Shown: piece after piece, positions 1 to 64,000 of the stretch
How positions within the stretch are numbered: position 1 is the first letter of the stretch
Layout: every line of letters begins with the position of its first letter
Assembly (NCBI RefSeq): GCF_016595435.1
Contig: NZ_JAENIJ010000009.1
Coordinates: 62,001 to 126,000 of the forward strand
Source: Luteolibacter pohnpeiensis
Lineage (GTDB): Bacteria > Verrucomicrobiota > Verrucomicrobiia > Verrucomicrobiales > Akkermansiaceae
Length of the DNA stretch: 64,000 nt
Direction of reading: 5' to 3'
The notes under the pieces: model-generated
What the model was told of the DNA's origin: nothing
Database searches by the model: none
What the model saw: only the letters and a program-made list of their open reading frames with translations
Made by a program: the position numbers and the translations under genes

Positions 1-151
1 TGGCGAAGAAAGAGAGCGATTGTTGCGCTCAAGCTTGAGTGACATGCGAAAATCCATCGGAAAACCAGCGGCATTGGCTCAACTGGAAACGGCAAATTTA
101 TCGGAAAAAGAACGCCAAGCGTTGCGTCAATACCTGCAGGGATCTGAATAA
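1..151 (+). CDS. C-terminal end of an unknown protein (partial)
   Basis: An open frame (codons in phase with base 2) runs from the window edge to a TAA at 149-151 and encodes about 49 residues ending LRQYLQGSE. The tail is polar, rich in Glu, Arg, Leu and Gln, and probably helical. It stops 9 bp before the next start codon, so the two genes are likely co-transcribed. There is too little sequence to name a family. Coding is supported by the open frame and by the tight junction with the next gene. Confidence 0.5.
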   Translation, partial: GEERERLLRSSLSDMRKSIGKPAALAQLETANLSEKERQALRQYLQGSE

Positions 152-160
152 ATCACGACC

Positions 161-1543
161 ATGGCCACCACGAAATCATCTCAAGCAGCCATCGCCATCG
201 GCATTACTGGGTTCGCGCTCGGCTTGCTTCTACCCTCGGCTTTCAAGCCTATCGTGGGTTCTCAACAATCCGCTCAACGCGATGGAAAATCGACTCGGAT
301 GACCTCCAGTCGCGGAGAGCGCGCGAATCGCCCGTGGCTGGATTCATCGATGACGAAGGATCGGCAATTGGCAGCATTTATCGATCGCGCAGCCCATCTC
401 AGGCCGCATGAATGGCCATCATTTTTCCTCGCGCATGCAGGATCGGCCGAATGGAGTCCTTTGGCCGCTCAACTGTGGGCGGACAACGATCCAGCTGGGT
501 TCTGGAATTTCCTGCGTGAATCCGACGATTTAGTCGCGCTGCATCGTTGGGCACCGGATTTGCTAACCACTTGGGCAAAGCAGGATCCGGATGCGGCGAT
601 GGGCGCGGTGGTGGCGATCACCGATAAGGAAACCGGAGATGCTTTTCGGCGTGTGGTGATCGATCGTGCATTGGAAGAAAATCTGGAGAAAGGCCTGGAG
701 TTGGTGCGGCGGGCGGGCGATTTCAATCGCTTTTCCTGGAGCTCTCAACCTTGGATCGAGAAGGATCCGGAAGCGGCGGCTCGCGGCTTGGCCAAGTTGG
801 AAATGAAAAGCGAATATGGCCAGTTTCTGACTAGAGCGACTCAAGCCTGGGCCGCCGTTGATCCCCAAAAAGCGCTGGATTGGATGGTCCATGAAAGCCC
901 GCATGACCGATTAAGGTTTTCGATCGGCGTGCTCGACTGGATGACCAGTGGTTTCCAAGCCGCTGCCAAGGTTGACCCACAAGCGGCGAAGCAGGCCGCG
1001 CTTTCGTTTGAAGACCCGGACGAGCGGGATCGGGCTTTAGCGGGTGTGATCTCCAGCGGGGCGATCCCAGCCAGTGTAATCCCGGAACTGTTGGCTGGAT
1101 GCAGCCCCTATGCGCAATCGCAAGCGATCCGGGACGTGATTGCCCATTTGCCCCAGAACACCCCCGATGATCTGGACGCGGCCGTGATGGTTCTCTCCCA
1201 AGGACCGAAGAGCGAGAAGACACTGGATACCATGGCGTCCCTTGCGAGCCGGTATGCAAAAGTTGACCCTTCGGGAAGTTGGGAATGGGCTGCCTCGCTG
1301 CCTGATCCAGCATTGCGCCGGGCCGCCAATGAATCGTTTGCGGATGCTTTACAGCAGTCTCCCAAAGTTCTGGCTGACAAAGCGGCAACGCTACCGGCAA
1401 CAGAGCTGTCCTACAAGTTTTTCCAGAACATCCTGGGACACATTCAAGAAGACCAACGTAGGGCCTGGATCAACCAACTGCCAAACGACCGCGCGGATTG
1501 GGCGCGGGAGGCATTGGAACAAATGAAGCCAAGCTCGCCCTGA
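161..1543 (+). CDS. Membrane-anchored WxxxDPxxA-repeat protein, unknown function
   Basis: This 460-residue protein has one N-terminal hydrophobic segment (about residues 9-28), likely an uncleaved signal anchor, followed by a soluble helical domain. From about residue 105 to 410 a degenerate unit recurs around W-x(2-3)-DP-x-x-A, for example WAKQDPDAA, WIEKDPEAA, WAAVDPQKA and YAKVDPSGS. Regular spacing suggests a helical-hairpin solenoid resembling TPR or HEAT folds. Multi-copy proteins of this kind are familiar in verrucomicrobial genomes, but I know of no assigned biochemical role. The gene follows an unknown frame by 9 bp and converges on the methyltransferase downstream, with only 12 bp between the stop codons. 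Confidence 0.75.
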   Translation: MATTKSSQAAIAIGITGFALGLLLPSAFKPIVGSQQSAQRDGKSTRMTSSRGERANRPWLDSSMTKDRQLAAFIDRAAHLRPHEWPSFFLAHAGSAEWSPLAAQLWADNDPAGFWNFLRESDDLVALHRWAPDLLTTWAKQDPDAAMGAVVAITDKETGDAFRRVVIDRALEENLEKGLELVRRAGDFNRFSWSSQPWIEKDPEAAARGLAKLEMKSEYGQFLTRATQAWAAVDPQKALDWMVHESPHDRLRFSIGVLDWMTSGFQAAAKVDPQAAKQAALSFEDPDERDRALAGVISSGAIPASVIPELLAGCSPYAQSQAIRDVIAHLPQNTPDDLDAAVMVLSQGPKSEKTLDTMASLASRYAKVDPSGSWEWAASLPDPALRRAANESFADALQQSPKVLADKAATLPATELSYKFFQNILGHIQEDQRRAWINQLPNDRADWAREALEQMKPSSP

Positions 1544-1555
1544 TTCATTTCTGAT

Positions 1556-3034
1556 CTAACAAGGCACAAGCATTCCATGAGAGACCAGCTCCCTCACCAG
1601 ATCGGTGATTCTCGCCTCAAGGTCAGGGATGCCTGCCAGTTCCGGCTTGGAGCGGACTTCCTCCACCATGGCTAACGGCGGATTTCCTTCAGCAGCCAGG
1701 GCGAGCAAACGCAGGATATTCTCATCAATCTGGCCATCATAGGATAGGCGTGCCGGGCTGATGAGCCGGATGGTCTGACGTTCCCATCCGGTTTTTGCCA
1801 AGCCCATGGAGACTTCCGAACGAATCCCATCGGGCACCGAATAACGAGTTGTTAGAAGATCAGGATCGGTGTTGAGCCAGGTTTGATTGTTCAGGACGCG
1901 CAGCACATCCTGACCCGCCCTCACATCGACATCCCCCGGTGAACGGCTGTCTGCACGTGTCCATTCGTCGCCTGGTTCGCACTTTTGCAGAACTAAAAAC
2001 CCTCCACTAATCCGGTTTATCCCATTTTGCTGATAATGGGTAAGCCAGCGCCGCATTTCATCGATGATTGCCTGATCGTCTGCGAACCGTAAATCGGTTG
2101 AGATCCATCGCCACGCATAATCACCCGGCGAAGAGCAATCGGACTGGAATAACCAGCGGCGCACGCCTCGCTCAGCGACCCATGATAGCGGTACTTCCGA
2201 CCAATCATCATCTGATGTATGCGACCAATTGAGAATTACCACCGCAATTCCACCAGGCTCCAGAAAATCCGGCAGCTGCTTGAGCAAACGGGCACAGATC
2301 GATTCACCCACTGGGGCTTCCTTGTAAATCATGCCGCCGCCAGGCGATTGCACGTATGGTGGATTTGCGACGATGAGATCAAATGTCTCTCCTTGCACGG
2401 CTGAAAAGCCATCACTCAAACGGAAATCAATGCCATCAATGCCGCAAAGACGCGCGGAGAATTTTCCCAGCTCCAGAGCACGGGCATTCACATCTACGGC
2501 GACGACCGACATTCCTGCTTTCACCAAGTTCCCGGATTGCCAGCCTATACCGCTCGCCAGCTCAAGTGCTCGCTTTCCGACCACGGGTGTTAGAGATGAC
2601 AAGAGCAGTGTCGATGGGCTCACTCCCATCACGTAATCGCCTGTAGGATCACACTGCCGTTCGGGAAAATCACAGGCCATCCAGCCCTCCTTCACAGGAC
2701 TGATTTGAAATCGCGAACGGATCTGGCCACTTCCAGCCGTCAATAACCCAATCTCAAGCAGACCGTGAATCACATCGCCAAATAACTGTAACGCCACGCC
2801 ACCATCCAGCGGATCGCCCAACGTGAAGAGTCGGAGCAATAGCTCAAGATTTGAGCCTTGTTCCGAGCGCCCTAACAACGCGGCCCTTGGTGCGGCGGAT
2901 CTCAGCCAATTTTCCGGCAATCCTAAGGTTTGAAGTGCTGTCCGATGAAATCCGGCACGGTTCAACACCATTCGCAATCCCTCCGGATTCCAGCTGTCGA
3001 GATTCTTGAAAAGACAATCCATGGAAATACTCAT
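1556..3034 (-). CDS. Class I SAM-dependent methyltransferase, PrmC/HemK-like core
   Basis: The 492-residue protein carries a Rossmann methyltransferase core between two extra domains. Motif I is ELASGIG (residues 158-164), followed by the acidic VVAVDVNA (about 177-184). The NPPY motif (224-227), used by N5-glutamine and adenine-N6 methyltransferases to bind a planar nitrogen substrate, is intact. The N-terminal 140 residues look like a helical substrate-recognition region, and the C-terminal 150 residues are unrecognised. This three-part layout occurs in a bacterial family of unassigned substrate, so protein, RNA or DNA targets are all possible. The start codon overlaps the stop of the Hcp-like gene by 4 bp (ATGA), indicating translational coupling. 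The stop codon (TAG) lies inside a TGTTAGA heptamer. Confidence 0.8.
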   Translation of the reverse strand: MSISMDCLFKNLDSWNPEGLRMVLNRAGFHRTALQTLGLPENWLRSAAPRAALLGRSEQGSNLELLLRLFTLGDPLDGGVALQLFGDVIHGLLEIGLLTAGSGQIRSRFQISPVKEGWMACDFPERQCDPTGDYVMGVSPSTLLLSSLTPVVGKRALELASGIGWQSGNLVKAGMSVVAVDVNARALELGKFSARLCGIDGIDFRLSDGFSAVQGETFDLIVANPPYVQSPGGGMIYKEAPVGESICARLLKQLPDFLEPGGIAVVILNWSHTSDDDWSEVPLSWVAERGVRRWLFQSDCSSPGDYAWRWISTDLRFADDQAIIDEMRRWLTHYQQNGINRISGGFLVLQKCEPGDEWTRADSRSPGDVDVRAGQDVLRVLNNQTWLNTDPDLLTTRYSVPDGIRSEVSMGLAKTGWERQTIRLISPARLSYDGQIDENILRLLALAAEGNPPLAMVEEVRSKPELAGIPDLEARITDLVRELVSHGMLVPC

Positions 3035-3930
3035 GACTCGGGGCGAACCCGATAAAATCCGATCGACCCTGCTCCAGTTATGGATTCGACAGTGGTGGTA
3101 TCCGTCGCAGTTACGATGCGTATCGTAGTAAATGCGGTTTTCAGGTCAGGCGACCATTCGATCACATACGTTTTCCCGGCCACGCTGTTCCAGGATAAAA
3201 GGTAATTGCCGGGAATGGAAGGATCGGCCTTTAGAACAGCCTGGAAAAATGAACTGCCGGAACTGGGATCCGTTCCAAGTTCGTATTCGTCCAGATTCGA
3301 TAGCCCGTCACCATCCAAATCGCTTGCCGCGTCGTTAACACCGACAGAAAGTCCATAGAGCAACTCCCAGCTGTCCGGCATCCCATCGGAATCGGTATCT
3401 TTCAGCTGCTCTCCGGAAGAACCCGTGTCTGTTTCCGAATCATAACTCGCATAGATCTCGTTCGACTTCGCAGTGTAATACGTGAAACGGATCGTCGTGA
3501 AATTCAAATCAAGCGTCTCCGTGGGTGATAGCGCAGTGGTAGACGCGTTCATGGAAAGCGAGGAAATGATCACCTTTCCTAACTCGATTCGCACTCGTGC
3601 CACGTCAGGCCCGGAATTGAAATCAATCGTGACCTCATCATAAGTTTCTCCAGTTACGGCACCCTCGAACAACATCGGGGAAGACTGGTCCAATGCCTTG
3701 ATCAGGCTCAGCTTGGAAAGGTAACCCGTTTCTCCTTCTACGGAGCCAGCCCTGCCGGCATTGAACCCAAAGCTCTCAATTTCAATCCAATCCGCGTGCT
3801 TGGAGTCCGTAGCATCACCTTGGATTTTGCCATCAAAATCGAGCCAGGCCAGCGTATCGCCATGCACCTGCCCTCGACATAGGCAAGCCAGCGCGGTAAT
3901 GGCGAAGAGGACTAACCGAAGTCCGCTCAT
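3031..3930 (-). CDS. Exported Hcp-like protein with thrombospondin-3-like repeats
   Basis: The 299-residue product starts with a signal peptide (about residues 1-24) and then an Hcp1-type domain (about 27-150). Visible Hcp features are the opening LDFDGKIQGDATD...DWIEIESFGF, the central ALDQSSPMLFEGAVTG, and the closing PTETLDLNFTTIRFTY strand. Next come calcium-binding thrombospondin-3-like repeats (DTDSDGMPDSWE and DLDGDGLSNLDEY, about 177-220) and a C-terminal domain with YVIEWSPDL. Classical Hcp proteins form hexameric rings of the type VI secretion tube and lack signal peptides, so a role outside the cytoplasm is inferred here. The start lies 1 bp after the stop of the second Hcp-like gene. 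Confidence 0.75.
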   Translation of the reverse strand: MSGLRLVLFAITALACLCRGQVHGDTLAWLDFDGKIQGDATDSKHADWIEIESFGFNAGRAGSVEGETGYLSKLSLIKALDQSSPMLFEGAVTGETYDEVTIDFNSGPDVARVRIELGKVIISSLSMNASTTALSPTETLDLNFTTIRFTYYTAKSNEIYASYDSETDTGSSGEQLKDTDSDGMPDSWELLYGLSVGVNDAASDLDGDGLSNLDEYELGTDPSSGSSFFQAVLKADPSIPGNYLLSWNSVAGKTYVIEWSPDLKTAFTTIRIVTATDTTTVESITGAGSIGFYRVRPES

Positions 3931-3931
3931 G

Positions 3932-4489
3932 TTAGAATGTGGTTCCCTTGGTCAGATCCCAGCCTACGCCATAAACGACATTCCCTTTAGAATTGAACCC
4001 TTCCACTTTAATCCGGGTGTAATTCAAACTGATGGATTCAGTGGGGGTCGCATCACCAGTCGAGGCGCTGGTAGCTTGGGACGAAATGATAACACCCGAC
4101 AAGGTGAGACGATACAGAATAACCCCAGACTCCTCATCGAGAATAACAAGCTTCACATCGCTGGAGAAACCCTGCCCAGATACGGCCCCCAAAAACAAAT
4201 AAGGAGTCGAGCTATCCACAGGCTTGACCAAAGAGATGGGACTGAAGCTTGGCGCAGATGCGGTTAAGCCACCAGTGCTACCAGTTGTGATGGACCTTCC
4301 AAGCCCCCAGGATAACGAATCGATCTTAATCCAGTCGCTATAACCATTTGCAGTCACCTCACCATCGATGTCTTCGATCTTGAGGTAGCCTGTAAATGCA
4401 CCGTTTGCATGTTGAGCCATGAGAGCAACCGTTGGCGGGATCAACGCAAGAGTTCGTGACATCGCAGAAGGCCGCAAATTCGTTCGCAT
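3932..4489 (-). CDS. Exported Hcp-like (type VI tube-type) protein
   Basis: This 185-residue protein is almost entirely one Hcp1-type domain. The matching landmarks are GYLKIEDIDGEV...DWIKIDSLSWGLGR at the start, KPVDSSTPYLFLGAVSG in the middle, and the terminal PTESISLNYTRIKVEGF followed by VVYGVGWDL. A signal peptide precedes the domain, most simply starting at Met10 (ATG at 4462), giving MSRTLALIPPTVALMAQHANG. Neither VgrG, TssB/C nor ClpV is present in this window, so a complete type Vi secretion machine is not supported. The gene heads a tight run of Hcp-like, Hcp-like and methyltransferase genes. The TAA stop forms part of a TGTTAGA heptamer. Confidence 0.78.
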   Translation of the reverse strand: MRTNLRPSAMSRTLALIPPTVALMAQHANGAFTGYLKIEDIDGEVTANGYSDWIKIDSLSWGLGRSITTGSTGGLTASAPSFSPISLVKPVDSSTPYLFLGAVSGQGFSSDVKLVILDEESGVILYRLTLSGVIISSQATSASTGDATPTESISLNYTRIKVEGFNSKGNVVYGVGWDLTKGTTF

Positions 4490-4603
4490 CCCCTACGATA
4501 TGCAACCTCACCCCGGACGTCGAGTCATGAAACACAGCCCCTGGAACATTCAATCAGCCATATTCCATTGCGGTTAGACCCGTAGCAATTTGACAAGCTG
4601 CTG

Positions 4604-5434
4604 TCAATGAGACGCTTTATGCGAATCAGTCGCTTTACGTTCTAACAATGCCGCACGTTGTTGCTGGAAGTCCTCGCTCTTCTTCCGTGAAGGGGGTGCC
4701 AGGTCCATGATTGCGACAGCAGCATCGCAGGCGTTCGCCGCTTCACCATAGCGCTGGGCTTTTTCGAGAATTTCGGCACGCCGTAGTGATAGTGCTACGG
4801 TGGGACGATAGCGCGCCTCCATGGCATCGACTCGCCGCAAGGCAGAATCGTATTTGCCCGTATCGATTTCAATGGTGATCGCCATTTCGTGCAATCCGGC
4901 AAGGCAGCCAAGCCGTGCCAAACCTCGATCAATCAAGCGAATCGCCGTATCAGCATCGCCAGTCTTGCCTCGTTCTTGCAACCATCCCGCACATGTTAGA
5001 ATGCGCGATGGAGAAGGGGAGGGGGAATGTTCGATCGCGGCAATCGCAGAAGTGATCGCATCATCGCGCATGCCTGCGGACTCTTGAAGTTGGGAAAGTA
5101 ATCCCCAAGCTTGATCAAGGCCAGGGTCCGCTTCCAGAAGACCTGCCAACTCTTTCCGAGCCTGGTCCGGCTTGCCGGTGACGGCATCAAGACGTGCCTG
5201 TAACAAACGGTTCTCCCGATTGTTCGGGTCGGCCTTCATCAACTGCTTGACGATCTTTACCGCTTTTTTAGGACGCCTCTCGATCAACAGGTTTGCCTGG
5301 AGCCGAAGTAATTCCGGATCATTGGGATGATCCACCAAATGCTGTTCAATCTCCTTCAACTTATGCTCGGGCGATGGGTGCGCGAGCAAAGGAAGCGCTG
5401 ATAAAGCAAATGCGAAAGTGAGTTTCTTGATCAT
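4604..5434 (-). CDS. Exported TPR-repeat protein
   Basis: The 276-residue protein has a signal peptide (MIKKLTFAFALSALPLLA) and then several tetratricopeptide-like helical hairpins (about residues 25-250), such as HPNDPELLRLQANLLIE, DPNNRENRLLQARLDA and DPGLDQAWGLLSQLQ. TPR proteins are scaffolds and have no catalytic residues to point to. The start codon lies 11 bp downstream of the metallophosphoesterase stop codon, so the two are probably made from one mRNA and the TPR protein may assist or bind that enzyme outside the cytoplasm. That partnership is inference. Confidence 0.8.
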   Translation of the reverse strand: MIKKLTFAFALSALPLLAHPSPEHKLKEIEQHLVDHPNDPELLRLQANLLIERRPKKAVKIVKQLMKADPNNRENRLLQARLDAVTGKPDQARKELAGLLEADPGLDQAWGLLSQLQESAGMRDDAITSAIAAIEHSPSPSPSRILTCAGWLQERGKTGDADTAIRLIDRGLARLGCLAGLHEMAITIEIDTGKYDSALRRVDAMEARYRPTVALSLRRAEILEKAQRYGEAANACDAAVAIMDLAPPSRKKSEDFQQQRAALLERKATDSHKASH

Positions 5435-5445
5435 GCTTCGGGTTG

Positions 5446-8400
5446 TTAGAGTGTGACAGCAAGGCGGGCGAACACCGAAGAAGCAGGCGGCTGAGGCGTA
5501 AAGGTCAGCACCGCCACCAGCTGCTCGGGATCTTCCTCTGCCTTCGAAACCACCTCTGTCTGAATCGAAGCGCTGGTGGATTTGTTCAGTTCACCTTCCC
5601 GAAACCAATTGGCCAAATCCGTGGACCATTCCACGACTGCCGTGACATCCACCGCCACTTTCGCATGCGGAAACCGAACCACAAAAGCGCCATCGTTTCG
5701 TCGCTCTGCGAGAATGACCCCGGTGTCTGAGGAATCTTTCGCGTTTGATCCCAGAAAATATTCGATCAAGTCCGGCTGCCCATCGCCGTCCTGATCCGCC
5801 AGCGGACCATCAGATTGGATCACATGGAGATAATCCTGGAGCGGGCGATCCTGAATTTCGACCGTGGCAGAGGATTTCGCACCGATGCGATAACCAGTCG
5901 AGCCAACGATCTGAAATGTTAGATTCTCAGTTCCTTCGATCTTTTGATCATTCAAAATGGTGATTTCGAGCTCCGCTGAGTCTGAACCCGCGGGGATCAT
6001 CACCGAAGTTGGGATGAGTTTGGTGTCCTGGCCTGGCGTTGCAGTGCCTTTCACCGTGAACGAAACCGGTAACGACGCCCCCGTTGGACCTTCCCGGTGA
6101 AACATGATCGCCAATCTGTCATCCTCGCGAAACTCGCCACCCACCGAGTCACTTGTCTCAACTTGAACGGTGGTTGGCGAGGCTTCTAACGGAACGATCA
6201 GGAATCGCAAATCCACCGCTTGGTGATTTCCGTTCAACTGGGGTAGATCCTGACTCAAGATCTGAAACCGATTCCCATCCGCGGACCACGAATGGATGTT
6301 ATCGGAAACATTCAGCGATGCCGTGCTGTCTCCTGTTAGAAAAAGGACGCTATTGCCGGGATGGATCACACTCCCGTTTCCCACAAGAAGCTCCTGAGAG
6401 GTGGAGGATTTGGTTCCCGTGATGTTGACAGACTCGGCATCCACGTTGAGAGGCTCAATCGTTCCATCCGATTTCATGATCCCGCTGAGGACGCCGGACG
6501 TTCCCTCGGGAATGTAGAGGAAACTGAAATCACCATCCTGCGCTGATGAGCCGTTGTCGCGCACGTCCACCGTCCAAACTCCGCCGGAACTCCGCGTTGA
6601 AATCACGTTATCTCCACTCAGTCCGCCATTGCCATTTGGGAACGCTAACAAGTTCCCAGCCGTCGAGAGTCCATAAATCTGATAGAGTCCTTTATCGCCA
6701 TGATAGATGGAGACGCCATCGGGGAGGTTGGACGAAATGATGGATCCCTCGGAGCTGATTGCCGCTCCGACCCAGCCTGCCTGATAGCTGAAAAACCCAA
6801 CGGCGGTTCCTGCTGATTCTTCCGTGCAAGTCGGGTTGGCATCAGATGCATTCGGGTTGGAATTATCATAGTTGTTAATCCAGGCATACCCATCCGTGCT
6901 TTTATAGGGACTTACGATGTTGTCATTTGAGGTCGCCGACCCATTGTCTGGAGATTCCCAATTCGAGGCTGCGATGATTCCGGAATCGAACATAATCCGG
7001 TTGCCGTTGATACGGAGTGAAATATCGCCGACGTTGCTGCCGGGACTGGTAAACTGATACGGCGCGGGCGTTGTCGCTGCAATCGACCAGCCAGGATTTA
7101 ACAATCCGGTGGAACTCGTCGAAGTATCAGGTGGCGTGGCTTTGGTGACCACCTGCACCGCAATCGGCAACGATGCACCCACCACACCATCGTTGTCCGT
7201 CGCTTTCGCAATCACGGTGTGACTGCCGGTAGGGACATCCAGCCAATCGAAGCGATAGGGTGGTTGATCAACGGCACCGATCAACCGAGTTCCGTCATAA
7301 AACTCCACTTTGGCGATCGTTCCGTCCAGATCACTTGCGGTCGCTTCCAGCGTCAAGTTGCTCGAACTTTCCACCACGGCACCATTACCCGGTTTCGAAA
7401 TCTCCACCACAGGTGGAAATTGCACTCCGCCTGTGATGAACGATTGCACGGATGAGGCAACCGTGGTCGTGCCGTCGCTTACCGTGGCATACCATTCATA
7501 GCGAGTCCCGGCCTCCAATTCATTCCAGTTGCCTGACAGGGTTCCAGCAGTGCCAGTCACAGTGGCGATTTCCGTAAATGGCCCCATGCCTCCTTTGAGA
7601 TTCACATCTAACGAAAACTGGCTGTCTTCGTCCGTTTCATATCGATCCAGCGATGGCGAATAGGTTTGCACATCGATCCGATTCAAGAGCGGCCGGAATT
7701 TCATGATGCGCAGCCAGCCATCGCCTCCATTCGTTCTCCCTTGATAGTCCGCGAGCAGCGAATGGATGGCACGACCTTCATAGTAATCCGTTCGCTGACC
7801 TTCGCCGTCGACATGCCCGCCGTGCATGAGAATCAAATTCGGATTCGATTTTAACTTCTCATAAATGGCTGCCCCCAATGGACTGAAGGCGGCTGGATTC
7901 CCAGTGTTCACCAAATGGTGCGTGATGACGATCCCTCGTCTGCCCGGGTAAGCTTTGAGAAGATCATCCGCCCACTGCAAATCCGCGGCATCGGGAGTGG
8001 TGTCATACTCCAGGCTGATCACGATGAAATCCATGCCACCCGCAGTGAACAGACAGAAGTTGTTATCGGCAGTGCTCGGTTCCGAAGTTCCGCCATAGTA
8101 AGACTTTCCAGCGAAGTGGTTGATGTGCGTTTCCGGATGCACGCCGAACCAGGTATTGAAGCCGATCGTGGTGCCATCCGCGTCACCAATTGGAGTCTGG
8201 TCATGGTTTCCAACCGCCATGACATAGGGGACTCCTTCGTTTCGCTCGGTGGTGTCTGGATCTTCCAAACGATACATCGCGTCCGATGCGTTTTTCCATT
8301 GTTCCGGAGCCGTGTCCACCCGGTCACCATTTTGACTGACATCCCCGAGGTGGAGCACAAAGCCGATGTTCAGTGCATCTCTCTCGGCGACAATCCAATC

Positions 8401-8727
8401 CGTCTGCGCGGAGAATATCGCAGCGCGATCGCCATTTTTGTTCTCAGAATAAAACTGGGTATCCGGCAGCGCGATGACCGAAAATTCATCAGCAGGATCT
8501 GCCGAGCCAACCCGACGGCCAAAAAACTTCACGGTCAGTTCGCCCGCATCTGCATCAGAAGCGGCAACCGACAACGTGGCATCCACGGGTACCCGGATGG
8601 CATCATTGGCCGGTGACAAGTCTGCGACTGTTGGTTGCTCCGCAGCACCCAGCCCGCAGGTCATCGCCAGGGCGAGAGTGGAAATGGCGCAAAAACGATG
8701 GGTATGGGTTAGATCTGCAGCGTTCAT
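5446..8727 (-). CDS. Secreted multidomain metallophosphoesterase with Ig-like and Calx-beta modules
   Basis: The start is placed at 8727, where a clean signal peptide begins (MNAADLTHTHRFCAISTLALAMTCGLGA); a longer frame would invade the upstream ligase gene. The protein is about 1,093 residues. A calcineurin-like phosphoesterase domain occupies about residues 75-370: DTQFYSE, HLGDVSQNGD, AVGNHD, VITHHLV and GGHVDG provide the metal ligands, with Gln in place of the usual His in the first DxH. A bacterial Ig-like domain follows (about 435-525), then an unrecognised beta-rich region, a Calx-beta-type domain (about 880-985), and a C-terminal module with DQDGDGQPDLIEYFLG. The substrate is unknown. 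Expected location is the envelope or outside the cell. Confidence 0.82.
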   Translation of the reverse strand: MNAADLTHTHRFCAISTLALAMTCGLGAAEQPTVADLSPANDAIRVPVDATLSVAASDADAGELTVKFFGRRVGSADPADEFSVIALPDTQFYSENKNGDRAAIFSAQTDWIVAERDALNIGFVLHLGDVSQNGDRVDTAPEQWKNASDAMYRLEDPDTTERNEGVPYVMAVGNHDQTPIGDADGTTIGFNTWFGVHPETHINHFAGKSYYGGTSEPSTADNNFCLFTAGGMDFIVISLEYDTTPDAADLQWADDLLKAYPGRRGIVITHHLVNTGNPAAFSPLGAAIYEKLKSNPNLILMHGGHVDGEGQRTDYYEGRAIHSLLADYQGRTNGGDGWLRIMKFRPLLNRIDVQTYSPSLDRYETDEDSQFSLDVNLKGGMGPFTEIATVTGTAGTLSGNWNELEAGTRYEWYATVSDGTTTVASSVQSFITGGVQFPPVVEISKPGNGAVVESSSNLTLEATASDLDGTIAKVEFYDGTRLIGAVDQPPYRFDWLDVPTGSHTVIAKATDNDGVVGASLPIAVQVVTKATPPDTSTSSTGLLNPGWSIAATTPAPYQFTSPGSNVGDISLRINGNRIMFDSGIIAASNWESPDNGSATSNDNIVSPYKSTDGYAWINNYDNSNPNASDANPTCTEESAGTAVGFFSYQAGWVGAAISSEGSIISSNLPDGVSIYHGDKGLYQIYGLSTAGNLLAFPNGNGGLSGDNVISTRSSGGVWTVDVRDNGSSAQDGDFSFLYIPEGTSGVLSGIMKSDGTIEPLNVDAESVNITGTKSSTSQELLVGNGSVIHPGNSVLFLTGDSTASLNVSDNIHSWSADGNRFQILSQDLPQLNGNHQAVDLRFLIVPLEASPTTVQVETSDSVGGEFREDDRLAIMFHREGPTGASLPVSFTVKGTATPGQDTKLIPTSVMIPAGSDSAELEITILNDQKIEGTENLTFQIVGSTGYRIGAKSSATVEIQDRPLQDYLHVIQSDGPLADQDGDGQPDLIEYFLGSNAKDSSDTGVILAERRNDGAFVVRFPHAKVAVDVTAVVEWSTDLANWFREGELNKSTSASIQTEVVSKAEEDPEQLVAVLTFTPQPPASSVFARLAVTL

Positions 8728-8833
8728 CACAAGGGGCAGACTCTCAGCCTCCGGCCATCCTATCAAAAAGGGCTGATTTGTGAAGAAAGCGTGACGCGAA
8801 TTTTGATAAATCCTGGTGAGCCTGATCCGCTGC

Positions 8834-10405
8834 TCATTCAGCCAACCGGAGCTGTCTCCGCAACTCAGGGTAATCGATTTTGGCGTTGTGCCTCCGATCC
8901 AGCGGAATCGCAGGCAAATAAACGATTTTCGACATCCCGAAATCTGCCGCCAAAGTTTCGATCTCAACGGTGGGGGCGAATTCCTGCGATTGGCCGATCA
9001 CTAATAGTCGCTGGTCATTCCAAGCCATTGCGGCGATCCGGATCGTTGGAAATTTCTCACGAAATGCGCATTCGATAGCAAACGGGTAACGCATCGCTTC
9101 AGCCGGCAAATCCGTAGGCGCCGGAAACATTGGAAGTTTCTCCGAGCATCTGCCTAACAACCAGATTCGTCCCTCCGCATCGAACCAACCCGCATCGCCC
9201 GTACGATGCCACACCGCACCATCCACATGGACCTTGGTTTCTTCATCGCCGATTCCGCCGAGATAGCTTTTCAACACGTGCTCGCCAGTGACCATGATTT
9301 CACCCGCCTGGCCGGAATCGACTTGCAGATCATCAAATTCAGCCTGCCGCAATGGGCCCAAGGGCGTCCCCCAATGATCGCGGATGACCCGCAGCTGAAT
9401 CAGATTCACAGGCTTTCCAGAGCACAACCCGCCGCCCTTCCGAGTCAGCTCGGCGGAGCATTCAACATCATCCGCAGAGAAATGTGCCATGGGCTCGGCC
9501 TCGGTGGAACCGTAGACCGAATCAATCACCGCATCGGTTAGATCCGCTCGCAAGCGGCGCAATAAATCCGGAAAAACAGGTGCACCACCGGTGTATAATT
9601 TTCTAAATTCCGGCAGTGCTCCAGCGCGTTGTAAGGCGTCGAAAAATGCAGGAGAACCGGCACAACGGGTCACTTGCTGCCGCTTTACCTGCGATTGGAT
9701 CGCTTCGATATCCGGCTCACCTGGTTTGGCCAAGTTGGTTGCAGCAAGCACACTTGTTAGACCCGATGCCAGATTCGCCAGGACGAAAACCGGCAACGTG
9801 ATCAGGTCGACCTCGCCTTCTTGAAAGTCCAGAGCCTCTGATAATGCCCGGTGCTGGGCCATCAAAAAACCATGAGTCCGCATCGCAGCCTTCGGGAGTC
9901 CGGTGCTGCCACTGGTGAAAGTGATCAAGGCAGGTTCGTCATCCGGGACATCCAACAAGGGTAAATTCCCGAGGTCCGTCCGCCATGCCCGGGTCCGTGG
10001 AAACCACGCACCAGACCGAATCGCAATGGGAATCCGTCGCAATTCGGGAACCGACATTCTGAGGCACTGGGCTTTCCAAGAACCAAAAAACGCATCCGGC
10101 TGCAATCGCTGGCAACATAACGATAGGAAATGCTTTCCCGCCGATGGATCAGCCAGCATGACGCGAAGCCCGGCATGAAAGGCAGCCAGAAGAAACTCAT
10201 ACAGCTCGATGGATACCGGCTGGAAAACCAAGATGACTTGTCCACGCTTCAACCCAATGCGGTCTAACAGAGCCGCACCTGCCGCGACTCGTTTCCCTAG
10301 ATCTCGAAAAGAAACCACGCGGTCGGCTCCACCTTTGACATCAACCAATGCTGGCTGGTCTGGATGTTTTCTCGCCCGGTCCTCTAACAGCTTAACCAGA
10401 TTCAT
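8834..10405 (-). CDS. AMP-forming acyl-CoA ligase/synthetase (ANL superfamily)
   Basis: The 523-residue protein is a full-length adenylate-forming enzyme. The ATP-phosphate loop is FTSGSTGLPKAAMRTH (about residues 173-188), and further signatures are YTGGAP, DSVYGSTEAEPM and the hinge-side HRTGDAGWFDAEGRIWLLGR. The C-terminal catalytic Lys region is present as RRHNAKIDYPELRR. It should activate a carboxylic acid as acyl-AMP and pass it to CoA or another acceptor. The overall pattern is closest to OleC-type and long-chain acyl ligases, but no OleA or OleD homologue is nearby. It is the last gene of the HMG-CoA reductase operon and starts 2 bp after the GNAT-like gene ends. Confidence 0.85.
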   Translation of the reverse strand: MNLVKLLEDRARKHPDQPALVDVKGGADRVVSFRDLGKRVAAGAALLDRIGLKRGQVILVFQPVSIELYEFLLAAFHAGLRVMLADPSAGKHFLSLCCQRLQPDAFFGSWKAQCLRMSVPELRRIPIAIRSGAWFPRTRAWRTDLGNLPLLDVPDDEPALITFTSGSTGLPKAAMRTHGFLMAQHRALSEALDFQEGEVDLITLPVFVLANLASGLTSVLAATNLAKPGEPDIEAIQSQVKRQQVTRCAGSPAFFDALQRAGALPEFRKLYTGGAPVFPDLLRRLRADLTDAVIDSVYGSTEAEPMAHFSADDVECSAELTRKGGGLCSGKPVNLIQLRVIRDHWGTPLGPLRQAEFDDLQVDSGQAGEIMVTGEHVLKSYLGGIGDEETKVHVDGAVWHRTGDAGWFDAEGRIWLLGRCSEKLPMFPAPTDLPAEAMRYPFAIECAFREKFPTIRIAAMAWNDQRLLVIGQSQEFAPTVEIETLAADFGMSKIVYLPAIPLDRRHNAKIDYPELRRQLRLAE

Positions 10406-10407
10406 TT

Positions 10408-11394
10408 TTATCGAGCGAAAAGTGAATAGCGCCGGAACGTTTCACCATGATGGCGTGTGGTGATTCGCCGCACATTGTTATCATCAAACTGCAACACATG
10501 AAGTGCTGTGGAAAATCCCTTCTGATAGCCTAACATCTGAACTTCATCGACTAACACACTGCCAAGTCCGGGGCATCTTGCTTCGGGATCGACGGCAAGG
10601 GTTTTGATGATCAAAGCAGGCTTCTCCCCACGCGCCGCGGCTTCGAGGTCCGCAATCGCAAACACGAATCCACAAGCGACACCGTCTCGCTCTACAATTT
10701 TTACCAGCTCTGCGTCGATGCGGTCTTTTAGCTTTCGATACGCTCCCAAAAACCCTTCCTCAGACAATGGGGTGTAGAGAAAATTCGAAGCGAAGCTCTT
10801 CAAGCAAATCGTATAAATCGCCCGGAGCTCCTCCTCATATCGATTCAAGTCGATCGGGCGGATCGTAAGTCCTGATTTCAAAAGGCGCTTTTTCAGCGCA
10901 TCAGCGACCGTCGGTTGGCCATCCAATAAAATCGTCGATGACGAATAAGCCGCTATTTCATGAAATCCTGCCGCCCTCCACCACTCCGGATACGATGCCG
11001 GATTCCGTGGCTCTAACAAAAACGGCCCGCGCCCTGTGCTTTCGGCGATGTAGCGATAGCGTCTCCAGGTATTGCCATTCATAGGGCCTACCACTTTTTG
11101 CACGCCCTGCGCCTGCAATTCCTTGACCGCAGCTTCAAGTAACGCAACCGCTTCAATTTCGCCAAGGGCCGCAAATCCCCCGATCGCACCAACCTCATTG
11201 CCCTCGAGGCATGGGGTGTGATTCCACCACAAGGCCGTGTGAGCTACCGCCTGACCCTGAGCATTCAGCAAAAAAATCCGGCCATCCGGCATTTCGGACA
11301 TCGGCGCGAGTTCGTCTGGAGAAGGCAAACCTTCTAACAAAGGAAGGGGAGGTATATCCGATGACGGATAAAAGCGGATATCTGAATGGTTCAT
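10408..11394 (-). CDS. GNAT-like acyltransferase of a lipid-associated operon
   Basis: The start is set at 11394, giving MNHSDIRFYPSS and a 4-bp ATGA overlap with the upstream membrane-protein gene; the longer frame would run through that gene. The 328-residue product has a C-terminal half with GNAT-like character: an acceptor strand (IIKTLAVDPEARCPGLGSVLVDEV, quoted here in part as LAVDPEARCPGLG) resembling the acetyl-CoA pyrophosphate loop. The N-terminal half contains GPMNGNTWRRYRY and may be a second, degenerate GNAT fold. The acyl acceptor cannot be told. Its position between a lipid-kinase-like protein and an acyl ligase suggests N- or O-acylation of an intermediate from the same pathway. 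Confidence 0.65.
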   Translation of the reverse strand: MNHSDIRFYPSSDIPPLPLLEGLPSPDELAPMSEMPDGRIFLLNAQGQAVAHTALWWNHTPCLEGNEVGAIGGFAALGEIEAVALLEAAVKELQAQGVQKVVGPMNGNTWRRYRYIAESTGRGPFLLEPRNPASYPEWWRAAGFHEIAAYSSSTILLDGQPTVADALKKRLLKSGLTIRPIDLNRYEEELRAIYTICLKSFASNFLYTPLSEEGFLGAYRKLKDRIDAELVKIVERDGVACGFVFAIADLEAAARGEKPALIIKTLAVDPEARCPGLGSVLVDEVQMLGYQKGFSTALHVLQFDDNNVRRITTRHHGETFRRYSLFAR

Positions 11395-12713
11395 GATTTG
11401 ATTAACAGTGCGGGAATGGATGACAGCAATGCGGTGATCCCTTTGATCAACCAGAGACGTGTTGGATGATGGTAAACCTGTGGTCGCACTTTGCGGAAAA
11501 TCAGAATCACACACGCGGACCCGATCAACGCGATCAAGAACGGCACCAGCAGCTCGGACATTTCAGGCCACAACCAAACCAATCCTGGCAGCGCCCCAAG
11601 CACCCAGCCTTTCGTCATCGAATGTGCCAGGGTGGAAGGTCGGTCATGCAGCCACCATTTTGTCGCCATGTCCATGATTCCCAGGAGGGATGCGATGGCA
11701 AAGGACACGCCAGCCAGGCCCGATTGATGACTGATGATGCCTCGTTCAACCAAAATCACCCATGGCAAGCAGCTGATCGCGTGAGCAAGTATCGCATCCA
11801 GGCGATGATCAAAAACACCGAGCAGCCGGTTTTTTCTGGTGGTGATAATATGACATACGAAAACCGCGATCAGAGGCAGCGCGAATCGAAAATCCGCCAG
11901 AATCGCACAACCATATCCGAGTAAAGCAGCACCTAACAAAGCCCCTCCATTCAGAGTGGACCACTTCGATGTACCTAATACCAAAGTCAACATGGCAATC
12001 AGTGCGATGGATCGTGCAAGCAAGGCAGCGTGGTCCAAGGGCAGCATTCGATTCAGCACAAAAAACGCCCCTAGAGGGATGATCAGGTTGTCAAAGCCAC
12101 GATCCGCCAGCCCTTCCGCCATCATGGCAAGTATCGCCAAAATCAGTGCGATCCAAGTGGCGTTGAGCCAGTAATATCCGCCCAGGATGATGAGTGGCAT
12201 GGAAACGCAAAAGAAAGCTGCTACCAAAAAAACAAGTGACCCTTCGATGGTCTTCCACCCATCACCGCATCCGTAGCGCCGCTTTCCCCATTTGGTTCCG
12301 GCCAATGCACCTGCGGCATCTGCGATGGTTAGAATCCCGATCGGAATGACATGCAGCAAGGCCCGCCCGGCAGCCAACTGGAAAACCAACGCCACCGAAG
12401 GAGCAAACAAGACTTCGCCATAAGATGGCCTGCCGACCCCGTGCAATGCAGCTCCAATCCCGGCCTTCCACTTTGGCACGAGCCTCAAAACCGTAAGCGG
12501 AACGGTAGCCATCGCCGCCAACACCCACACCGGAACCGGCCCATCAAAGATCCATGGAAATGCCGCGCACAGCAATCCCATCATCACATGGACCGATTTC
12601 CTCGCTACCTCAGGACTGGCGCCAAGCTGAACCGTTAGAAATCGGATCAGTGGCATACCAGCCAGCAATCCGAAAAGCACGGCGAAGACCGAAGGCCAGT
12701 CCCGCAAACTCAT
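11391..12713 (-). CDS. Polytopic membrane protein, phytol/dolichol kinase-like (CTP-dependent family)
   Basis: This 440-residue protein is hydrophobic throughout, with roughly a dozen membrane segments. The first half has the signatures of the SEC59/VTE5 polyprenol-kinase and cytidylyltransferase-like group: RKSVHVMMGL (about 38-47), then ADAAGALAGTKWGKRRYG and WKTIEGSLVFLVAAF (about 130-165), where the Asp, the Gly-spaced loop and the EGS motif bind the nucleotide. The second half (about 230-440) adds extra membrane helices that I cannot assign. Phosphorylation of an isoprenoid alcohol is a reasonable guess given the prenyltransferase and HMG-CoA reductase in the same operon. Both ends overlap neighbouring genes by 4 bp. 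Confidence 0.7.
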   Translation of the reverse strand: MSLRDWPSVFAVLFGLLAGMPLIRFLTVQLGASPEVARKSVHVMMGLLCAAFPWIFDGPVPVWVLAAMATVPLTVLRLVPKWKAGIGAALHGVGRPSYGEVLFAPSVALVFQLAAGRALLHVIPIGILTIADAAGALAGTKWGKRRYGCGDGWKTIEGSLVFLVAAFFCVSMPLIILGGYYWLNATWIALILAILAMMAEGLADRGFDNLIIPLGAFFVLNRMLPLDHAALLARSIALIAMLTLVLGTSKWSTLNGGALLGAALLGYGCAILADFRFALPLIAVFVCHIITTRKNRLLGVFDHRLDAILAHAISCLPWVILVERGIISHQSGLAGVSFAIASLLGIMDMATKWWLHDRPSTLAHSMTKGWVLGALPGLVWLWPEMSELLVPFLIALIGSACVILIFRKVRPQVYHHPTRLWLIKGITALLSSIPALLIKS

Positions 12714-13816
12714 CGAACAACCTCCTCGACCACAAAGCGACTGTAGAAAAAGGCGCGATCCTGTTGGAAAAGCTGCTCAGCCAGTTCCGGCAACAATTTC
12801 AACTTGTTAGACAGTCGCTCGGGCCTGGATCGCGGAGCCAGCATATTCCAATAAGCCAGACGCGCTCCCGGGTTCGAGACCTCAACAATCTTTTCTAACA
12901 ATGATCCGGTATTCTCTTCGTTCATGTATTCGAAGATATCGCTCAAATTGTAGGCATCATACCTCCGTTCCGGCTCCTGCTCGAAAAGCGCTTCGATCGG
13001 TTGATTGAGGATTCTAAATCTGCCTTGTTCGAGAGCACTACGTATCAAATGAAAGTTCTTCTCCTCAAGAGCCTCGGGCAGGTGGGAACCGTGAGTGCCT
13101 GTTAGAATCCAATGCAGATAGGGATTTGCTGACGGTTCCAACTCCACCAAGGCATGCTTCGTTCTGGCAAGGATGCGATCCGCCACGGAGCCTTCGACGT
13201 ATTTGAAAAACTCACGATCTCTGCCCAAAGCTCCCATTGTCTTGCGCGAGAAAAACAACTGGAAGATTGCCCGCCACCGCCAGTGGTTCCAGACCTTGTC
13301 GTAAAATTGAATTCGACCTCCATGATCCCGAGGTATGAGCAATTGATTCACTCGCGATTTTCGATGCGCCAGAGGCAGCACATAATTTCGGAACAATCGG
13401 AAATAATTCTCAAACTTTCCACAACCGCCGATGCCATTCTCGATGATTTCTTTCTTCGCATCCCAAAATGCCTGGACATCGGGCTCCAAACCGCCGCGGC
13501 AGCGTCGGTATAAATCGAATCGATGGTTGCAGGGTCTCGAACCTATCAGCTCCAGAAATTCCACGTGGGTTAGATGCAAGTATGCCTCGCGTCGTAGCTG
13601 GATGCAGGCAATCTGTGCCGGGTTCATTTCAACGGCCGTCACATGCGCCGCTCCAGCTGCCAGGAGCGCGAAACTATTGTCGCCTGCGGAACCAATGCTC
13701 AGGCAATCCCTCCCCGCAGGATCCAGCGCGCCGACTAACAGCTTGGAGTCTTCCCAACACTGGGCGTATCGCACATTTGAAAAATCGGCACGATTTTGAA
13801 TCTCGGATTGCTTCAT
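12710..13816 (-). CDS. DUF3419 family, BtaA-like aminocarboxypropyl transferase
   Basis: The 368-residue protein belongs by pattern to the BtaA/DUF3419 family, whose founding members transfer the 3-amino-3-carboxypropyl group of S-adenosylmethionine to diacylglycerol in betaine-lipid synthesis. The characteristic opening RYAQCWEDSKLL (about residues 16-27), the nucleotide loop LSIGSAGDNSFALL (about 39-52) and TAVEMNPAQIACIQLR (about 60-75) are all present. The C-terminal region holds YNLSDIFEYM. The usual partner BtaB, an N-methyltransferase, is not seen in this window. Instead it sits with isoprenoid enzymes, so the acceptor may be a prenylated or otherwise unusual lipid. Genes on both sides overlap by 4 bp. 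Confidence 0.75.
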   Translation of the reverse strand: MKQSEIQNRADFSNVRYAQCWEDSKLLVGALDPAGRDCLSIGSAGDNSFALLAAGAAHVTAVEMNPAQIACIQLRREAYLHLTHVEFLELIGSRPCNHRFDLYRRCRGGLEPDVQAFWDAKKEIIENGIGGCGKFENYFRLFRNYVLPLAHRKSRVNQLLIPRDHGGRIQFYDKVWNHWRWRAIFQLFFSRKTMGALGRDREFFKYVEGSVADRILARTKHALVELEPSANPYLHWILTGTHGSHLPEALEEKNFHLIRSALEQGRFRILNQPIEALFEQEPERRYDAYNLSDIFEYMNEENTGSLLEKIVEVSNPGARLAYWNMLAPRSRPERLSNKLKLLPELAEQLFQQDRAFFYSRFVVEEVVR

Positions 13817-16254
13817 GATGCATCAGCACGTTCTAAAATTTTGACCTCACCGGTGGAGCCGTCCATTTGAACGACGTCACCGGTTTTTAAAATCCCGGTG
13901 ATATTTGGGAGGGAAACAATGCAGGGCAATCGAAGCTCCCGCGAAACAATCGCCGAATGCGACAGCAGGCTGCCTCGCTCGACCAGCAACCCTGAAGCCG
14001 CAGGGAAAAGCACAACCCATCCTGGATCCGTCTGCAGTGCCACCAGAATCTCTCCTGATTCCAAGCGCGCTGTTTTCGGATCTAACACCACACGCACTTT
14101 TCCCGTTCGGATGCCAGGACAAGCTCCGGTTCCTTTCAGGCTGCTGCCGTCATAGACGGGGATTTCAGGTGAACCCGAGGATGCCACGAATTCGCGGTAT
14201 CGATGGGCGGGGCCATGAGTCTGAAATCGATCGGGTGGAGGACTTTCCAGTTGATAGATCTTGAACTCAGCACGCCGTTGGTCGGCAAGTTTCGCATAAT
14301 CGAGCACCGTCCCGGTTCCCTCCCAGGCTGCGAGGATTTCCTGCAATTCCAGATAGAAAACATCTTCAGGCGCATTCAACTGCCCATCGGCATAAAGGCG
14401 TTTTCCTAACTCTCGCAGGATCGAACGGACACGACCAAAAAGACGGGTTCGCTCGAAGCGCAAGTTCTCACGGCACCGGACTTTTTCCCGAGTTTGGTTC
14501 AGGACATAGTGGAAGATCCAGCGTTTGAGCGGGTTTTCGATCCGCGGAGCCTCTGTCTGTGAAATGATCGATTCCGCTGGAAATGTCCCGCGCAATGCAA
14601 GCGCGCCGATCGATGAAAGTAAGGTCGCGGAATGATCGCGGACAGTCGGGCTTTCCAATTTGAGCTCCTCAAGGCATCGATCACCGAATTCGTTCAGATA
14701 GCTTTCGAATTCCTGCTGCAATTTCTCATGCTTCTTGAGAGCAGCGAGCTTCTCGCGCTCGCCCGCTGTCGGACTCGCCAGTAGCGTGGCAAGCTCCGGA
14801 GAATCTGCCGCTAACTTGGCCATTCGGATGATCCGGCGCGGCGGCTCAGCACTGATGATCCCTCCAGTATTTGCCAGGAGTTCGTTTTGCAGCGTCCCTG
14901 CCTGATCACCGATCCATTTCCCGCAGAGACCACGGAGAACTCCGTAGAAGATCATGGCGAAGAAATCATTCACCAGTGGCGCATCCCACCGCTTCAGAAG
15001 TTGCCGCTCCAATTCCCGATAATGCGCGACCAATTCCTCGCCGCTCATCCGGCTGAGCGCGATGGGTGGGGCTGCTAACGATCGATTGAGTCGATGCTGA
15101 AACTCACGAACTTGCCTGGGTAAACCGAGCTGACGCCGGATGAGGCCGAAACAAGTCCGAATCAGGGCGAGAGTATCCGAAATCCGATTGGTTTTCGATT
15201 CCTCAATGATCGACTGGACCAGTGAACCCGGAAGCGGCTCTTTCACTCCCATCATTTGTTCCATGAAATTACGATTCACCTGAAAGCCCGGCAAAAGCGC
15301 GAGAACCCGATACCAACTACCAAGATTGTAGTACGTTCGACCACGGATCAGCCCGAGCATTTGAGGAAAAACGTCGTCTGCTCTGGCAATCCGTGAAGCA
15401 GGCACCGACATGAGCCTGCAGAACTCGCGGTAAACGGATTCATAGATTCTGCGGGCAAACGAAAAGGTGAGAGGCGTGGTCACTCCGCCATAACTTTCGG
15501 CAATGTTGCTGTTGTCCCAAACCCGCAATAGATCCGTCGGGTCTGGCTGCTTCGCCAAAGTTGTTATCGGCCGGGATTGCAACAGCCATAACTTGCCGGA
15601 TGCATCGACAGCCCATTCGATATCCTGGGGGCGCCCGAAGTGGAGTTCACAATCCGCTGAAAGCTTCGCGACTGCGAGCCCTTCGGCTTCTGTTAGAATG
15701 GATTGATCCGGTCGGGCCCTAACATTTCCCAGACGATCGATTTCCCAGGTTTCTCCATCGACTTCGCCAGAAACCAATTTTTCACCCGTCCCTTGGACTG
15801 CTGCGATGACTGACAGGCCGCGTTCACCACGGACCGGGTCCGCGCTGAAGGCGACACCAGCGGCCTTTGGATTGATCATTCGCTGAACAATGACTGCAGG
15901 TGCACCCGGTGGATCAATTCCTTGCTCCCAACAGTATGAAATCACGGATTCACTTCGCGCCGAACTGCGAACCGCTTCGATTTTCTCCACCACCTCTGGT
16001 TTTTCCACATGAAGAAACGTGTCGAACTGGCCGGCAAAGGAATGAGCAGCACCATCTTCTGCCAAGCCCGAGGATCGCACCGCGAATTGGACCCCGCCTA
16101 TTTTCTTCAGGGCATCGGTGATTGCACCAGGATCGATCGACTCCTGCGGTAAGATCGCAAACCAGTCGGGAACAGGGAAGTCAGCGCTTTGCAAGTCAGC
16201 CAGCGCATTGCCTTTGCCGCCAAAACGGTGGGATTGATCGGGAAATTCAGGCAT
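13813..16254 (-). CDS. PEP-synthase-like phosphotransferase (PPDK N-terminal plus PEP-utiliser His domain)
   Basis: The 813-residue protein has an ATP-grasp-like PPDK N-terminal domain (about residues 10-235, with AVRSSGLAEDGAAHSFAG and PQDIEWAVD...LWLLQSRPI), a helical middle region, and a C-terminal mobile domain carrying the phosphorylatable His in SLLSHSAIVSREL (His766 by my count). The C-terminal PEP/pyruvate barrel of true PEP synthase is missing. That makes it like the rifampin-phosphotransferase type, where ATP energises His and a phosphate is moved to a small-molecule hydroxyl. The substrate is probably an intermediate of this operon and not pyruvate. It starts 3 bp after the UbiA gene ends and overlaps the next gene by 4 bp. 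Confidence 0.8.
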   Translation of the reverse strand: MPEFPDQSHRFGGKGNALADLQSADFPVPDWFAILPQESIDPGAITDALKKIGGVQFAVRSSGLAEDGAAHSFAGQFDTFLHVEKPEVVEKIEAVRSSARSESVISYCWEQGIDPPGAPAVIVQRMINPKAAGVAFSADPVRGERGLSVIAAVQGTGEKLVSGEVDGETWEIDRLGNVRARPDQSILTEAEGLAVAKLSADCELHFGRPQDIEWAVDASGKLWLLQSRPITTLAKQPDPTDLLRVWDNSNIAESYGGVTTPLTFSFARRIYESVYREFCRLMSVPASRIARADDVFPQMLGLIRGRTYYNLGSWYRVLALLPGFQVNRNFMEQMMGVKEPLPGSLVQSIIEESKTNRISDTLALIRTCFGLIRRQLGLPRQVREFQHRLNRSLAAPPIALSRMSGEELVAHYRELERQLLKRWDAPLVNDFFAMIFYGVLRGLCGKWIGDQAGTLQNELLANTGGIISAEPPRRIIRMAKLAADSPELATLLASPTAGEREKLAALKKHEKLQQEFESYLNEFGDRCLEELKLESPTVRDHSATLLSSIGALALRGTFPAESIISQTEAPRIENPLKRWIFHYVLNQTREKVRCRENLRFERTRLFGRVRSILRELGKRLYADGQLNAPEDVFYLELQEILAAWEGTGTVLDYAKLADQRRAEFKIYQLESPPPDRFQTHGPAHRYREFVASSGSPEIPVYDGSSLKGTGACPGIRTGKVRVVLDPKTARLESGEILVALQTDPGWVVLFPAASGLLVERGSLLSHSAIVSRELRLPCIVSLPNITGILKTGDVVQMDGSTGEVKILERADAS

Positions 16255-16257
16255 CGG

Positions 16258-17157
16258 TTAGATCAAGTGATGGATGGCAAGTGGGATCAGTCCCAAGAGA
16301 AGATAGAGCATCAAAGTCCAGATTGCTGAAAAATGTTCGATTCGCCGACCATGCGTTGAATTCGTGACATACTGGATCGCCAATGGAATGGAGCCGATAA
16401 AGGCCAGGCCCAACGGAATGGATAGAAGTAAGACATGGCCGGTCTCACGTGCAGCGAGCGCCGCACTAACAAGTGTGCCTAACAACGCGGCAAGCCAGAC
16501 AAGAACGCCCCCTCGTTTTCCCCAAAGCCGACTGTAGGTCTCCACTCCTTCTTCCTCGTCCTCAGGCTGCCGAAGCTTCCGGCCGATTTCGATCACCACG
16601 CCATTGCAAAAGCTGGCTGTTAGAAACCATCCCAAACCATGCGGAGCATGTCCCGATCGAGGCATCCAATCGCAGGCGGTCGCAAAAAAATCGACCAGCG
16701 GCATGATTCCCATGTGAGTCAGCAGGTAAATCACCGGCCGTTTTTTCAGCCAATTTCTGCAGAAAAACTCAACACTCATCAAAGCCAGATAGGACCAGGC
16801 AATCGCCAGGACCCATAGCAGCCTCGGATCCAGCCAAAGAGCCAGAGCGAGCTGAGAAATGGCAGCAGCAATGAAAACCAAACGCAACTCGGAAAGCTTC
16901 ACCAACCCCCGTGGCACCGGGCGGTACGGCCGCCACCGCGCATCCTCATCCGCGTCCTTGAACTCATCCGCAATTCTCAATTGCAAAAACATCAACAGAC
17001 AAACCAAGAAGGCCACGCCATAGGTCGCCGGTCCTGGCGGGGCAGCGCCGCGAATCAAACTTGAAAATGAAACCGCGCAGGCACTGAAGGCGGCGATCAA
17101 TGGCGCATGAGCCACGACCGGAAACCGCTCCTTTTGATAGATCCACCAACGTTTCAT
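16258..17157 (-). CDS. UbiA-superfamily prenyltransferase
   Basis: The start is placed at 17157 (MKRWWIYQKERFP), 20 bp after the HMG-CoA reductase stop; the longer frame overlaps that gene. The roughly 299-residue product has about eight membrane helices. The first Asp-rich motif, which binds Mg2+ and the prenyl diphosphate, reads RIADEFKDADEDARWRPYRP (a variant of NDxxDxxxD), and the second polar loop contains IEIGRKLRQPEDEEEG. These enzymes attach an isoprenoid chain to an aromatic, sugar or glycerol-phosphate acceptor in the membrane. No quinone-pathway gene is adjacent, so the acceptor is open. The gene is the second in the operon led by HMG-CoA reductase. Confidence 0.8.
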   Translation of the reverse strand: MKRWWIYQKERFPVVAHAPLIAAFSACAVSFSSLIRGAAPPGPATYGVAFLVCLLMFLQLRIADEFKDADEDARWRPYRPVPRGLVKLSELRLVFIAAAISQLALALWLDPRLLWVLAIAWSYLALMSVEFFCRNWLKKRPVIYLLTHMGIMPLVDFFATACDWMPRSGHAPHGLGWFLTASFCNGVVIEIGRKLRQPEDEEEGVETYSRLWGKRGGVLVWLAALLGTLVSAALAARETGHVLLLSIPLGLAFIGSIPLAIQYVTNSTHGRRIEHFSAIWTLMLYLLLGLIPLAIHHLI

Positions 17158-17177
17158 GATGAGATAGTACGATGGAT

Positions 17178-18461
17178 CTACGACTTGCCAGTGCGCGCGA
17201 GTTTCCGGTGAGCTCGGGAAAAATGTCCGGCACACAAGGCTGCGATGATGGAAAGCTCACCTGCCAGAAGCAGGGCTGCGCAGACTTCTGATAAAGCCCG
17301 GGCTTTTCCCGCTCCCGCCAGGCCCATCAGTTCCAGGCACGCCTTTTGGCTGGGTAATCCGGTGCCACCACCGACGGTGCCAATCATGATACCCGGAAGG
17401 GTCACCGTCGCGTAAAGATTGCCATCTTCCGTGACTTCAAACCGGGTCACTCCGGTCGCGGATTCTGCAACGCATGCCGCGTCCTGGCCCGTGGCCAGAT
17501 ACAGCGCCGCCAGCCCGTTTGCGAAATGGCCGTGGACACCTATCGTGCCGCTAAGAACTCCTCCGATCGCTGACATTTGCCAATATTCGACCATGGCCTT
17601 CGGTGTCGTATGCAAAAGTTTCGCGACCAATTCGGCTGGGATGATCGCCTCAGCCGTCACTTTTTTCCCACGAGTCGAATGGTATGCACGGGCGCTGGCT
17701 TTTTTATCGCCGGAAAGATTGGATTCCACGTAAAAGCGAAGTGGTGTGACCGGCGCCGTCGCCATGATCTGATCGCATATCGCCTGAGTCGCCAAGGTGA
17801 CCATATTCTGGCCGGAAGCATCTCCCGTGGTGAATTCGAAGTTCAGGTAAACGTGATTCCCTTCAACCGTGCAGCCGATGTCGACCAGTTTCCCATGAGA
17901 GGTCGTCGTCGCTGCAATTCGTTCGAACTCCTCAAACATCGACATCGCCCAAACGACGAACTGGCAGGCTTCGGAAGTGGTTTTGAAAACGAAAGCTGGT
18001 GCACGATTTACATTTTCATAAAGAACCAGAGTCGAGCATCCACCGGCACTTGTTAGAACCCGGCAACCTCGATGATAACTCGCAACCAAGGCAGCTTCCG
18101 TCGTTGCCAGAGGGATCAAAAAGTCTCCTTTTGCAGCCAAACCGTTCACCCGCAGCGGGCCTGCGATACCAATCGGCAAACGAAGGAAGCCGATCGCATT
18201 TTCAATATTGCCCTGATAGGCAGTTACATCATCCGTCACCGAGTCTAACAAGATCTTGCGCAAATCCGGCTTGGCTCCGGATTTCTCCCACCATCGGCTC
18301 ATCCGCTCGCGGGAGACCTTTGCCGTTCCCTGAGAAACCTCCGGCAATCCATCCAAATCGGGCATCAACCTCTGGGCCGCACTGGCCAAATCATCCGGGC
18401 CCAACATCCTCTCCGCATGCAACCGGGTGAGATCTCTCTTTCCTGCCATGGTGGGAACCAT
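17178..18461 (-). CDS. hmgA: Class I hydroxymethylglutaryl-CoA reductase
   Basis: This enzyme reduces HMG-CoA to mevalonate with NAD(P)H, the committed step of the mevalonate isoprenoid pathway. The 427-residue protein has no membrane anchor. Family signatures are ENAIGFLRLPIGIAGPL (88-103), TTGDASGQNM (211-220) and GTVGGGTGLPSQKACLELMG (361-380). All four catalytic residues of the family can be placed: Glu122 in TTEAAL, Lys in SGDKKA (253/254), Asp327 in GQDA, and His413 in CAGHFSRAH. Most verrucomicrobia are expected to make isoprenoids by the MEP route, so its presence at the head of a lipid operon is notable. A second in-frame ATG at 18449 is an alternative start. Confidence 0.9.
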   Translation of the reverse strand: MVPTMAGKRDLTRLHAERMLGPDDLASAAQRLMPDLDGLPEVSQGTAKVSRERMSRWWEKSGAKPDLRKILLDSVTDDVTAYQGNIENAIGFLRLPIGIAGPLRVNGLAAKGDFLIPLATTEAALVASYHRGCRVLTSAGGCSTLVLYENVNRAPAFVFKTTSEACQFVVWAMSMFEEFERIAATTTSHGKLVDIGCTVEGNHVYLNFEFTTGDASGQNMVTLATQAICDQIMATAPVTPLRFYVESNLSGDKKASARAYHSTRGKKVTAEAIIPAELVAKLLHTTPKAMVEYWQMSAIGGVLSGTIGVHGHFANGLAALYLATGQDAACVAESATGVTRFEVTEDGNLYATVTLPGIMIGTVGGGTGLPSQKACLELMGLAGAGKARALSEVCAALLLAGELSIIAALCAGHFSRAHRKLARTGKS

Positions 18462-18544
18462 CGTGTGAGGCTGCCCTGAGTCAACGACATTTCGATCGCA
18501 GGAATTTGTATCCTATTCGGTTGGAATATACCGCTAAAAACCAC

Positions 18545-18576
18545 AAAAAGCCCCGCGGTTTCCCGTGGGGCTTTTT
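18545..18576 (-). terminator. Rho-independent terminator after typA
   Basis: A 14-bp stem with a single G-T pair (AAAAAGCCCCGCGG pairing with CCGTGGGGCTTTTT) and a 4-nt loop lies 40 bp beyond the typA stop codon. It reads as a GC hairpin ending in a T-run on both strands. It separates typA from the HMG-CoA reductase operon, so that operon needs its own promoter within 18462-18544. Confidence 0.9.
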
Positions 18577-18615
18577 GGAATTGATTGGGGTGGAAGCAGA
18601 ACTTCCGATACCGGA

Positions 18616-20463
18616 TCAGCCGCGGTTGCTGCGGTCTTCGGCGCCTGCGCCGACTTTGGCAGCGCGCTTGCGGGCGTTGGCATCGAGGATGCGCTTGCGC
18701 AGGCGGATGTTTTGCGGGGTCGCTTCCACCAGCTCGTCCGCGTCGATGTATTCGATCGCACGCTCAAGCGAGAATCGCACCGGAGGGGTGAGCTTGGAAG
18801 TTTTGTCCTTACCGGAGGAACGCATGTTATCGAGGTGCTTTTCCTTCACAGGGTTGACCGGAAGGTCGCCGACCCGTGGGTTTTCACCCACCAACATGCC
18901 GCCGTAAACCGCGTCGCCAGGGGCAACGAACAGGATGCCGCGATCTTCGAGGGATTGCAGCGAGAACGGGGTGGCAGCGCCGGCTTCCATCGAAACCAGG
19001 GTGCCGGTGGTGCGGTTCTGGATTTCACCGGCGTGCGGTGCGTATTCCTTGAAAAGGTGGGACATGATGCCGTGACCGGAAGTCAGGTTCACGAGCTCGG
19101 TTTCGAAGCCGATCAAACCGCGGGTTGGGATGGTGGCTTGGATGAACACACGGCCGGATGCCTCGGTGTCCATGTTTTCCATCATGCCTTTGCGGTTCAT
19201 CAAGATCTTGAGGATGCCCTGGGTGTAATCGCCTGGAGCCTCAACATAGAGTGTTTCGAAAGGCTCAAGCAATTGGCCACCTGCATCGCGGCGGAAAATC
19301 ACGACAGGTCGGGAAACCAGCACCTCGAAACCTTCGCGGCGCATTTGCTCCACCAAAACGGCGATCTGCATCGAGCCACGGGCGGAAACGTCGAACACAC
19401 CGGATTGGTCGGTATCTTCCACGGTGATCGAAATGTTGGTCTTCAGCTCGCGCATCAGGCGATCGCGAATCGCACGGGAAGTCACGTGCTTGCCTTCCTT
19501 GCCGGCCAGCGGGCCGTCGTTGATCGAGAACTGCATCGAAACGGTCGGAGGATCGATCGCAACGAAAGGAAGCGGCTCTTGTTCGACGGAACCTGCGAGG
19601 GTTTCACCGATGGCGACGTCTTCGATACCAGCGGCAACGCCGACGATGCCGCCTGCGCTACAACCTTCCGAGTCCGCTGTTGCGAGGCCGGAGTAGGTGA
19701 AGGTTTTCATCACCTTCGATTGAACTTTGGTGCCGTCCTCGCGGAGGAGGTAAACGGTGTCGCCTTTTTTCACGCTGCCGCCGAGGACCTTGCCGATGGC
19801 AACACGGCCCACGTAGTCGTCCCACTCGATGTTCGAGACGAGCATGAGAAAAGGGGCTTCCGGGTCAGCTTTTGGCTCAGGGATGTGCTCGACGATCTTT
19901 TCCAGCAAAGGAATGCAGTCTTTGCGCTCACCGTCCGGGCTGTCCATGAAGTAGCCATCGCGGGCGGAGCCGTAAACGAAAGGTGCGTTGAATTGATCTT
20001 CATCGGCGTCCAGATCGAGCAGCAGCTCAAGAACCTGGTCGCGGACTTTTTCAGGAGTGGCGAGCGGGCGGTCGATCTTGTTGATCACCACGATCGGCTT
20101 GAGGCCTTCCTGCATCGCCTTCCGCAGCACGAAGCGGGTTTGCGCTTGAGGACCGCCGGACGCGTCCACCACGAGCAGCACGCCGTCGACCATTTTCATC
20201 ACGCGCTCCACCTCCGCGCCGAAGTCGGCGTGGCCCGGGGTGTCGACGATGTTGATGGTGTAATCGTTCCAAAGAATGGCGGTGTTCTTCGCCTTGATGG
20301 TGATGCCCTTTTCTTTTTCAAGGTCCATCGAATCCATTGCGCGCTCCTGCGTCGCTTGGTTCTCACGGTATGTTCCGCCAGCCTGAAGCAGCTGATCGAC
20401 AAGGGTGGTCTTGCCGTGGTCAACGTGGGCGATGATGGCGAGGTTGCGAATTTTCAGAGACAT
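18616..20463 (-). CDS. typA: Translational GTPase TypA/BipA
   Basis: TypA is a ribosome-associated GTPase of the EF-G family, involved in 50S assembly and stress adaptation. The start at 20463 gives [20 protein letters not shown], placing the P-loop AHVDHGKT near residues 12-19; the longer frame only adds an unrelated leader. Further GTPase signatures are [18 protein letters not shown] (switch I region), DTPGHADFG and INKIDRP. The C-terminal TypA-specific portion has RGLIGFE and [10 protein letters not shown]. The length of 615 residues is normal. Codon choice is strongly biased to G/C-ending codons, as expected of a highly expressed gene. The gene contains no TGTTAGA heptamer. Confidence 0.97.
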
Positions 20464-20596
20464 GAGAAGTGGAGGTACGGATTGACTTTCCGGGCAGCGG
20501 TGCGGGGCTATGCACGGTTTTTCCGCCTGTGGCAAGGCGGGATTCGCCTAAATTCGGCAGTTTTTTGAAACTTCCGCCCTGAAAAACCGATCAAAA

Positions 20597-23500
20597 TCAC
20601 TGCTTTTCAACCACCCGGAGGCGGAAAAAGCCCTGTCCTGACGGCAACGGCTCCAGCTTCCAGGTCAAAGTCGAATTGCCAGATGCATCCGGCGTTTCCG
20701 CGATCAGAGAAACGGAAGCGCTCGACCAGTTGAGCAAATCGGCAGACCACTCGGGGAAAAGAATGACCTCATCGGCCCCGAGTTTCCGGGAAATGGAAAA
20801 CTCACCATTTGCCGGATTCAACTGCGGCGTCGGCTCCGCCAAAGCGTAGTCGAGCAGATCCTGACCGGGCGCGCGTGAGAACGAATCGGAGCTGCCAGGG
20901 CTGCCATTTGCTTCGCGGCTGGGTCGCCAGGATCGTGGATCGCCAGGAGAGGAAACATCCGTCAACACCAGGCTACGCCCTAAGCCATCTGCTGAGAGAG
21001 GCCAGGGGAATTCCGTGCCGAATTCAAAATCCAGCAAAGTCACTCCGTCGGCCGATTCCAGAATCAGCCGCTCGCCACCATTCGACAGAGCCGTGTCATT
21101 TTCGAACACCCCGGCAACCGGCACGCTGCCGTAAAGCTCGGCAAAGGCGTCTGCATTGCGCACCAGAACCATTCGCTCATCGACGTCGATCGTGCTGCCT
21201 TGTGGGAAGGTGAAATCGATCCCATCGGTGAAAGTCGCCCCAGAAAGATCCAGTGCGGAGCCGCCGACGTTGAGAATTTCCAGAAACTCCGCCTCATCAT
21301 GCGGGTCTTGTGGATGATACGAAATTTCCGAAATCACCAGCTGGCCTGGCTGCGGCAGGGCAGTTCCCACCTGATAATCAGCGACCACCAAGGCACTCCA
21401 TTCGGTGTCGTTTTTGGCCCGAATGCGCAGCGTTTTCTGGCCGACCTCTGACAAATAGATCGGTGTCGCCGTGGCGGAGCGGACTGCAGCCAGTGAAAGA
21501 TTCATGCTGAGGTCACTGCTGGAAGCATTGGCCTGATGGATTTCCACCGCGATGGTATTGCGACCTTCGAGCAGCAGGCTAGGTGGAATGCTTAGGGTCT
21601 CGATGGTGTCCTCAATGGCGCTGTTGGTGTAATAATCGAATGCCGGATCAAGTGGAAGATTCCCCGCAATCCGGCTTCCATTGAGGTAAACCGCGTAGGC
21701 ATCGTCGTATTCGATGGTGAGGGAAAGTGCGGTCGCCGATGCGGCATCCGCCATGTCGAAAGTTTTGCGGAAATAGTAAGTCGCCACTTTCTGGGTGCCA
21801 GCGGTAGCCGGGTCCGCATCGACAATGGGTAAAACCGTGGCTTCGTCGCCATCGCCATAGCCAATTTCGGTGTAACCTTTGGCCCAGGTTCTTGAGTCAA
21901 AGGAAGCAGATCGCCAGGCGGTTCCCTGATTGCTGCCATCCGAAAGATAGCTCCATTCTCCCGATGACCAGGGAATCAGGAATTCGCTGGTGGTGGAGGC
22001 GGTGTAAATCTGTGCGCCCGTCTTCAACCCGCCGCCGATCGCGCGGGGATCACTTCCGTCCGGCATGTAATAAATCGTCGCGCCTGCAGCCCCCTGGATC
22101 GTCACCTCTGTGCCCAACGGCTGGGTGCCGCCAAACGGGAACAAAATCGGCGCATCGAGCGCTGGATAGAGTCCATCGGCTTTCAGTTGGCTCAGCACGA
22201 TCGCATTCCGCTGGGCCGCGTAGGTCACCAGCTCGTTTTGTGCGCTCACCCAATTGTTACGGGTCAATGGGGTGGAGCTCTGTGCATCGCCCCAACGCGC
22301 GCTTTCCGCCGCGATCGAGGTATCGACGAAGGCGCTCAGTTTGCTGAATCGATTTTGCCACGCTTCCCCCGTCAGCGCTCCGCTGTTGAACATGAATTGC
22401 TGCACATGGTCCGCCCAGCGCATGCGGTATTCCGCATTTCCCGTCAGATCCTGATGCAGGAAATACGGGCTGCTGTAGTCAAAATTCGTCTCGAAATCGC
22501 TGTGAAACGGCCCGGTCCGATCTTCGCTCAAACTCAACATCGAGTGCTCGAAATCGTGCACGAAAAACTGGAATCCCTGGCCCGGATTGTTCTCGCGCTG
22601 GCGGCTGGCGAACCAGTTGTTGCTACGACCATTTTCACCCGCCATCAAACTACCGTCGCGATTTCCCATCCAAAACGTCAGCAGCATGTAATCGATCAGA
22701 TTGTCGTCATCCAAAAGCACCGGATCATCGGTCGGCGTGACGCCATCGGCTGCCAGCCCCATCATTTTGAAATAATTCGCGTTGGTGGGTGATGCCGCAT
22801 GGGCCTTGCTGGCATCCCAAAGATCCTGCCACGCCTCCAGGCTGCCGTCGGTCGCACTGATGATCCAGCCGTTATCCGAATCCGATTTCACCACGTCATA
22901 TTCATCCTTATCGCCACCGAAATAAGTTTCGGAGAATGCCGCCTCGGTCCGCTCATCCAAATCGTAAAGCCCCCAATACTGGCCGTTCAAATAGAGATGA
23001 AAGTAACGCACGTGCGACCCCGGTTGCCCCATGTCGAAAATCGCCTGACGGGATGACTCTTCGCGTAAAAACGTGTTTCGCGTATCACCCTCGAACGACC
23101 AGGAGTAGTTTTGCGCCGTACGCAGATCGATTTTGTCAAATTCCTGCGCCGCCTCATCCCCAAACAGCGGATACTCCAGCTTCGTGGGGCCATAGTCCTC
23201 GCGGAAGAACAACCGGAACGAATGCTTCGGGTTGTCCGTCGAGCGCGAGTAGCCGCCGCGGATGCGCAGGCCGGCATTGACCTGAAATTCACTGGTCCCG
23301 TTCGGATGCGTCTCATCCGGCGGGTTGATCCATTCGATCGAGGCCGGGCGTTCCCAAGCAAACCCCCGGCTTCCCGGATTTGAATAAATGCCTTGTGAGC
23401 CATTGATGTTGAACAGATTCGACATCTCCGTCGTCAGCGACACCGTCGGAATCGCCTTCAAGGCCGCCTTGATCGTTTCCTCGCCGCCAATGTCAGGATT

Positions 23501-25435
23501 GGTATGATCCACGATTTCCGGGTCCATGCCGTAGTCCAAAACCTGATCTGTCCCACTAGTGTTTGGCCAATTTCGCGGGGTTGAACCTGTCGGCGACTGG
23601 CGGATGACATCTGCTGGAAAAACGTAAGTCTGCGTCACCACCTCCGTCGGTTCCCAATCGGTGAGAATCGCGCGCACCCGCAGCACCGTCGTCGCAGAAA
23701 CCGAGAGCGGCCCGGTGTAGGTAACTCCGTTGGTTTCGTCCGGGATGGAGCCATTGGTCGTGTAGCGAATCACCGCTCCGGGAGTTGGCGTGCTGATCTG
23801 GAGATTAAATGGCGCATCGAAAATCCCCCGATCCACACTGAATTCCACCGGCTCGACCGTTCCAAGCGAACTTGGCGAGCCGTTGATCCAGCCCGGAGTC
23901 GCCAAGCCATCCCCATAAGCCGCCGGAGCCAAAGTCTGATCCAGGTTTCCCAAAATCAACTCCGGCAACGCCAGAAAACTGCCATCGGTGGTGGATGATT
24001 TCAGACCTTGGATGGCCAAAACGTGCGAGCCCGACTGCAAGGCGGGCAGCCCTGCCGTGAAATTGTAGCCGCTGCGACGCAATGCGTCACCGCTGCCGCG
24101 CGTGGCAGATGCCAGCGAATTCCAAGCCGGGCTTGTCGGCGCATTTCCGGAGGCCATTTTGACTCCGTCCAGCCAGGCAACGAATCCATCATCATAACGC
24201 ATCACCAGAGACGCAGCCGTCGCCGAGGCGACTTCAGAGGAAAACGGCATGCGTAAATAAACACCGGGCTTGCCCGACATCACCGAACTCACATCCGTGC
24301 CGATCAACGTGCTGGTCCCGGCAGGCGTCGTGGTAGCGGCGAGGCCACCATTCGCAACATCGCCGACCAAGCGAAATACGCTTTCGTCAAAGCTGGTGTG
24401 ACTGCCCGGTGCGGCAAAGAACTCCAGGCAATCGCCGCCACCGCCCTCGAACATCACGCTTTGGAACGAGTGGTAACCTGCCGTCAACGAAACCACGCCA
24501 AACCGATCCGCCGGGCTGTGAAACATGTCGTCACGCATGATTTCCGAGCCATCGATCAAAATGCGCCCGCCATCGTCGGTATTCTGGCCAAACGTGTAGA
24601 GACCGGCCGTCGGAATGTAGACATAACCCGTCGCTTCCAAAACGTAGTTCTCACCGCCACCGCCCGGTGGAACGTTGCTGAACGCGAAGTGACTTTCCGG
24701 GCCATCACTCATGAAATTCACCGTGGAATAGACCCCGCTTGTGGAAGAATAAACCAACGAACTGCCCTCCGGCTGAGCCAACACATTCAGCGCGTCACTC
24801 AGCCCGCCGATGCTGCCATTTTTGGAAACCTGGCGCACCGTGATGCCGGGAACCGTGATGCCGTAGCCGAAACCACTCGGGCCGGACGCCCAGGCGGAAT
24901 CATCATAAGCTGCCTGTATCCAGTCCGAGCTCGGGTCTTTATTGCGGGTTGGCACCTGGTATTTTCCCGTCGCCCCCTCAGCCAAAACAGCGGTCGATTG
25001 AAAGCGCAAACCATAGGATTCATCAGGCGCCTGAGCGGGAAATCCCGGATCAAATGATTGCTCAATAGACTCATCAGGCCGGACCAAGGCGAGGAATTCG
25101 CCCCCCTTCGAAAGCGAGAAATTGGTGTGCAATGGCGATCCGGCCGTGCGGCGATTTTTCCCGGATGCCCAGACAACGAGGAACTCGCCCGGTGCCAGGG
25201 AAACGGCCGGAAATTTCCATTGGGTCAAGTTGCTGGACTTGTCCGTCAGGCACCAATTTGCCAACGAAATCGAACTGGTGGTTGGGTTGTGAATCTCGAT
25301 CCAGTCCGAGTAATCGCCGTCTTCGTCAGGAATCGTGGTTTCGTTATCCGCCATGAATTCCGTGATCACCGGCTGGGCAAACCCACCGGAAATAAGGGAA
25401 AATCCGAGAATACCTGACAAAAACGTCACACGCAT
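20597..25435 (-). CDS. Giant secreted protein with lamin-tail, PA14-like and CotH-kinase domains (paralogue 1)
   Basis: The 1,612-residue protein begins with a signal peptide (about 1-20). In order there are a lamin-tail domain (about 21-130, EFMADNETTIPDEDGDYSDW), a PA14-like beta domain (GLYTFGQNTDDGGRILIDG), a chitobiase C-terminal-type domain (IRYTTNGSIPDETNG), and a CotH-type kinase-like domain (about 640-990, with RIRGGYSRSTDNPKHSFRLF, WGLYDLDERTEAAF and HDFEHSM). After that come a galactose-binding-like sandwich (YDDAYAVYLNGSRIAG), a second lamin-tail domain (about 1340-1470) and a terminal module. CotH phosphorylates spore-coat proteins in Bacillus; the target here is unknown, and such proteins may act in surface adhesion or on polysaccharides. 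It follows paralogue 2 by 103 bp. Confidence 0.85.
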   Translation of the reverse strand: MRVTFLSGILGFSLISGGFAQPVITEFMADNETTIPDEDGDYSDWIEIHNPTTSSISLANWCLTDKSSNLTQWKFPAVSLAPGEFLVVWASGKNRRTAGSPLHTNFSLSKGGEFLALVRPDESIEQSFDPGFPAQAPDESYGLRFQSTAVLAEGATGKYQVPTRNKDPSSDWIQAAYDDSAWASGPSGFGYGITVPGITVRQVSKNGSIGGLSDALNVLAQPEGSSLVYSSTSGVYSTVNFMSDGPESHFAFSNVPPGGGGENYVLEATGYVYIPTAGLYTFGQNTDDGGRILIDGSEIMRDDMFHSPADRFGVVSLTAGYHSFQSVMFEGGGGDCLEFFAAPGSHTSFDESVFRLVGDVANGGLAATTTPAGTSTLIGTDVSSVMSGKPGVYLRMPFSSEVASATAASLVMRYDDGFVAWLDGVKMASGNAPTSPAWNSLASATRGSGDALRRSGYNFTAGLPALQSGSHVLAIQGLKSSTTDGSFLALPELILGNLDQTLAPAAYGDGLATPGWINGSPSSLGTVEPVEFSVDRGIFDAPFNLQISTPTPGAVIRYTTNGSIPDETNGVTYTGPLSVSATTVLRVRAILTDWEPTEVVTQTYVFPADVIRQSPTGSTPRNWPNTSGTDQVLDYGMDPEIVDHTNPDIGGEETIKAALKAIPTVSLTTEMSNLFNINGSQGIYSNPGSRGFAWERPASIEWINPPDETHPNGTSEFQVNAGLRIRGGYSRSTDNPKHSFRLFFREDYGPTKLEYPLFGDEAAQEFDKIDLRTAQNYSWSFEGDTRNTFLREESSRQAIFDMGQPGSHVRYFHLYLNGQYWGLYDLDERTEAAFSETYFGGDKDEYDVVKSDSDNGWIISATDGSLEAWQDLWDASKAHAASPTNANYFKMMGLAADGVTPTDDPVLLDDDNLIDYMLLTFWMGNRDGSLMAGENGRSNNWFASRQRENNPGQGFQFFVHDFEHSMLSLSEDRTGPFHSDFETNFDYSSPYFLHQDLTGNAEYRMRWADHVQQFMFNSGALTGEAWQNRFSKLSAFVDTSIAAESARWGDAQSSTPLTRNNWVSAQNELVTYAAQRNAIVLSQLKADGLYPALDAPILFPFGGTQPLGTEVTIQGAAGATIYYMPDGSDPRAIGGGLKTGAQIYTASTTSEFLIPWSSGEWSYLSDGSNQGTAWRSASFDSRTWAKGYTEIGYGDGDEATVLPIVDADPATAGTQKVATYYFRKTFDMADAASATALSLTIEYDDAYAVYLNGSRIAGNLPLDPAFDYYTNSAIEDTIETLSIPPSLLLEGRNTIAVEIHQANASSSDLSMNLSLAAVRSATATPIYLSEVGQKTLRIRAKNDTEWSALVVADYQVGTALPQPGQLVISEISYHPQDPHDEAEFLEILNVGGSALDLSGATFTDGIDFTFPQGSTIDVDERMVLVRNADAFAELYGSVPVAGVFENDTALSNGGERLILESADGVTLLDFEFGTEFPWPLSADGLGRSLVLTDVSSPGDPRSWRPSREANGSPGSSDSFSRAPGQDLLDYALAEPTPQLNPANGEFSISRKLGADEVILFPEWSADLLNWSSASVSLIAETPDASGNSTLTWKLEPLPSGQGFFRLRVVEKQ

Positions 25436-25538
25436 TCTAGTTATCTATTCGCCCGGACCGGGACCTGTCAGCACTCAATTTCGGTCATGCGCAGTTCACA
25501 CAAGTTCCATACCATCAGCAATTCTCCGAAAAATGGAT

Positions 25539-28500
25539 CTAACGGTTTTCATCGACTCGCAGGCGAAAGAAAGCCTTGCCAGGCGGTAGGGGATCGAGCT
25601 GCCAGGTGAGGGTGGAGTTTCCTTCCCCATCCGGTATTTCAGAAATCAGGGAAATTGATTCAGCTGACCAATTGACCAGGTCTGACGACCACTCGGCGGT
25701 CACACTCGCATCGTCCGCTCCCAGTTTGCGCTTCACGGAAAACTGGCCACTTGCCGGATCCAGCGCTGGTCTGTCCATCAAGGCATAATCTAACAAATCC
25801 TGCCCCGGTGCGAGCGCGATGGAATCCGTCCCACCCGGCGTCCCATCGGCCACCGCACTTGCCCGCCAGGATCTTGGATCATCCGGATTCATTTGATCTA
25901 ACAACACCAGGCTCGTGCCCGATCCATCGGCCGATTCCGGCCAGGGGAAAGCGGTGCCATAGGTGAAATCTAACAGAGTGTTACCATCCACCGATTCCAG
26001 CTTGAGCCGTTCGCCGCTGTTAGAAAGTGCGGTGTCGTTGGCAAATTCGCCGAACACGGGCTTTCCGCTGCCGAACAATGCCTCGAACGCAGCCAGACTG
26101 CGCACCAGCAGCACCCGTTGACCGACGTCGATCACGGTCCCATCCGGGAAGGTGTAATCGATGCCCTCGGTAAACCTGGCCCCTGAAACATCGAGCGCGT
26201 TGCTGCCGACATTCATCAATTCGAGAAACTCAGCATCACCATTCGGATCTTGCGGATGATAGAAAATTTCCGAAACCACCAACTCACCCGCCACCGGCAA
26301 GGCGGCACCGATTTGATAGGTCGATTCCGCCAGGGCGCTCCACGTATCGCCACTCTTGGCGCGGAATCTCAACGTCACCGGGCCAACCTCGGATAAAATC
26401 AACGGCGTACTCGTTGTCGATCGCACTGCATTGAGCTGCAAATTCATGCTCAGATCGCTGCTGTCCGGGACCGATTGGTGAATTTCCACCGCAAGAGTAT
26501 TGGTTCCCTCCCGCAACGACGCCGCAGTCAGGGTCGTGGTCTCAATGGTATCCTCGATGACATTTCCCGAGTAGTAATCGTAAGCCGGATTCTGCGGAAG
26601 ATTGCCGGCGATGCGGGTTCCGTTCAAGTAAACCGCGTAGGCGTCGTCATACTCGACCGATAAGGTCAAACTCGTGATCTCGTTTTTGTTAGAGAGGTTG
26701 AAATCCCTGCGGAAATAACAAGTCGCGGCCTTTTGCACGCCACCAGTTGATGGATCTACATCGACGATCGGCACCAGCGTCGATTCATCGCCATCGCCGT
26801 AGCCAAGTTCAGCCTTTCCGGTCGACCACAAAGCATCATCGTACTCCGGCTCACGCCAAGCCGTGCCCAGATCGCTGCCATCGCCTAGGAATTTCCAGCC
26901 GGATGCCGACCATGGAATCAGATCCGCCTGGGTCGTGGTCGAGCTGTAAACCCGTGCTCCCGATTTGACCGCTCCACCGATCTCGCGCGGGTCACTGCCA
27001 TCCGGCATGTAATACACCGTGGCTCCTGTCGGGCCTTGCACGGAAACTTGAACTCCGGTCGGTTGGTGACCACCAAACGGCGACAAAATTGGCGCATCGA
27101 TCGATGGATAGAGCCCGTCGGCACGAAGCTGATTCAGCACCACCTGATTGCGCTGTGAGGTGAGAGCCACAAGCTGATCGCGTGCGTTCATCCAGTCCAC
27201 CCGGGTGTAGGGAGTATCCCGTTTGGCATCGCCCCAGCGCGCGCTTTCAGCGGCGATTGAGCCATCGACGGATTCCGCCAATTTGCTGATCCGGTTCTGC
27301 CAGGCGTTGCCTGTTAGAGCCCCGTTGTTGAACATGAATTTCTGCACATGGTCCGCCCAACGCAGCCGGTATTCGGCGTTTCCAATCAGGTCCTGATGCA
27401 GAAACATCGGGCTGGAGTAGGCAAAGTTCGACTCGTTCGCGCTTGGAAACGGACCGGTGCGATCTTCGTTCACGTCCAGCATCGTGTGCTCAAAATCGTG
27501 GACGAAAAACTGGAATCCCTGGCCCGGATTGTTTTCACGGCGCCGACTGCCGAACCAGTTGTTGCTCTTGTCGCTGCCGAGGAAATAGGACACCGAGCCA
27601 TCCAGATTTCCGGTCCAGAACGTTAGCAACAGGTAGTCGATCAAATTCCCATCATCTAACAAAACCGGATCGTCCGTCGGGGTCACTCCATCCGCCGCCA
27701 GCCCCATCATTTTGAAATAATTGGCATTCGTGGGCGACGCCCGGTGTGCCTTGCTTTCATCCCAAAGCTGCCGCCATGCGTCGAGGCTGCCATCGGTTGC
27801 GCCTACTGTGTAATCGGTTTCCTGCTCGGCCTTGACCACGTCATATTCCTCCTTGTCGCCACCGAAATAACTTTCGGAAAAGGCCGCCTCAGTCCGCTCG
27901 TCCAGGTTGTAGAGTCCCCAATATTGGCCATTCAGATAAAGGTGGACATATCGCACATGCGACCCTGGCTGACCCATATCTAACAACGCCTGACGCGACG
28001 ATTCTTCGCGGAGAAATGTATTCCGAGAATCTCCTCCATACGACCAGGAGTAGTTCTGCGCGGTGCGCAAATCGATCTTGTCGAACTCCTGAGCGGCATC
28101 CGCGCCGAACAAGGGGTAGCGCAATTTGGTATCGCCATAGTCGTCCCGGAAAAAGAACCGGAATGCATGCTTCGGATTATTGGTATCGCGCGATGAACCA
28201 CCACGGATCCGCACGCCGGCATTGATTTGGAATTCCCCCTTACCATTCGGATGCGAATCGTCCGGCGGATCGATCCATTCCATGGATACCGGTCGTTCCC
28301 AGGCAAACCCGCGGCTCCCCGGGTTCGAGTAAATGCCCTGCGAGCCATCGATGTTCAGCAAATTGCCGAGGTCCGTCGTGATCGAAACGGTGGGAAGTGC
28401 CAACAAGGCGGCCTTGATTTCCTCAGGTCCGCCAATTTCCGGGTCCCGGTTGTTGACGATTTCAGGGTCCATCCCGAAATCGAGCACCTGAGAGGTGCCG

Positions 28501-30383
28501 CTGCTTGCTGGCCAGCCCGGAGGCGCCGAACCGTCGGCCGATTGCCCCAGCACATCATCGAGAAACAAATAAGTTTGCGTATCGATGTTCGTCGGCTCCC
28601 AACCGTCCAGAGTTGCCTGAGCGCGCAGCACGGTCGTTGATGAAATTTGGATCGGCTCCGCGTAGGTCAGGCCATTCGTTTCGCTCGGCTCGGAGCCATC
28701 GGTCGTGTAACGGATGATGGCGCCTGGCGTGGCGCTGGTGATTTCGACACTGAACGGGCTGCTGAAAAATCCCCGATCCACGCTGAACTGGGTGTCTGCC
28801 ACCGTCCCAAGAGAGCTTGGCGTGCCGTTGATCCAACCAGGGGTCGCAAGGCCACCGCCGTATTTCACCGGATCAAGGCCCGAGTTCAAATTCCCCACAA
28901 TCACCTCTGGCAAGGCCAGAAAACTCGTGTCCGCAGAGGAGCTCTTCAGCCCCTGGATCGCGAGCAAGTGCGATCCGGAATGGAGCGTCGACAAGCTCGA
29001 TGTGAGATTAAATCCCTGCGCTCGCAGGCTGGCTGGATTGGTCCGGCTTGCTGTTGCCACCGAGTTCCACGCGGGTGATGCAGGTGCATTTGCCGTCGCG
29101 ACTTTCGCGCCATCCAACCACGCCGCAAAGCCATCGTTGTAGCGCATCACCAGCGACATCACAGTGGCATTTTCCGCTACCGGAGCCGTGAATGGCATTC
29201 TCAAGTAAACACTCGGCCGAGATGCCATCACTCGCGACAAATCCGTGCCGATCAAACCGCCCGTGCCCGGTGGATTCGTGCTCGCCGCCAGCCCGCCGCT
29301 TGCCACATCACCCACCAGATGAAAAACACTGGCGTCGAAGGTCGATCGCGCGCCGGACGCCGCGAAGAATTCCAGACAGTCACCGCTGTTTCCCTCAAAC
29401 ATCACGACCTGGAACGAATGCTCACCCGCAGTGAGTGAAATCGTGCCGAAATGGTCTGTCGGTCCATGAAACGAATCGTCGCGCATGATTTCCGTGCCAT
29501 CGATCAGGATACGGCCGCCGTCGTCCGAGTTGAGGCCGAAGGTGTAAGTGCCTGCAGTTGGAATGGTGACGAAACCCGTGGCTTCCAAAACGTAGTTTTC
29601 GCCACCACCGCCCGGGGGAACTTCATTGAATGCATAGTTCCCCTCCGCGCCTTCGCCCAAAAAGTTCACCCAATCATACACCTTCGAAGTCGCGGCAAGC
29701 ACCAGGGGATCGTCTTCCGATAAGGTGATCAGATTCAGCGCATCCGTGAGACCCGTGACTGAGCCGTTCTTTGAAATTTGCCGAACGGTGATTCCCGGCA
29801 CCGTGATGCCGAAGCCAAACCCGCTTTGGCCACTGGTCCAACTACTGTCGGAAAACGACGGCTGATTCCACCCATCACCCGGGTCTGTCGCGCTTGCAGG
29901 TGCTCGATAGCGGCCAAGCGCCGTCTCCGAAAGCAGCGCCGTCGATTCGAACCGCAGGCCGAACGATTCATCTTCCGCCAGAGCCGGAAACTCCGGATCA
30001 AAGGACTGCGCCGTCGAGCCGTCCGGACGGACCAGCGCGAGAAACTCACCGTCCTTCGACAACGCGAAATTCGTATGCAACGGACCGCTCACCGAACGTC
30101 GATTTTTGCCAGAAGCCCAAACCACCAAAAACTCTCCCGGCTGCAGCGTCACCGCCGGAAACTTCCACTGCGTCAGATTCCCGGGCTTATCGGTGAGTGA
30201 CCAATTCGCCAGTGAAATCGGATCAGAAGTGGGATTATGAATCTCGATCCAATCTGAAAAATCCCCGTCTTCATCGGCAATCGTCGACTCATTGTCCGCC
30301 ATGAATTCACTGATCACCGGCTCGGCAGCAGCGAACGCAATAGAACAAATTCCGACAAAAAGCGAAAAAAACGTAACTCGCAT
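25539..30383 (-). CDS. Giant secreted lamin-tail/CotH-kinase protein (paralogue 2)
   Basis: The 1,614-residue protein has the same domain order as the adjacent 1,612-residue gene and aligns with it almost without gaps: signal peptide, lamin-tail domain, PA14-like domain, chitobiase-type domain (IRYTTDGSEPSETNG), CotH domain (RIRGGSSRDTNNPKHAFRFF, WGLYNLDERTEAAFSE, HDFEHTM), galactose-binding-like domain, second lamin-tail domain and terminal module. The two clearly arose by tandem duplication and then diverged substantially. The upstream regions share a short motif (TGCTGACAG about 40-50 bp before each ATG), so each may have its own promoter. Unlike its neighbour, the 3' half of this gene is crowded with TGTTAGA heptamers. 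The stop codon TAG lies in a variant of that word. Confidence 0.85.
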   Translation of the reverse strand: MRVTFFSLFVGICSIAFAAAEPVISEFMADNESTIADEDGDFSDWIEIHNPTSDPISLANWSLTDKPGNLTQWKFPAVTLQPGEFLVVWASGKNRRSVSGPLHTNFALSKDGEFLALVRPDGSTAQSFDPEFPALAEDESFGLRFESTALLSETALGRYRAPASATDPGDGWNQPSFSDSSWTSGQSGFGFGITVPGITVRQISKNGSVTGLTDALNLITLSEDDPLVLAATSKVYDWVNFLGEGAEGNYAFNEVPPGGGGENYVLEATGFVTIPTAGTYTFGLNSDDGGRILIDGTEIMRDDSFHGPTDHFGTISLTAGEHSFQVVMFEGNSGDCLEFFAASGARSTFDASVFHLVGDVASGGLAASTNPPGTGGLIGTDLSRVMASRPSVYLRMPFTAPVAENATVMSLVMRYNDGFAAWLDGAKVATANAPASPAWNSVATASRTNPASLRAQGFNLTSSLSTLHSGSHLLAIQGLKSSSADTSFLALPEVIVGNLNSGLDPVKYGGGLATPGWINGTPSSLGTVADTQFSVDRGFFSSPFSVEITSATPGAIIRYTTDGSEPSETNGLTYAEPIQISSTTVLRAQATLDGWEPTNIDTQTYLFLDDVLGQSADGSAPPGWPASSGTSQVLDFGMDPEIVNNRDPEIGGPEEIKAALLALPTVSITTDLGNLLNIDGSQGIYSNPGSRGFAWERPVSMEWIDPPDDSHPNGKGEFQINAGVRIRGGSSRDTNNPKHAFRFFFRDDYGDTKLRYPLFGADAAQEFDKIDLRTAQNYSWSYGGDSRNTFLREESSRQALLDMGQPGSHVRYVHLYLNGQYWGLYNLDERTEAAFSESYFGGDKEEYDVVKAEQETDYTVGATDGSLDAWRQLWDESKAHRASPTNANYFKMMGLAADGVTPTDDPVLLDDGNLIDYLLLTFWTGNLDGSVSYFLGSDKSNNWFGSRRRENNPGQGFQFFVHDFEHTMLDVNEDRTGPFPSANESNFAYSSPMFLHQDLIGNAEYRLRWADHVQKFMFNNGALTGNAWQNRISKLAESVDGSIAAESARWGDAKRDTPYTRVDWMNARDQLVALTSQRNQVVLNQLRADGLYPSIDAPILSPFGGHQPTGVQVSVQGPTGATVYYMPDGSDPREIGGAVKSGARVYSSTTTQADLIPWSASGWKFLGDGSDLGTAWREPEYDDALWSTGKAELGYGDGDESTLVPIVDVDPSTGGVQKAATCYFRRDFNLSNKNEITSLTLSVEYDDAYAVYLNGTRIAGNLPQNPAYDYYSGNVIEDTIETTTLTAASLREGTNTLAVEIHQSVPDSSDLSMNLQLNAVRSTTSTPLILSEVGPVTLRFRAKSGDTWSALAESTYQIGAALPVAGELVVSEIFYHPQDPNGDAEFLELMNVGSNALDVSGARFTEGIDYTFPDGTVIDVGQRVLLVRSLAAFEALFGSGKPVFGEFANDTALSNSGERLKLESVDGNTLLDFTYGTAFPWPESADGSGTSLVLLDQMNPDDPRSWRASAVADGTPGGTDSIALAPGQDLLDYALMDRPALDPASGQFSVKRKLGADDASVTAEWSSDLVNWSAESISLISEIPDGEGNSTLTWQLDPLPPGKAFFRLRVDENR
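25789..27985. repeat. Dense patch of the TGTTAGA/TCTAACA heptamer, 8 copies
   Basis: Exact copies start at 25789, 25897, 25969, 26018, 26687, 27312, 27655 and 27979, all within the 3' half of CotH paralogue 2. They fall in all three reading frames: Leu-Leu-Asp (TG TTA GA), Leu-Thr (T CTA ACA) and Ser-Asn (TCT AAC A). The aligned positions of paralogue 1 encode the same or similar residues with other codons. Confidence 0.75.
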
Positions 30384-30564
30384 TGTCGAAACCTAAGCCG
30401 GTTACCCTCTGGCTGTCAGCATCTAATTCGAAGGCGGAATGCAGCATGGCCAAGCCGAAATCGCCTCTCCCGACCCGCCGCATTCTAATCGCTTTCCATT
30501 CGGAGCATCGCTCGTAAGGTGCTCCCCCAGCGATTGATGATCCGGTCGCCCAACCCTTACTACC

Positions 30565-31428
30565 ATGAGCTTTTCTTTGATTCTCACACACCCCGGCGGC
30601 TCGCATAAGGACGAGTTTCTCGCCTGCTGCCTTCTTCTCGCGGAAAGCCCGGTTTCTTTGGTCCGCCGTGAACCAACGGATGCTGACCTGGCTGATAGCT
30701 CCATCGCAGTGGTCGATGTAGGGGGCGAGCACTCGCCAGAGCGATCGAATTTCGATCATCACCAGTTTCCCAAAGATTACACGCCAACTTGCTCTCTCAG
30801 CTTGGTCCTGCAACACCTTGGTGTTTATGAAGATGCACGGGTCTTTTGCGATTGGCTCGAACCCGCGGAGTGGTTCGACACGCGCGGACCAATCGAAACC
30901 GGCCGCTGGCTTGGCGTGGACCGCGAAACTCTCGCGAAATTGAACTCACCGATCGACATCACCTTGCTGCGTCGTTTCGCCAGCTGCTCGGAATTGAACC
31001 CGGGCGATACCTTGTGGGAAGTCATGCGCTGGATCGGTGAAGATCTGCTCTTCTACCTCAGAAATCTTCGCGACCGGCTGAATCACATTGAGTTAAACTC
31101 GGAAATTTGGGAACTCGACGGCCCAACCGGCCCGTGGCGCGCGTTGTTTCTGCCCCGCACCGAACCTCTTCCGGACGAACCATCGGCAGGCATCGGCCGC
31201 TATGTCCAAAACCTACCGCCCGAGCAATCAGTAGCGGCCTTGGTCTACCCGGATCGCCGCGGAAACGGCTTCGCGTTATCACGCCACAACGACCACCCGG
31301 GCTTGGATTTCACCCGCATCCAAGAGGCTGAGGACGTTCATTTCGCCCATGCCCGCGGGTTCGTTGCAAAAACTTCCGCAACCGAGCCGGATCGTCTCAA
31401 GGATCTGCTGCGCCAGTCCTGGGTTTGA
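30565..31428 (+). CDS. MYG1 family (DHH-like) nuclease homologue
   Basis: The 287-residue protein matches the MYG1/UPF0160 family, related to DHH phosphoesterases; eukaryotic MYG1 is a 3'-5' RNA exonuclease. Metal-binding features visible are THPGGSHKDEFLACCLLL near the N-terminus, VVDVGGEHSPE and the hallmark FDHHQF (about residues 63-68). Conserved C-terminal elements include ALVYPDRRGNGFALSR and FAHARGFVAKTSA. No signal peptide is seen, so it is cytoplasmic. The gene is divergent from CotH paralogue 2 with about 180 bp between them and stands alone. Confidence 0.85.
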   Translation: MSFSLILTHPGGSHKDEFLACCLLLAESPVSLVRREPTDADLADSSIAVVDVGGEHSPERSNFDHHQFPKDYTPTCSLSLVLQHLGVYEDARVFCDWLEPAEWFDTRGPIETGRWLGVDRETLAKLNSPIDITLLRRFASCSELNPGDTLWEVMRWIGEDLLFYLRNLRDRLNHIELNSEIWELDGPTGPWRALFLPRTEPLPDEPSAGIGRYVQNLPPEQSVAALVYPDRRGNGFALSRHNDHPGLDFTRIQEAEDVHFAHARGFVAKTSATEPDRLKDLLRQSWV

Positions 31429-31442
31429 GACAGATCGCTCGA

Positions 31443-31931
31443 TTAGCAGCATCCGGCGGGCCCACAGCAGGAGCCGGAGCTGCTTTTTCTCGATCCCGGA
31501 AGGGGAGGCAAGCCAGGCGGAAGCCCGCACAGTTCAGGCGCAAGGCATTCCGTATGCTTGTTGGCCAGTTTTAAGACCACCGCCTCATCCGTCAGCTCAT
31601 GGCTGGAAATGGTGTATTGGGAGATCACCTCATTTTCGTATTCGATTTCCACTGGAATCGATTCGTCCGGCAAGTAAGCGGACGCCAGGTTCAGGATCGA
31701 CGCCATTTTCCCGGTCTCGAGGCGATGTTCGAAATCTGGTCCGACCCAGATTTGCAACTGACACGTCACCGTCTCCCGCAGCTTGCCGCCGCAGTCGAGA
31801 AATGTCTTCTGAACACGCCCAACCTCGGTCACGTGGAAGGAAACCGGCACTGCGGAGCCGTCCGGCAAACTGATGCGGAATGCGCGGTCGGCATGGCTGG
31901 AGAGCAGGGATTTGAGTTCGGAAAGGATCAT
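31443..31931 (-). CDS. DUF6428-type protein with Cys-rich tail, paired with ArsR
   Basis: The 162-residue protein has a conserved body (FRISLPDGSAVPVSFHVTEVG, cited in part, then TCQLQIWVG) matching the family usually found beside ArsR-type regulators, and a C-terminal tail SGSCCGPAGCC with four Cys that could bind a soft metal or metalloid. Its start overlaps the regulator stop codon by 4 bp, so it is the second gene of a two-gene operon. No arsenite pump or arsenate reductase is next to it. Function is not established; a sensor, chaperone or sequestering role is inferred from context. Confidence 0.65.
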   Translation of the reverse strand: MILSELKSLLSSHADRAFRISLPDGSAVPVSFHVTEVGRVQKTFLDCGGKLRETVTCQLQIWVGPDFEHRLETGKMASILNLASAYLPDESIPVEIEYENEVISQYTISSHELTDEAVVLKLANKHTECLAPELCGLPPGLPPLPGSRKSSSGSCCGPAGCC

Positions 31932-32326
31932 CGGATTTTTAAGGTCAGGGTCGTATCTCGTGTTGTGGAAATGAGTTTGCGCGGACCGGGACAGCAGCTT
32001 TGTTCACGCTGCAAAAGCCGTGCTGCGGCACGTGGAGCATCGTGGCTCCAAGCCTCGTTAGCCTGCTCTGCGAAGAACTGATCAAGCGCCAGAATTAAGG
32101 GGCGATACTCGGATCGGATGCGAAAGTAGGTCCATTTTTCGCATTTTTCACTCTCGAACAAATCCGCCTTACGAAGAATTTGAACATGGCTGGAAACAGT
32201 GGATTGCCTCATTTCCAGAATATCCGCCAACTCGCAGACGCACAATGCTTCACGAAGCACGAGCTTGGCGATGCGCCACCGCGTCGAATCGGCGATTGCC
32301 CTAGAAAACTGGACCACGTCTGGCAT
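31928..32326 (-). CDS. ArsR/SmtB-family transcriptional repressor
   Basis: A winged-helix regulator of about 132 residues starting at ATG 32326 (MPDVVQFSRAIADSTRW). The recognition region ELADILEMRQSTVSSHVQILRKADLFE is typical of ArsR/SmtB proteins (quoted here as MRQSTVSSHVQIL), and the ALCVCELAD segment carries the two-Cys metal or metalloid site of the ArsR type. A Cys-containing KCEKWTYFRI strand follows. It probably represses its own operon with the DUF6428 gene and is released by metal binding. A palindrome 15 bp upstream is the likely operator. The upstream frame extension to 32368 would run through that palindrome, which favours the shorter start. Confidence 0.85.
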   Translation of the reverse strand: MPDVVQFSRAIADSTRWRIAKLVLREALCVCELADILEMRQSTVSSHVQILRKADLFESEKCEKWTYFRIRSEYRPLILALDQFFAEQANEAWSHDAPRAAARLLQREQSCCPGPRKLISTTRDTTLTLKIR

Positions 32327-32340
32327 GACAACGATTCTCG

Positions 32341-32358
32341 TAACGGAATATTTCGTTA
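32341..32358. promoter_or_regulatory. Candidate ArsR operator palindrome
   Basis: TAACGGAATATTTCGTTA is an 18-bp inverted repeat with one mismatched pair, centred on AATATT. It lies 15 bp upstream of the regulator start, where an autoregulating ArsR/SmtB dimer would bind. The assignment rests on symmetry and position only. Confidence 0.6.
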
Positions 32359-32499
32359 TAACAATCAAAAATCGATGGCATAATCGGGAATAATTCGCTC
32401 AGAGTCCTCGCGCGTGGATGCAAGCGCTTGAAGATTCAACCTCCCCTCTACAAAAAACATCCCTTGCGGGACCCCTCATTGTTCATAAGTTAGACAACT

Positions 32500-33714
32500 A
32501 TGTCATCGCTCGCCGCTCCCTCTTTGCCTGATTATCTTCGCGAGGAAATTCTTCTTCATCCCGAAAATCGGAAGTTTCCGCCATTCGATCTGAGCCGCCT
32601 TCTGGGCACCGTTTTTGAGCCTACGAAAGATTGCCGCGTTTGCATTTTGATCGATTTCGATGAGCCAGCGGAGCTGATTCAAAATTTCGCGTTTTTGGAT
32701 CAGCCAGGCTTCCCGGTGCAAAAAAACGCTTACGAGCACTTCTACCTCGGCTTGAAAAACGGCGTGATGGAAAAGCTGCAAATGACTGGCGGTGAAATGT
32801 ACGCCTATCGCTGCACCTACGGCTCCAATCTCGATTTAGAGGACGATGTCTGGGATACGGACGGCAATCATCTTTCCCTGGATGCGGATATTTATTCAAA
32901 ATACGATCTCGTTCTCTGCATCTCAACTTTCTCTGCCACGGCACCACTCACCGCCAAGTGCAAGGAGTTCAACTTCCGTGGTGCGACCCTGCACGGGCTG
33001 AACGACATCATTCTCAATTCCGGCCTCGCCGTGGATTATCATCGAGTCTCCGAAGATGCTGAAAAAATCCGTCTCGCCTTGACCAAGGCGGACTCCATCG
33101 AGATCGACTTTGAACTGGAAGACGGCAGGGTTCTTACCGCTTGGCTCGGCCTCGGCGGGCAGGAAGCGCAGAAATCCCACGGCCTTTGCAACGGCAGCAA
33201 GCCAGACATTGCGAACCTCCCTGCGGGTGAAGTTTACTTCGTGCCAACCGATGCGCGAGGCCAGTTCCCGATGAAGTACGAGGACGGCACCCTTGGAGTG
33301 CTTGAGGTGGAAGATCGTTGCATTGTCCACTCGACCTTGATCGAAGGCAATCAAGCCACCATCGACGCCCACAACGCACGCCTGCAGGATGACCCGATGA
33401 CCGGGACACTCGGTGAGCTCGGTTTTGGCACACAAGTGCTGCCAGTTTCCGGTGCCGACATTCAGGATGAGAAAGTGCTCGGCACCTGCCACCTGGCCAC
33501 CGGTCGCGACGACCATCTCGGCGGTGACATTTTACCGGACATGTTCAAGCGTCACGAGAACTCGACGCATGACGACATCCTTTTTGCCCCCCACAAAACT
33601 CCCAATTTCAACATCAGCCAAGTGCGGATGATCCGCGGTGAACAAAAGGAAATCCTGATCGAGAATTTCCGTCCGTCCCGCTTCGTCATGGATGCCCTCG
33701 CTGCCGGTCACTGA
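32500..33714 (+). CDS. M29-type aminopeptidase-like protein
   Basis: The 404-residue protein resembles thermophilic (M29) metalloaminopeptidases. Recognisable parts are LPAGEVYFVPTDARGQFPM (about residues 240-258), LGELGFGTQ, and VLGTCHLATGRDDHLGG near residues 325-345, which hold the Glu, His and Asp positions used for the two metal ions. It has no signal peptide. The N-terminal half is divergent from classical AmpS/PepS proteins, so the precise substrate is uncertain. The gene starts in a roughly 170-bp divergent gap shared with the ArsR operon and ends just before a GC hairpin and T-run. Confidence 0.75.
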   Translation: MSSLAAPSLPDYLREEILLHPENRKFPPFDLSRLLGTVFEPTKDCRVCILIDFDEPAELIQNFAFLDQPGFPVQKNAYEHFYLGLKNGVMEKLQMTGGEMYAYRCTYGSNLDLEDDVWDTDGNHLSLDADIYSKYDLVLCISTFSATAPLTAKCKEFNFRGATLHGLNDIILNSGLAVDYHRVSEDAEKIRLALTKADSIEIDFELEDGRVLTAWLGLGGQEAQKSHGLCNGSKPDIANLPAGEVYFVPTDARGQFPMKYEDGTLGVLEVEDRCIVHSTLIEGNQATIDAHNARLQDDPMTGTLGELGFGTQVLPVSGADIQDEKVLGTCHLATGRDDHLGGDILPDMFKRHENSTHDDILFAPHKTPNFNISQVRMIRGEQKEILIENFRPSRFVMDALAAGH

Positions 33715-33730
33715 TGTGTTCATTCCAAAC

Positions 33731-33765
33731 GCCCCGCAGGCTTAAACCGGGCGGGGCAACTTTTT
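33731..33765 (+). terminator. Terminator after the M29-type gene
   Basis: GCCCCGC (33731-33737) pairs with GCGGGGC (33751-33757) around a 13-nt loop, and a run of five T follows at 33761-33765. It lies 17 bp beyond the stop codon and directly before the next start codon at 33778. Confidence 0.75.
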
Positions 33766-33777
33766 CATCCCTCGTTC

Positions 33778-34596
33778 ATGCGTGAAACACTAACCGTCAT
33801 CGGCCTCTTCGTGGTGGCCGTGGCACTCCGCAGCTCTTGCCGCAACTCGGTGAGAAAGCTCGGCGCGGTTCTGTTTCTAACTGCCACGTTCTTCCTGTTC
33901 TATTTTCCTACCGGGATGATCGGTGTGGGAGTCCTTGGTGCGGGGATGTGGTTTCTGCTGCCATGGATCGAGCTGCTCACTCGCGTTCGCCGGATGCGCC
34001 TGCCGTTGAACAACCGGCTCAGCCATCGTGCACCGCCGGATCCATCGTTTTTCCCGAATGCCCCGGAATCCGCTGCTGCGATGGAGGAGGACGGCTTTGA
34101 GCACGTTTCCGATTGCGGTTGGGAATGGGCCGGCATGAAGCAGTTTTTCCGCCTCTACTGGCACCCGGAAGAACGCGCCGTCGCCGCAGTCTGCCTTTGC
34201 GAGCAATGTGATGTCGCATTCGCCTTCATTTCGATCACCTCCTACGATTGCTCGGGCAACATCTGGCGCACCACCAACTTCCCGTTCGCGCCGACACTAC
34301 GATGTCCACCGTACATTCGCTGGAATCACGTCCCGTGCGAGCGCAGCTGCTTTCACCAGATTCTGCAAAACCACCGGGAGTATCTTACGAAAAACAAGCT
34401 CGATGCGAAACTCCGCGTCCCGGATCCTGAAGAAATCGAAGACAGCATCGAAAAAGAGATGCGCCGGCAAGTGGAACACAATCTGGAAGCCGGAATCATC
34501 CGCCTCACTCCGGACGGCCATCATTTCAAATACTCAGGCCGTGGTATGATTTTTCTCTGGGGCCAGTTCGTCAAGGACATGATCCGGCTTTGTTAG
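33778..34596 (+). CDS. Membrane protein of unknown function
   Basis: The 272-residue protein begins with two hydrophobic segments (about residues 5-20 and 28-65), then a soluble portion. I recognise no family. The soluble part contains paired Cys residues (VCLCEQCDVAF and SCFHQIL) and a charged, helical C-terminal region (EEIEDSIEKEMRRQVEHNLEAG). It stands after a terminator and ends only 5 bp from the convergent stop of the next gene. The TAG stop codon lies in a TGTTAGA heptamer. Confidence 0.65.
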   Translation: MRETLTVIGLFVVAVALRSSCRNSVRKLGAVLFLTATFFLFYFPTGMIGVGVLGAGMWFLLPWIELLTRVRRMRLPLNNRLSHRAPPDPSFFPNAPESAAAMEEDGFEHVSDCGWEWAGMKQFFRLYWHPEERAVAAVCLCEQCDVAFAFISITSYDCSGNIWRTTNFPFAPTLRCPPYIRWNHVPCERSCFHQILQNHREYLTKNKLDAKLRVPDPEEIEDSIEKEMRRQVEHNLEAGIIRLTPDGHHFKYSGRGMIFLWGQFVKDMIRLC

Positions 34597-34601
34597 AACT
34601 G

Positions 34602-35135
34602 CTATGGATTTCCGCCAATTTCGCTATCCAGGTGGTGGATTTGATCTTGTAAATCGTTGCTCAAATCAGCCACTTCTGTCTCCAGCTCGGCCTTCAGTTC
34701 ATCCCGATTTTCCATTGCGCTTTTGACGCTTGGGTGAACCACTCCCAAGCCATCAGCCTCCAGCTCGGCGACTTTTCTTTTCGCCGCCAAGTAGTTGGAA
34801 AAGAGCGAGTGATCGGATGACTTGAGCCCTTCCGCGAATGACAACAATTCGTCTCCTTCGAGATGGTGTAACTTTTCCAACTGCTCCTTGAGCCGGATCG
34901 AGCGGCGCTGTTTCTCCGCTTTGAGCCCACCCGCCGCATGGCGATTGCTTTGAGGGATTTCTGTCGATTGTTCAGCCAATTCGTTGGAGTTGACTGATTT
35001 TTGCAGCCTGCCCTGTGGTTCTGCCGACACCTCCGACGTCCGGTTGGAAACCGAACGGTCATGCTGGGGCCAAAAGAAAAACAGAGCAGCACCAAGCACA
35101 CACAAGCCGACGACAAGTTTCAGTGTTCTCGACAT
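34602..35135 (-). CDS. Small signal-anchored, charged helical protein
   Basis: The start is taken at ATG 35135 (MSRTLKLVVGLCVLGAALFFFW); the longer frame uses GTG. The roughly 177-residue product has one N-terminal membrane segment followed by a highly charged region likely to form coiled coils (SIRLKEQLEKLHHLEGDELLSF and AKRKVAELEADGL, quoted in part). No family is recognised. It probably faces the periplasm. The gene stands alone, convergent with the preceding membrane-protein gene. Confidence 0.6.
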   Translation of the reverse strand: MSRTLKLVVGLCVLGAALFFFWPQHDRSVSNRTSEVSAEPQGRLQKSVNSNELAEQSTEIPQSNRHAAGGLKAEKQRRSIRLKEQLEKLHHLEGDELLSFAEGLKSSDHSLFSNYLAAKRKVAELEADGLGVVHPSVKSAMENRDELKAELETEVADLSNDLQDQIHHLDSEIGGNP

Positions 35136-35219
35136 CGTCGCATACACTAGGTTTTACAGATCGAAACACAAGACCAAACGTTGATATAGAAACCTCACCA
35201 GTAAGTGGCGATTCTCGTG

Positions 35220-35948
35220 CTACGGCACGATGGATTCATCCAGTTTGAATGCTTCCCGCGCCTTGGCATACAGCCGCACGTATTCCGCCTCCAGCGCTGC
35301 CGCAAACTCTGCCCGACCTGCATGCGTCCGCGCTCCTGGCCCGGCGAACATGGGGGCTCCCACATAGACCCACAATCGACCGCGCTTTGCGGGTAACCAC
35401 GGTCCGATGTTCACCAGCCGATGCGTCCCCAGCACAATCACCGGCACCACCGGTTTGCCGGACCAAGCAGCCAGGGTGCAGACGCCTTGCTTGACCCTCG
35501 CACCGCGCAGGACGGATTGCTCACCGCACATCAATTCACCCTCAGGGAAAATCCCCACGGCTTCGCCCCGCGCCAGACGGCGGAGGCCTTCACGGATCGT
35601 CGGAATCGCTGACCCTTGCCGATCGACCCGCAGCGCTCCGCCTAAATACAACACCGTCCGCATCGGCCAATAGCGGTAGAACTCGATCCGGGAAACCCAG
35701 CTGATCTTGCGTGAGGTGACCACACTCATCACCACAGGGTCCAGATGGCTGACATGGCTGACCGCGATCACCATGCCATCCTTTGCATTCAATGTTTCCA
35801 ACCCTGCGCACTTCACCCGCATGGTGCAGGCAAAGATGCCCCGCCACAAACTACGACAAAAGGCGTAGAAGCTGGCTGGCTGCTTCGATCCCGCTTTAAC
35901 CGGTACTCCGCCGGGATAGCGGATCGCCTCAATCCATTTGCCGATCAT
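35220..35948 (-). CDS. plsC: 1-acyl-glycerol-3-phosphate acyltransferase (PlsC family)
   Basis: The 242-residue protein has the acyltransferase signature SHVSHLDP (HxxxxD) near residue 64 and the acyl-acceptor motif GIFPEGE near 153. PlsC transfers a second acyl chain to lysophosphatidic acid at the inner membrane to give phosphatidic acid. Sequence between the motifs (KISWVSRIEFYRYWPM) is typical of the family. The start codon overlaps the rlmN stop by 4 bp, so they are translationally coupled. Whether it is the main PlsC or an accessory lysophospholipid acyltransferase cannot be told from one gene. Confidence 0.87.
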   Translation of the reverse strand: MIGKWIEAIRYPGGVPVKAGSKQPASFYAFCRSLWRGIFACTMRVKCAGLETLNAKDGMVIAVSHVSHLDPVVMSVVTSRKISWVSRIEFYRYWPMRTVLYLGGALRVDRQGSAIPTIREGLRRLARGEAVGIFPEGELMCGEQSVLRGARVKQGVCTLAAWSGKPVVPVIVLGTHRLVNIGPWLPAKRGRLWVYVGAPMFAGPGARTHAGRAEFAAALEAEYVRLYAKAREAFKLDESIVP

Positions 35949-37036
35949 GGATTGTCCGCCACCCGCTTGCGTTTATCCGCCTTCAACTGGCCGCAACCCG
36001 CCGCCACATCGATTCCACGGCGCTGGCGGAAAGTGCAGGGAAATCCTGCATCTAACAAAATCCTCTGGAACTCGATTCCCGCCGAACGAGCCGCCGCCTG
36101 ACCGGCGAAACCACCGGTTGGATTCAGCGGAATCAAATTCACGTGCGCGTCAATTCCATCTAACAGATCAACCAATTTCCGCGCAACTTCCGGTGAGTCG
36201 TTTTTTCCAGCAATCAGCGTCCAGCCAAAAAAGATCCGTTTCCCGGTAATTCGGCCATAATCCCGACAAGCGGAGATCAGCATTTCCAGCGACCAGCGCT
36301 TGCCTGCGGGAACCAATGCCGTGCGCTCTTCCTCGGTGGCACCATGCAAGCTCACCGCCAACCTGTAAGGTCGTTCCTCCTCCGCCATTTTCAGAATCGC
36401 AGGTACGACTCCCACCGTACTGATGGCGATTTTAGCCGGGCCGATGCTTGCACCCCGGACATCGGAAACAATGTCCATCGCCTTCATCACCGCGTCGTAG
36501 TTGTGCAGCGGTTCGCCCATGCCCATGAGAACCAGATTTCGCAACCGCTTGTCAGGCTCGGTTTGCTTGAGCACACGGCGCACATGCAGCACCTGGGCCA
36601 CGATTTCACCCGGCCGCAAATGCCGGACAAATCCCATCTGGCCAGTGGCACAGAACACGCATCCCATCGCGCATCCCGCCTGGGTGCTGATGCATGCGGT
36701 CTGGCGGCCGTCATAGCCCATCAGAACGGTTTCAATGGTCTGGCCATCCGTCAGCCGCAGCAGGAACTTCTGCGTCAGCCCATCGCTGCTGCGGATTTCC
36801 TCGACCACTTCCGGAACATCGAGTGAGTAAGCCTTGCCATCGCCAACGTTCGACTCAACCCATCGCAGCAGGGGAGGGGATAAATCCGCGCGAGCTGCGA
36901 GATTCACTTCACCTTCGCGATGAATCGCCCGCCACAACGCCTTCGCGTGGTGTGCATTGACACCATCACTTTCCAGCAAAGCGCTGATTTCGGAAAAACC
37001 GAAATCATGCAGCGATCGCCGGACCGTGTAGCTCAT
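35945..37036 (-). CDS. rlmN: 23S rRNA (adenine-2503-C2)-methyltransferase RlmN
   Basis: RlmN is a radical-SAM enzyme that methylates A2503 of 23S rRNA and also A37 of some tRNAs. The [4Fe-4S] motif appears as CAMGCVFCATG (CxxxCxxC), followed by the SAM-binding MGMGEPLHNYD and the two methyl-carrier Cys regions, one of them in the C-terminal FPCTFRQRRG. The start is set at ATG 37036 (MSYTVRRSL); the longer frame starts with TTG. Length of about 363 residues is normal. It forms a two-gene unit with plsC. Confidence 0.95.
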   Translation of the reverse strand: MSYTVRRSLHDFGFSEISALLESDGVNAHHAKALWRAIHREGEVNLAARADLSPPLLRWVESNVGDGKAYSLDVPEVVEEIRSSDGLTQKFLLRLTDGQTIETVLMGYDGRQTACISTQAGCAMGCVFCATGQMGFVRHLRPGEIVAQVLHVRRVLKQTEPDKRLRNLVLMGMGEPLHNYDAVMKAMDIVSDVRGASIGPAKIAISTVGVVPAILKMAEEERPYRLAVSLHGATEEERTALVPAGKRWSLEMLISACRDYGRITGKRIFFGWTLIAGKNDSPEVARKLVDLLDGIDAHVNLIPLNPTGGFAGQAAARSAGIEFQRILLDAGFPCTFRQRRGIDVAAGCGQLKADKRKRVADNP

Positions 37037-37131
37037 GGCGCAATCCAACCGCTGCAACGCCAACGATCAAGCCCGATCTGCCATACCTCGACCTTGCCGA
37101 ATTCTCAAGCAACTGATAGTTCACTGCTTCA

Positions 37132-37341
37132 ATGATCCAATGGTACTACGCGAAAGGCGGCCAACAAATGGGCCCAGTGACATTTGAAGAGCTACAGGCG
37201 CTCGCAACAAGTGGTGGCCTGATGCCTGGCGATTTGGTCTGGAATCAATCCATGAAAGACTGGCTACCGGCTTCGTCGGTGTCTGGTATTTTCAATGGAA
37301 CCAGTTCGTTCAGTCCCTATGCGACACCTCCAAGTTCCTGA
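37132..37341 (+). CDS. GYF_2-domain protein, cut off by an in-frame TGA
   Basis: The 69-residue frame is a complete GYF_2-type domain: WYYAKGGQQMGPVTFEELQAL and DLVWNQSMKDWLPA are its usual landmarks. These domains bind proline-rich peptides and often precede membrane domains in bacteria. The frame ends at TGA (37339-37341), and the same frame continues directly into the membrane protein that starts at 37360. The nearby paralogue has Phe where this TGA falls. This is therefore probably the N-terminal part of one interrupted gene. Confidence 0.6.
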   Translation: MIQWYYAKGGQQMGPVTFEELQALATSGGLMPGDLVWNQSMKDWLPASSVSGIFNGTSSFSPYATPPSS

Positions 37342-37359
37342 ACCGACCCTGAGCCACTT

Positions 37360-38196
37360 GTGCAAGGAGAGTCGTTATCTGAGATCGTCCCTGGAGGTGA
37401 TCCAGTTCAAATCGGAAAGTGCATCTCCCGAGGTTTCACATTGACCAAGCGGAATGTCGTAATCGCGCTGCTCGCCGCAATCATTTATCTCGTAGTAACC
37501 CTGATCTGTAATTTCGGATTTAAAAAGATGGATGAAGCATTCGGTTGGGGAAAGAATGTCGAAGTTCCAACATTATTTAATTCAAGTTCCAGTAGCTTCC
37601 CATCATCGCCATCGCACCCAAGCTACCCGCGTCCTCCAATTCACACAAGGCAACCGAGTCTGCCTAATACCCTTTTATCACAATTCGTAAGCGCCTTTTT
37701 AGCGATAGGTCTAGTATCGCTGAGTTTGCCTATAGTATCCGGCAAAAAGAGTGGCTTAAAGTTCATATGTCCAAATGTTTCGCATTTCTTCAAGTCAATA
37801 CTAGTTCTTTATCCATTTTATTTACTCGTAGATATAGCCTACTCATTAGTCAATCCTCTCATTTTAGTATTACCCATACTCATTATTACAATCACATTAA
37901 TGGTTCGTTATGGGTATTTTATCCATGCGATTATCGATCGAGATATGAATCCATTGGAGGCACTAAAATACAGCGCAAAGATCACAACAAACAATCGACT
38001 AAACCTTTTCGTCTTGTGGATGGCGTCCATTGGCATCCTTATTCTTGGAGCAATCGCTTTATGTGTCGGCGTTCTGTTCGCAATTCCGATGCTTTTCATC
38101 ATGTCATCGGTAGCCTATCGCTGGATGCAATACGGCCACCGCGCCGCGATGGACCACCCCGGCACGGAGATTCCGATGCTTTCTTCCATCGAGTGA
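37360..38196 (+). CDS. Polytopic membrane protein, C-terminal part of the TGA-interrupted gene
   Basis: The 278-residue frame begins at a GTG and is in phase with the GYF_2 frame upstream; only the TGA and six codons separate them. It has about five or six membrane segments, a proline/serine-rich linker (about residues 73-100) and a conserved closing RDMNPLEALKYSAKITTNNR...LNLFVLWMASIGILILGAIAL pattern (quoted in part) shared with the next gene. A+T content and use of TTA/ATA codons are clearly higher than in neighbours. If the TGA is real and not read through, internal initiation would be needed for expression. Confidence 0.6.
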   Translation: MQGESLSEIVPGGDPVQIGKCISRGFTLTKRNVVIALLAAIIYLVVTLICNFGFKKMDEAFGWGKNVEVPTLFNSSSSSFPSSPSHPSYPRPPIHTRQPSLPNTLLSQFVSAFLAIGLVSLSLPIVSGKKSGLKFICPNVSHFFKSILVLYPFYLLVDIAYSLVNPLILVLPILIITITLMVRYGYFIHAIIDRDMNPLEALKYSAKITTNNRLNLFVLWMASIGILILGAIALCVGVLFAIPMLFIMSSVAYRWMQYGHRAAMDHPGTEIPMLSSIE

Positions 38197-38239
38197 TTGC
38201 TCGCGTTCGATCGGATTACGCAATGCGCGAAATCATCGA

Positions 38240-38268
38240 GCGGACTGGCCTTACTCCAGCCAGTCCGC
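38240..38268. other. Intergenic hairpin between two paralogous membrane-protein genes
   Basis: GCGGACTGGC (38240-38249) and GCCAGTCCGC (38259-38268) form a perfect 10-bp stem around a 9-nt loop. No T-run follows on either strand, so it is not a standard terminator. It may stabilise the upstream transcript or tune expression of the downstream gene. Confidence 0.55.
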
Positions 38269-38296
38269 CATCCACCGGACTCTCAAAAATGGTCTC

Positions 38297-39127
38297 ATGA
38301 GCGATTGGCATTCAGGCAACAATGGCTCCATGAAGAAGACTGCCTCCACCAATCCTTATGCGGCACCTGATAGCAGTTTCGCCGAGCCGGAACCCGCGCC
38401 GTTAGGTGAAGCGCTTCAAGAAATTCCACCTGGCAGCGATCCTCTCAACGTATGGCTTTGCGTGAAACGTGGGTTCAAATTGACGAAACGAAATTATCTA
38501 ACACTGATTTTGACGATCTCGGTAATCTTTATCATTTATCTGGTTAGTCATCACTTTCTAAGAAACCATGGTTTACTTGGCACATTCGCAATTCAGCTGA
38601 TCGTTCTTTATTTTACTCTATGTATCAAAAAGGTATGTCTAAATGCTGTCTCCGGGCGAGTGATTCGACTTCACCAGGTACTCAGCTTCGGTGTCCCACG
38701 ATACCTGAAAATCTCACTCCTCATCGCGCCCGTTTTTGCGGTTTTTGATAGTTTAAAGTATTTGCCAGTTCCGATGATACTATATTGGATCATCCTGCTA
38801 CTTATCTTAGGCTTTTATATTCCATACGGTTTCTTCACCTATGCGATCATCGATCGAAATATGGGAGTGCTAGAATCACTTCGATACAGTGCAAAAATCA
38901 CCACCTTTAACCGGCCGAATGTCTTCATTCTATGGATGGCATCCGTTGCGGTGATTGCTGTAGGGATCATGGCCATTTATTTTGGCATTTTGTTCACTTA
39001 TCCGGTTGCCATTCTTGCCAACGCCGCAGCCTACCGCTGGCTCCAATATGGCGATCGAGCGCTATTGGACCATCCCGGCACGAAGATTCCGATGCTTTCT
39101 TCCACTCAGGTCACGTCCAAATCTTAA
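38297..39127 (+). CDS. Polytopic membrane protein, paralogue of the preceding one
   Basis: The 276-residue protein has a short N-terminal segment with TNPYAAPDSSFAEPEPAP and PPGSDPLNVWLCVKRGFKLTKRN (quoted in part), then about six membrane helices ending in RNMGVLESLRYSAKITTFNR and FILWMASVAVIAVG. It matches the preceding gene along its length but lacks a GYF_2 domain. A signal peptide is absent. The nucleotide composition is also A+T-rich. The alignment with its paralogue shows that the in-frame TGA upstream replaces a Phe codon. Function unknown. Confidence 0.65.
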   Translation: MSDWHSGNNGSMKKTASTNPYAAPDSSFAEPEPAPLGEALQEIPPGSDPLNVWLCVKRGFKLTKRNYLTLILTISVIFIIYLVSHHFLRNHGLLGTFAIQLIVLYFTLCIKKVCLNAVSGRVIRLHQVLSFGVPRYLKISLLIAPVFAVFDSLKYLPVPMILYWIILLLILGFYIPYGFFTYAIIDRNMGVLESLRYSAKITTFNRPNVFILWMASVAVIAVGIMAIYFGILFTYPVAILANAAAYRWLQYGDRALLDHPGTKIPMLSSTQVTSKS

Positions 39128-39130
39128 GGA

Positions 39131-40096
39131 TCACAAGCGCGGGAACCGCAGCAATCGATCGCCTGCCGTGATGAACACGGATTTGCCGTCTGCACCGCCA
39201 AACGCGATGTTGGCGGTCGGCCGATGAGCCCACACGCGACCTAGCAATTTTCCCTCAGCTGAAATGATCAGCAATCCGCCGGAACCGGTGGTCCAGACGT
39301 TTCCATCCGCATCCACCTTGAAACCATCCGCTCCGCCGCCTTTTTCGATTTTCGACATGTCGAAAAACACCCGGCGCTCGCCAACACCACCCTCTTCACG
39401 GATCGGATAAGCGTAAATTCGCGGGTCCGAACCATCCGAGCTGCCGACGAAAAGCGTCTTCCCATCCGAAGAAAGCGCGATCCCGTTGGGGCGATTGAAC
39501 TCCTTGGATATCAAACTCACCGCTCCGTCGTCTGGATCGATCCGGAACACACCGCAAAAATCCAGTTCACGATGCGGGTCATCGGCTTGGCCCGGCAGAC
39601 CATACACCGGATCGGTGAAGTAAATCGCGCCGCTGGGGTGCACCACCAAGTCATTCGGACTATTCAGACGCTTGCCCTCAAACCGATCCGCAAGGGTGAT
39701 TTTCCCTCCGTTTGGGGTCAGGGCAGAAATTCTCCGATCGCCATGTTCCGCGCAAAGCAGCCTGCCTGCGGCATCAAAGGTCAGCCCGTTCGAACCCGGC
39801 TCGCGGCCGTAATCCGCGATACCCGTGTAGCCAGACGGTTTCATGAAATCGCGTAACCCAGTCTCTGGATTCCAGGCGTGGATCACATTGTTCGGGATGT
39901 CGGAAAACAGCAGCTCGCCTGATTTTTCATCCCAAACCGGGCCTTCCGCCCACTTGAATCCGGTTGCCAGGACCTCGATGGCCGCGTCCTTCGGCACCAA
40001 TTGGTCGAGCGCGGGATCAATCCGCTCAATCGTCGGGTCCTCCTGAGCAGCTGCCATCATTGCGAGCGAAAAAAACCATGCTGAGATCCATTTCAT
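39131..40096 (-). CDS. Exported SMP-30/gluconolactonase-like beta-propeller protein
   Basis: The start at ATG 40096 gives a signal peptide (MKWISAWFFSLAMMAAAQ); the longer frame begins with TTG and would bury it. The 321-residue mature type is a six-bladed propeller of the SMP-30/LRE family, with the first metal Glu in TGFKWAEGPVWDEKSGELLF, EPGSNGLTFDAAGRLLCAEHGD, SPNDLVVHPSGAIYFTDPVYG and FNRPNGIALSSDGKTLFV (each quoted in part). Members hydrolyse sugar lactones with a divalent metal. Periplasmic sugar-acid metabolism is inferred. It lies directly downstream of nth. Confidence 0.85.
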   Translation of the reverse strand: MKWISAWFFSLAMMAAAQEDPTIERIDPALDQLVPKDAAIEVLATGFKWAEGPVWDEKSGELLFSDIPNNVIHAWNPETGLRDFMKPSGYTGIADYGREPGSNGLTFDAAGRLLCAEHGDRRISALTPNGGKITLADRFEGKRLNSPNDLVVHPSGAIYFTDPVYGLPGQADDPHRELDFCGVFRIDPDDGAVSLISKEFNRPNGIALSSDGKTLFVGSSDGSDPRIYAYPIREEGGVGERRVFFDMSKIEKGGGADGFKVDADGNVWTTGSGGLLIISAEGKLLGRVWAHRPTANIAFGGADGKSVFITAGDRLLRFPRL

Positions 40097-40128
40097 CCCG
40101 TTTATAAGCACCTTGGACTCATGATTTA

Positions 40129-40755
40129 TCAAGGCTTTACGAAAAGCTCACGACACAGCAGGCAGCTTTTTCCATCACAGCCGCGGGCTTTGCAGTGTTC
40201 GCGGCCGTAAAAAATGATCTGCAAGTGCAGCCGGTTCCAGGATTCGCGGGGAAACAGCTTTTTCAGATCGCGCTCGGTTTGTTCCACGTTTTTCCCGGTG
40301 GTCAATTTCCAACGGGTCGCCAACCGGTGGATGTGCGTATCGACGGGAAAGGCCGGCACTCCAAACGCCTGCGCCATCACCACCGAAGCGGTTTTGTGGC
40401 CGACGCCCGGCAGTTCTTCCAGTGCCGCAAAGTCCGCAGGAACCTCACCGCCGTATTTCTCCACCAGGATCTTCGACAGACCGGAAATCGCCGCCGCCTT
40501 GCGCGGGGACAGCCCGCAAGGCCGGATAATCGCCTGAATTTCAGCGACCGGGACCTTCATCATGTCGTGGGGGTTGTTTGCCAGGGCAAACAGGGCAGGG
40601 GTGATCTGGTTTACACGAATGTCGGTGCATTGGGCGGATAGCAAAACCGCGACCAGCAGTGTGTAGGCATCCGTATGGTCCAGCGGGATCGGCGTCTCCG
40701 GGTAAAGTTCGTTGAGACGCTGCAATAAATGCGCCGCGCGTTGCTGCTTGGTCAT
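40129..40755 (-). CDS. nth: Endonuclease III (DNA glycosylase/AP lyase)
   Basis: Nth removes oxidised pyrimidines and nicks at abasic sites in base-excision repair. The start at ATG 40755 (MTKQQRAAHLLQRLNELYP) follows the family. The helix-hairpin-helix LPGVGHKTA contains the catalytic Lys, and the catalytic Asp is in FPVDTHIHRL. The C-terminal Cys residues for the [4Fe-4S] cluster are CKARGC and SCLLC; the spacing C-x4-C-x4-C-x2-C differs from the classical C-x6-C-x2-C-x5-C of E. coli. The stop codon is 32 bp before the lactonase-like start. Confidence 0.92.
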   Translation of the reverse strand: MTKQQRAAHLLQRLNELYPETPIPLDHTDAYTLLVAVLLSAQCTDIRVNQITPALFALANNPHDMMKVPVAEIQAIIRPCGLSPRKAAAISGLSKILVEKYGGEVPADFAALEELPGVGHKTASVVMAQAFGVPAFPVDTHIHRLATRWKLTTGKNVEQTERDLKKLFPRESWNRLHLQIIFYGREHCKARGCDGKSCLLCRELFVKP

Positions 40756-40832
40756 GGCCCATTGTCCGGGCCGGAAAAAAAGTTGCAAGCCAGGTGACTT
40801 GTCCGGGCAGTTCATTCGTCTAAGGTCGCGTC

Positions 40833-41615
40833 ATGCGCCGGTATCGTTCCCTACTCCTCGCCTTGCTTCTCCTTTTCGGAGAACTGGGCTGGTTGTTCTG
40901 GACACCGATTTCAGGCTGGGTGCGGCATGCCGAGGAGAGTTTGCAAGGAATCCGCCTCACCAACACCCCCAAACTGGTGCCAAATCCGGAAGAATATGCG
41001 GTGTTGACCCGCGAAGTCGAACGCTGGCGGACCGATCTCGCCACCCGCTATGCAAACGCACCATCGCCGGAAGAGCGCGCGCAAGTTGTGTCCGATGCGA
41101 GGATGCTTCTGGAAAAAGCAATGCCCGCCATGATGCGTTGCTGGCTCGGAACGCCCTATGATTTCAATGGCACCGCGTCCGCACCAGGCTCGGACAAGAT
41201 TGCTTGCGGCTACTTCGTCGCCACGGTGCTGAAAGACGCTGGATTCCGCGTCAATCGTTACCGTTTGGCGCAGCAGCCGTCTGAAAACATCCTGCGCACC
41301 TTTCTCTCCAAAGATTCCTGTCTGCTCAAGATCGGCGTCAGTTACGACCACTTCACTGACGACATCTCGTCCCTCGAACCGGGGATTTACGTGCTGGGTC
41401 TGGATACCCATGTGGGATTTCTTCTGATCGATCCAAGTGGCTTCCGCTTCATCCATTCCTCCGGGCGAAGACCTTGGTGCGTGGTTGAGCAAAGCCGCGA
41501 CGAGGCCCTGGTGGTCAAGCTTTCCAACTGGCGCATGCTGGGAAATCTAACAGCGGATCCCGACCTGATCCGGCAGTGGCTGGAAGGCAATCCGATCGCA
41601 GTTCACGGCACCTGA
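40833..41615 (+). CDS. Membrane-anchored NlpC/P60- or CHAP-like protein, putative
   Basis: The 260-residue product has an N-terminal membrane segment (about residues 6-25). The second half resembles a papain-fold cysteine peptidase: GTPYDFNGTASAP, then IACGYFVATVL with a candidate nucleophilic Cys, and LDTHVGFLLID with a candidate His. Such domains cut peptidoglycan peptides in the periplasm. The similarity is by arrangement only and the identification is tentative. The gene is divergent from nth with under 80 bp between starts, and leads into the SGNH hydrolase 47 bp downstream. Confidence 0.6.
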   Translation: MRRYRSLLLALLLLFGELGWLFWTPISGWVRHAEESLQGIRLTNTPKLVPNPEEYAVLTREVERWRTDLATRYANAPSPEERAQVVSDARMLLEKAMPAMMRCWLGTPYDFNGTASAPGSDKIACGYFVATVLKDAGFRVNRYRLAQQPSENILRTFLSKDSCLLKIGVSYDHFTDDISSLEPGIYVLGLDTHVGFLLIDPSGFRFIHSSGRRPWCVVEQSRDEALVVKLSNWRMLGNLTADPDLIRQWLEGNPIAVHGT

Positions 41616-41662
41616 AGGATTTAGCGAAGACTTGCGGAATTCCGAGCGTAAGAAGAATCCCC

Positions 41663-42913
41663 ATGATGAGGCATTTATCACTCCGTATTGTTTCGCTGCT
41701 CGTGCTCGTGACTCCGCTTGCCCGGGCGGACTATGCGTTCCGCGACGGCGATCGGGTCGCATTTCTGGGCGACAGCATCACCGCTGCGCGCGGATACACC
41801 AAAATCATTGAGCATTACACGCTGATGCGGTTTCCCGATCGCAAAATCACCTTCGTGAATGCCGGTGTCGGCGGCGATACCGCATCGGGCTGCCTGAAAC
41901 GGCTCGATCGTGATGTCTTCGATCGCGGTGCCACCGTGGTCACGGTCGCCTTCGGCATCAACGACATCGGCTGGGGAACCAAAGCCGACGATGAACACCG
42001 CAAGGCCTACCTCGACGGCATCCGCACCATCATCGCCCGTTGCAAGGAACATCACGTCCGCCCCATCATCTGCTCCGCCGCCATCACGGCGGAAGATCCG
42101 GACACCGCAGAGAAGGGCTACCTCCAAGGCATGATGGACGAAGGCCTCGAACTGGCGCGTTCACTGGGCGCGGAAACCGTGGATGTCCAACGCACGATGC
42201 GGGAAATCCAGCGCCGCGTCCTCAACACCAATGCCTCCAAGGCGAACGCAGAGGAGCACGATCACCTGCACATCAAGGACGGCATTCACCTGGCGGAACT
42301 GGGAGATCTGGCCATGGCCTACTCGATCATCAAGGGTCTCGGTGCGCCGGAGGAAGTTTCCACCGCCACCATTGATGCGGATACCGGCAAGATCGTCAGC
42401 AGTTCCGGTTGTAAAATCAGCGAAGTTGCCCACCAGCCCGGAGAATTGGAATTTACCCGGCTCGACGAAGGTCTGCCGGTTAACTTCGGGCCGCTTTCAC
42501 AGCTGAAATACCAATGGGTGCCGATTCCCGATGGCATCAATGGCTATCGCTTGAAAATCGCAAACCTCGCCGCTGGAAAATACGAAATCAAAGCCGGAGG
42601 ACGTCCGCTGGGGACCGCTTCCGCGCAGGATCTGGCGGCTGGCATCAATCTTTCCTCCATGACCGGCAACGGCTGGGAACCCGGCGGTCCATGGGACGTC
42701 CAATCGAATGTCGAAATGCAGCTGGTGGAAGCTCGCGACCGGCTGTTCATGGCGCAGCACACCGAGGAACAATATCCGATGGAACAACCGAATCTGTCCG
42801 AAGCAACCAAACATATTGGTGCGCTGGAAAAGCAACTCATCGAAAACCAACGTGAAGTTGCCAAACCCCGGCCCTATCACTTCGTGATCAGCAAAGTCGC
42901 TGACGATAGCTGA
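41663..42913 (+). CDS. Secreted SGNH/GDSL-family hydrolase
   Basis: The start at 41663 gives the signal peptide MMRHLSLRIVSLLVLVTPLARA; the longer frame overlaps the preceding gene. The four SGNH blocks are present: block I FLGDSIT with the catalytic Ser, block II NAGVGGDTASG with Gly, block III FGINDIG with Asn, and block V KDGIHL with catalytic Asp/His. Family members remove acetyl or acyl groups from polysaccharides or lipids. The C-terminal 150 residues form an extra domain common in planctomycete and verrucomicrobial members. Expected to be periplasmic or extracellular and possibly involved in glycan deacetylation. Confidence 0.87.
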   Translation: MMRHLSLRIVSLLVLVTPLARADYAFRDGDRVAFLGDSITAARGYTKIIEHYTLMRFPDRKITFVNAGVGGDTASGCLKRLDRDVFDRGATVVTVAFGINDIGWGTKADDEHRKAYLDGIRTIIARCKEHHVRPIICSAAITAEDPDTAEKGYLQGMMDEGLELARSLGAETVDVQRTMREIQRRVLNTNASKANAEEHDHLHIKDGIHLAELGDLAMAYSIIKGLGAPEEVSTATIDADTGKIVSSSGCKISEVAHQPGELEFTRLDEGLPVNFGPLSQLKYQWVPIPDGINGYRLKIANLAAGKYEIKAGGRPLGTASAQDLAAGINLSSMTGNGWEPGGPWDVQSNVEMQLVEARDRLFMAQHTEEQYPMEQPNLSEATKHIGALEKQLIENQREVAKPRPYHFVISKVADDS

Positions 42914-42987
42914 GATCGCTGCGACGAATTCGGCGGGCGGGCGAATTTCAGATTGGAATTGAGCCCGCCATGCCGAAGCTCGGCGGC

Positions 42988-43446
42988 ATGTTCAACATCG
43001 TCCTGGTCGAGCCTGAAATCCCTCACAATGCCGGCGCCGCCGGGCGATTGGCTCTCGCGACCGACTCGACCCTGCACTTGGTGAAGCCGCTCGGGTTTTC
43101 CTTGGAAGACAAGCACGTCCGCCGCACCGGGCTGGATTACTGGCAGGACGTGAAGCTCAAGGTTTGGGAATCCTACGACGAATTCTGCGCCGCCAACGCG
43201 GATGGCAGAATGTGGTTCCTCAGCACCAAAGCCAAGCAATCGCCATGGACCGCCGAATTTCAACCCGGGGATTTCCTCGTCTTCGGCCGCGAAACCAAAG
43301 GCCTGCCGGAATCCGTCGTCTTCGCCGCTGGCGACCAAGCGCTCCGCATCCCCATGGCCCCGGGCGGGACACGCAGCCTCAATCTTTCCACTGCCGTAGC
43401 GATCGTCCTCTACGAAGCCGCCCGCCAGCAGGATCCGGGGTGGTGA
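42988..43446 (+). CDS. trmL: tRNA (cytidine/uridine-34-2'-O)-methyltransferase TrmL
   Basis: TrmL is a SPOUT (trefoil-knot) enzyme methylating the ribose of the wobble base in two tRNA-Leu species. The start at 42988 gives MFNIVLVEPEIPHNAGAAGR, the usual family beginning; an ATG at 42970 is an alternative. Motif 2 FGRETKGLPESV and motif 3 IPMAPGGTRSLNLSTAVAIV (SAM-binding knot) are intact. At 152 residues it is the normal length. It stands alone, convergent with the SDR gene that follows by 1 bp. Confidence 0.93.
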   Translation: MFNIVLVEPEIPHNAGAAGRLALATDSTLHLVKPLGFSLEDKHVRRTGLDYWQDVKLKVWESYDEFCAANADGRMWFLSTKAKQSPWTAEFQPGDFLVFGRETKGLPESVVFAAGDQALRIPMAPGGTRSLNLSTAVAIVLYEAARQQDPGW

Positions 43447-44217
43447 TCACAACGGGTGCCGGGCGTTCCACTCACGATCGTTTTGGGTGAGGCTGCGCTG
43501 AGGTGTCGGCACGATGTCGAGAGCCTTGATGCTGATTCGTTCCGGTTTTGAGATCGCCCAAACTACCGCATCAGCCACATCATCGGCAGAAAGTGGCGTC
43601 ATGCCCTCGAAGACTTTCTCGAACTTGTCATCCTTCCGCCCCACGCGATCAAAATGGAAATTGGTGCGTACAAAGCCTGGCCGCACCGCCAATACCCGTA
43701 TGTCGGTGCCAAGCATTTCATTGCGTAACGCATTGGAGAATCCCTCGAGAAATGCCTTCGAGGAATGGTAGCTCACTTCACCCATTCCCTTGATGGGAAC
43801 TTCCAAACCCGTGACGGAGGAAACATTGACGATCGTTCCTTTTCCGTTCGGGATCCACATTGAACGCAGCACCGCGTGGGTCGCATTGACAACACCGAGG
43901 ACGTTCACACCGATGACTTGATGAATGTCATCAATCGGCTGCTCCCAAAATGCATGGGGCGCGCCGAGAGCAATGCCTGCATTGTTGATGAGAACATCGG
44001 GAATCCAGCCGTTTGCACGCAGCTCTTCGACCACGTTGTGCGTTTCTTTCTTATCCGTGATGTCGCAGCGGACTTGTCTCACACCGACGTTTGGTTTTTT
44101 GGATCCGGAACGTGAAAGGCTGACCACATCTGCGCCTGCCTGGACAAGCTGGGTGGCAATTGCCAGACCGATTCCAGACGAACCTCCGGTGATGAGCACT
44201 TTGAGAGTTTTATCCAT
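43447..44217 (-). CDS. Short-chain dehydrogenase/reductase (YdfG-like)
   Basis: The 256-residue protein is a classical SDR: cofactor loop TGGSSGIG (about residues 11-18), NNAG (88-91), catalytic Ser in NVSSVTG and Tyr/Lys in SYHSSK. The C-terminal ADAVVWAISKPERISIKALDIVPT (quoted in part) resembles E. coli YdfG, an NADP-dependent hydroxy-acid dehydrogenase. The substrate cannot be fixed. It is 33 bp from a second SDR gene upstream and probably co-transcribed with it, both divergent from an MmyB-type regulator. Confidence 0.85.
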   Translation of the reverse strand: MDKTLKVLITGGSSGIGLAIATQLVQAGADVVSLSRSGSKKPNVGVRQVRCDITDKKETHNVVEELRANGWIPDVLINNAGIALGAPHAFWEQPIDDIHQVIGVNVLGVVNATHAVLRSMWIPNGKGTIVNVSSVTGLEVPIKGMGEVSYHSSKAFLEGFSNALRNEMLGTDIRVLAVRPGFVRTNFHFDRVGRKDDKFEKVFEGMTPLSADDVADAVVWAISKPERISIKALDIVPTPQRSLTQNDREWNARHPL

Positions 44218-44250
44218 ATTAATTTCGGTTTTTAGGTTGAGGCTCTCAAC

Positions 44251-45102
44251 TCAAGCTTCGTCGTTCGGAAAATCCGCTCCGATTGATATTTCCTCCCACG
44301 CTTTAAAATCCCTGCGCAGGCTATCCAGTTTTTCGTGGGCCAATTGAACCGCGTCGTTTCCCAGCAACAGATGCAACGGGGAATCCTCAACCTCAACCGC
44401 ACGAATGATTGCATCGGCGGCGCGAGCCGGATCGCCTGGTTGATTCCCGCTCGCCTGCCTCATCGTCCGGCGAAACTCCCCGACGGTTTCGGCGTAATCT
44501 TCAATTTCAATCGGACTTTCCTTTGCGGAGCGACCCGCCCAATCGGTGCGAAAACCACTGGGTTCTACCAGGGTCACTCGGATGCCAAGGGGCGCGACCT
44601 CCTTGGCCAAACCTTCGGACAAGCCCTCGACGGCGAATTTACTAGCATTGTAGTAAACGACACTCGGAAAAGTGGTCAGCCCGCCAATCGAGGAAATATT
44701 GACGATGTGGCCGGACCGCCGGGCACGCATGCCGGGCAGCACCGCATGGATCATTGCTGCGAGACCAAAGAAATTGATCTCAAACATGCGGCGGATTTCA
44801 GGTTCCTCGCTTTCCTCGACTCCGGCAAAATAGCCGATGCCCGCATTGTTGACGAGAACGTCAATTCCGCCGAAATGCTTTTCAGTTTTACGAACTGCTT
44901 CCGCGATTTGTTCGGAAAGGGTGACATCCAAGGTGAGCACCAGCGCGCGATCTTCATACCCTTGAGCGAGCGACTCGATTTGCTTTGGATCGCGAGCGGT
45001 GATAGCAACCTGATGACCTTCCGCTAAAACGGCCTTTGCCAATTCTCGTCCGAATCCCGTCGAGCAGCCAGTGATCAACCATGTTTTGTTTTTTGGTGAC
45101 AT
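44251..45102 (-). CDS. Short-chain dehydrogenase/reductase, oxidoreductase of unknown substrate
   Basis: The 283-residue SDR has cofactor loop TGCSTGFG (about 11-18), NNAGIGYFAGVEE (about 87-99), Ser in NISSIGG and the catalytic Tyr/Lys in YYNASK. The C-terminal extension (NQPGDPARAADAIIRAVE) is typical of a subgroup controlled by divergent MmyB-like regulators. The divergent start of that regulator is 55 bp away, suggesting local control. Together with the downstream SDR it may detoxify or metabolise a carbonyl compound; that is inference. Confidence 0.87.
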   Translation of the reverse strand: MSPKNKTWLITGCSTGFGRELAKAVLAEGHQVAITARDPKQIESLAQGYEDRALVLTLDVTLSEQIAEAVRKTEKHFGGIDVLVNNAGIGYFAGVEESEEPEIRRMFEINFFGLAAMIHAVLPGMRARRSGHIVNISSIGGLTTFPSVVYYNASKFAVEGLSEGLAKEVAPLGIRVTLVEPSGFRTDWAGRSAKESPIEIEDYAETVGEFRRTMRQASGNQPGDPARAADAIIRAVEVEDSPLHLLLGNDAVQLAHEKLDSLRRDFKAWEEISIGADFPNDEA

Positions 45103-45157
45103 GAACCCAGCTTAAGAAGCCCCAATCGCGGAACAATATGACGCATTATCCTAGGAT

Positions 45158-46060
45158 ATGAACTACCACCCTCAAGAACCAGTCGAGTCGATCAGCAGTG
45201 AACCGCATCGCGCCGAACTCGCCGAGTTTCTCCGCACGAGGCGGCAACGAGCCAACCCAGCCGATTTTGGATTCCAAATCGGAGCTCGCCGCCGGACCCC
45301 GGGATTGCGGCGGGAGGAGGTGGCCCAGCTCTCGTTTGTCAGTTTGGCGTGGTATACGTTTCTGGAGCAGGGAAGACCGGTTAGAGCCTCCGCAGATGTA
45401 CTCGACCGGCTTTGCCGTGGACTCCGGCTTGATCGCGCAGAGCGTGAACATCTTTACCTCCTTGCACGGGGACACCCGCCCAACGATGTGAATGAGAATT
45501 CTTGGTCGGTTGACCCACAGCTGCAGCAAATATTGGATGCGATCTCGTTCCCCGCCTACGCGTCGCTCAACGATTGGACCATTGTTGCTGCAAACCGCGT
45601 CGCCAGGCTGGTTTTCTTTGATCAGTCAGTCGATCCAGACGGCCCGCTCAACACCCTCAAGCTCGTCTTTGCGGATCCTGTGCACCGCCGAATCATCGTA
45701 AATTGGGAGCAGCAGGCAAAAGATACGCTAGCCCTTTTCCGTGCAAGCACCGCCCAAAACATCGGCGAGGATTGGCACCGCAAACTGGTTGAAGAAGTCT
45801 CGGAAGTTAACGAGGAATTCCGAACCTGGTGGCCACAGCACGAGATTCGGGCTTCTCACGGCGGCCCAAAGGAATTCGATCACCCCACCGTCGGCAGAAT
45901 GACGTTCGAGCCCAAAACGCTGCGCTACGAAGGCGACATTCCCGTGCGGATCATCATCAAGATTCCGAGCTGCGAGAAAACCGCTACAAAGCTGGATCAA
46001 CTGCTTTCAGATCAAGCAGCTGATAACCGTTCCGCTCAATCCAAAATCAGTGGCACCTAA
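45158..46060 (+). CDS. XRE-type regulator with MmyB-like ligand-binding domain
   Basis: The 300-residue protein has an N-terminal helix-turn-helix (RRTPGLRREEVAQLSFVSLAWYTFLEQGR, cited in part as PGLRREEVAQL, about residues 46-80), then the MmyB-type ligand-binding domain, with signatures ASLNDWTIVAANRVARLVF, NWEQQAKDTLALFRAS and a C-terminal HPTVGRMTFEPKTLRYE. MmyB-like regulators bind fatty-acid-like or other small ligands and usually control a divergent SDR. That arrangement is present here, with two SDR genes on the other strand. Confidence 0.88.
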   Translation: MNYHPQEPVESISSEPHRAELAEFLRTRRQRANPADFGFQIGARRRTPGLRREEVAQLSFVSLAWYTFLEQGRPVRASADVLDRLCRGLRLDRAEREHLYLLARGHPPNDVNENSWSVDPQLQQILDAISFPAYASLNDWTIVAANRVARLVFFDQSVDPDGPLNTLKLVFADPVHRRIIVNWEQQAKDTLALFRASTAQNIGEDWHRKLVEEVSEVNEEFRTWWPQHEIRASHGGPKEFDHPTVGRMTFEPKTLRYEGDIPVRIIIKIPSCEKTATKLDQLLSDQAADNRSAQSKISGT

Positions 46061-46114
46061 AGTCCTTAGAGGTGAATCAAGCCAGAATGGATCCCTGAAG
46101 AACCGCCAACTTAC

Positions 46115-47533
46115 CTATTCAGGAAAAACAATCTTCTCCACGCCTGTGGGACCGTCGTTGCCGAAATTGTCGCCAATGTCTTTGCTTGTGACGTAGAGCA
46201 TCAAGCTGATCAGGGCCAGCGCGCAACCTGTCTGGATGATTTCAAGGGGTTTCGCTTGGACCGGACGCCCGCAAATTTTTTCCAGTATGGCCAGGGTGAT
46301 GTGGCCGCCGTCGAGGACGGGCAGGGGCAGCATGTTGAGAATGGCGAGGTTCACGTTGAACAACACCATGAAGGAAAGAATGCGCCGCCAGCCTTCATCG
46401 GTTTGCAGCAGGTGGTATTGAAGTGTCGCGATGCCGACCGGTCCGCTGAGATGCTGGACACCGATGCTGGATTTCCTTGAAGCCACGCTGGTGATGGTGG
46501 TCCACATCATTTTTACCGTGTCGGAGATCTGTGAAATCGGGCTGGGGTGAACGATGTCGAAGTTTACATCAGGAATTTCAGAGAAAAGGATCCCCAGCAT
46601 TGGCCCCTTACCCTTTGGCTCCACAGGCACTTGTGGGGTAGCGGTCAACTGAACCTCCGCTTTATCGCGAAGCACCACAAATTCCATCGGATGGGCACCG
46701 ATTTCGTTGATATAAGCGATCGCTGGCTGGCTTGATTTGAATTCGCGTCCGTTGATCGTGAGAAGCTTGTCGCCTGATTTGAATCCTGCTTTTTCACCCG
46801 GACTTCCGGGAGTGATCGACGCGACTTCGATGTGGTCAGCTTCCGGGCCAATGCCGACTTGCCGCAAACCAGCGCGTTGAAACCACTTGGTTGGTTCTGT
46901 CTCGAATCGGGAGGTAATTTTAAGTGGCTCCGGGTTTCCATCGCGCAAAACCGTGAACACGATTTCGTTACCTTCGCTCAGAACGATGTTTTCCTGAATG
47001 CTGTTGAGCGTTCCTTGGAATCCATCCACCGGAGTTCCGTTGATCGCGATGATTTTATCGCCCAGCTTGATCCCCGCTCGGGCGGCAGGACCTTTTTCCT
47101 CGAGCCGCCCAACAATCTGGCTCGGAACGACGTCCTTTGGCTTGCCGACTCCCCAGACGACACAAGCAGCCACAAAAGCCAGCATGATGGAAAACAATGG
47201 CCCAGCAAAGGCGACGATGATTTTATCCAGCGGGGAAATCGGTGGTAGCGGTTTCTCGCTGAGGTTGCCGCCCTCGATCGACTCCATCGGAGCCATCTGT
47301 GGCAAGGCAACAAAGCCACCCGCAGGAATCCAGCCGAGACCGTACTGAACGCCGTTGATGGTTTTTTTCCAGATCGGCTTACCGAACCAGATTTGAAAGC
47401 GGTCGATTTGAAGCCCCCTCCAACGTCCGGCGAGGAAATGGCCGAGTTCGTGAACGAAAATGATGATGTTGAAAAGCATCAGAACGACGCCAATCAACAG
47501 GATGGTGTAGAGAATGGATGTGAGAACGGCCAT
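46115..47533 (-). CDS. rseP: Site-2 intramembrane protease RseP with two PDZ domains
   Basis: RseP cleaves membrane-embedded anti-sigma factors and signal peptide remnants. The zinc motif HELGH is at residues 28-32 in the first membrane segment, and the third ligand lies in LPLPVLDGGH near residue 415. Two PDZ domains lie between them (about 130-210 and 220-300), with GDKIIAINGTPVDG and GDKLLTINGREF. At 472 residues it is normal for a two-PDZ type. No dxr, cdsA or bam genes flank it, unlike in proteobacteria. It lies downstream of the nfeD/floA genes on the same strand. Confidence 0.93.
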   Translation of the reverse strand: MAVLTSILYTILLIGVVLMLFNIIIFVHELGHFLAGRWRGLQIDRFQIWFGKPIWKKTINGVQYGLGWIPAGGFVALPQMAPMESIEGGNLSEKPLPPISPLDKIIVAFAGPLFSIMLAFVAACVVWGVGKPKDVVPSQIVGRLEEKGPAARAGIKLGDKIIAINGTPVDGFQGTLNSIQENIVLSEGNEIVFTVLRDGNPEPLKITSRFETEPTKWFQRAGLRQVGIGPEADHIEVASITPGSPGEKAGFKSGDKLLTINGREFKSSQPAIAYINEIGAHPMEFVVLRDKAEVQLTATPQVPVEPKGKGPMLGILFSEIPDVNFDIVHPSPISQISDTVKMMWTTITSVASRKSSIGVQHLSGPVGIATLQYHLLQTDEGWRRILSFMVLFNVNLAILNMLPLPVLDGGHITLAILEKICGRPVQAKPLEIIQTGCALALISLMLYVTSKDIGDNFGNDGPTGVEKIVFPE

Positions 47534-47618
47534 GAGCGGATGAGCGGCTAGCTCCGGAATCTAGCGATACAAGACTACCGGGCAAGTTCATTAAAAACGT
47601 CGGAATTCGGGGTGATGA

Positions 47619-48161
47619 TTAACGCAGTCCAACGGGTGGGTCCAAAATTTCACGCATGATGATGGCGCGGCGTAGCTCGCTCTTGTTGCGCAGCCGTGAA
47701 CGCACGGAGTCTTTCGCTGAAACCGTTGATGTAACCGCAACGGTTTTGGTTGTCCTGGCCATTGGCAAGCTGACAGGTTTTGACTTACGAATTTCCCGAA
47801 GCTTTGCCTGGAGCTGCTGCTGGCGCTCCAATTCCGTCCTATCCACTCCCATCTTGGAAGGTAATGGGGGTGGCTCCGGCATGCGCGTTTTCCCGCGAAC
47901 CACGGTTTTGTTAGATGTCTTCAACGGTGGTGGAACATAGGGCAGCGGAGGTGGAGTGTCGGGAACCTCGTTTGCTGGCGGGAAACGATATTCGTACTCA
48001 GCGGACTCGCCTGCAGCTTCGCGCTCGCGACGGTTGATTTCTTCGATCTCCTCGTTTGCTTCCTGACTCTCTTTCAGTTCACGGTACTTGTTGAAAAGAA
48101 AGATCGTGCCACCGCCGATCAAGATCAGCAGCTGTGGGTGATCGAAGATAAAATCAAACAT
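47619..48161 (-). CDS. Small membrane-anchored proline-rich protein
   Basis: The 180-residue protein has one N-terminal membrane segment (about residues 9-24), a charged helix (SQEANEEIEEINRREREA), a proline-rich linker (PDTPPPLPYVPPPL and MPEPPPLPSK) and a basic C-terminus. I do not recognise the family. It begins 11 bp after floA ends and is the last gene of that group, so a role with the flotillin/NfeD membrane machinery is possible but not shown. Confidence 0.65.
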   Translation of the reverse strand: MFDFIFDHPQLLILIGGGTIFLFNKYRELKESQEANEEIEEINRREREAAGESAEYEYRFPPANEVPDTPPPLPYVPPPLKTSNKTVVRGKTRMPEPPPLPSKMGVDRTELERQQQLQAKLREIRKSKPVSLPMARTTKTVAVTSTVSAKDSVRSRLRNKSELRRAIIMREILDPPVGLR

Positions 48162-48172
48162 CAGCGTGAGGT

Positions 48173-49177
48173 TCAGTTCGATTGATCCGGCTTGGCGATG
48201 CTTTCGCGCATTTGCGTATCCGACTTCACGTTTTGCATGCGGTAATAGTCCATTACCCCCAGATTTCCGCTGCGGAATGCTTCTGCGAGAGCAAGTGGAA
48301 CTTGAGCTTCGGCTTCAACGACCTTGGCTTTCATCTCTGCGACGCGGGCAACCATTTCCTGTTCGAGGGCGACAGCGGCAGCGCGGCGGATTTCCGCTTC
48401 AGCTTGGGCCATGTTCTTGTTGGCCTCAGCCTGTGCTTCCTGGAGCTGGGCGCCGACGTTTTCGCCGACATCGACGTCCGCAATGTCGATCGAGAGGATT
48501 TCGAAGGCGGTCCCAACGTCCAAACCGCGATGAAGCACGACTTTTGAAATCGAATCCGGAGATTCAAGAACGACTTTGTAGGTTTCGGCTGAGCCAATGG
48601 TGGTGACGATGCCCTCGCCGACGCGGGCGATGATCGTTTCTTCCTTCGCACCGCCGACAAAGCGGTCGAGGTTGGTGCGGACTGTCACGCGGGCGCGGAC
48701 TTTCACTTGGATGCCGTCTTTGGAAACCCCGTCGATGGTGCTGCGGCCACTGGCTGGATTCGGGCAATCGATGACCTTCGGGTCAACGGAAGTGCGAACC
48801 GCTTCGACCACGCTTTTGCCGGAACCCTTGGTCGCGAGATCGATGGCGCAGGCGCGATTCCAATCGAGCGTGATGCCAGCCTTTTGCGCTGCGATCAGAG
48901 CCTGAATCGTTGGCAACACGTTACCGCCAGCGAGGAAATGCGCTTCAATGTCATCGATCGGGATATCGATGCCGGCTTTTTTCGCGGTGATGCGTGCATT
49001 GACCACCGGGCCGTACGGAACCTGACGCAAGCGCATGGCGATGAGATCGGTGAATCCGACGTAGGCACCCGCCAACCATGCGCGCAACCAAACGCTGAAG
49101 AACGAAATGATAATCCCGATCAGCAGGAGGGCGAGGATTCCAAGAACGACTAAAACGACGACAACAAAACCAGTCAT
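48173..49177 (-). CDS. floA: Flotillin-like scaffold protein FloA
   Basis: FloA forms membrane microdomains that organise membrane proteins and affect fluidity. The 334-residue protein has a membrane-hairpin N-terminus (about residues 5-35), then the SPFH-type domain with the family strings [21 protein letters not shown] (in part), [18 protein letters not shown] and [20 protein letters not shown]. The end is a long charged coiled coil rich in Ala, Glu and Gln. Length matches B. subtilis FloA (331). Its start overlaps the short nfeD gene by 4 bp, the conserved partnership. Confidence 0.95.
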
Positions 49178-49653
49178 GAGAGGATACTTTGTTTTTTAAC
49201 GATCAGGCGGAAATTATCGGCGTCGATCACTTCGAGAGCCGATCCAACGGGGGCCTGTCCCGATTGGCAGAATGCTTCGTAGCGCTGGCCGTCAATGCGG
49301 ACATAGCCACTGGGAGAAAGGAGTGTTAGAGCTTCGGCGGTTTTACCGATCAACTCGCGGGCTTCCGTGCCGAACGCAGCGCTGACACCGCGGACTTCAC
49401 TCGAAAGGAATGCGCGGCGGCCAATCTTGGTTTTCGGCAAAACCCGGAACTCCAAGTAGAACGTGATCCCGGCTAACAGAATGGCCGTGAAGATTGCCAC
49501 CAAACCGCCGAGTGCGCCAAAGGTCGAGAAAGCGACACCGCAACCGATCAGCATCAGCAGAGCTCCAATCGCTCCTAAAATGCCACCCGGAATGATCACT
49601 TCGACCACCAAAGCAACAATTCCTAACAAAAACAGGATTGAGACCATCATCAT
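49174..49653 (-). CDS. Short NfeD-family membrane protein
   Basis: The 159-residue protein has three or four N-terminal membrane segments (about residues 1-70), then a small OB-fold-like C-terminal domain with [23 protein letters not shown] (quoted in part). This matches the NfeD C-terminal domain, which interacts with flotillin-type proteins. Its start and stop each overlap the neighbouring gene by 4 bp, so it is in the middle of a coupled NfeD-NfeD-FloA cassette. Confidence 0.9.
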
Positions 49654-51065
49654 GACATCACCTCCACTACCAGGCTGAACTCGCCTTGTTTCTTAATGAT
49701 CACCGGAGTGCCGACATCGGCATAACCAAAAGCGAGTTTTGCTTCATATCGCTGGCCTTCGACTTCCACCTGACCACTCGGAAAAAGAGAAGTCACCGCC
49801 ACACCAGCTTTGCCGACAAGAGGATGCTCAACATCGACCGGGTGGATGTAATGCACCGGTTCGCCCTTCACGGCCGCCTGCAAAACCATCCCGCCCCATG
49901 GTCCTTGATGCGGCAGAAACTTCAGCATCAACAGGAAAATCACCACGGCAAGAAGCACGCCGGTAGCGACGTTGATCAGCGGCCAGAGGAACGTTTCCGG
50001 TGCAAGCGCGATCAGTTGTTGCGGCCAGATGTCGGTCATCGACCAGATCAACGAACCAAGCATCAAGGCCACACCGAGTATCGCACAGACTGCGGTCCCC
50101 GGCAGGAAAAACAGTTCCACCAGCAAAAGGATCACCCCGATGGCAAAGAACAGGGCAGGTTCATGACCCGAAAGACCGGCGTTAAATTGAGCGAAGAAAA
50201 ACACGCCGATCAGAACCGAACCTGAGATTCCAAAAATGCCGAAACCAGGGGTTTTGAACTCGATGAACAGCAGCAAGAGACCCAGCCCTAACAACACCGG
50301 GGTGATCTTTTGTAAAAAGCTCGCGAGTTCTTTAGACCAGGTGATTTCCAGTTGCGTCGAGGTCCAGTTCCCGTGTCCGAATTTCTGATCGAGCAGTTCG
50401 GCCAAATTGTTGGAAATCCCGGCACCTAACAACGTTTCCGGAGGATTTCCGTAGGTTTTCATCGCCTCCGTAGCTGTTAGAGAAAGCAGGCTGCCCTTCT
50501 CCTTGATGACCTCGTCATCGATTTTGAGCTCCTTGTCTTTGTCGATCATCGCCGCCAGCACCTCGCCGCGATAGCCTCGACCTTCGGTAACCGCGCGAAC
50601 TTTTGCATTGATGAAGCTAACGACCTTCAGCCGCATGGTTTCCCCCAAATCCTGGCCACCGGATAGTACGGGAGCAGCTGCGCCGATCACGGCGTCAGGC
50701 GCGAAATGAATTTCATCGGTTCCTGCGCAAATCAACGCGCCAGCCGAGCCGGCTTCGTTATCAACGTAGGAAATTGTCAGGCCCGGATATTTATCCAAAG
50801 CTTTGAGAATTTCAAAAGTGACATCACCTGCACCGCCGGGTGTGTTGATATCCAGAACGACGGTTTTGATTCCTTGATCGATTGCATCCTTCAGTCCGCT
50901 GCGGACGATGTAGAGCGTCGGCCAGTTGATTTCTCCATGGACGGGAATCACCATCACTTTGGCTTTTCCCGATTCGGTATGAGGCACGGTAGTTGGTTCT
51001 GCCCGTCCTGGGAGGGCGAGAAGCGAGAAAATCAGAGCTAGCAGAAATGTGAAATGGGCTTTCAC
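49650..51065 (-). CDS. Long NfeD: ClpP-class membrane serine protease with OB-fold end
   Basis: The start is placed at GTG 51065, giving the signal peptide VKAHFTFLLALIFSLLALPGRA; an upstream ATG at 51182 lies inside the glycosidase gene. The roughly 471-residue protein has a ClpP-type (1510-N-like) protease domain (about residues 35-230; DINTPGGAG, and NEAGSAGALICAG with the candidate nucleophilic Ser). Four or five membrane helices follow, then an NfeD OB-fold (VTSLFPSGQVEVEGQRYEA). Members cleave a hydrophobic region of stomatin-like partners. It is first in the cassette with the short NfeD and FloA. Confidence 0.88.
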   Translation of the reverse strand: MKAHFTFLLALIFSLLALPGRAEPTTVPHTESGKAKVMVIPVHGEINWPTLYIVRSGLKDAIDQGIKTVVLDINTPGGAGDVTFEILKALDKYPGLTISYVDNEAGSAGALICAGTDEIHFAPDAVIGAAAPVLSGGQDLGETMRLKVVSFINAKVRAVTEGRGYRGEVLAAMIDKDKELKIDDEVIKEKGSLLSLTATEAMKTYGNPPETLLGAGISNNLAELLDQKFGHGNWTSTQLEITWSKELASFLQKITPVLLGLGLLLLFIEFKTPGFGIFGISGSVLIGVFFFAQFNAGLSGHEPALFFAIGVILLLVELFFLPGTAVCAILGVALMLGSLIWSMTDIWPQQLIALAPETFLWPLINVATGVLLAVVIFLLMLKFLPHQGPWGGMVLQAAVKGEPVHYIHPVDVEHPLVGKAGVAVTSLFPSGQVEVEGQRYEAKLAFGYADVGTPVIIKKQGEFSLVVEVMS

Positions 51066-51150
51066 CGGACACAAGCTGACGCATTCAGGCAGCACCCGCA
51101 AGTTTTCACGCACCGATTGGAAACAGCGCTGGATTTTGGACCGCCTAAAC

Positions 51151-52194
51151 TCAGTGAGTTCCTTCAGAAACCGGCGCAACATGCTTCAACAATGGCGCCA
51201 TCTGAGCACGATCCTGCCCATCTTTGGCGGGGCGAAGCAGCATGAAATAATCATCGCCCCACCAAGGTCCCGCAGCCCACCAGGTCCAGCCTAGCCAGAC
51301 GTCGGCGTGATCATCGAGAAACCCGAGCTGGTCATCAATGGCGGCTAATGAAACGGGATCGTTTGCACCGCCAAACTCACCGAGAAAGCCCTTTTTTCCG
51401 TGCTCATGGAGCCATTTCGTGACGCCTTTCAATTTTTCGGAGCCAATGGTGGCACTTACGGGCTTTGGCGAGGAACCTGAGAAGTTCGAATCGAGATATT
51501 GATGGATCTCGAACGCGAAATGATCCGCAGGATCGACGATTTCCAGCATCACTTTGGCGTTCGGCGTGCCATACCAGTCGGAATTCCAGCTATGACCGCC
51601 GGAAAAACCATTGCCGCAGACCAGAATCAGATTTTTCGCGCCGGTTTTTCGTATCGCCTGGATTCCGGCATTGGCGGCGTCTCGCCATTGCTCGGTGGGT
51701 AAGCCATGCGGCTCGTTCATGAGGCCGAAAAAGACATGCGGGTCGTTGCCAAATTCGGTTGCCAATCGCTGCCATAAATCGGCAAACGCCGTGAACGGAA
51801 CTTCGGTGGAACCGATGAAGCTTCCGCGATATTTGGCGTAATTATGGACGTCCAAAATCGCGTAACCACCTTTTGCGGTGATTCCCTCGATCAGAGACCG
51901 CAGCCGTTTGATTTCCGCAGGATCAAGATCTTTCTCAAGCTCTGGTTGCAGCCGTTCCCAGAGAAAAGGAACACGCAGGGTGTTCATCCCTTTCTCGAGG
52001 AAATAGGAGGCATCTTTGAGACTCGGATAAATGTAATCCTTGCCGTAAATACCGGGGCGTTTGCTGCCAAATTCGGCACCGGAAAGGGAAACCCCGGTGT
52101 AAGGAAGCGGCGGTGCTCCCAAGGCAGGGAGGATAGCCGCCAGCCAAACAAGAAATCCGAAGGATCGGCTTATTTTTTTTGTTCGAACAGCCAT
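51151..52194 (-). CDS. Secreted GH5-type glycoside hydrolase (endoglucanase-like)
   Basis: The 347-residue protein has a signal peptide (about residues 1-26) and then a (beta/alpha)8 barrel. The acid/base Glu is in LMNEPH (Glu161) and the nucleophile in GFLGEFGG (Glu273). Other family landmarks are NTLRVPFLWERL, AILDVHNYAKY and FEIHQYLDSNFSG. It probably hydrolyses beta-1,4-glucan or a related polysaccharide outside the cytoplasm. The 5' end overlaps the upstream esterase gene by 25 bp, so it is expressed in the same operon. Confidence 0.9.
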   Translation of the reverse strand: MAVRTKKISRSFGFLVWLAAILPALGAPPLPYTGVSLSGAEFGSKRPGIYGKDYIYPSLKDASYFLEKGMNTLRVPFLWERLQPELEKDLDPAEIKRLRSLIEGITAKGGYAILDVHNYAKYRGSFIGSTEVPFTAFADLWQRLATEFGNDPHVFFGLMNEPHGLPTEQWRDAANAGIQAIRKTGAKNLILVCGNGFSGGHSWNSDWYGTPNAKVMLEIVDPADHFAFEIHQYLDSNFSGSSPKPVSATIGSEKLKGVTKWLHEHGKKGFLGEFGGANDPVSLAAIDDQLGFLDDHADVWLGWTWWAAGPWWGDDYFMLLRPAKDGQDRAQMAPLLKHVAPVSEGTH

Positions 52195-52937
52195 TTGGTG
52201 ACTTCCGGATTATCGTAAGTCTGAGTCCAGGAATCGTGCCCAACCCCGGGATAGTAAGTGACTTTTGGTTTTCCGCCTGCCTTTTCAAGCGCAGCAACCA
52301 TTTGACGTGTGAGATCGACGCTTACCGTAGGATCCGCTTCGCCATGGAAGGTCCAAATCGGGACATTCTTGAATTTTTTTGCGATATCTGGGTTGCCGCC
52401 ACCACAAATTGGAACTGCTGCAGCGATGTGCTTTCCTTCGCGACCCAAGAGTCCCCAAGTGCCGAATCCACCCATGGAAATGCCTGTGACGTAGATCCTG
52501 TCTGGATCCACCGGGTACTGCTTCTCGAATTTTTCGACCAATGCCCAAGCGGCATCCAGTCGTTTGTAGAGTCCGTCTTCCTCGGCAAGTTTCTTTGTCT
52601 CAGAGTTGTAGGGTGCCCAATATCCTTGTTTCGGGCATTGAGGAGCGATCAAATAGCATGGCTCGTTGATTTTCGCAGCTTCACGAAGAATCGCCATCAC
52701 GCCGTGTTTGAGCTGAGCCTGGTTATCGTCGCCTTTTTCGCCCGCACCGTGGAGAAACAGAACCAATGGATACAATTTGCCGGGAGCGAGTGATTCTGGC
52801 TCATGCCAGCGATAAGGCACCGTGGCATCATTCGGTGCTTTCCAGACTTCCGCTTTCAATTCCTCTGCTTTGACCTGTGAAATCATGGTGGTGATCAGAA
52901 GTAAACCTATCGTGCGCATCCCATGAGGTTGAGCCAT
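52170..52937 (-). CDS. Secreted alpha/beta-hydrolase, esterase-like
   Basis: The roughly 255-residue protein has an N-terminal signal peptide (MRTIGLLLITTMISQVKAEE starts at its second Met) and a prolyl-oligopeptidase/PHB-depolymerase-type alpha/beta-hydrolase fold. The oxyanion region is FLHGAGEKGDD, the nucleophile Ser is in GISMGGFG, the Asp in HGEADPTVS and the His in GVGHDSW. Such enzymes remove ester groups from plant polysaccharides, consistent with the coupled GH5 gene. The start overlaps the SDR stop by one base (TGATG), suggesting coupling. Confidence 0.83.
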   Translation of the reverse strand: MAQPHGMRTIGLLLITTMISQVKAEELKAEVWKAPNDATVPYRWHEPESLAPGKLYPLVLFLHGAGEKGDDNQAQLKHGVMAILREAAKINEPCYLIAPQCPKQGYWAPYNSETKKLAEEDGLYKRLDAAWALVEKFEKQYPVDPDRIYVTGISMGGFGTWGLLGREGKHIAAAVPICGGGNPDIAKKFKNVPIWTFHGEADPTVSVDLTRQMVAALEKAGGKPKVTYYPGVGHDSWTQTYDNPEVTKWLFEQKK

Positions 52938-53587
52938 CAAAGGCGGCTGTCGAGTTGGAAAATCTGCCCGGACGTGTGAGGGAGGTTTTCATGCAAAAAC
53001 CGAATAAATCCCGCAACTGCCTCGCAATCGTTGAAAGCGCCCAGCTGATGCTCCGCAAGAACTTGCTCCCGACGGCTGGGAGAAACGCTTGCCGTCATCG
53101 GTGTTTCCAGAAATCCGGGCAAAATCGAGTTCACACGGATGCCTTTGGCACCAAATTCCGCCGCAAGGTCCTTCGTCGCACCCAGCAAGGCTGCTTTCGC
53201 CGTTGCGTACGCTACCTGGCCGATGGGCGGGTGAATCGCCGAATACGATGAGATGAAGACCACCTGACCCTGAATCTCGTTCTGCAGCATTCCAGCGATG
53301 GCAGCGCGTGCGCAGGCCAAGGAAGCGCTCAGGTTGATCCGAAGTGTCTCGTCCCATGATTTCTCCCTCAAACGCGCCAGCGGGGCATCTGAGGTAATTC
53401 CTGCCGCACATACCAGCAAATCAACCCGCCGATGCAGGAACCAAGGCTGGATGGATTCGAGATGGTGAAGATCGAGATCCTTTCGGCCAAAAGCCGTGAC
53501 CTGCCAATCTGACCCCGGATTAGACAACGCGCGTTCAATGGCCTGCCCAAGACCTCCCGTTCCTCCACTGATCACAGCGTGTTTCAC
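52937..53587 (-). CDS. Short-chain dehydrogenase/reductase (FabG-like)
   Basis: The start is set at GTG 53587 so that the protein begins VKHAVISGGTGGLGQAIER, the family start; the longer frame has an unrelated leader. The product of about 216 residues keeps the SDR motifs GGTGGLG, CAAGIT and SSYSAIHP, and the catalytic YATAKAALLG. It is somewhat short, with SILPGFLETPM as the substrate loop. The likely role is a 3-oxoacyl or sugar ketone reduction; the exact substrate is unknown. It leads the SDR-esterase-GH5 run. Confidence 0.75.
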   Translation of the reverse strand: MKHAVISGGTGGLGQAIERALSNPGSDWQVTAFGRKDLDLHHLESIQPWFLHRRVDLLVCAAGITSDAPLARLREKSWDETLRINLSASLACARAAIAGMLQNEIQGQVVFISSYSAIHPPIGQVAYATAKAALLGATKDLAAEFGAKGIRVNSILPGFLETPMTASVSPSRREQVLAEHQLGAFNDCEAVAGFIRFLHENLPHTSGQIFQLDSRL

Positions 53588-54071
53588 CGAGCCATTGTGG
53601 GTTGCGTCATCCGATTGAACAAGCTCGGTGGAAGAACCTGTGAGAACGCTGTGAATAACCACGGGAATAGTGGGGAAATGACTCTCTGCCCTGGATCGAT
53701 ATTGGGTTCTCACGAGAACATTTCGGATTTACCCCAAGTTATTCTTCACGTGGAACCCTGATGGTATCGCTGAGGAACAGGCTTTTTTTGAAGTTATCCA
53801 CATGGAGAAGAAGATGATCTTATGGTGTCAAAAAATGAAGAATTCATCAGAGAGCCGATTCACAAGTGGATGCCAATACCTAACAGACGTTCGTTTGCTC
53901 TGACCTTGCACGGACTTTCGATCGGGCCGGAGCTGGGTGCGCAAGTGGGGCCTGATCGTAAAAAAGCCCCGCTCTTTCGCGTGGAAAGGCGGGGCTTGAA
54001 TTGAGGGGTTGCTGGAGCTCTTCTCGGATGCTTCAGGGAAGGTCAGAGGGTCCAGAGAAGGCCAGGGGGCC
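53588..54071. other. Gene-free gap with a parS-like half-site, a DnaA box and a terminator
   Basis: This 484-bp stretch has no convincing gene. It holds TTCTTCACGTGGAACC at 53742-53757, in which the right half matches the parS consensus fully and the left half poorly, then a perfect DnaA box TTATCCACA at 53794-53802, and the terminator of the pdh cluster at 53960-53997. A 60-codon open frame at 53822-54004 crosses the terminator and is not credible. The gap separates two minus-strand operons. Confidence 0.55.
53960..53997 (-). terminator. Rho-independent terminator of the pdh cluster
   Basis: On the minus strand AAGCCCCGC (53989-53997) pairs with GCGGGGCTT (53964-53972), with an inner CTTTC/GAAAG extension around a short loop, and is followed by a run of T (53960-53965). 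It lies 75 bp after the pdhC stop codon. Confidence 0.9.
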
Positions 54072-55364
54072 TTACAGGAGCATCAGGGCAGGTTGCTCGA
54101 TCAGCTTCTTCACTTCGGACAGGAACTGAGCGGCTACAGCACCGTCTACCACGCGGTGGTCAGCAGACAGGCCGAGATTGATGCGCAAACCAGGAACGAC
54201 TTGGCCGTTTTTGACGACAGGCTTCTCGACGGCTGCTCCCACAGAAAGGATGGCTGCTTGCGGTGGGTTTACGATCGCATCGAAGCTTTCGATACCCCAG
54301 GCACCAAGGTTGGAGACCGTGATGGTTCCACCGTCGAACTCGTTTGGTTTCAACTTCTTGTCCTTGGCGCGAGCAGCGAAATCTTTAACCGCTTTGGAAA
54401 TGGCCAGCAGGGATTGGCTTTCTGCTTCCTTGATGACAGGGGTGACCAAGCCGTCTTCGACAGCGATGGCGACCGAAAGACCGACATGCTTGAAGCGGAC
54501 GATGTGATCGCCAGCGAAAGAAGCGTTGATGTCTGGGACAACTTGAGCCGCAGTGATGACTGCTTTCAGGATGAAATCGTTGACGGAGTATTTGTTGCCG
54601 TGAGTTTTTTCAGCCTGCTCATTCACTTGCTTGCGGAGCGCCATCAACGGCGCTGCATCAGCTTCTAGGTGCAGGTAGAAGTGAGGGATGGTGACTTTGG
54701 AGGTCAGCAAACGTGAGGCGATCACTTTCCGCATGGAAGAAAGCTCGATCCGCTCGTCGCCTTCTTTAGCGGTAGGAAGAATGGCTTGGGCTGGTGCGGC
54801 TGCAGGCGCGGTGGCCTTGTTTTTGGCCGCTGCTGCGAGTCCTGCGGCTGCAGACGCGTCCGATGAGGTTTTGCCGGCAGGTGCGGATTCGACGTCGGCT
54901 TTGACGATGCGTCCGCCTGGGCCGGTACCTTTGACATTGGAAAGATCAACTTTGAGGTCGGCAGCAATCTTGCGTGCGAGTGGGGATGCTTTGACGCGTG
55001 AACCGTCCGCGCTGGTCACAGAGGCTGCAGCTTGTGGAGCGGTTGCCGGGCTTGCAGCTGCTTCAGCAGTAGCAGGCGCTGCGGGTGCTGCTGCGGATTT
55101 CTCTTCAGCAGGGGCATCGGAACTGCCGTCGCCATCGAGAACGGCGAGAACACTACCGATCGGCGCCTTTTCGCCTTCCTGAATCATAATGGAGGTGATG
55201 GTTCCTTCATCGAAGGCTTCCATTTCCATGGTGGCCTTGTCGGTCTCCACCTCGGCAAGGATGTCTCCTATTTCGATGCTATCGCCGACTTTTTTGTGCC
55301 ATTTGATAAGGGTCCCCTCGGTCATGGTGTCCGAGAGCTTGGGCATTTCGATGTTCACTGGCAT
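54072..55364 (-). CDS. pdhC: Pyruvate dehydrogenase E2, dihydrolipoamide acetyltransferase
   Basis: E2 forms the core of the pyruvate dehydrogenase complex and carries acetyl groups on lipoamide to CoA. The 430-residue protein has one lipoyl domain (about residues 2-77, lipoylated Lys in ETDKATMEME), an Ala/Pro-rich linker, the peripheral subunit-binding domain (KASPLARKIAADL...VKGTGPGGRIVKADV, about 125-160), another Ala-rich linker, and the catalytic domain ending in ADHRVVDGAVAAQFL with the active-site His and Asp. A single lipoyl domain suits mitochondrial-type E2. E1 genes lie upstream, separated by three small genes. Confidence 0.96.
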   Translation of the reverse strand: MPVNIEMPKLSDTMTEGTLIKWHKKVGDSIEIGDILAEVETDKATMEMEAFDEGTITSIMIQEGEKAPIGSVLAVLDGDGSSDAPAEEKSAAAPAAPATAEAAASPATAPQAAASVTSADGSRVKASPLARKIAADLKVDLSNVKGTGPGGRIVKADVESAPAGKTSSDASAAAGLAAAAKNKATAPAAAPAQAILPTAKEGDERIELSSMRKVIASRLLTSKVTIPHFYLHLEADAAPLMALRKQVNEQAEKTHGNKYSVNDFILKAVITAAQVVPDINASFAGDHIVRFKHVGLSVAIAVEDGLVTPVIKEAESQSLLAISKAVKDFAARAKDKKLKPNEFDGGTITVSNLGAWGIESFDAIVNPPQAAILSVGAAVEKPVVKNGQVVPGLRINLGLSADHRVVDGAVAAQFLSEVKKLIEQPALMLL

Positions 55365-55446
55365 GGGATCAATAGGAGTAACTGGGCTGAGAATGGGAGA
55401 ATGTCGGGGGTTTTCCAGACTTTTTCCGAATGGATTTCAAGACATG

Positions 55447-55480
55447 AAAACGCGCGGTGACCGGAATGGCCGCCGCGCGT
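55447..55480 (-). terminator. Likely terminator between the lipoprotein genes and pdhC
   Basis: On the minus strand ACGCGCGG (55473-55480) pairs with CCGCGCGT (55450-55457) and is followed by TTTT. It lies about 45 bp past the stop codon at 55523, so pdhC may have its own promoter in 55365-55446 or rely on partial readthrough. Confidence 0.7.
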
Positions 55481-55522
55481 GGTAAGAAAACTCAATTAGA
55501 GAGGTTTAAATGAGCGGAGGAA

Positions 55523-55909
55523 TCAAGGAGCAAGGGTCTTCATCGTCGGCACCAAACCGATGAATGGGCTGCCGGTTGCTGGTTGAGCGGTCACCATGTT
55601 GAGGAATTCCTCAGAGGTCGTGCCGCAGCATCCTGTGGTTGGGCAGTAGAAGTGAGTGCAAGGTCCGCATTTCACTCTCACCTTTTTTGTCACGGTCTTG
55701 TAACGTGGAACTTTCTTCTCGACGGTTTGCACCATGCCATCCTTTGGATCGCCAACCGCAACTTGTTCTGTAACGGTGTCGTAGCCGCAGAGTTTAACTT
55801 GCTTGGTTTCAGTCACATAGCTAGCCTTGTGAAGGCTGAACATGGAGCAGCAGGAAGAGAAACCGAGGGAAACCGCGATCAGCGTGGTGAGATAAAACAG
55901 GTTTTTCAT
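55523..55909 (-). CDS. Small Cys-rich putative lipoprotein
   Basis: The 128-residue protein has a hydrophobic leader ending in LGFSSCCSMF, a plausible lipobox, so it may be a lipoprotein. The remainder has an unusual repetitive Lys/Val/Thr-rich stretch (YDTVTEQVAV, KVPRYKTVTKKVRVKCG) and six further Cys, including KCGPCTHFYCPTTGCCG, which could form disulphides or bind metal. I recognise no family. It lies in the pdh cluster, 51 bp downstream of a tiny gene with a similar leader. Confidence 0.7.
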   Translation of the reverse strand: MKNLFYLTTLIAVSLGFSSCCSMFSLHKASYVTETKQVKLCGYDTVTEQVAVGDPKDGMVQTVEKKVPRYKTVTKKVRVKCGPCTHFYCPTTGCCGTTSEEFLNMVTAQPATGSPFIGLVPTMKTLAP

Positions 55910-55959
55910 GGGGTGTTTTGTTTGGAGTAGGGAGGGTTATGGAGGCAGATAAACATCAT

Positions 55960-56034
55960 TTAGAACATGCAGCAGCAAGAAGAAAGTGCGAGTGCGACTG
56001 CGGACAATGATAGGAGGATGGCAATGTTTTTCAT
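55960..56034 (-). CDS. 24-residue lipoprotein-like micro-ORF
   Basis: The frame encodes MKNIAILLSLSAVALALSSCC followed by CMF and a TAA stop. It is a signal peptide with a lipobox-like LSSC and almost no mature part, and it resembles the start of the adjacent 128-residue protein (MKNLFYLTTLIAVSLGFSSCC). Small entericidin-like lipoproteins have this layout. It is too short for routine gene calling. Evidence is the good signal-peptide character and the similarity to its neighbour. Confidence 0.5.
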   Translation of the reverse strand: MKNIAILLSLSAVALALSSCCCMF

Positions 56035-56099
56035 ACTATCCGCCAAGATAAGGGCGTTCTTCCCGATGGCAACGAAAAAGACGGAGTTGATGCTCCGAT

Positions 56100-56456
56100 C
56101 TAACCGTTTTTGACCGCCGTGACGATGCCGTTCTCGACCGTGAAATTCAGTCGATCGGGGATAAAATCCTGCGTCACCATTTTCTCTTCGCCATCGATGC
56201 TGATCACTCGATGGCGCAGACCTGCTTGATCTGCGATTTTCTCGGCTTCTTCTAAGCGAAGGCCCACATAACTTTCTGGCCCGCTCCTGGGCGCGTCAGC
56301 TCCGGTGTCCGAAGGAGCTGGTTTCAGATCCGACCCTTGAGATTCGTCCACTGGAACCGGGGTCGGAGCTGAAGTTGAATCTTTGGGATCGCACGCATTG
56401 AGGCATAAGCTGCCAGTCAATGCGGCGAAGGTGATTCGATACCGATGGGTTTTCAT
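56100..56456 (-). CDS. Putative lipoprotein with peptidase-inhibitor I78-like domain
   Basis: The 118-residue protein has a signal peptide with lipobox LCLNAC, a Pro/Ser/Asp-rich linker (about residues 25-60) and a C-terminal domain (about 62-118) with SYVGLRLEEAEKIADQAGLRHRV (in part) and DFIPDRLNFTVENGIVTAV. The order of Ala/Glu-rich helix, then a DxxPDRLN strand and a terminal GxVTxV strand matches the I78 (potato-inhibitor-like) fold of bacterial protease inhibitors. Role unknown. It starts 42 bp after pdhB ends. The stop codon is part of a GGTTAGA variant of the heptamer. Confidence 0.65.
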   Translation of the reverse strand: MKTHRYRITFAALTGSLCLNACDPKDSTSAPTPVPVDESQGSDLKPAPSDTGADAPRSGPESYVGLRLEEAEKIADQAGLRHRVISIDGEEKMVTQDFIPDRLNFTVENGIVTAVKNG

Positions 56457-56498
56457 GGGATTTTAAAATGCATTCACGAAAACCATCGGCCGAAGAGA

Positions 56499-57485
<987 letters not shown>

Positions 57486-57541
57486 GGAAGGTAATTCTAG
57501 GTCGGTGGGAGAGTTGGAATTTAGGAATTCAAAGGGTCGGT

Positions 57542-58618
57542 TCAGTCATTGAAGAAATGACGACCAATTTTGGAGGCTTCGGTTTGGTTATCCGTTTCCC
57601 AGTAAACATCGGTGCTGATGTCCGCGATGGTTGGGGCAGGGGATTCTTCAGCAAACTTTACCGAGGCGGCAGCTTCATCAGCGGCAGCTTTGTTGATTTG
57701 ATCCGCGTCTTCCTCAGTGAATACGCCTTCTGCGATCAGCTTGCGACGGAACAAGATGATCGGATCGTGGTTCTGTTTGTAGTTCTCGATTTCCTCAGGA
57801 GTCCGGTATTTTTTCGCGTTAGCGTCGGCAACGCTGTGTCCGTAGTAACGGTAGGTATCGATCTCAAGGAGAGTTGGTTTCGATTCCTTCTTCGCGCGCT
57901 CCATGGCGATGTGTGTTTTCGCGCGAACTTCGTAAACGTCCGAGCCATTGATGACGTCCCATTCCATCCCGTATGCTTCAGCGCGTTGAGCGAGGCAGCC
58001 GGTGTAGGCGGAAGAGCGTTTTTGGGAGGTTCCCATCGAGTAACCGTTGTTTTCGATCACGTAAATGACGGGGATGTTGAACAGTGAGGCAAGGTTCAGA
58101 GATTCGTGGAAAGCACCCTGGTTCACAGCGCCGTCGCCCAGATAGCAGAGGCAGCAGCCTTCCTTCTCTTGGAACTTCACCCCATACGCGAGTCCGAGAC
58201 CCAATGGAGTTTGTCCGCCGACGATGCCGTGACCACCCCAGTAGTTTTTGTCCGGTGCGAAGTAATGCATCGAACCACCTTTGCCTTTGGAGCAACCGGT
58301 TTGTTTGCCGAAGAGTTCAGCCATGCACTCGTTCATCCCCATTCCGACAGCGAGAGCGTGACCGTGGTCGCGGTAAGCGGTGATGAAGTGATCGTTTTCT
58401 CCACCCAGGGAAATGGTGGCTACAGCTACGGATTCCTGACCGATGTAGAGGTGCAGGAAACCACCCATCTTGCCTGCATTGTAGTATTTCAACGCAGCTT
58501 GCTCGAAGCGGCGAATGCGGACCATTTGAGTGTAGAGTTCGATTTTCCGTTCCTTGCTAAGGGATTGGTTGATCGCGGCGGTAGAGAAATCGAGTTGGTT
58601 CGAAGTAGCGCTGGACAT
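57542..58618 (-). CDS. pdhA: Pyruvate dehydrogenase E1 component, alpha subunit
   Basis: The 358-residue protein carries the thiamine pyrophosphate motif GDGAVNQGAFHESLNLASLF...IENN (about residues 165-200) and the substrate-entry and phosphate-binding region RDHGHALAVGMGMNECMAELFG. The loop MHYFAPDKNYWGGHGIVGGQTPLG is typical of PdhA. The C-terminal part has YRYYGHSVADANAKKYRTPEE, the region phosphorylated in eukaryotes. Length and start are normal. It is followed by pdhB and preceded by a small membrane-protein gene 54 bp upstream. Confidence 0.96.
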   Translation of the reverse strand: MSSATSNQLDFSTAAINQSLSKERKIELYTQMVRIRRFEQAALKYYNAGKMGGFLHLYIGQESVAVATISLGGENDHFITAYRDHGHALAVGMGMNECMAELFGKQTGCSKGKGGSMHYFAPDKNYWGGHGIVGGQTPLGLGLAYGVKFQEKEGCCLCYLGDGAVNQGAFHESLNLASLFNIPVIYVIENNGYSMGTSQKRSSAYTGCLAQRAEAYGMEWDVINGSDVYEVRAKTHIAMERAKKESKPTLLEIDTYRYYGHSVADANAKKYRTPEEIENYKQNHDPIILFRRKLIAEGVFTEEDADQINKAAADEAAASVKFAEESPAPTIADISTDVYWETDNQTEASKIGRHFFND

Positions 58619-58672
58619 GGACTGGCGGTTGAAAAGAGGGACTTAGTGAAGGAAAGAGAAGCGTGGCAAGCC

Positions 58673-59242
58673 TTATCTGGCAGGGCTTGGAAGTGGTTCC
58701 GGAGAAGGTTTGAGCAAGCTGGATCGAGCGGCAAGAAACAAACCGCTGAAGGCGAGATTCGCCACTAAAAGATTACGCAGGAACATCCAGGTAGGGCCGT
58801 AACCGGGAGGTGATGTCCACTGCGACTGCAGCAGGCCATCCCAGTTTTTGACATAAAGCGGATCAAAAGCAAACGAGACGAGGCCAGTCAAAACATGAAA
58901 GGCAACGGCGCATACAGCGGCTGAACCAAGTGTGGCTAGAGTCGATGGATGGCGACGGTTCCAAGTGGATACACCCAGAACGATCAGGATGCCAAGAACG
59001 AGACTGATGTTGTGGAGGCCGAAGGGGGAGTATCCTTGAACCAAGCTTGTGACCGGATCGGTGATGATCCAAACGACGAGAGGCAACAGCCATTTTTGGA
59101 CGCCATGGAGAAAAACCAGGCTGCACAAGAGTAGGGCAGGCAGTGGCTGCAAATTGGGAAGCGCTTCAGGAAAGCAGCTTCCCAGGGTTCGAAACCCAAT
59201 GAGTAAAGCGACGATGAGAGTAGCGGGCAACCAACGGTGCAT
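58673..59242 (-). CDS. Small polytopic membrane protein, DUF6580-like
   Basis: The start is placed at ATG 59242 (MHRWLPATLIVALLIGFR), because the longer frame only adds a polar leader that overlaps cdd. The roughly 189-residue protein has five or six membrane segments and the sequence ALPNLQPLPALLLCSLVF, then IITDPVTSLVQGYSPFGL, which fits the DUF6580 pattern of small proteins related to ECF transporter S components. It precedes pdhA by 54 bp and might supply a vitamin such as thiamine, but that is speculation from context. Confidence 0.6.
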   Translation of the reverse strand: MHRWLPATLIVALLIGFRTLGSCFPEALPNLQPLPALLLCSLVFLHGVQKWLLPLVVWIITDPVTSLVQGYSPFGLHNISLVLGILIVLGVSTWNRRHPSTLATLGSAAVCAVAFHVLTGLVSFAFDPLYVKNWDGLLQSQWTSPPGYGPTWMFLRNLLVANLAFSGLFLAARSSLLKPSPEPLPSPAR

Positions 59243-59343
59243 GCGCAGAGCGTGGGTGATTTTCGGCCTGCGGGCGAGGGGAAAATTTCGCCTGTTGCCT
59301 AAGCTGGATTGACTTCTATCCGTAGCAATGATGGTAGTTTGAC

Positions 59344-59736
59344 ATGGATTGGACCGAGTTAGCTCACCATGCTTGGGAGGCAAGAAATCATGCCTACGCC
59401 CCCTATTCGCAATTTAAAGTCGGGGCTGCGTTGCAGACGAAAAGCGGTGCAATCTTCGTCGGGTGCAACGTGGAGAATCTTTCGTTCGGACTGACCAATT
59501 GCGCCGAGCGTGTCGCGATTGGAAATGCCATTGCCTCTGGCCAGCGCGAGTTCGAACAAATCGTGGTTGTCGCGGACACCGAAAAGCCGATCTCACCATG
59601 TGGCGCATGTCGCCAAGTTTTGGCTGAGTTTGGGGTGCAACGAATCGTTCTCATCGGAAAGCATGGCAGCGAGGAGTTCACTCTTGAGCAACTCCTACCT
59701 CGTGCGAGCACCGGTATTTTGGACCGTGAGTCGTAA
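59344..59736 (+). CDS. cdd: Cytidine deaminase
   Basis: Cdd converts cytidine and deoxycytidine to uridine and deoxyuridine in pyrimidine salvage. The 130-residue protein is the short homotetrameric type. The zinc site is [15 protein letters not shown] (His/Cys-Ala-Glu variant with a Cys ligand and the catalytic Glu) and [10 protein letters not shown] with two Cys ligands. The N-terminal [13 protein letters not shown] and [11 protein letters not shown] are the family substrate-binding loops. It is divergent from the DUF6580-like gene and followed 75 bp later by mnmG, with a parS site between. Confidence 0.95.
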
Positions 59737-59738
59737 GT

Positions 59739-59754
59739 TGTTCCACGTGGAACT
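59739..59754. other. parS centromere site 1
   Basis: TGTTCCACGTGGAACT carries the perfect 14-bp palindrome GTTCCACGTGGAAC, differing from the standard parS 16-mer only at the last base. It lies in the 74-bp gap between cdd and mnmG. ParB protein is expected to bind it and load the chromosome-partition complex. Confidence 0.9.
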
Positions 59755-59810
59755 TTCAGTTTCGGTGCTTGTGGGTGGAGCAAGCTGCGATATGGTGCGC
59801 GTCTGCCGAA

Positions 59811-61688
59811 ATGTTCAAGTATCCAAAGACTTATGATGTGATTGTAATCGGAGCGGGTCATGCGGGTGTTGAAGCCGCCTTGGCTGCTGCACGATTGGGA
59901 TGTGAGGTTGCCGTCCTGACGCAGAACTTGGATTCAATTGCACAGATGTCCTGCAATCCCGCCATCGGTGGCTTGGCGAAAGGGCACATGGTTCGAGAGA
60001 TCGATGCCTTGGGCGGAGCCATGGGAATGAACACTGATGCCACGGGCATTCAGTTTCGGATGTTAAACGCTTCAAAAGGGCCATCGGTTCGTGCACCTCG
60101 GGCTCAATGTGATAAGAAGGCATATCAATTCCGCATGAAGCGTGAACTTGAAGGCACGCCTGGCATTGAACTGCATCAAGGAAACGTGGCAGAGATCCTG
60201 ACCAAAAATGATCAGGTTACGGGGGTCACGACGTCACTCGGAATGGAAATCTGCGGTAAGTCCGTGATCCTAAGCGCGGGTACCTTCATGAGAGGGTTGA
60301 TGCATGTTGGTTTACGCAATGAAAAGGGCGGGCGAATGGGCGATGCGACATCTACGGTTTCTGATTCCTTGAAAGCTCTTGGATTTGAAATCGATCGCTT
60401 CAAAACCGGGACGCCATGCCGACTCAATGGCAGATCCATCGACTTTTCGAAATGCGACAAACAGGAAGGTGATACCCCGGCTCCACGGTTCAGCTTTATG
60501 TCGGATCGGCTGGTTAAAGAGGAAGATGATATTTTCACACTAAACCCTTGGGGAGATGATTCGTTCCACGTGGAACAAATTGCGTGTTGGATGACGTACA
60601 CCAATCATCACACCCACGAAATCATCCGGAACAATTTGGATCAATCGCCCATGTATTGTGGAGTGATTGAAGGCGTCGGCCCGCGCTACTGTCCGTCCAT
60701 CGAAGATAAAGTCGTTCGATTTGCTGAAAAAGAGCGCCATCAGGTGTTCCTGGAGCCAGAGGGAAGGCACACTCTGGAGTATTATGTGAACGGGGTTTCG
60801 ACTTCGTTACCTTACGAAGTGCAGCTCGATTTTCTCCGCACGGTGCCAGGTTTGGAAAACTGTCAAATTCTCCGTCCGGGTTACGCCGTGGAATACGACT
60901 ATTGTCCACCAACCCAATTGCAGAAGACCCTCGAAACAAAACGCATCAGCGGGCTTTATTTTGCAGGCCAAATCAACGGCACCTCCGGCTATGAAGAAGC
61001 AGCAGGGCAGGGATTGATAGCTGGTGCGAACGCTGCATTGAAGGTTTTGAATCGGCCTGAGTTCGTCTTAGGTCGCGATGAAGCCTATCTCGCGGTGATG
61101 ATTGATGACTTGGTGACGCGTGGTTGCACCGAGCCATATCGGATGTTTACTAGTCGTGCCGAGTATCGTTTGTTGTTGCGGCAGGATAACGCAGATCTAC
61201 GTCTCACCGAACGTGGCGCCAGTTTTGGTCTGACTTCGGGTGAGCGGGTTGAGCGGGTTCGACAAAAAACGGCTGAACTCGAAAGAGCAGACCCTTGGAT
61301 TCGCAAGACCACCTATGAAGGAGTGAAATTGGATCAATGGCTGCGTCGTCACGATAACGAATGGTCCCAGTTACCGAGTGAGATTACCAAAGAGTTCCAC
61401 GTGGAACTTTGGCCGCTCATCGAGACGCACTACAAGTACGAAGGCCATCTCAGTCGCCAACAAACTCAGATCGATCGTCTCACCCGCCAGGAAGGTAGGA
61501 AAATTCCGGCGGATACGGACTTCGCCGCCATTCGGGGCTTGAAAACGGAAGCTCGGATCCGATTTTCGGAAATACGCCCGTCAACGCTCGGCCAGGCGGG
61601 CAGAATTCCAGGAATTACCCCTGCGGATATTGCGATTCTCTCGGTTTGGTTGGAACGTCGTGATCGAGAAGTAAATCACGACGCCTGA
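59811..61688 (+). CDS. mnmG: tRNA uridine-34 5-carboxymethylaminomethyl modification enzyme MnmG (GidA)
   Basis: With MnmE, MnmG installs the carboxymethylaminomethyl group on wobble U34 of several tRNAs using FAD and folate. The start at 59811 gives [19 protein letters not shown], so the FAD loop GAGHAG is at residues 12-17; the longer frame begins with TTG. The GidA signatures [22 protein letters not shown] (in part), RPGYAVEYD and [21 protein letters not shown] are present, as are the FAD loop [15 protein letters not shown] and a C-terminal MnmE-binding domain. Length of about 625 residues is normal. Two parS palindromes lie within the coding sequence as Phe-His-Val-Glu codons. Confidence 0.97.
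60562..60577. other. parS centromere site 2, inside mnmG
   Basis: CGTTCCACGTGGAACA holds the perfect core GTTCCACGTGGAAC and is read as Phe-His-Val-Glu codons in MnmG. The first base differs from the full consensus. Confidence 0.9.
61393..61408. other. parS centromere site 3, inside mnmG
   Basis: AGTTCCACGTGGAACT holds the perfect core GTTCCACGTGGAAC and is again read as Phe-His-Val-Glu in MnmG. It lies 831 bp from site 2 and 1,654 bp from site 1. Confidence 0.9.
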
Positions 61689-61700
61689 GCATGATTTCAC

Positions 61701-62132
61701 TCACGAGGTTGTTGTGACAAGCGAGGTGGTCCAGTCCTTTACCCATTCCGCCGGTAAACGCATGGGTCGCCCTTCAGGCATTTGCACCAAGGCCAAGGCT
61801 TGGCGCGCAGTTACCAAAATCGATCCATCCTGATCTCTCAACATCTCAAATTCGCACCAGAATCGAGCTTTTGAGACTTCAGACAGGCGGCCTCGGATGG
61901 TTAGCCAATCGCCCAATTTCGCAGGACGGCGGTAGTCGATCTCGGTTCGCACGACTACGGGAAATTGTTGAGTGGAGGCCATGGTTGCGAGATCCATCCC
62001 GAGCTTTGCTGCCAAACGCGTACGGCATGTCTCGATCATTCGGAGGTAGGCAATATTGTGGACGACTCCGCCGCAATCGGTGTCGAAAAACATAACCTCT
62101 TCGTGAGTCTCAAAATGGGCTTCGGTCTGCAT
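61701..62132 (-). CDS. YbgC/FadM-type acyl-CoA thioesterase (hot-dog fold)
   Basis: The start is set at ATG 62132, giving MQTEAHFETHEEVMFFDTDCGGVVHN; the longer frame adds about 100 unrelated residues that overlap priA. The roughly 143-residue protein is a single hot-dog domain of the 4HBT family. The catalytic Asp lies in DTDCGGVVHNIAYL, and RTEIDYRRPAKLGDWLTIRG (in part) is the conserved second half. It hydrolyses short- or medium-chain acyl-CoA, with the exact substrate unknown. It converges on mnmG (stops 13 bp apart) and is divergent from priA. Confidence 0.88.
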   Translation of the reverse strand: MQTEAHFETHEEVMFFDTDCGGVVHNIAYLRMIETCRTRLAAKLGMDLATMASTQQFPVVVRTEIDYRRPAKLGDWLTIRGRLSEVSKARFWCEFEMLRDQDGSILVTARQALALVQMPEGRPMRLPAEWVKDWTTSLVTTTS

Positions 62133-62270
62133 GGCCGATTCTCGAACTAATCTTCTGGGTTTGCAATCGGTGGATGCAAGTTTGGTGGAATCCGAGAGTG
62201 GGGTTGGATTGATGAAGTTCTCTGCCGGATACGTCTTGCCGGTAAAGCGGGTCGAGGCAATCCTCTGCGA

Positions 62271-64000
62271 GTGAATGCTCGCGTTCTGATCGACGGCCCA
62301 TCGGAGCTTGTTTTCGATTACGCAATCCCAGTCGGCCTCGATGTGAAGCCAGGCTGTCGCGTTCGTGTACCCTTGCGGAAAAAATCGTCCATTGGGACCG
62401 TTCTTTCGGTGGTGTCTGCAGATCAATTCGAATTTGCCGTCCGTGAGCTGGAAGCATTGATCGATCCCGAGCCATTGATCACACCGGTCCTGCTGAAGAC
62501 AGCAGACTGGATTGCAAACTACTATGGATGTAGTATTGAATCCGTAATCCGATCCGTTCTTCCTGAATCAGTCCGGACCGAGGAGCATTCGGCAAGGACA
62601 CGCAGGATCGCCATACTCGCCAAAGCAGTAGACCCGGTGACCATGGAGCGGTTGGAAAAGCGGGCACCCAGACAGCATGCGATTCTGACTTTGTTAGGTG
62701 CAGCCACAGACCAGCAATTACCGGTGGCGGATTTGGGTGAGGGAAACTCAGCCTCATTGAAATCGTTAGAAAAAGCCGGTTGGATCAGGCTGGAGATCGA
62801 GGAAATCCGGCGTGATCCTGATGCTGATGGGGTGGAAGAGATTCTCGAATCAAAACCACTCGATTTGAATGAAGAGCAGCAACGCGCATTGGATGAGGTT
62901 TTGTCCGCGGTGGCGGATCCGGAACATGCCAAGCCATTATTATTGTTAGGAGTCACCGGTTCCGGCAAAACGGAAGTTTATTTGCAAGCAGCCCGCCGAG
63001 CGCTGGATCTTGGGAAAACGGTATTAGTATTAGTTCCCGAGATATCATTAACTCCGCAAACGGTACGACGGTTCAAGGCCCGGTTTGCAGCCATGCAGCA
63101 GGAAGTGGCTGTCTTGCATTCGAATCTTTCACAAGGAGAGCGGTTTGATGAGTGGCATCGGATACGCAAAGGCATTGCGAGGATCGTGATTGGAGCTCGT
63201 TCAGCGGTGTTCGCGCCATTGCCGGATTTGGGATTGATACTGGTGGATGAGGAGCACGAAAACTCCTACAAGCAGGACGTGGTTCCCAGATATCATGGGC
63301 GAGATGTAGCCGTATTGCGCGCTGCATTTGAGCCATGTGCCGTGGTGCTTGGTTCAGCGACTCCGTCCCTGGAATCATGGCATAACTGTGAATCAGGCAA
63401 ATATCAACTGGTCCGCCTCAATCAACGGGCTGACGGCCAATCCATGCCATTGGTCCGCGTCGTGGACATGCGGTTGGGGTCCGGAAAGCATAAAGGAGCG
63501 CCTGCCATTTTATCTGATAAATTGAGAACCGCCTTGGAGCAGCGGTTAGAGAAAGGTGAGCAATCGATCTTATTTCTAAATCGCCGCGGGTTTGCCAGGT
63601 CCTTGCAATGTCATGCTTGTGGGCACGTATGCCAGTGCCCGCATTGTGCGGTTGCATTGACCTATCATCGCACCGATGAACGATTGATATGCCATGTCTG
63701 TGGCTACCAATCGATCGTTCCGCGCAAATGCCCGGAGTGCAGAGATCCGGGCATCGCCATGCAAGGCTATGGCACGCAACGCGTGGAGGAGGTTTTGTCG
63801 AAGGTTTTGCCGCAGGCGAAATTTGCGCGAATTGATGCCGATACGATGCGGCGAAAGAATGCGCTTAGAGACACACTGAACGCCTTCAAGGCCCATAAAA
63901 CCGATGTTCTGATTGGAACCCAGATGATCGCAAAGGGCCTGCATTTTCCGAACGTTACGTTGGTCGGCATTTTAAATGCGGATCTGGGGCTGCATGTTCC
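62271..64000 (+). CDS. priA: Primosomal protein N' (PriA helicase), 5' part; runs off the window
   Basis: PriA restarts stalled replication forks by loading the replicative helicase. The frame opens at GTG 62271 (VNARVLIDGPSELVFDYAIP, the PriA 3'-DNA-binding domain) and continues to the window edge, giving about 576 codons. The Walker A motif is GVTGSGKT (residues 227-234), Walker B is DEEH (326-329), and GSATPSLES and RYHGRDVA are further helicase motifs. Zinc-binding Cys follow in LQCHACGHVCQCPHC and ICHVCGY...CPECRDPG. GYGTQRVEEVL and IGTQMIAKGLHFP are also present. The C-terminus is missing from the window. Confidence 0.95.
   Translation, partial: MNARVLIDGPSELVFDYAIPVGLDVKPGCRVRVPLRKKSSIGTVLSVVSADQFEFAVRELEALIDPEPLITPVLLKTADWIANYYGCSIESVIRSVLPESVRTEEHSARTRRIAILAKAVDPVTMERLEKRAPRQHAILTLLGAATDQQLPVADLGEGNSASLKSLEKAGWIRLEIEEIRRDPDADGVEEILESKPLDLNEEQQRALDEVLSAVADPEHAKPLLLLGVTGSGKTEVYLQAARRALDLGKTVLVLVPEISLTPQTVRRFKARFAAMQQEVAVLHSNLSQGERFDEWHRIRKGIARIVIGARSAVFAPLPDLGLILVDEEHENSYKQDVVPRYHGRDVAVLRAAFEPCAVVLGSATPSLESWHNCESGKYQLVRLNQRADGQSMPLVRVVDMRLGSGKHKGAPAILSDKLRTALEQRLEKGEQSILFLNRRGFARSLQCHACGHVCQCPHCAVALTYHRTDERLICHVCGYQSIVPRKCPECRDPGIAMQGYGTQRVEEVLSKVLPQAKFARIDADTMRRKNALRDTLNAFKAHKTDVLIGTQMIAKGLHFPNVTLVGILNADLGLHV

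Follow-up and report, generated by a model that had tools for sequence, protein, structure and literature searches.

The closest described relatives of the seven-gene operon considered here are found family by family. Class I HMG-CoA reductases (HMGR; human 1dq8, plant 8ecg and 7uli, archaeal-type 6hr7) share with one of its products the fold family and the catalytic Glu, Lys, Asp and His residues, and UbiA prenyltransferases share with another the domain and the first Asp-rich motif. Rifampicin phosphotransferase, PigC/RedH and PEP synthase have an ATP-grasp and a phospho-His domain in common with a third product, the phytol/dolichol kinases and the CdsA fold are the nearest comparison for a membrane protein, and BtaA of betaine lipid synthesis belongs to the same Pfam family as the DUF3419 protein. 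No description of the whole cassette was found in the open-licence literature searched, in line with the remark in the first-pass annotation that no described pathway has this set; the set itself recurs and its members co-occur, as set out below.

The operon comprises seven minus-strand ORFs at positions 8834-18461 of the window, i.e. the whole 64,000-nucleotide stretch of DNA that was analysed. An ORF check placed all seven genes where they had first been annotated, and recomputation of the six junctions, with the UbiA start at 17157 and the GNAT start at 11394, returned the same 20, 3, -4, -4, -4 and 2 bp. The genes are as follows.

17178..18461, minus strand: HMGR-like reductase; catalytic residues intact, E246 in place of S684 and M296 in place of K735
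16258..17157, minus strand: UbiA-superfamily membrane transferase; first Asp motif intact, second replaced by R193, K194 and R196
13813..16254, minus strand: PEP-synthase-like phosphotransferase; contains an ATP-grasp domain and a phospho-His domain (H766) but no PEP/pyruvate barrel
12710..13816, minus strand: DUF3419 protein, predicted SAM 3-amino-3-carboxypropyl transferase; subfamily separate from BtaA
11391..12713, minus strand: predicted kinase of lipid alcohols; membrane protein with a CdsA-like N domain and a C-terminal membrane domain
10408..11394, minus strand: tandem-GNAT acyltransferase, by Pfam and fold
8834..10405, minus strand: AMP-forming acyl ligase, PRK09274/OleC-like; AMP-binding domain

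The HMGR-like protein probably starts at 18449 (MAGK...) rather than at 18461, since most family members begin there. A promoter and terminator scan gave nothing beyond the level found in shuffles.

Among 80 loci retrieved using one cassette gene, the complete seven-gene set was present in 39, many of the others being interrupted by contig ends. The gene order of the window was kept in 28 of these complete loci, and the remaining 11 had the GNAT and ligase genes first; the same gene set was also met in cyclic rearrangements, and a Roseinatronobacter plasmid bears it complete. The cassette is known from at least nine bacterial phyla (as named in the sequence records), with mean identities of 36 to 60% within the seven families. 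Divergence was correlated in 21 of 21 gene pairs, and for each pair none of 200 permutations reached the observed value. In a sample of 288 genomes chosen independently of the cassette, an HMGR scoring at least 519 bits was detected in 11, all of them among the 17 genomes with a DUF3419 gene (Fisher p 5e-16). Because the order is shared across phyla and operon-type HMGR and DUF3419 co-occur in 11 of 11 cases, the association is more than chance. The search for the same order in other genomes, which had been suggested as a check, showed the order to be kept across phyla, and neither of the two situations named beforehand as refuting was encountered. There is one limit: the distribution within the genus of the window is patchy, the PEP-synthase-like protein having a close full-length counterpart in 3 of 36 sampled relatives.

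For the most far-reaching reading, belief and doubt are about evenly balanced: the cassette would belong to an undescribed, widespread lipid pathway, in which a functionally new branch of the HMGR superfamily supplies an NADPH-dependent acyl-thioester (acid-to-alcohol) reductase acting together with an adenylating ligase, and the orphan HMGRs of Vibrio and at least one Streptomyces protein, lying in or next to this branch, would not serve mevalonate synthesis. Roughly the same weight can be given to our preferred reading, the joint proposal that the seven genes form a single biosynthetic cassette, maintained and exchanged as a unit, and that its product, judging from the encoded families, may be an amino-acid-bearing, lipid-like metabolite. 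Sequence comparison shows that the set and its order recur, that the genes co-occur, that most hosts lack a mevalonate pathway and that the HMGR-like enzyme combines intact catalytic residues with an altered acyl pocket; the sequence of the pathway steps is a guess. The acyl ligase would activate a carboxylic acid, and the HMGR-like enzyme would reduce the thioester with two NADPH to a primary alcohol other than mevalonate. The membrane kinase-like protein may phosphorylate a lipid alcohol and the PEP-synthase-like protein another intermediate via its phospho-His. The UbiA protein could take a lipid chain from a phosphorylated donor and attach it to the core. A 3-amino-3-carboxypropyl group would be transferred from SAM by the DUF3419 protein, and the GNAT protein would acylate the newly added amine. 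If this is true, it points to a lipid-like product in nine or more phyla, which a comparison of carriers with closely related cassette-free bacteria could reveal.

The PEP-synthase-like protein matched Pfam PPDK_N (156.6 bits) and PEP-utilizers (76.8 bits), and no PEP/pyruvate barrel domain was detected by Pfam at E 0.1, in line with its original description; rifampicin phosphotransferase is likewise not known to have the PEP barrel. The phospho-His H766 is present in 80 of 80 proteins. Unlike the described enzymes, the family has a central domain of its own, in which many residues are near-invariant, and all NCBIfam scores obtained were below cut-off (phosphoenolpyruvate synthase, 703.8 bits; RedH, 294.9 bits and PigC, 262.8 bits, these two far below). 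Phosphorylation is supported as likely chemistry. Genes for P450, sulfotransferase or radical SAM proteins lie with the cassette in some lineages. A PigC/RedH-like role, in which the protein phosphorylates one building block for joining and the product is a soluble natural product instead of a lipid, would be consistent with these RedH and PigC matches, with the occurrence of tailoring genes such as P450 and sulfotransferase close to some loci, and with the patchy spread. We nevertheless regard it as unlikely, given that the phosphoenolpyruvate synthase model outscores both and that the presence of two membrane enzymes (UbiA and kinase-like) and of a relative of BtaA speaks for a lipid.

The first of these membrane enzymes (Pfam UbiA, 61.5 bits) retains the first Asp-rich motif as D64, E65, D68 and D72 in 72 of 72 sequences. 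The region of the second, Mg-diphosphate motif, where DGGGP and chlorophyll synthases align weakly, carries R193 and K194 in 72 of 72 and R196 in 71 of 72. Of the prenyl transfer first proposed, the UbiA domain and first motif stand, but ordinary transfer is doubtful because Arg/Lys residues stand in place of the second Asp motif. The other membrane protein had no Pfam family in the window, and DUF92 matched weakly in 4 of 29 relatives. Foldseek with its model returned nothing at E 0.001 or better, and a second structural comparison ranked CdsA first, the N domain aligning with Z 8.7-9.1, where values of about 9 lie in the range in which helical proteins often match through arrangement alone. 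Its RK, D, KxxEG and DN motifs, which we take to resemble those of phytol kinase, and this modest fold match suggest a lipid-alcohol kinase; unlike the CdsA fold, the long form has an extra C-terminal membrane domain. Fold evidence for this kinase-like protein and for the GNAT protein was counted in favour of the cassette reading.

The HMGR-like protein (Pfam HMG-CoA_red, 378.1 bits) was said to have all catalytic residues, and E559, D690, K691, D767 and H866 (human numbering, also used for the pocket positions below) are indeed intact in 49 of 49 operon HMGRs. Its substrate pocket, however, is unlike that of an HMG-CoA reductase. K735, which forms a salt bridge with the HMG carboxylate and, with S684, holds it in a published HMGR structure (PMC9500038), is replaced by a non-basic residue in 49 of 49 (Lys 0/49), S684 by Glu in 49 of 49 (Ser 0/49) and M657 by Gln in 49 of 49; the window protein has E246 and M296 at the S684 and K735 positions. 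Both S and K are retained in the five PDB HMGR sequences and in 20 of 20 ordinary HMGRs from the phylum of the window, so that the two residues split operon-type from ordinary HMGR in every sequence of this phylum examined. By homology, the acyl pocket of the operon HMGR appears changed, and E246 could merely pair with R131 or K254. HMGR copies from Alteromonas, Streptomyces NBC_01435 and Sinorhizobium that fall outside the operon clade have also lost K735. Three orphan Vibrio HMGRs, whose pocket has Asp, Met and Gln, nest within the operon clade; unlike the operon HMGRs, they had no further cassette gene within 12 kb at the three loci examined. Acyl-activating enzymes accompany these reductases, as the ligase in the cassette and, in Streptomyces, as a GH3-family enzyme whose gene is immediately upstream of the HMGR-like gene. 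If the proposed reduction is true, a new reductase function is named and an explanation is offered for the orphan Vibrio HMGRs.

The invariant Glu would also suit a reductase acting on the ligase-activated carboxylate of the aminocarboxypropyl group that DUF3419 adds, with E246 facing the ammonium group, to give a 2-amino-alcohol that GNAT converts to a ceramide-like amide. An HMGR gene followed directly by DUF3419 in four fetched loci of the phylum (L126, L127, L128 and L130) and the presence, in cyanobacterial variants, of a 2OG oxygenase of the amino-acid-hydroxylase type agree with this route, which we nevertheless consider rather improbable, given that the window HMGR adjoins UbiA, not DUF3419, and that the cassette also exists without HMGR.

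Mevalonate supply, part of the original interpretation, was rejected. A true HMG-CoA reductase whose mevalonate yields prenyl groups placed by UbiA on an unusual lipid would account for the occurrence of a UbiA gene in the same operon as a class I HMGR domain that keeps its catalytic residues. It is a very improbable reading given the changes at K735 and S684 and the distribution of two markers scored over cut-off, HMG-CoA synthase (PF01154) and mevalonate-PP decarboxylase (TIGR01240): in the phylum of the window both exceeded it in 20 of 20 genomes with an examined ordinary HMGR, and neither did in any of the 12 cassette genomes lacking one. Five mevalonate-pathway genomes bear a separate S/K HMGR in addition. 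The window host has DXR and neither marker over cut-off, which answers the earlier question about its mevalonate and MEP genes, and most hosts of the operon HMGR are without the pathway, unlike those of class I HMGR. Among 19 cassette genomes, HMG-CoA synthase exceeded the cut-off in one (G008, 39.3 bits); positives are less certain than negatives because the synthase and decarboxylase families also match in some control genomes, such as E. coli, which are not known for the pathway. In this phylum the pocket-residue split of the two HMGR kinds matches whether or not a genome has the mevalonate pathway. Annotation of the operon-type proteins as 'hydroxymethylglutaryl-CoA reductase' assigns a stray mevalonate enzyme to MEP bacteria.

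The DUF3419 protein scored 197.1 bits in Pfam (cut-off 28.2), and PDB sequence searches with it gave nothing useful. It shares the N-terminal WED and SxGxN motifs with rhizobial BtaA but forms a separate subfamily, sharing 28 of 67 near-invariant positions and having 'LSDIFEYM' where rhizobial BtaA has 'LLDAQDWM'. Despite the common domain and motifs, a variant betaine lipid, formed when a BtaA-like enzyme modifies diacylglycerol, is highly improbable, because Pfam found no BtaB-type methyltransferase among the seven genes, whereas a methyltransferase follows DUF3419 at the rhizobial btaA locus (L083), and the six other genes fit nowhere in betaine lipid synthesis. Of the 'unusual isoprenoid or betaine-like lipid' first suggested, a single undescribed pathway is kept, and mevalonate supply and betaine are given up. 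Aminocarboxypropyl transfer and acylation are supported as likely chemistry; the GNAT protein matched Acetyltransf_1 (32.5 bits), its fold also being supported, and the ligase matched AMP-binding (159.5 bits).

The reduction proposed in our preferred reading is not universal, since for loci lacking HMGR the gene was absent from the genome as well in 14 of 14 (of 16 searched); HMGR is an optional module of the cassette. A short form of the kinase-like protein occurs in four loci (L036, L041, L046 and L048), all without HMGR. We dropped the idea that HMGR goes together with the long form, as L016 has the long form in a genome without HMGR, and L133 and L135 look similar. A carboxylic-acid-reductase-like protein, counted with the ligase and the GH3-family enzyme as acyl-activating company in favour of the reading, was detected in three HMGR-free cyanobacterial loci and checked by Pfam in one of them. 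It is no clean replacement for HMGR because the same family also occurs in L013 and L075, both of which carry HMGR.

The seven minus-strand open reading frames proposed in the first-pass annotation (8834-18461) were confirmed in position, with junction lengths exact on recomputation, and they form a unit that is spread far beyond this genome. Six of the seven products matched Pfam families (HMG-CoA_red, UbiA, PPDK_N with PEP-utilizers, DUF3419, Acetyltransf_1 and AMP-binding), and no Pfam match was obtained for the membrane protein of the window, a predicted lipid-alcohol kinase. No reason was seen to place either flanking gene in the set:

18616-20535, minus strand (as the cassette): TypA/BipA, upstream of the seven genes
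5446-8709: metallophosphoesterase domain with Ig and Calx-beta domains (Pfam), downstream of the seven genes

Elsewhere in the window, a single protein (3031-3930) combines an Hcp-type domain (PF05638) with a bacterial TSP3 repeat.

Contigs were scanned with the PEP-synthase-like protein (PEPu), and the best 80 of 164 relatives were retained. The order HMGR-UbiA-PEPu-DUF3419-kinase-GNAT-ligase, the recurrence of which had been suggested as a check, was found in 28 of these 80 loci, and GNAT-ligase-HMGR-UbiA-PEPu-DUF3419-kinase in 11; the complete set was thus present in 39, with one gene shortened in two of them, and many of the remaining 41 are interrupted by contig ends. The record titles assign the 39 loci to nine phyla (Verrucomicrobiota, 14; Gammaproteobacteria of the Pseudomonadota, 7; Bacteroidota/Rhodothermota, 5; Planctomycetota, Acidobacteriota and Gemmatimonadota, 3 each; Trueperaceae of the Deinococcota, 2; Cyanobacteriota and Desulfobulbus, 1 each), and individual labels may be wrong because most of these loci are metagenome bins. 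A plasmid of Roseinatronobacter sp. S2 carries all seven genes, with HMGR spanning the record start. Across the window and 37 loci in which the copies are full-length, every one of the 21 gene pairs showed correlated divergence (Spearman 0.32 to 0.89, each reached in 0 of 200 permutations), to which common ancestry of the hosts contributes.

Because the 80 loci had been found via one of the seven genes, a second set of 288 genomes, drawn from the window's phylum independently of the cassette, was searched with HMGR and DUF3419 profiles. The HMGR matches fell into two distinct classes, 11 places at ≥519 bits versus 51 at ≤271 bits, and all 11 genomes with a high-class HMGR were among the 17 with a DUF3419 match (Fisher p 5e-16). 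Cyclic rearrangements of the gene order were seen in 14 stretches from 13 of these 17 genomes, including the following loci:

L126: HMGR-DUF3419-kinase-GNAT-ligase-UbiA-PEPu
L128: ligase-UbiA-PEPu-HMGR-DUF3419-kinase
L133 and L135: DUF3419-kinase-GNAT-ligase-UbiA-PEPu
L136: UbiA-PEPu-DUF3419-kinase-GNAT-ligase
L139: same order as the window

In one genome (G275), HMGR and DUF3419 are each solitary, on separate contigs. The cassette is patchy within the window's genus, where a full-length PEPu relative (~65% identity) occurs in 3 of 36 sampled genomes.

Judged by its active-site residues, the operon reductase is no ordinary HMGR, the HMG carboxylate site having been lost. In the alignment of 49 operon HMGRs (window plus 48 loci; human numbering), the equivalents of E559, R590, N686, D690, K691, K692, N755, D767 and H866 are kept in every copy; the S684 position is Glu and the M657 position Gln in all 49. 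Lys never occurs at the K735 position, which holds Met in 29 copies, Val in 10, Thr in 4, Ala in 3, Phe in 2 and Leu in 1; a published structure places the HMG carboxylate at K735 (PMC9500038). Both S684 and K735 are retained in five PDB sequences (human, plant and archaeal; a sixth, 8pkn, was left out) aligned to the family profile, in a control Streptomyces HMGR from a complete mevalonate cluster, and in all 20 low-class HMGRs examined of the 51. These 20 were a non-random choice, the highest and lowest entries of the list, and their misaligned E559 column was excluded. Five of them share a genome with an operon-type HMGR. Of the high-class copies, all 7 that were newly typed have Glu and lack Lys, a typing that leaves out three copies (G265, G330 and G100).

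In most hosts the mevalonate pathway is otherwise missing. The check for other mevalonate or MEP genes in the window's genome (98.84% complete) gave a single HMGR match and DXR, and no HMG-CoA synthase. DXR was present in all 19 cassette genomes searched (that of locus L069 was left out), and HMG-CoA synthase was matched in one (G008, 39.3 bits). Both HMG-CoA synthase and mevalonate-PP decarboxylase scored above the cut-off in all 20 phylum-set genomes for which a Ser/Lys HMGR was examined, whereas they did so in 0 of 12 cassette-type genomes without one (p 4e-9); these 12 comprise six with a high-class HMGR alone, two of them typed by score only, and six with DUF3419 and no HMGR, and three of the 12 gave weak decarboxylase-profile matches of ~20 bits. 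Mevalonate supply, suggested in the first-pass annotation, is thus not the role of the operon HMGR in these genomes.

In a FastTree phylogeny of 84 HMGRs, the 20 low-class copies and the Streptomyces mevalonate-cluster HMGR formed a single group. A clade of 60 tips (support 0.956) united the 56 copies from cassettes with the one from Roseinatronobacter and with three orphan Vibrio HMGRs, which are placed inside it:

L085, about 11900-13250: Vibrio sp. THAF190c
L086, about 11900-13250: V. fluvialis plasmid
L087, about 11900-13250: V. campbellii

No other cassette gene lies within 12 kb of these three. Because they are nested in the operon clade and have a changed pocket (Asp, Met, Gln), they are probably not true HMG-CoA reductases. 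Loss of K735 extends beyond the cassette, since copies from Alteromonas, Streptomyces sp. NBC_01435 and Sinorhizobium outside the clade also lack it. On the Alteromonas macleodii plasmid (L088:2268-9029), genes for a T_hemolysin GNAT, an AMP-ligase, a haem-oxygenase-like protein and an SDR are consecutive and are followed by an HMGR-like gene (Ala/Tyr/Gln pocket), from which the SDR, AMP-ligase and GNAT are separated by 1.8 to 4.9 kb. In the Streptomyces strain (L089:6287-9230), a GH3-family gene directly precedes an HMGR-like gene (Glu/Ala/Gln pocket). The HMGR-like gene of a Sinorhizobium medicae plasmid (L091:4902-6146), within an acyl-CoA carboxylase operon, has no K735 and an altered cis loop, and its product perhaps uses yet another substrate.

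Among the other cassette proteins, UbiA keeps its first Asp motif (D64, E65, D68 and D72 in 72 of 72), and its usual Mg-diphosphate site is doubtful because the second-motif region, located by weak alignment to DGGGP synthase and chlorophyll synthase, carries R193 and K194 (72 of 72) and R196 (71 of 72). PEPu has the phospho-His in all of the best 80 of 164 relatives; each of eight ATP-grasp positions is conserved in 76 to 80 of these, and the central domain has numerous near-invariant residues. The kinase-like protein (AlphaFold2 model, pLDDT 91.5) has 12 invariant positions in 49 of 49 copies, and its N domain aligns with CdsA at Z 8.7 to 9.1 (next rows 6.7), a modest score given the helical fold. 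Rhizobial BtaA and cassette DUF3419 have 28 of 67 near-invariant positions in common, and the GNAT protein has a tandem-GNAT fold. Reading each step from family membership, we judge it most likely that the ligase would activate an acid and the HMGR-like enzyme would carry out reduction to the alcohol; the membrane protein and PEPu would phosphorylate intermediates, UbiA would join chains, and DUF3419 would add an aminocarboxypropyl group for acylation by the GNAT.

The cassette also varies in content. HMGR was absent from 14 of 16 locus genomes searched, these 14 being the ones with loci lacking it. Upstream of UbiA in eight cyanobacterial loci lie a radical SAM gene and a gene for a membrane protein without a Pfam match; locus L130, from the window's phylum, has this pair within the cassette (51% and 48% identity to the cyanobacterial pair):

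L038:5995-8735, beside the cassette: radical SAM/SPASM gene and membrane protein (no Pfam or NCBIfam match)
L130:5058-7357, within the cassette: the same pair

P450 genes were found near the cassette in 9 of the 80 loci, 3 of them confirmed with Pfam, and sulfotransferases in 4, of which 2 were confirmed. The PEPu-DUF3419 interval of L054 (12330-18343) encodes a carboxylic-acid-reductase-like protein (AMP-binding, carrier and NAD_binding_4 domains), an HpcH aldolase and a 2OG-Fe oxygenase (PF10014); relatives of the first occur in L062 and L070, without HMGR like L054, and in L013 and L075, with HMGR. In L077 (2595-7273), the same interval holds two overlapping long open reading frames, the first encoding an MMPL/HAE3-type transporter (Pfam, NCBIfam), a possible exporter of the cassette product.
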